Origin: Lachnospiraceae bacterium
GTDB lineage: Bacteria > Bacillota > Clostridia > Lachnospirales > Lachnospiraceae
Direction: 5' to 3'
NCBI GenBank assembly: GCA_900764225.1
Contig: CAAFNG010000207.1
Span: 1 to 13,366, forward strand
DNA: 13,366 nucleotides
Shown one piece after another: positions 1-13,366 of this stretch (its first letter is position 1; every line of letters begins with the position of its first letter). The translations under genes and the position numbers were made by a program. The notes below the pieces were generated by a model, which saw only the letters and a program-made list of their open reading frames with translations, did no database searches and was not told the DNA's origin.

Positions 1-162
1 ATCACCATGGTTCTTCACCCGGCCAGCCATACCCACCGTCAAATGAACGATGCACAGCTGGCAGAGGCAGGCGTTTCTCCGGGAATGATCCGTCTCTCTA
101 TCGGTATCGAAAATGCCGATGATATCATCAAAGATCTGGAACAGGCACTTGAAAACGCATAA
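1..162 (+). CDS. metY: O-acetylhomoserine sulfhydrylase (MetY-type), C-terminal end
   Basis: This is the last 53 codons of a PLP-dependent Cys/Met metabolism enzyme; the start lies left of the window. The family makes homocysteine from O-acetylhomoserine and sulfide in the cytoplasm. The visible tail has the family's typical C-terminal pattern: a HPASHTHRQM stretch, then a GMIRLSIGIENADDII segment, then a helix ending DLEQALENA. It is the only plus-strand gene I accept. It ends in TAA and is followed 10 bases later by a strong terminator. It looks like ordinary chromosomal flanking DNA, unlike the minus-strand element that fills the rest of the window. A related cystathionine gamma-synthase type enzyme cannot be excluded from so short a tail. 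Confidence 0.85.
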   Translation: MTMVLHPASHTHRQMNDAQLAEAGVSPGMIRLSIGIENADDIIKDLEQALENA

Positions 163-172
163 GCACCACATA

Positions 173-208
173 AAAAAGGCTGTAAACCCTTGAGTTTACA
201 GCCTTTTT
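173..208. terminator. Rho-independent terminator after metY, usable on both strands
   Basis: A perfect 15-bp inverted repeat (AAAAAGGCTGTAAAC paired with GTTTACAGCCTTTTT) surrounds a 6-base loop. The arm ends in a run of T on the plus strand, and the mirrored A run gives a U tract on the minus strand. It therefore terminates metY and can also stop transcription arriving from the minus-strand genes. Confidence 0.93.
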
Positions 209-229
209 ATTATATTTCGTTATTCGAAA

Positions 230-301
230 TTAGAATTTGCCAGCGTCAGCAGCTTCCTGTACGTAAACAGTAATGCCTGCAAAATCAATACATATCGCCA
301 T
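230..301 (-). pseudogene. Possible 3' stump of a chromosomal gene at the element junction
   Basis: A minus-strand open frame starts with ATG at 301-299 and ends with TAA at 232-230, encoding 23 residues ending in ITVYVQEAADAGKF. No ribosome binding site precedes the ATG. It reads like the C-terminal end of a normal soluble protein rather than a free peptide, and its stop lies just ahead of the shared terminator, as expected for a chromosomal gene convergent with metY. I infer that the rest of the gene was separated by insertion of the element to the right. I do not recognise the parent family. It could also be a chance open frame. Confidence 0.35.
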
Positions 302-366
302 TTTTGTTGCCTACTTGTTTCCTATTCACCAATTTTGGTACTTTTTCAGCACTTCTCAGACCAAAT

Positions 367-606
367 TTATACCTCGATTCCGTCATAAACATAACCCGTT
401 TCCTGCCAGAATTTCATAGGTGATATGTAATAATCATACTGGCTGCTTCCATCTTTCTTGAAAGCTACTCCAAACGTGAGTAATCCCTGGATGATTCCCT
501 GTCTCACAAACTGAGGATCTTTCTTCATTACTCTTGCAGCTACATTCACCGGGACATTTTCGCCAGTAAATCTTGGTACTTCTAACCATACCTTCTTTTC
601 TTCCAT
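367..606 (-). CDS. Small helix-turn-helix-like DNA-binding protein, possibly excisionase-like
   Basis: This 79-residue protein starts with ATG behind GGAGGGAGAG. It has a central stretch, NVAARVMKKDPQFVRQGIIQ (about residues 21-40), that reads like a winged-helix or MerR-type recognition unit, then a Tyr-rich strand region and a PMKFW segment. I recall similar small proteins from Lachnospiraceae phages, usually annotated only as DNA-binding. It is the last element gene before the junction, a place where excisionases are often found, but excisionase activity is only an inference. No integrase is visible in the window. It follows a small membrane-protein gene with a gap of 3 bases. Confidence 0.7.
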   Translation of the reverse strand: MEEKKVWLEVPRFTGENVPVNVAARVMKKDPQFVRQGIIQGLLTFGVAFKKDGSSQYDYYISPMKFWQETGYVYDGIEV

Positions 607-609
607 TTG

Positions 610-798
610 TCAACTCTCCCTCCAATATAATTTTCCATATACCCAGTCCAGTAATTTTAATGCGATCATTCCCGGTGCCAGCATTACCAACACCACCAAA
701 AAGAAGAATCCGGCCAGCACTGTTGCCGCAAGCTCACCTTTCCTGGTTTTATCGCACCGCTCGCCGTCACATTCATTTCCTCGCTGCCACATTTCCAT
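610..798 (-). CDS. Small single-span membrane protein
   Basis: This 62-residue protein has a charged, Cys-containing N-terminal part (two Cys near residues 10 and 15), one hydrophobic segment at about residues 23-47 (LAATVLAGFFFLVVLVML followed by APGM), and a short Trp/Tyr-rich C-terminus. The ATG at 798 overlaps the preceding gene's TGA by one base (TGATG). A second ATG at 792 sits 8 bases after AGGGG and fits the ribosome binding site better, so the true start may be 792. A GTG at 801 is also in frame. Function unknown; a holin-like or accessory membrane role cannot be told from sequence. Confidence 0.65.
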   Translation of the reverse strand: MEMWQRGNECDGERCDKTRKGELAATVLAGFFFLVVLVMLAPGMIALKLLDWVYGKLYWRES

Positions 799-1040
799 CA
801 CCCCTTTTCTTCGAGGGCTTTCCTGACTGCTTCCATGATGCTCTCCGTTTTTGTTGGCCCGATCCCTTTTACTGTCAAAAGGATTTCTCTTAGCTCATCT
901 GCCTTCAATCCTTCGGAGTCTTCCTTGCCCTGGTTGTATGCGTTCATGTAATAACGTGACAGGTAGTTGGACATATCCTGGTGATCCATTTTCTTAATTT
1001 CCTTGTACATCTTTCGGTTCAAAACCATCTGCTTTGCCAT
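798..1040 (-). CDS. Small helix-hairpin-helix protein
   Basis: This 80-residue protein has a basic N-terminal helix region (MVLNRKMYKEIKK) and a C-terminal helix-hairpin-helix motif, VKGIGPTKTESIMEAV, at about residues 57-72. This motif binds DNA backbones non-specifically in many repair and replication proteins. The GIGP hairpin is intact. It starts with ATG 2 bases after the previous stop; the ribosome binding site (GAGGGCGAG) is moderate. The protein may be a DNA-binding accessory factor of the element. That is an inference from the motif alone, since it is too short to carry a catalytic domain. Confidence 0.75.
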   Translation of the reverse strand: MAKQMVLNRKMYKEIKKMDHQDMSNYLSRYYMNAYNQGKEDSEGLKADELREILLTVKGIGPTKTESIMEAVRKALEEKG

Positions 1041-1042
1041 GA

Positions 1043-1282
1043 CTACTCGCCCTCTCTTCCGTCAATTCGATATACCGCATCATCGTAATAAGGGTATATC
1101 CGTCCATTATTTCTTCCGGTTCTTGTGTCTCTGATGCGGAACGGATCTTCTCCTAGGCCATCCACTTCCTTTCCCATGAATACTACACCTTTTCCACTCA
1201 GCGGATGATTTTTGCATCTGAAGTGTACAACATCACCCACCTGCATCTCTCTTCCATCTTTCGCATATTTACCTGTTTTCAT
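1043..1282 (-). CDS. Small hypothetical protein, possibly with an SH3-like barrel
   Basis: This 79-residue protein starts at ATG 1282, chosen because it forms an ATGA overlap with the upstream stop and has GGAAGG in front of it. A longer open frame to 1351 lies inside the upstream gene. The segment MQVGDVVHFRCKNHPLSGKG followed by a VVFMGKE strand resembles KOW or SH3-like folds of small phage proteins, and the end is Tyr/Arg-rich. I do not recognise the family. Function unknown. Confidence 0.65.
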   Translation of the reverse strand: MKTGKYAKDGREMQVGDVVHFRCKNHPLSGKGVVFMGKEVDGLGEDPFRIRDTRTGRNNGRIYPYYDDAVYRIDGREGE

Positions 1283-1719
1283 GTCTCGCCTTCCTCTACT
1301 TTCCTTATGATCTTTAACTGTTCCAACGGAACAAGCCTTGTTTTGTTGCACCCGTATGCTACAATGGCAACCTTTTTCTGCTCTATATCATTTCGGTTTA
1401 CAAAATCAACTTCTACTCCATCTGGCCTGCAAGCACTATCACAAAACAATTCTGCTTTCAGCGTAATAAGCTTCATACCTATGACAACGCCTACAAATCT
1501 CTTCTCCACTGCCTCGTAATATGTTTTTACGAAATCGCTACCGCCCCATTCTTCCGGTTCTACTTTTCTTTCCTTTTCTTCGGCATTTTCGTCAACATAG
1601 TAATAAACATCGGAGTATTGTTCAGAGTGCCGGATATATTTTCCGTCCTTAATTCTTTTCATATAAGTATTGCACTCTACAACTTGAAACATATATTCAT
1701 TATTCCTGCGTAATTTCAC
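1279..1719 (-). CDS. Hypothetical protein, GTG start
   Basis: This is a 146-residue protein that I do not recognise. It is rich in Glu, Lys, Tyr and Val, with an acidic middle (VDENAEEKERKVEPEEW) and a C-terminal region of alternating strands (KKVAIVAYGCNKTRLVPLEQ). The GTG at 1719 is preceded 10 bases earlier by AGGAGG and overlaps the end of the upstream gene by 20 bases. An ATG at 1692 (MFQVVECN) is the alternative start, giving 137 residues. A closer ATG at 1724 leads to a stop after two codons, so it is not the start of this gene. Confidence 0.65.
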   Translation of the reverse strand: MKLRRNNEYMFQVVECNTYMKRIKDGKYIRHSEQYSDVYYYVDENAEEKERKVEPEEWGGSDFVKTYYEAVEKRFVGVVIGMKLITLKAELFCDSACRPDGVEVDFVNRNDIEQKKVAIVAYGCNKTRLVPLEQLKIIRKVEEGET

Positions 1720-2182
1720 TGCATGTCCGCCTCCTGTCTCTTGCTGCTGATCTAAACATCATAAGCAGCATTTCTGATACTGGTCTGCTCCGATCATGTC
1801 TCTTGGCTTTCTTTATGCAGGTTAATTCTGTTCCATCCAAAACATATACACCAACGTAGTGTGGGACCTCCAATGAAATCGTTGCGTAAATCTTCTCCGG
1901 CATTACCAGGTAATTATAATCTCCGAGGAAATTCAAGCCATGCCCCGAGCGAAAATCCTCTACAGATGATTTCACTTCATAACAGTAAAAGTCTCCTTTT
2001 TCTATTCCGGACACCGTATTATTAACCGGTTTATATCTCATATAATCAACTCTGACTGCATGGTTTGTGGAGTAATCAAATGTCACTTCCTTAGCCCAAT
2101 ATATCCGGGGATCATTGTACGGATTGATTTTCTTTTCAAGTGCCAGAGACAACGTAGTTGTTATCTCTGGTCTTCTGCTCAC
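1700..2182 (-). CDS. MmcB-like PD-(D/E)XK nuclease-fold protein
   Basis: This 160-residue protein has the core of the MmcB/PD-(D/E)XK nuclease superfamily. Asp46 lies in a RVDYMRY strand, followed by Glu69 and Lys71 in CYEVKSSVEDFRSG and a strand-helix unit LNFLGDYNYLVMP. The EVKSS-x-x-DF arrangement is the hallmark of MmcB-type proteins, which are linked to DNA repair in other bacteria. The catalytic D...ExK set looks complete. It starts with GTG, overlaps the ParB stop by a GTGA junction, and has AAAGGAG 8 bases upstream, so it is probably coupled to ParB translation. A basic tail ends the protein. The substrate is unknown. Confidence 0.75.
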   Translation of the reverse strand: MSRRPEITTTLSLALEKKINPYNDPRIYWAKEVTFDYSTNHAVRVDYMRYKPVNNTVSGIEKGDFYCYEVKSSVEDFRSGHGLNFLGDYNYLVMPEKIYATISLEVPHYVGVYVLDGTELTCIKKAKRHDRSRPVSEMLLMMFRSAARDRRRTCSEITQE

Positions 2183-3534
2183 TCTTTCTTCTCCTTTCTG
2201 TACAGTTCAGATGTTCCATCCAGCACCTGACGTTCCTTTTCATCTTCAAAATACCAACCATACGGCTCAAACACCTCATATCCTTTCAAGAGTGCGTCTC
2301 CTTTGTTTTTATTAAAGACCAAGTTGTAATCATACGGTTCGTTGCAAATTTTCATTGAATTGTGCAAAATAATCATCATCTGATGTAAGGAACTAAGTTT
2401 TCCCGCTGACTCATCTGCTGCTTTTTTCTCTTCTGGTGAAGATTCATAGTAGCTCTTTTTCAAATAGAAATCTCGCACTGTGCTTGCATAAATGTAACTG
2501 CCAAGTGCCATCATAGCTTCCCATATCTTTTCTTTTACTTCAGATTCGTCTTTAACCGGGCTGATTTTCCCCGAAATAATATTCTCCAGAAATTCTTTTC
2601 TTCTGGCACTGCTTTCTTTTAATATCGCTTTGATTTTCCTTTTTGCCTGATCCTTTTCCTTTTGCTCTTTTTCCCAAGGTGAAAGTCCTTTCTTTCCTTT
2701 TGGAATTTTTGTAATAATTCTCAAGCTACGATAATATACTAAGAAAAATTTTTCTTCTTCTGTCTTTGGAAGTTTGATCTGCTCCGGAACGTCTTTGTCT
2801 AACTCATACTCCTTAATAGTATTCCATTTTCCGCTCCAAATTTCATTTTCTGCTGACTTCGGGGCAGCCTTAATGCCTTTCTTCTTCAACATCTCTTTCA
2901 GTTTTTTTGCATTTTCATTTCGTTTAGCTTCTGCTGCAGCTGCTTGCGCTCTGCTAACCAAGTCTCTTGAACTGGTTGCTTCTCTGAGAATTTTATCCCT
3001 CGTCTTAATATCTTTCACTTTTTCCAGTTCGTATAAATCCTTCAGCGTTAACTGAAAATTTTCATCCTGCTCCTTCTTTTTAAGTTCATCCTGGTTTAGC
3101 TTCGCAATATTTAACCTACGGCGAATGGTAGTCTTGCTGAATCCAGTTTTCTCAGCAATTTGTTCCTCAGTATCTCCCAAATCAAGCATAAGCTGAAATC
3201 CCTGGGCCTGCTCATAAATTGTCAAATCGCTGCGCTGCATATTTTCTTCCAGCATAATTGACAGCTGTTCTTTTCGGCTTAATCCTTCAGCGATCCTGCA
3301 TGGCAATTCTTCCAGGCCTGCTAACTTTGATGCTCCATGCCGGCGGTTCCCAATCAACGCATAATACTCTCCAGGCTGTTCTTCTACCGGAACAACCGTT
3401 AAATTCTGTAAACACCCCTGTTTTTTCATCGATTCTGCCAGCTCCGTCAAATCTCCGAGATCCTTTCTTGGATTCTCCGGGTGCGTATGGATGTGATCTA
3501 TTCCGATATAAACTATATCTCTTCTTTCTTCCAT
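2179..3534 (-). CDS. ParB/Spo0J-family protein with long C-terminal region
   Basis: This 451-residue protein starts at ATG 3534, 7 bases after GAGGAG. It has the ParB N-terminal CTPase fold: NPRKDLGDLTELAESMKKQG at residues 21-40, the nucleotide-binding box GNRRHGASKLAG at 62-73, and MLEENMQRSDLTIYEQAQ at about 94-111. A helix-turn-helix follows at 121-141 (TEEQIAEKTGFSKTTIRRRL). The long remainder is Lys/Glu-rich with predicted helices. ParB proteins load onto DNA near parS and help partition plasmids or regulate genes. No ParA gene is adjacent, and a matching parS was not identified. ParB-like proteins on integrative elements may instead regulate transcription or stabilise a circular form. 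Confidence 0.9.
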   Translation of the reverse strand: MEERRDIVYIGIDHIHTHPENPRKDLGDLTELAESMKKQGCLQNLTVVPVEEQPGEYYALIGNRRHGASKLAGLEELPCRIAEGLSRKEQLSIMLEENMQRSDLTIYEQAQGFQLMLDLGDTEEQIAEKTGFSKTTIRRRLNIAKLNQDELKKKEQDENFQLTLKDLYELEKVKDIKTRDKILREATSSRDLVSRAQAAAAEAKRNENAKKLKEMLKKKGIKAAPKSAENEIWSGKWNTIKEYELDKDVPEQIKLPKTEEEKFFLVYYRSLRIITKIPKGKKGLSPWEKEQKEKDQAKRKIKAILKESSARRKEFLENIISGKISPVKDESEVKEKIWEAMMALGSYIYASTVRDFYLKKSYYESSPEEKKAADESAGKLSSLHQMMIILHNSMKICNEPYDYNLVFNKNKGDALLKGYEVFEPYGWYFEDEKERQVLDGTSELYRKEKKE

Positions 3535-3563
3535 GGCTTTTCTCCTCATTCTCATATTTGAAC

Positions 3564-3581
3564 GGCGGCTTTCCAGCCGCC
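3564..3581 (-). repeat. DGR-type hairpin/cruciform just downstream of the variable region
   Basis: On the minus strand a 7-bp perfect inverted repeat, GGCGGCT and AGCCGCC, flanks the 4-base loop GGAA. It lies 7 bases past the stop codon of the C-type-lectin-like gene and about 34 bases past the variable block. No T run follows, so it is not a terminator. Similar short GC-rich hairpins with 4-base loops are required for target recognition in the Bordetella phage DGR and are found next to many DGR target genes. Confidence 0.75.
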
Positions 3582-3588
3582 ATATCAG

Positions 3589-4749
3589 TTACTCAGTTTT
3601 CAGTTTTCTAAAATAAGCGGAGCGGAAACCGATGCAGCCGTCGGCGTAAGCCCGAGGGTAGTTCAGGCTCACGTTGAACACGCCAGCACGGGAAGTGTCG
3701 CTCCAGCTGCCCCCGCAGAACGGCAAATATTCTCCCTCAGTGCTATCAATATAGCAGTAGGCTTCCGGCTCTCCAGGATACAGAGCCAGCTCTTTCAGTG
3801 TTTCGCTCTCGCAATCAATATTAACATCTTCCCATCTACATCCATCGTATCCCTCTTCGTGATCACTTTCAGCAAGGAATTTGATACCGCCATCGGAAAC
3901 GCTTACTCTAATAGACTTTCCGGAATCATCTCTTACCGGTTCCCAGTTATCTCCTTCAAGGGTAAGATCAATATCCAATGCTGCATCGTTATTCTTTGCC
4001 ATCTCCAGCTGTCCGTCTTTTATTCTCAGGCCTCTTACCATTTCCCATACGTTTCCGGACAGATCGTGAACGCCTTCCAATGTATGATCGTGGGTCCATG
4101 TTGCCGGTCCTGATCCGGTTTTGGTCTTTCCGGATTCTCCTGCTGGCTCTCCATGTTCTTCCGGGTTTGCATGGTACTTTCCATAGTTCGTGTTGCCATG
4201 TGGCAAAGTACCATTCTTCAAGCTGAGGTTCGCAAGTAATCCCCATTCAGCTCTTGTCATAAGATGCCATCCCTCTCCCTTTGAAAAACAAGCTCTCGCC
4301 GCCTCATCATTGGTAATTCCTGTCCATGGCTTCTGCATTGGCAGGCTATAAGGCTTTCCGTTAATTTCGCAGTTCTCATAGACAGAAATGTAAATTTCAT
4401 CGTATTCTTCATCTCCAATGATAAACGCTGCATTTGTTTTATCGCTTCCACCGAACAGCTCCTTATTTGTCACCTTGCGGAATCTGTGCATGAATGACGG
4501 GATGCCGGCATTGTCGTAAATTGCCACTACTGCGTGTTCCAGGTTTCCGCTGATGGAATGGGTTGGTGTGATCTGCTCCTCAGTATTCTTTTTTCCGGAA
4601 GGTCTCTCCTGGATTACCGGACAAATATTGATCTGCATATCATCTCTTGCCGCATAATCCTTAATTGCTTCCATCTGCTCTGCAACGAATTTTCTCTTTC
4701 CTTTAAACTTTGCTGAAAACTCACCATTCATAAACTTTGCTTTTGCCAT
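3589..4749 (-). CDS. DGR target protein: formylglycine-generating-enzyme / C-type-lectin fold
   Basis: This 386-residue protein starts at ATG after AGGAGG (8-base spacing). It has an N-terminal part of unknown fold (about 1-130), then a SUMF1/FGE-sulfatase, C-type-lectin-like domain: WTGITNDEAARACFSKGEGW and HLMTRAEWGLLANL near 170-200, GVHDLSGNVWEMVRGL near 235-255, and CGGSWSDTSRAGVF through CIGFRSAY at 345-379. Known DGR variable proteins use this fold, with the variable residues in the last 50. True FGE enzymes have catalytic cysteines in the segment after the GGSW motif; here that segment (RAGVFNVSLN) has none, so a ligand-binding role is likelier than catalysis. No signal peptide or membrane span is visible. 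The gene sits between a Rha-like gene and parB. Confidence 0.88.
   Translation of the reverse strand: MAKAKFMNGEFSAKFKGKRKFVAEQMEAIKDYAARDDMQINICPVIQERPSGKKNTEEQITPTHSISGNLEHAVVAIYDNAGIPSFMHRFRKVTNKELFGGSDKTNAAFIIGDEEYDEIYISVYENCEINGKPYSLPMQKPWTGITNDEAARACFSKGEGWHLMTRAEWGLLANLSLKNGTLPHGNTNYGKYHANPEEHGEPAGESGKTKTGSGPATWTHDHTLEGVHDLSGNVWEMVRGLRIKDGQLEMAKNNDAALDIDLTLEGDNWEPVRDDSGKSIRVSVSDGGIKFLAESDHEEGYDGCRWEDVNIDCESETLKELALYPGEPEAYCYIDSTEGEYLPFCGGSWSDTSRAGVFNVSLNYPRAYADGCIGFRSAYFRKLKTE
3616..3714 (-). other. Candidate DGR variable region (VR) at the 3' end of the target gene
   Basis: These 99 bases encode residues 346-378. They are about 66% GC by my count, much richer than neighbouring genes. 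Candidate variable codons are AGC GAC ACT TCC at 350-353, AAC at 359, AGC at 361, AAC TAC at 363-364 and GCT TAC GCC GAC GGC TGC at 367-372. Almost all end in C, as expected if the template carries AAC, ACC or AGC codons and adenines are randomised. The fixed codons between them (CGT GCT GGC GTG TTC; ATC GGT TTC CGC TCC) contain few or no adenines. The template itself is not in this window. Confidence 0.8.
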
Positions 4750-4761
4750 GTTCTTTTCCTC

Positions 4762-5436
4762 CTATGCTGTGGCTAATTCTCTATTCAAAAGTATCTCAAA
4801 TACTTTGAACCCATAAATAAATCCCTGCATTTCTGCCTCGATTGCAACTCCCATTACCGAGTCCTCTACTTTTCTTTTGGCTGCTACATCATCATTCAGC
4901 CCGCCCATTGCCTTATAAAACTCTTCGTATTTTGCCCCCAGCTCTTCGATTTCTCTATTCTCGATTGCCGGGCCTTCGATAAACTGGTCGAACAGATTCT
5001 TTATGTAACTGCACTCTGTTCTGGATCTTCCCTTCATCAGGATATTTTCCTGCGTTTTTACTCCATGGAAATGCTGTGCGATTAAATCATTGAATTTCCC
5101 AAATCCTTCCACGAAAGCCTTACTACGTTTTTCCTCGGCACATATCTTTTCAATGTAAAGCTGGCAGCCTTTTTCACTCAGTTTCCAGATTGGATGTTTT
5201 CTCTGGTTTCTATACGGTCTATACGCAATCTCGAACTCCTTCTTTTCATCTTCGGACGCTTCCGCATTGTAAAACCGAGAAATCCGATTGAAAATTCTCA
5301 TGTGCGTACTCTGGAAAATTTTTGCGATTTCCCAACTGGTAAGTGGCTCTGCAGGTTGCGTTGTTCCCTCTGCTACTTTTCGGATAAGCTCTGCGGCCTT
5401 TCCGATTTCTTCCGGCGTGATCTTAATTTCGTTCAT
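4762..5436 (-). CDS. Rha-like phage regulatory protein with DUF6809-like C-terminus
   Basis: This 224-residue protein starts at ATG 5436, which forms an ATGA overlap with the previous stop and has AAAGGAG upstream; an in-frame extension to 5478 has no such signals. The N-terminal part has a winged-helix-like pattern, LTSWEIAKIFQSTHMRIFNRI, followed by the strand HPIWKLSEKGCQLYIEKI, the logic of phage Rha-type regulators. The C-terminal part (about 140-220), with ENREIEELGAKYEEFYKAM and MQGFIYGFKVFEILLN, resembles the helical DUF6809 family. It lies 12 bases upstream of the DGR target gene, so the two are probably cotranscribed. A DNA-binding regulator is the best guess; the combination of the two parts is unusual to me. 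Confidence 0.65.
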   Translation of the reverse strand: MNEIKITPEEIGKAAELIRKVAEGTTQPAEPLTSWEIAKIFQSTHMRIFNRISRFYNAEASEDEKKEFEIAYRPYRNQRKHPIWKLSEKGCQLYIEKICAEEKRSKAFVEGFGKFNDLIAQHFHGVKTQENILMKGRSRTECSYIKNLFDQFIEGPAIENREIEELGAKYEEFYKAMGGLNDDVAAKRKVEDSVMGVAIEAEMQGFIYGFKVFEILLNRELATA

Positions 5437-5684
5437 CCTTCCAACTCCTTTCTCAAAGCCTGCAGAAGAGGATGCCAAGGCCTGGCTCCTCTCATGCGCT
5501 TCACGACTTTTCTCAAATCAATCTCTTCCTTGCTGATGCTTTCCATTCCGATCAGCTTATCGCTGTTCCAACGGATCAGCTTATCCTTGAATCCATCGGT
5601 CAACTTTACTTCTCCAGCTGCGCACTGTTTGTCCTCGAACATGACCCACTTTTTCCCATTAAGAATACAATAACCAACAATCAT
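5433..5684 (-). CDS. Small hypothetical protein
   Basis: This is an 83-residue protein that I do not recognise. The N-terminal half reads as short strands (MIVGYCILNGKKWVMFEDKQ), the middle has LTDGFKDKLIRWNSDKLIG, and the C-terminal half is a basic helix (LRKVVKRMRG ... LLQALRKELEG). The start forms an ATGA junction with the preceding gene, with GAGG 7 bases upstream, and its own stop forms an ATGA junction with the Rha-like gene, so it is translated as part of a coupled chain. Confidence 0.65.
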   Translation of the reverse strand: MIVGYCILNGKKWVMFEDKQCAAGEVKLTDGFKDKLIRWNSDKLIGMESISKEEIDLRKVVKRMRGARPWHPLLQALRKELEG

Positions 5685-6001
5685 CTCTTGTCCTCGCTTT
5701 CAATATCAGCGCTTTCTCCGGGAAAACAATTTCCGCAATATTTCCATACCTTATCTCCTACTTTCACGAATGTAGAATAGGTTGCCATATATTTTCCTGT
5801 TTTCGGGTTTAACCTACTGTCGTAAGGTTCTCCTACCTGCAGATATCCTGCTCCCATATTTCTCGGTGGCAAAATATTCAAAAAGTACCAGTAGACATCT
5901 TCGTCTACCAGCTCCCCAGGCTTGCAAAAATCATCCCAGTTTTTCCCGCTTTCTTCCCATCCTTTAAGTGTCTTGATCTCTTTCTGCTTTTCTTCGCTCA
6001 T
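5681..6001 (-). CDS. Small hypothetical protein of mobile-element type
   Basis: This 106-residue protein starts at ATG 6001, which lies 10 bases after AAGGGAG; an ATG at 6010 is too close to that site. It contains LKGWEESGKNWDDFCKPGEL, VDEDVYWYFLNILPP and YLQVGEPYDSRLN, and ends with a strand-rich part, TYSTFVKVGDKVWKYCGNCF. I recall a family with the same opening and GEPY motif in Lachnospiraceae mobile elements, always without known function. It overlaps the upstream gene by 38 bases in another frame, the longest overlap in the window. Confidence 0.7.
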   Translation of the reverse strand: MSEEKQKEIKTLKGWEESGKNWDDFCKPGELVDEDVYWYFLNILPPRNMGAGYLQVGEPYDSRLNPKTGKYMATYSTFVKVGDKVWKYCGNCFPGESADIESEDKR

Positions 6002-6215
6002 TCTCTGCATACTCCCTTTCTTTTATTGCTATGTAGTCTTTGACATGAAACCCATTCAAAATATTGATTGCCTGCAGTTCTGATAGTCCGCACCTCCTTT
6101 GAAGTTCCTGCCGCAGTTCTCTTCTCTCGCCTGTATCTTGCCTACCATTTTCCGGAAGATTTTCTGCCAATATTCTGTATTCATTGGCGATTTCTGCTGT
6201 GAGAAGTTCTGGCAT
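5964..6215 (-). CDS. Small helical hypothetical protein
   Basis: This 83-residue protein starts at ATG 6215, 7 bases after GGAGG, and overlaps the upstream TAA by one base (TAATG). An open-frame extension to 6308 lies inside the upstream gene and is rejected. It is rich in Glu and Arg: AEIANEYRILAENL, GERRELRQELQRRCGLS, then ELQAINILNGFHVKDYIAI and a charged tail. The LSELQAINILNGFHVKDYI stretch resembles recurring motifs in small phage proteins, but I cannot name a function. Confidence 0.7.
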   Translation of the reverse strand: MPELLTAEIANEYRILAENLPENGRQDTGERRELRQELQRRCGLSELQAINILNGFHVKDYIAIKEREYAENERRKAERDQDT

Positions 6216-7126
6216 TATACAGCCTCCAGTTCTTCTTTCACTCGGTTCAATGCGTATTTGCCGGCCGGATTCAACATTCTCTGCCATGCCCCCTGGGATG
6301 GTGCCCATTTAAAACCGTTCTTTTTCAAAACGGCTCTAACATCTGCCTCCGGCTTTTCATCAAAAATAATCTGTAATCTCATAGCTTCCACATTCTCGAC
6401 AACCTTGAACAGCTCAAATTCCGTTTCTTTTGTTCCCTTCTCCTTGACTGCTTTCAAGCTTTTCAATCTTTCCTCTACTCTATGGATATTTGCGTTATTG
6501 TTCTGCAGGGCGTATGCTGGAAATCCAACCCTTCCCATAAAATCCGGTGTTCTGAGTTCCTGGATCTGCTCATCGGAATATCCCAGGATTTTAAGCTCCT
6601 CGTCTCCCTTTTTGGTGTCCTTCAAACGGATGGCTTTATTGACAGCTCTCATTCTTTCCTGGTTTTCTTTTAAAGCATCCAGTTTCTCTTCCAGGCGTTC
6701 TATGGCATCCTCATCTGAGGACTTGATAATATCCTTTCCTCTCAAAATGCCCTTGATCTTATCCGGAATTTTCTGCGTCTCAGCATAAAACTGATGGTTT
6801 TTCTCCCAGGCCTGTACCTGTTTTTCTTTCTTCTTCACTGGGAAATTGCCGGCTCCCGAAATCATAACAGAAGGGCATCTGCAGCCGATATTACTCTCCC
6901 GGTTCATATACTCAGCCATTCTCTTTGAATATCTCTTCGCCAATGCTTCAACTCTTTCCGCTTCTCTCGGTCTTGCTTCTGCAACTTTCTCGGCCAAGTC
7001 ATAGACTTTATCGACATACCCTCTGTATTCTTCGGTCTTACTGCCTACCTTGTAATCGCTCATGGACATCATATCGTGTGCGATTCTGGCCTGCTCTTCG
7101 TTAATTGTGCAATATAATCTTTCCAT
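6215..7126 (-). CDS. Coiled-coil mobile-element protein with a C-terminal NGFKWAPSQGAWQR module
   Basis: This 303-residue protein starts at ATG 7126, 8 bases after GAGGGAGG and 1 base after the upstream stop. The N-terminal part (about 1-130) has an Arg/Glu-rich helical region ending in MNRESNIGCRCPSVMISGAG and a FPVKKKEKQ segment. The middle is a long coiled coil (about 140-250). The C-terminal part (about 255-303) has LQIIFDEKPEADVRAVLKKN and GFKWAPSQGAWQRML, a module I recall at the ends of plasmid, phage and conjugative-element proteins, some with DUF3560. It may handle nucleic acid, but the function is unknown. It is one of the longer genes of the cluster. Confidence 0.75.
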   Translation of the reverse strand: MERLYCTINEEQARIAHDMMSMSDYKVGSKTEEYRGYVDKVYDLAEKVAEARPREAERVEALAKRYSKRMAEYMNRESNIGCRCPSVMISGAGNFPVKKKEKQVQAWEKNHQFYAETQKIPDKIKGILRGKDIIKSSDEDAIERLEEKLDALKENQERMRAVNKAIRLKDTKKGDEELKILGYSDEQIQELRTPDFMGRVGFPAYALQNNNANIHRVEERLKSLKAVKEKGTKETEFELFKVVENVEAMRLQIIFDEKPEADVRAVLKKNGFKWAPSQGAWQRMLNPAGKYALNRVKEELEAV

Positions 7127-7127
7127 T

Positions 7128-7457
7128 TCAGCACCCTCCCTCAAACTCTTCCATTTTCTCTCTGTCAAATTTCATTGCCGGATAAGTGCAATATCCGCTA
7201 CGTCTCATTCTTCCTGTCGATTTTGCCAGTCCTTTCGTCTCCAGGAAATTCACTACCCAAGGGCAATTATTTGTGTCCACATATGCCTCGTTCTCTGCTA
7301 AAGTTGGATCACACAGGCAAACGGTAATTCTTGCAACCGGTCCCTCTCTTCTGCTGATGATTTCAACTGCGATACTGCCATCCATCTGATACTGCCCTAC
7401 TCTTAATGTACAATCTGTATATGTTGCGTATCTTGTCTTAACCTCTAATAATGCCAT
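7128..7457 (-). CDS. DUF4313 family protein
   Basis: This 109-residue protein starts at ATG, 8 bases after AGGAGG. It matches my memory of DUF4313: an N-terminal strand region with a short Tyr-rich hairpin, a strand ending ARITVCL, the signature ENEAYVDTNNCPWVVNFLET, and a C-terminal RRSGYCTYPAMKFD. The AYVDTNNCPW and GYCTYP motifs are the most conserved parts. The family is found on conjugative elements and phages of Clostridia and has no established biochemical role. It is followed after 1 base by the coiled-coil gene. Confidence 0.85.
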   Translation of the reverse strand: MALLEVKTRYATYTDCTLRVGQYQMDGSIAVEIISRREGPVARITVCLCDPTLAENEAYVDTNNCPWVVNFLETKGLAKSTGRMRRSGYCTYPAMKFDREKMEEFEGGC

Positions 7458-7475
7458 GCTATATTCCTCCTAAAA

Positions 7476-7661
7476 TTATGCTGTGATCGGCTCTCTGTGC
7501 TTTTCCATCCTTACATCTGCTCTTCCTGCAAGATTCTCTCTGTACTCCTTGAGGCTTCTCTTTGCATCAGCTCTGGTATATTCGCTGTTCTCACATTCCC
7601 AGCCATATCCCCAGTTTGTCATTATGTCCCACCGATCCTTTGTCTTTCTCTGATAGCTCAT
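7476..7661 (-). CDS. Small conserved mobile-element protein
   Basis: This 61-residue protein starts at ATG, 8 bases after GGAGG. It opens with MSYQRKTKDRWDIMTNWGYG, followed by WECENSEYTRADAKRSLKEY, and ends in a basic segment. I recall a family with the same RKTKDxWxIMTNWGYGWE opening in Lachnospiraceae mobile elements. Function unknown. It follows a 78-base gap that contains one copy of the CGCAAGTGCGAG repeat, so it may have its own regulated start of transcription. Confidence 0.75.
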   Translation of the reverse strand: MSYQRKTKDRWDIMTNWGYGWECENSEYTRADAKRSLKEYRENLAGRADVRMEKHREPITA

Positions 7662-7702
7662 TCATTCTCCCTCCTTCATCTGCGAGTCTTCATTTTTTAT
7701 TT

Positions 7703-7716
7703 CTCGCACTTGCGAG
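7703..7716. promoter_or_regulatory. Operator-like inverted repeat, copy 1
   Basis: On the minus strand this is CTCGCAAGTGCGAG, with 6-bp arms CTCGCA/TGCGAG around AG. It lies in the 78-base gap 5' of the small gene at 7476-7661. It shares 12 identical bases with copies at 8075-8086 and 8125-8136. A half-site (CTCGCA on the minus strand) occurs 17 bases downstream, at 7681-7686. Possible weak promoter boxes flank it, but none is convincing. Confidence 0.7.
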
Positions 7717-7739
7717 CATTGTGGGTAAAAAAATAACAC

Positions 7740-8021
7740 CTACCATTCCAGATTCTTGATTTCATCTGCTACTTTCGCATATCCATTGCTTTCAAGCAAC
7801 CATAAGTCAAACTGTACTGCATGATCGTAAAAACTTACTCCGCTATCGTTCATGCTATAAAGCTCATCTCTGATTTCCATTACCATTTCCTTGCTGCCGG
7901 TTGCAATCATAACAGCTACGATGGCCTGAACTTTTGCCTGTCCAGCATTCCATTCCTCTGAAAAAAGTTCTTTCTCGTCTCTTGCTGCTAATGCTGCTCT
8001 GTAATCGTTCATGTTATACAT
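7740..8021 (-). CDS. Small hypothetical protein behind the regulated promoter
   Basis: This 93-residue protein starts at ATG 8021, 8 bases after GGAGG; an in-frame TTG at 8036 lies before that site and is rejected. The sequence is helical: MYNMNDYRAALAARDEKELF, AKVQAIVAVMIATGSKEMVM and a C-terminal LLESNGYAKVADEIKNLEW. I do not recognise it. It is the first gene after the strong promoter at 8068-8096, with a leader of about 40 bases, so it begins a transcription unit rather than joining the upstream chain. Confidence 0.75.
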   Translation of the reverse strand: MYNMNDYRAALAARDEKELFSEEWNAGQAKVQAIVAVMIATGSKEMVMEIRDELYSMNDSGVSFYDHAVQFDLWLLESNGYAKVADEIKNLEW

Positions 8022-8067
8022 AATCTCTACCTCCAAGATGTTTTATTTGTTGTTTGATTATGTATAT

Positions 8068-8096
8068 ATTATAACTCGCACTTGCGTATTTGTCAA
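8068..8096 (-). promoter_or_regulatory. Sigma-A promoter with operator in the spacer
   Basis: On the minus strand TTGACA (8096-8091) and TATAAT (8073-8068) both match the consensus perfectly and are separated by exactly 17 bases. The spacer contains CGCAAGTGCGAG. This is the only consensus promoter I found in the minus-strand cluster. It would drive the gene at 7740-8021 and probably the genes beyond it. A protein bound to the repeat would cover the spacer and block polymerase. Confidence 0.92.
8075..8086. promoter_or_regulatory. Operator-like repeat, copy 2 (inside promoter spacer)
   Basis: CGCAAGTGCGAG on the minus strand, with core dyad CGCA-AG-TGCG, lies between the -35 and -10 boxes. 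Its position makes repression by steric block the simplest reading. Confidence 0.75.
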
Positions 8097-8109
8097 TAGT
8101 TTTGCTCTA

Positions 8110-8367
8110 TTATTTCAAATTATTCTCGCACTTGCGTTTTTCAATTTTCACATCATAGCCAGCAGCCTTGACAATCCTCACGAAATTCTCATATCTCATA
8201 TTTCCGGAAATTAGTCTGCTCACTCTCTGTCTGGTGATTCCCATTTTCTGAGCCAGCTGAATCTGCGTCATTCCTTCCTTCTCCATCATTTTATTGATGA
8301 TCTCTGCCGCATCTTCACCTCTGATCTCCGTTACGTTTTCCCTCGCCGGATAAACTACCCTGCTCAT
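8110..8367 (-). CDS. XRE-family helix-turn-helix regulator
   Basis: This 85-residue protein starts at ATG 8367, an ATGA overlap with the upstream stop and 7 bases after GGAAGGAG. The helix-turn-helix is at about residues 33-54 (MTQIQLAQKMGITRQRVSRL), followed by ISGNMRYENFVRIVKAAGYD. It fits the Cro/C1 fold of phage repressors and of HigA-type antitoxins. No HigB-like toxin is recognisable next to it. Its last codons contain copy 3 of the CGCAAGTGCGAG repeat, and the regulated promoter begins 14 bases past its stop. It is therefore the obvious candidate to bind that repeat, though this is inferred from position only. Confidence 0.88.
   Translation of the reverse strand: MSRVVYPARENVTEIRGEDAAEIINKMMEKEGMTQIQLAQKMGITRQRVSRLISGNMRYENFVRIVKAAGYDVKIEKRKCENNLK
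8125..8136. promoter_or_regulatory. Operator-like repeat, copy 3 (inside the 3' end of the XRE gene)
   Basis: CGCAAGTGCGAG on the minus strand, 28 bases upstream of the -35 box. It is part of the coding sequence for the regulator's basic C-terminal tail (KRKCEN). The distance between the starts of copies 2 and 3 is 50 bases, close to five helical turns, so both could be bound on the same face of the DNA. Confidence 0.65.
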
Positions 8368-8708
8368 TTCCAAACTCCTTCCTTTTTCAAAACCTGTTTT
8401 ACCGCTTCTTTCATCGTGTCAGCAGATGCTACATTTGTGTCCTGGTTCTTTTCATACAAACTTGCGATCTTACAGATGATGTCCTGATTGTCATTTAAGC
8501 CTCCAGCAATACCTTTCGGAATCCCCCAGTAATCACAGAACTCTTCAACAGCATTCTTTATATCCTCTTCTAGGTATTCTCTCTCTCTGATCCGGTATGC
8601 TTCTTCGATCTCTGCCTCCGTCAACTCGATTCTCACCGTTCTTTCATCGCAGATTGCAATGTTATTGTACTCTCCGACTTTTTTTATTATATTTCTTTCA
8701 ATTACCAT
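8364..8708 (-). CDS. Small hypothetical protein with an acidic helix
   Basis: This 114-residue protein starts at ATG, 5 bases after GGAGG, inside the last codons of the upstream zinc-ribbon gene. The middle has RIELTEAEIEEAYRIREREY, then LEEDIKNAVEEFCDYWGIP, and the end is a Lys-rich helix, MKEAVKQVLKKEGVWK. I recall the L-T-E-E-I-E-x-A-Y-R pattern from Lachnospiraceae phage and plasmid proteins of unknown role. It is coupled through ATGA to the XRE gene, which suggests it might act with that regulator. Confidence 0.7.
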   Translation of the reverse strand: MVIERNIIKKVGEYNNIAICDERTVRIELTEAEIEEAYRIREREYLEEDIKNAVEEFCDYWGIPKGIAGGLNDNQDIICKIASLYEKNQDTNVASADTMKEAVKQVLKKEGVWK

Positions 8709-9027
8709 GCCTTCCTCCGTTCATCAGGGCAGCTACACCTTCCGGATAATTCTCATCAAACCAGTGCCAGATTTCTATTCTGTCTGTCCCTTCTGGAAAT
8801 CCCAGGAACTCTTCCAAGATAGCGTCTGCGTTATCAATGGGGATTTCTCCAAAAATCTGCCACAGCTTTTCCGATTCCTGGCTGTTGAAGCAGTCAGAAA
8901 AATCAACTGTTGCAATGCTATCTACTTCCTTGCACCGAGGACAATATTCCTCATCATTTCCATAATGCAGGCCCAGGTCGGAGTCCCTTCCGATCCACCC
9001 ACACTTCCTACATCTCCAGATCAACAT
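8698..9027 (-). CDS. Zinc-ribbon hypothetical protein
   Basis: This 109-residue protein starts at ATG, 9 bases after GGAGG, overlapping the previous gene by 20 bases. Cys6, Cys9, Cys29 and Cys32 (CRKC and CPRC) form a zinc ribbon. The rest is acidic and aromatic: CFNSQESEKLWQIFGEIPID and DRIEIWHWFDENYPEGVAAL. The second part resembles small phage proteins that I cannot name. A role in nucleic-acid or protein binding is possible from the ribbon, nothing more. Confidence 0.75.
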   Translation of the reverse strand: MLIWRCRKCGWIGRDSDLGLHYGNDEEYCPRCKEVDSIATVDFSDCFNSQESEKLWQIFGEIPIDNADAILEEFLGFPEGTDRIEIWHWFDENYPEGVAALMNGGRHGN

Positions 9028-9550
9028 TTCCCATTGCCTCCCATTCTTCTGTCAATGCCACTGTCTCTCTCTTTGCAAATACTGCGGTGCTTAAATCAAT
9101 TCCGTAGAAAATTTCCCGGTTTCTCACCTTTTCCTCGAAGCGTTTTCTACAAAGTAGTTCGTTTCCAAATACTCCTCCAAGCTGTACATATCTTCCATCG
9201 TCAATCCGTTTTGCCAGCACTGTGTACTCTGTGTCTGAAGTATTTACAGTAACAAGTCTGCTCTGTTCTTCCTCTCCTGCAGTCCATTTTATCTTCTGGC
9301 CACATTTCTCACAGTAGGGTTTCTTTCTCTGATCGACTACTCTTTCAGCCACAATTCTTCTCTCTCCCACAATGCTACTGCAGCAAGGGCAACGGAACCA
9401 ATTATTTACCTGGGTTTTTGCCTCGCCATGTCCATCCGCATAATCAACAAACAACACGCCTCTTTCGTTCATGCAAAGGACCGGCGGCATTGCTACTGAT
9501 TTTTTTAATGCTTCCAAAATTTCCTGATCGTTCACAGTTCTTTTCCTCAC
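9008..9550 (-). CDS. Zinc-ribbon hypothetical protein, GTG start
   Basis: This is a 180-residue protein. The zinc ribbon has Cys54/Cys57 (FRCPCC) and Cys80/Cys83 (YCEKC), with a basic linker of about 22 residues. Before it, residues 20-50 form strands (PVLCMNERGVLFVDYADG); after it comes a strand-rich domain with TEYTVLAKRIDDGRYVQLGG. The GTG at 9550 overlaps the stop of the 17-residue peptide gene (GTGA), the same kind of junction used elsewhere here. A second GTG at 9535, 9 bases after GAGG, is the alternative start. The family and function are unknown to me. Confidence 0.75.
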   Translation of the reverse strand: MRKRTVNDQEILEALKKSVAMPPVLCMNERGVLFVDYADGHGEAKTQVNNWFRCPCCSSIVGERRIVAERVVDQRKKPYCEKCGQKIKWTAGEEEQSRLVTVNTSDTEYTVLAKRIDDGRYVQLGGVFGNELLCRKRFEEKVRNREIFYGIDLSTAVFAKRETVALTEEWEAMGNVDLEM

Positions 9551-9600
9551 TTTCTGTACCCAACGTATAACAAAAACATTAACATTAATATAGCTCCCAT
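9547..9600 (-). CDS. 17-residue hydrophobic peptide
   Basis: The reading frame MGAILMLMFLLYVGYRK has its ATG 8 bases after AGGAGG, one of the best ribosome binding sites in the window. Residues 2-14 are almost all hydrophobic, with a basic end, so the peptide would span or sit on the membrane. It fills the gap between the HNH gene and the zinc-ribbon gene, starts 11 bases after the HNH stop and ends in a GTGA overlap with the next start. It may be a real small membrane protein, a toxin-like peptide, or a short frame whose translation feeds the next gene. Confidence 0.6.
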   Translation of the reverse strand: MGAILMLMFLLYVGYRK

Positions 9601-9611
9601 ACTCTCGCCTC

Positions 9612-9932
9612 CTATAAATATGATCTTCCGTATCTCTTCCGAAATGCTTCCCTGGCTTTTCTTGATTCCTGCTGGCTATTGGCAGAAATCCACTCTTTTT
9701 CCCAAATAGCCTGTCCGAGCATTTTTGATAATCTCTCAGCCATTGGATTTTCGTGGATTCTGCAGAGCTTCTGTCCCATGTTATGACAATTATTGCAAAC
9801 TGGGATTTTCAAGCCATCCTTTTCACTAAGTTCTCTACCTGCAGTTCCAAAGATTAAATGGTGTTCTGCTTCTGCCTGTCTTCCGCAGAAAATGCAGATT
9901 TCCGGATATTCTGTCACAATTCCTTTGCTCAT
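9612..9932 (-). CDS. HNH endonuclease
   Basis: This 106-residue protein starts at ATG, 7 bases after GAGG. It has Cys13-x2-Cys16 (CIFC), the HNH first strand EAEHHLIFG (His24, His25), and Cys46-x2-Cys49 followed by His50 and Asn51 (CNNCHN). Both zinc knuckles and the HNH core look complete, so it is probably active. HNH proteins of this size cut DNA and occur in phages (often with terminase), homing elements and defence systems. No terminase, portal or methylase gene is visible nearby, so its role here is open. The C-terminal part is a basic helix. Confidence 0.88.
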   Translation of the reverse strand: MSKGIVTEYPEICIFCGRQAEAEHHLIFGTAGRELSEKDGLKIPVCNNCHNMGQKLCRIHENPMAERLSKMLGQAIWEKEWISANSQQESRKAREAFRKRYGRSYL

Positions 9933-9941
9933 TCTCTTACC

Positions 9942-10328
9942 TCAACTATATACAATTTCTTCAAACAATGCGTACTGGATAATTTCGTCTGCTGCAATTT
10001 CATCAATCATTCCTGGATCAACTCCCCAGGTTCCATCATGCCGTCTTGCAACTGGCATATAATCTTCTGAAAGATATTTTAGCAACCCTGTCTTAAAATT
10101 TTCTAACGTCAGGGAGCGATATGTTTCCTCCTCAATTTCATACAATTCCAACTCGCCGCCTCTGCTGATCTGCTCGCTGGCGTATTCTCCAAGGTATCTC
10201 CCTACTACGTTGACTTCCGAACACCAACACTGCAATGTCGAACTGTCTAACGCAGTTGACATGATATCGTCTACATCTTCTTGTGTAATCACGATTTCTG
10301 CCGTTATTTTTAAGATAATATCATCCAT
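9942..10328 (-). CDS. Conserved phage/element protein
   Basis: This 128-residue protein starts at ATG 10328, 6 bases after GGAGG; a longer frame to 10517 is inside the upstream gene and is rejected. It contains VITQEDVDDIMSTALDSS, LQCWCSEVNVVGRYLGEYAS, SEQISRGGELELYEIEEET, and an end with EIAADEIIQYALFEEIVYS. I recall this family (the CW-C...VVG...GEYASEQIARGGEL pattern) in phages and plasmids of Clostridia. Its function has not been established to my knowledge. The downstream HNH gene follows after 9 bases. Confidence 0.8.
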   Translation of the reverse strand: MDDIILKITAEIVITQEDVDDIMSTALDSSTLQCWCSEVNVVGRYLGEYASEQISRGGELELYEIEEETYRSLTLENFKTGLLKYLSEDYMPVARRHDGTWGVDPGMIDEIAADEIIQYALFEEIVYS

Positions 10329-10329
10329 C

Positions 10330-10716
10330 TTAATCCTCCAATTCCGTGCCGCATACCGGGCACTTTTCAATCTCTTCATCATAAGTCTGAACATATCCTG
10401 CGCAATGCGGACACCAAGCAATTTCACCATTTGCTTTCCAGTCTTCCAGCAAACTTTCTGGATGCTGCCAATCCAGTTCCTCGAACATTGTCTCGGCCAA
10501 TTCTTCATCTCCGGCAAGTATTTTCAGTATGTCGTTCCTTGTATACTTTTCGTCCGACAATTCCGGAATATAGCAAACATCGTCTGGCCTGTTCTGAAAA
10601 GCATCTTCATCCTTGAATATCCATCCTTGCCGGTAATAATCCCTATCGATTATCTCTGGCTCATTACCTCTTTCCGGTGAATAGCTTCCGATCAGAAGCA
10701 TTTTCTTGCTCTGCAT
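10330..10716 (-). CDS. Hypothetical protein with C-terminal zinc ribbon
   Basis: This 128-residue protein starts at ATG, 7 bases after GGAGG. The N-terminal 95 residues are acidic (DEKYTRNDILKILAGDEELA and ETMFEELDWQHPESLLEDW). Cys102, Cys105, Cys119 and Cys122 (WCPHC and CPVC) make a C-terminal zinc ribbon. It is one of three zinc-ribbon genes in 2 kb and ends 1 base before the next start. The GGAGGATTAA signal in front of it is nearly the same as that of the next gene. Function unknown. Confidence 0.75.
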   Translation of the reverse strand: MQSKKMLLIGSYSPERGNEPEIIDRDYYRQGWIFKDEDAFQNRPDDVCYIPELSDEKYTRNDILKILAGDEELAETMFEELDWQHPESLLEDWKANGEIAWCPHCAGYVQTYDEEIEKCPVCGTELED

Positions 10717-10718
10717 AT

Positions 10719-10955
10719 TTAATCCTCCGAATCTGCATAATATGAATCAAATGCAATGCCGGCCTTAATCAACTTATCTTCCAGATAGTTTCCATAACAC
10801 CAGCCATCACCGTCTTCCCAGTAACTATCCCTTGCTTCCTGCAGAACTTTCTCTGCTCTCGCAGCATCTTCTTCGCTCACAATGAAAATGCAATCCATCC
10901 ATTCATTCATTTCTGAACGGATTCTAATGCAGGTGTCCTCAATTCTCTCTACCAT
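10719..10955 (-). CDS. Small acidic hypothetical protein
   Basis: This 78-residue protein starts at ATG 10955, one base after the upstream stop; GAGGAGG lies 12 bases before it, slightly far. A TTG at 10976 gives a longer frame but no ribosome binding site. The sequence has a helix, ERIEDTCIRIRSEMNEWMDC, then VSEEDAARAEKVLQEARDSY and an acidic aromatic end, SYYADSED. I do not recognise it; the EDAARAEKVL helix followed by DGDGWCYG suggests a small alpha/beta protein. Confidence 0.7.
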   Translation of the reverse strand: MVERIEDTCIRIRSEMNEWMDCIFIVSEEDAARAEKVLQEARDSYWEDGDGWCYGNYLEDKLIKAGIAFDSYYADSED

Positions 10956-10956
10956 A

Positions 10957-11406
10957 TCAGCGCCAAACCTCCTCAAATTTTAAAAATTCCAAGTCTTCAT
11001 CGCTATAGCCATTAGTTCTCAAATATGCCTTTGCTTCTACCTCGTTTTCAAACAGCTTTACCTTCCGGCCTTTTTCCATCAACCACTCATAAGGGTTCAG
11101 CGTTATTCCTTCGATGTGTCGGCCTATGCAGATATACTTCCTGATTCCTACCCATTGAAAAATCTTCTCCTTTGCAAATTCTTCAATGGCTTCCTGGTAT
11201 GTTTTCTCCGACTCATACCAATCGGTTCGCCCGAAGTTTTCTTCAAACTCATTGGCCCAAACCACAAACATTTGCTTCCAACCCATGCTGTCTGTTTCGC
11301 TCAGCTTTGGAAATTCTTTCTGCAGATTAACATATGTCCATGTAATCTCAATCAGATTTTCCGTTGCTCTATTAAACTCTGTCTGCTGAATATCTGAATA
11401 TGCCAT
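10957..11406 (-). CDS. Hypothetical protein
   Basis: This 149-residue protein starts at ATG, 9 bases after AGGAG. The N-terminal 75 residues are helical and aromatic (FNRATENLIEITWTYVNLQK, MFVVWANEFEENFGRTDW). The C-terminal half has FQWVGIRKYICIGRHIEGIT, KVKLFENEVEAKAYLRTNGY and an acidic helix, SDEDLEFLKFEEVW. The FENEVEAKAYLRTNGYSDEDL stretch resembles helical repeats of phage proteins, without a named family. Function unknown. Confidence 0.7.
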   Translation of the reverse strand: MAYSDIQQTEFNRATENLIEITWTYVNLQKEFPKLSETDSMGWKQMFVVWANEFEENFGRTDWYESEKTYQEAIEEFAKEKIFQWVGIRKYICIGRHIEGITLNPYEWLMEKGRKVKLFENEVEAKAYLRTNGYSDEDLEFLKFEEVWR

Positions 11407-11410
11407 CTTC

Positions 11411-11803
11411 TCACTCTCCTATGTAATAACAAGTAAAATTCCAATGGTCACCGAACTCGTAGTAAAGTCCTCTCTTCTCAAAGATTCTGTCGAACTTTTT
11501 CTTGATTCCTGGGTTTGTACCGTACCAGAGCATATGACAAACGGTGCCTTCAAAAGCCATGCTGAGGATATGATCTTCTGCCACATTCTCAAAATATCTT
11601 CTTGGGTCCTCGTTTTCTCTCACAACCAGATGTTCCGGATCATTGTAATAAAATTCGCCTGTCTCCTTGTCGTGTGTGTCGAAGCATTTTCCATTGAAAT
11701 AAATCTGAGTGTCCACCCACATATCGTGTTCCAGAAGAAACGTCCGGATCTCCACTGCAAGTTTTTCAATCTGCTTCTGTGTCAGCTTTGCTACCGTATT
11801 CAT
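11411..11803 (-). CDS. Hypothetical protein, Tyr/His-rich
   Basis: This 130-residue protein starts at ATG in an ATGA junction with the preceding gene; AAAGGCGG lies 7 bases before. It opens with a helix, LTQKQIEKLAVEIRTFLLEH, then strands DMWVDTQIYFNGKCFDTHD, EDPRRYFENVAEDHILSMAF and an aromatic end, YYEFGDHWNFTCYYIGE. I recall similar proteins in Lachnospiraceae elements, all uncharacterised. No catalytic motif stands out. Confidence 0.7.
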   Translation of the reverse strand: MNTVAKLTQKQIEKLAVEIRTFLLEHDMWVDTQIYFNGKCFDTHDKETGEFYYNDPEHLVVRENEDPRRYFENVAEDHILSMAFEGTVCHMLWYGTNPGIKKKFDRIFEKRGLYYEFGDHWNFTCYYIGE

Positions 11804-12066
11804 TCTGTTACCGCCTTTCTCTTACTTCTGAGCAATCTAATCAAATGCTCTTTTGCTTTCTGGTACTCTTCCTCTGATGTTTTATCTGGATAAAACATAT
11901 CCATCGGATAGTAGCCATCATACTCTCTGCCTGTCTCAAATCCATCATCCATAATTATTACCACGCATCCCCATCCGTGATTTGATGTCTCAAATGACAC
12001 GTATGCACTTGTTTTCTCCTGGGCTTTCATTGCCAATCGAAACAGCTCTTCAATTTTCTTTTTCAT
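11800..12066 (-). CDS. Small hypothetical protein
   Basis: This 88-residue protein starts at ATG with an ATGA overlap to the gene before it and AGGTGG just upstream. It has a basic N-terminal helix (MKKKIEELFRLAMKAQEKTS), a strand pair SNHGWGCVVIIMDDGFETGR, a Tyr-rich loop and a C-terminal helix, EEEYQKAKEHLIRLLRSKRK. The pattern suggests a small alpha/beta fold. Not recognised. Confidence 0.7.
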   Translation of the reverse strand: MKKKIEELFRLAMKAQEKTSAYVSFETSNHGWGCVVIIMDDGFETGREYDGYYPMDMFYPDKTSEEEYQKAKEHLIRLLRSKRKAVTE

Positions 12067-12368
12067 CCTGCCACCTTTACCTTTCTGCTATGTAACGCAT
12101 ATATCATAGTTCCTCGTCCTTTTCCGGCCACCTTGGAAAATTCCTCGTCTGACATCGGATTCATATAAAACTGCACTGCTGTCAGTTCATCCTCTGTGTT
12201 GTAAATCTTCACTGCATAAAGCACGTGGTCGGCTCCGGTTCTTCTCAGTGTTTCCGCTGCGCTATTCTCAAAATCTCGAAGGATTCCAGGAAGCTGACAG
12301 AGGGGCATCTGCCCTCTCTGTACGCAACCAGCCGGGTCTTTCATACTCCATCTGATTGTTTTTCCCAT
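12063..12368 (-). CDS. Small hypothetical protein
   Basis: This 101-residue protein starts at ATG with a purine-rich GAAGGAAGCGTAAGGG region in front, a fair ribosome binding site. It contains MKDPAGCVQRGQMPLCQLPG, then RDFENSAAETLRRTGADHVL, a strand YAVKIYNTEDELTAVQFYM, and a basic end. I recognise no family. The sequence after ADHVL suggests an alternating strand-helix fold. It sits 4 bases after the Lys-rich-tail gene. Confidence 0.7.
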   Translation of the reverse strand: MGKTIRWSMKDPAGCVQRGQMPLCQLPGILRDFENSAAETLRRTGADHVLYAVKIYNTEDELTAVQFYMNPMSDEEFSKVAGKGRGTMIYALHSRKVKVAG

Positions 12369-12372
12369 GCCC

Positions 12373-12732
12373 TTACGCTTCCTTCTTTTCTGTTTTCTTG
12401 GTTCTTGTTCTCTTTACCGCCGGCTTCTCTTGTGTCGCATTCTCTGTCTTCGGCTTTCTTACTCTTGGCTTTTTAACCGGTTCTTCTACGGCTTTCTCTA
12501 CCGCTTTCTCTGCTGGCTTTTCTGCTTCAGCTGCCTGCTCTGGCAAACGCTCCTGCAATTTGTAACGCTTTCTGATGGATGCAATCATCAGTTCAACTTC
12601 CGCATTTACCAGTTCCTTTTCTTCATCCGTCAGGCCTGCAACCAGGTCTTCTGACTCCTGCCAGTATCCTGCGTTATCCAGGAAACGATCAATTACCTTC
12701 TTTGCTCTGTCGTGTTTAACATCCCATTTCAT
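12373..12732 (-). CDS. Protein with a histone-H1-like Lys/Ala/Pro tail
   Basis: This 119-residue protein starts at ATG in an ATGA junction, 9 bases after AGGAGG. The first 65 residues are a folded helical part with DRAKKVIDRFLDNAGYW and LTDEEKELVNAEVELMIASI. From about residue 66 on it is low complexity: repeats of EKAVEKAVEE, then PVKKPRVRKPKTE and VKRTRTKKTEKKEA. Such tails bind DNA or RNA non-specifically, as in H1-like bacterial proteins. I infer nucleic-acid binding from the tail; the head is not recognised. Confidence 0.75.
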   Translation of the reverse strand: MKWDVKHDRAKKVIDRFLDNAGYWQESEDLVAGLTDEEKELVNAEVELMIASIRKRYKLQERLPEQAAEAEKPAEKAVEKAVEEPVKKPRVRKPKTENATQEKPAVKRTRTKKTEKKEA

Positions 12733-12926
12733 CCTGCAATTCCTCCTACTTCTTCAAATTCAAAAACGCCGATGCTCTTGATAAATTTCTTCGATGTCTT
12801 CATCCCTCTTCCTACCTGCTGACCGCTGATATACTGCCGGAGATAATAGCCACCAACCAGTTTTACAACTTCCCATACCTTCTTTTCATTCCATCGATCC
12901 CTGTAGTAAGTTCTTCGCACTGCCAA
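12729..12926 (-). CDS. Small basic hypothetical protein, TTG start
   Basis: This 65-residue protein starts with TTG at 12926, preceded 9 bases earlier by AGGAGG; the GTG two codons later is too far from the site. It is basic and aromatic at the N-terminus (RRTYYRDRWNEKKVWEVVKL), then GGYYLRQYISGQQVGRGM and a C-terminal KKFIKSIGVFEFEEV. The family is not recognised. It is coupled by ATGA to the Lys-tail gene. Confidence 0.6.
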   Translation of the reverse strand: MAVRRTYYRDRWNEKKVWEVVKLVGGYYLRQYISGQQVGRGMKTSKKFIKSIGVFEFEEVGGIAG

Positions 12927-12947
12927 TGTTTATGTCCTCCTACTTGC

Positions 12948-13145
12948 CTATCTCAATGTGGCTTCCAAAAGATTATCAACTACTCTGATATCCACAACCT
13001 CTCTGTCCATCAGTTCATCCATCTCTTCGCTTTCTAAGAAGTATTCCGGAAAATGTTCTGTGCGGAAGCTCGTTCCGTACAGTTTTACAACCACTCTGAT
13101 TTTTGTATCTTGCGTAGATGCTATTACAATGTCATTTAACTTCAT
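12948..13145 (-). CDS. Small hypothetical protein
   Basis: This 65-residue protein starts at ATG with AGGAAGG a few bases upstream. It has alternating strands at the start (NDIVIASTQDTKIRVVVKLY), an acidic middle, EYFLESEEMDELMDREVVDI, and a final strand VVDNLLEATLR. This reads like a small beta-rich phage protein with a Glu-rich helix. Not recognised. Confidence 0.65.
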   Translation of the reverse strand: MKLNDIVIASTQDTKIRVVVKLYGTSFRTEHFPEYFLESEEMDELMDREVVDIRVVDNLLEATLR

Positions 13146-13163
13146 TTTTCCTTCCTCGCTCTC

Positions 13164-13325
13164 TCACAGCCACTCTTCAAATCTTTCCGGGTCAATAGCT
13201 TCCATCCTGTCGAATACCAAGTCGATCATCGGATGACCACTTGGAAGCTGATTGAATAATTTCACGCAACCATCAAAATCCAATTTCTCGATCATATCTT
13301 TTGCTTTCTTCATCAGTGCTTCCAT
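13164..13325 (-). CDS. Very small hypothetical protein
   Basis: This 53-residue frame starts at ATG 13325, 7 bases after GGAGG. It is helical: MEALMKKAKDMIEKLDFDGC, then VKLFNQLPSGHPMIDLVFDR and an EAIDPERFEEWL end. The strong ribosome binding site, the 18-base gap to the next gene and the acidic/aromatic composition match its neighbours, so I accept it as real. Function unknown. Confidence 0.75.
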   Translation of the reverse strand: MEALMKKAKDMIEKLDFDGCVKLFNQLPSGHPMIDLVFDRMEAIDPERFEEWL

Positions 13326-13366
13326 CTTTTTTCCTCCATCTCATCTACTGCCAGACCGATCACTGC
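13313..13366 (-). CDS. C-terminal end of a further minus-strand gene
   Basis: Only one minus-strand frame stays open at the right edge. It encodes AVIGLAVDEMEEKRWKH and stops with TGA at 13315-13313, overlapping the start of the small gene by 13 bases. The overlap style matches the rest of the cluster, but 17 residues are too few to identify the gene. Confidence 0.4.
   Translation of the reverse strand, partial: AVIGLAVDEMEEKRWKH

Follow-up and report, generated by a model that had tools for sequence, protein, structure and literature searches.

The gene analysed here lies in a 13,366-nucleotide stretch of DNA (the window) and is, by its sequence, a target of a diversity-generating retroelement (DGR); comparison with related phages identifies it as the remote target of a two-target DGR rather than as the usual target within the retroelement cassette. 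We put the probability that the block at its 3′ end is a DGR variable region (VR) at about 0.9. The features of the window are collected in Table 1.

Table 1. Features of the remote target gene and its surroundings (window coordinates).
Feature	Position	Strand	Remarks
Part of a temperate-phage genome (accessory/DNA-metabolism side)	220-13366		Stops ~4.3 kb before the reverse transcriptase position of both close relatives
ParB-like protein gene	2179-3555	minus	Directly downstream of the target gene
Hairpin ggcggct-GGAA-agccgcc	3564-3581	minus	7 bp after the stop codon, 33 bp after the VR
DGR target gene (remote target)	3589-4749	minus	386 aa, FGE-type C-type-lectin fold
Adenine-free invariant 3′ end of the VR	3615-3632	minus	18 bp identical in the template; putatively in place of an IMH element
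Variable region (VR)	3615-3727	minus	113 bp matching the G001 template; 13 differences, all at template adenines
Rha-like phage regulatory protein gene	4762-5478	minus	12 bp upstream of the target gene; Pfam match below cut-off

A preliminary description of this DNA had proposed a candidate DGR variable region in a target protein of C-type-lectin fold, pointing to a GC-rich, adenine-poor C-terminal block. The composition is as described: codons 345 to 378 have a GC content of 66% (79% at third positions) against 45% (44%) in codons 1 to 344, and a coding-strand adenine content of 13% against 34%. GC-richness alone would not prove a DGR; it is the match to a template that identifies the block. 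The nearest record, IMGVR_UViG_2936918026_000002 (G001; 30,869 bp), is 97.1% identical to the window over positions 220 to 5966 (~5.8 kb) and contains a homologous target gene along with two further copies of the VR-like stretch, one of which is the template repeat (TR; 13922 to 14034). The window VR differs from this TR at 13 of 113 positions, and all 13 are among the 26 TR adenines (hypergeometric p = 2.7e-10), a match that bears out the proposed VR and rules out a compositional artefact. The block had been placed at 3616 to 3714, which is real but slightly narrow given the extent of the template match. Fifteen codons contain a template adenine, the first being 344 and the last 373 (11 AAY, 2 ACT, and 2 ATC in the G001 template). 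Among the 14 residues earlier named as variable, 11 correspond to such codons (350, 351, 352, 359, 361, 363, 364, 367, 368, 370, and 372); residues 353, 369, and 371 have no template adenine, and 344, 348, 354, and 373 had been missed.

The expectation that this block varies more than the rest of the gene was confirmed at two scales. Between the window and G001 genes, 17 of 106 VR sites differ, all at TR adenines, compared with 5 of 1,055 sites elsewhere in the gene (Fisher p = 1.1e-14). Across the window protein and 53 homologues (alignment A1 minus its two cassette rows), mean entropy is 2.61 bits at 14 template-adenine codons, 0.49 at the other VR codons, and 0.79 at residues 66 to 344 (Mann-Whitney p = 1.2e-8).

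The VR forms the C-terminal end of the C-type-lectin fold, as judged from an AF2 model, in which VR residues 348 to 358 fall below pLDDT 50, and from a match to TaqVP of Thermus aquaticus (PDB 5vf4, PMC6328139). TaqVP is the closest solved structure, a prophage-encoded C-type lectin of the FGE type with the same register of variable positions; it differs in sharing only ~28% identity and in having nine variable residues, against 15 codons here. A weak Pfam match to PF03781 (FGE-sulfatase) would fit an ordinary formylglycine-generating-type enzyme with a C terminus made GC-rich by compositional noise or ordinary divergence. That reading is refuted by the adenine-only differences from a template that has a reverse transcriptase (RT) beside it, and the positions equivalent to the catalytic Ser-Cys-Cys triad, aligned through TaqVP, are S348, D351, and R354, with both cysteines missing; we give it virtually no weight. 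Pfam searches of 56 rows of alignment A1 (54 remote-type, two cassette targets) returned only FGE-sulfatase, plus one weak match (E 0.007) in a single row. The target protein matched no defence family in PADLOC and no family in NCBIfam, and an Rfam scan of the window likewise matched no family. A scan of genome contigs for relatives returned one. The cluster nearest to the window protein, P0001, represents 6,730 member sequences, in which VR diversity could be counted at read level.

Beside the G001 template lie an RT gene (406 aa; RVT_1, E 1.3e-20) and a gene for an Avd-like protein (phrog_3206, E 2.6e-19; bAvd, E 3.4e-9, just below the Pfam cut-off; the NCBIfam Avd model also below cut-off). 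A near-identical repeat mismatched only at template adenines and adjacent to an RT, which had been suggested as the check on the proposal, is thus present in the nearest relative. Near the RT and template, behind baseplate genes, G001 encodes a second FGE-fold target of 348 aa. A distance of 5.9 kb separates the homologue of the window gene from the RT gene; the VR of this homologue and the TR are ~8.4 kb apart. The window itself contains no RT and no Avd. A repeat search of its positions 3300 to 13366 and a template scan of its whole length found no template either; the best score in the scan was 15, where the lowest-scoring template row of a remote VR reached 87. A target adjacent to the cassette is rejected on the distances in G001 and on the lack of RT and TR in the window; the preliminary description was right that the gene is a DGR target but had missed that it is the remote one of two.

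The second close relative, UViG_2899876472_000002, keeps the gene order over most of the window. Past the point matching the right end of the window, both close relatives have the RT gene at ~4.3 kb and the template at 5.7 to 5.8 kb. We infer from these relatives that the genome from which the window derives retains a TR and an RT. Were the DGR instead lost or damaged in this prophage, the gene would be a former target with a frozen VR. RT-less fragments and drafts do exist among the relatives, but here the reading frame of the gene, the VR, and the hairpin are all undamaged, both close relatives have an open RT of 406 aa, and the window VR differs from that of UViG_2899876472_000002, as from that of G001, at 17 sites, against 18 of 1,055 in the gene body (5 for G001); a frozen VR is accordingly unlikely.

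The template of UViG_2899876472_000002 (L004:2603-2715) lacks two of the G001 template adenines, having TAC and AGC in place of AAC and AAC. Both VRs of this phage carry that T and G, as expected if both were written from its template, and the T/G pair is a natural marker of template-to-VR transfer.

The relative G001 is a temperate phage with an integrase. An O-acetylhomoserine aminocarboxypropyltransferase-type gene neighbours the prophage both in the window, where it occupies positions 1 to 179, and in UViG_2899876472_000002. G001 is flanked differently, at its positions 1056 to 1538, by a gene that we take to be YbaK-like, and these closely related phages apparently occupy two different sites. 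The names of the relatives of the flanking gene indicate that the phage probably has a host among the Lachnospiraceae. About 7 kb of small genes at window positions 5966 to 13019 are largely missing from G001 (at 7771 to 7835), and about 4 kb at 9190 to 13214 are largely missing from UViG_2899876472 (at about 13790). These differences mark the region near the remote target as a hot spot of accessory genes.

We compared target loci among relatives by taking the 80 best of 136 confirmed viral loci, ranked by similarity to the window protein, a ranking that shapes the contrast between remote and cassette targets. The label "remote" denotes a gene with no RT or template within ~3 kb in its locus and is presumptive where flanks are short (621 bp in L037, 1.3 kb downstream in L038). 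RVT_1 was present in 17 of 43 records with a remote-type gene (16 above cut-off). Of the 13 viral records exceeding 40 kb, 12 had it, in one case as a partial match below cut-off; no RT was found in the sole genome among the 43 records, the MAG G044. Sixteen RT regions came from 15 records, and 14 of them hold a template matching the remote VR, at 5.4 to 79 kb from it on the contig. G001 and 22 other records or genomes have a template that matches the remote VR, and only in 2833214634 was no RT found near it; the templates of G001, Dulem virus 37, Lagaffe, 3300031555_010881, 2833214634, G425, G326, G190, and G073 were located by means other than the RT-region scan.

Over 24 remote VRs, comprising that of the window (scored with the template of G001) and those of the 23 records or genomes, 322 of 600 TR adenines are changed, against 10 of 2,092 other bases; the template scan is built to prefer mismatches at adenines, and the BLAST matches serve as the unbiased check. 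Excluded from this count are L014, which has a partial RT and lacks a template; a second RT region in the record containing L029; G120, G359, and G408; the second match in G073 (L116); and the records lacking an RT match (26 of 43), apart from that of L021, retained for the template found on it. VRs of loci L109 to L114 and L116 were placed by coordinates. For 19 of the 24, a cassette VR also aligned to the same TR, with changes at 261 of 475 adenines against 9 of 1,657 other bases, and in 16 of these 19 a target gene of the same family was located beside the RT. Within a phage, the two VRs have the same base at 169 of 475 template adenines, 36% where 32% would be expected, and the outcomes at the remote and the cassette VR are therefore nearly independent.

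In 2833214634 (L021:13916-14400), the template lies ~3 kb from the remote VR and no RT was found on the contig; this locus departs abruptly from the near-identical L074 at position 13916, through either a deletion or an assembly join. The draft G073 has its template on a different contig from the remote VR. In drafts G120 and G359, a scan of ~20 kb on each side (for G359, a 20-kb stretch of the contig) revealed no template. A close relative of the RT was likewise not found: G120 had none, and matches in G359 did not exceed 31% identity. A whole-genome DNA search of G120, G073, and G190 used the G073 VR as query, which is not a proper test for G120.

Two elements that could guide homing accompany the window VR (Table 1): its invariant 3′ end and a hairpin with a 7-bp stem and a GGAA loop, in a stretch that folds with z = -5.1. 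For phage DGR targets, passages of Guo et al. (2011; PMC3240598) give a rule of a GC-rich stem of 7 to 10 bp, a GRNA tetraloop, and a distance of 4 to 34 bp from the VR, and the window hairpin agrees with this rule, as there stated, in stem, loop, and distance. The same passages describe the Bordetella phage BPP-1 Mtd DGR, with which the present system would share both mechanism and hairpin rule. In a survey that listed 46 remote loci, near-duplicates included and one without the anchoring motif, a strict-rule hairpin was found in 27 of the 45 scored and was absent in 18; 25 had at least 7 bp and five G/C. Matching hairpins in random stretches numbered 195 (strict) and 32 (at least 7 bp and five G/C) of 2,250. 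Three of the 27 have a GTTA loop, outside GRNA.

Phylogenetic analysis separates the remote targets from the cassette targets as old paralogues, the former making up a clade of their own. In a tree built without the VR, 44 remote targets (plus two unlabelled rows) are split from 48 cassette targets (plus three unlabelled) by a branch with 100/99 support; L046 and L047, too short once trimmed, and four duplicate remote rows were left out. The N-terminal parts differ accordingly in length: remote-type homologues have 53 to 86 residues (median 73) before the shared motif, against 20 to 28 in 14 of 15 cassette targets, the fifteenth being without the motif. Six cassette-target records longer than 40 kb (G441, G444, G445, G446, G448, and G449) contained no second full-length target of the remote type, a result limited by the choice of records; G446 has a further VR-like match of 34 residues.

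The surroundings of the two kinds of target also differ. In the relatives, genes for DNA modification, replication, or accessory functions surround the remote targets, which are not part of the structural module. Among 104 proteins encoded no further than 2.6 kb from one of 22 remote targets (up to five plus-strand ORFs of at least 100 aa per locus), methyltransferases, MazF/PemK, SSB, AAA/DnaC-like proteins, RecU, dUTPase, and ParB are frequent, and no tail family appears among the best 25 of 182 PHROGs or the best 25 of 58 Pfam families. The neighbours of 13 cassette targets (60 scanned of 70 listed proteins) include RT, Avd, endolysins, a tail fibre, and unknowns among the best 25 of 99 PHROGs. 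The Rha-like, target, and ParB-like genes of the window occur in the same order in the Eubacteriales MAG L009, and in Dulem virus 37 the remote target sits between a methyltransferase/XRE stretch and the integrase. No methyltransferase match was found among the window proteins scanned. The gene at window positions 6215 to 7168 encodes a DUF3560-like protein (below the Pfam cut-off) that matches a PHROG named primase (E 7e-89) and, weakly, a PADLOC candidate model (E 3e-4).

We favour, at roughly even odds, a non-virion binder that acts inside the cell or is made early, in the conflict between phage and host. Action inside the cell, or else early in infection or in lysogeny, is in our view the most likely course because the gene lies outside the structural module, its product has no signal- or membrane-like stretch, and it belongs to a separate clade. 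The remote protein could instead be a second receptor-binding protein of the virion, encoded away from the tail module, so that both targets would sit on the particle and widen receptor recognition. It has the same fold and falls in the same PHROG (phrog_2889) as the tail-module target, its C-terminal part weakly matches a tail-protein PHROG (phrog_5302, E 1e-6), and in this phage the gene is on the same strand as, and downstream of, the lysis genes, from which late transcription could also reach it. The separate clade, the longer and different N-terminal part, and neighbours concerned with DNA modification, replication, and accessory functions rather than tails speak against a virion protein, which we hold to be possible but doubtful. 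A surface protein made by the lysogen, such as a changing exclusion factor against other phages, would suit the accessory region near one prophage end and the temperate, integrase-bearing relative; a simple hydropathy threshold, however, finds a signal- or membrane-like stretch in none of 115 homologues, which speaks against surface display and makes this improbable.

Distal second DGR targets of phages are already in print as such. Passages on Faecalibacterium phage FP_Lagaffe (Lagaffe_CP, CP11, Lelie; PMC11792537) describe the same arrangement of one TR and two VRs, one VR belonging to a gene on the tail side, next to Avd and RT, and the other to a distant FGE-domain gene; they report variation at both VRs of Lagaffe_CP and CP11 and describe no remote-target clade. 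The Lagaffe remote protein is homologous to the window target (40% identity), and the 11 changes in its remote VR all fall on TR adenines; the differences are another host and a remote target that follows the integrase and precedes exonuclease, Gam, and ERF. Quimbyvirus, in the portions of Benler et al. (2021; PMC8008677) that concern it, similarly has a second C-type-lectin target distal to the structural module, amid methyltransferases and other defence-related genes; it is a Bacteroides phage, with the second target on the opposite strand and an RT in three overlapping frames. Among induced gut prophages, an excerpt of PMC12629997 reports four species with a second VR far from the RT and near counter-defence genes, for example a DNA methyltransferase, most DGR-carrying species there infecting Bacteroidota. 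Quimbyvirus and these prophages are likened to the window by published description. Two-target cassettes with tentaclins appear in passages of PMC10743442. A search of the open-licence PMC literature turned up no description of remote targets as a distinct clade with a shared template, and on DGR targets with an anti-defence role it brought up mostly papers on other subjects.

In the mechanism that we propose, a temperate phage of a gut bacterium encodes the window gene as the remote target of a two-target DGR. Its RT, together with Avd, would copy an adenine-rich template RNA, misreading adenines, and the cDNA would replace the 3′ end of the target gene, steered there by the 3′ stretch common to VR and template and by the hairpin that follows the stop codon. 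The exposed face of the C-type-lectin fold could thereby be rewritten at as many as 15 codons, which by the genetic code would allow ~2e15 protein variants, and the same template would also rewrite the tail-module paralogue, as in the relatives. Provided that homing is active, the remote protein would be a changeable binder of molecules of the host or of rival phages, most likely acting within the cell, or else early in infection or during lysogeny.

Large DGR surveys search near the RT, and the approach of Roux et al. (2021; PMC8144416), as set out in parts of that article, would miss remote targets; the conserved remote-target clade supplies a sequence handle for finding them whether or not an RT is in view. 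The shared template with nearly independent outcomes at two VRs amounts to a natural paired experiment, and the use to a phage of a hypervariable protein encoded apart from its tail becomes testable. We tentatively suggest, as somewhat less probable than the non-virion binder itself, that an old duplication gave temperate phages of gut Clostridia a second DGR target, retained ever since, which acts intracellularly and is rewritten independently of its tail paralogue, tracking host defence proteins or rival phages. If so, one retroelement would run two arms, receptor choice outside the cell and a changeable antagonist within it.
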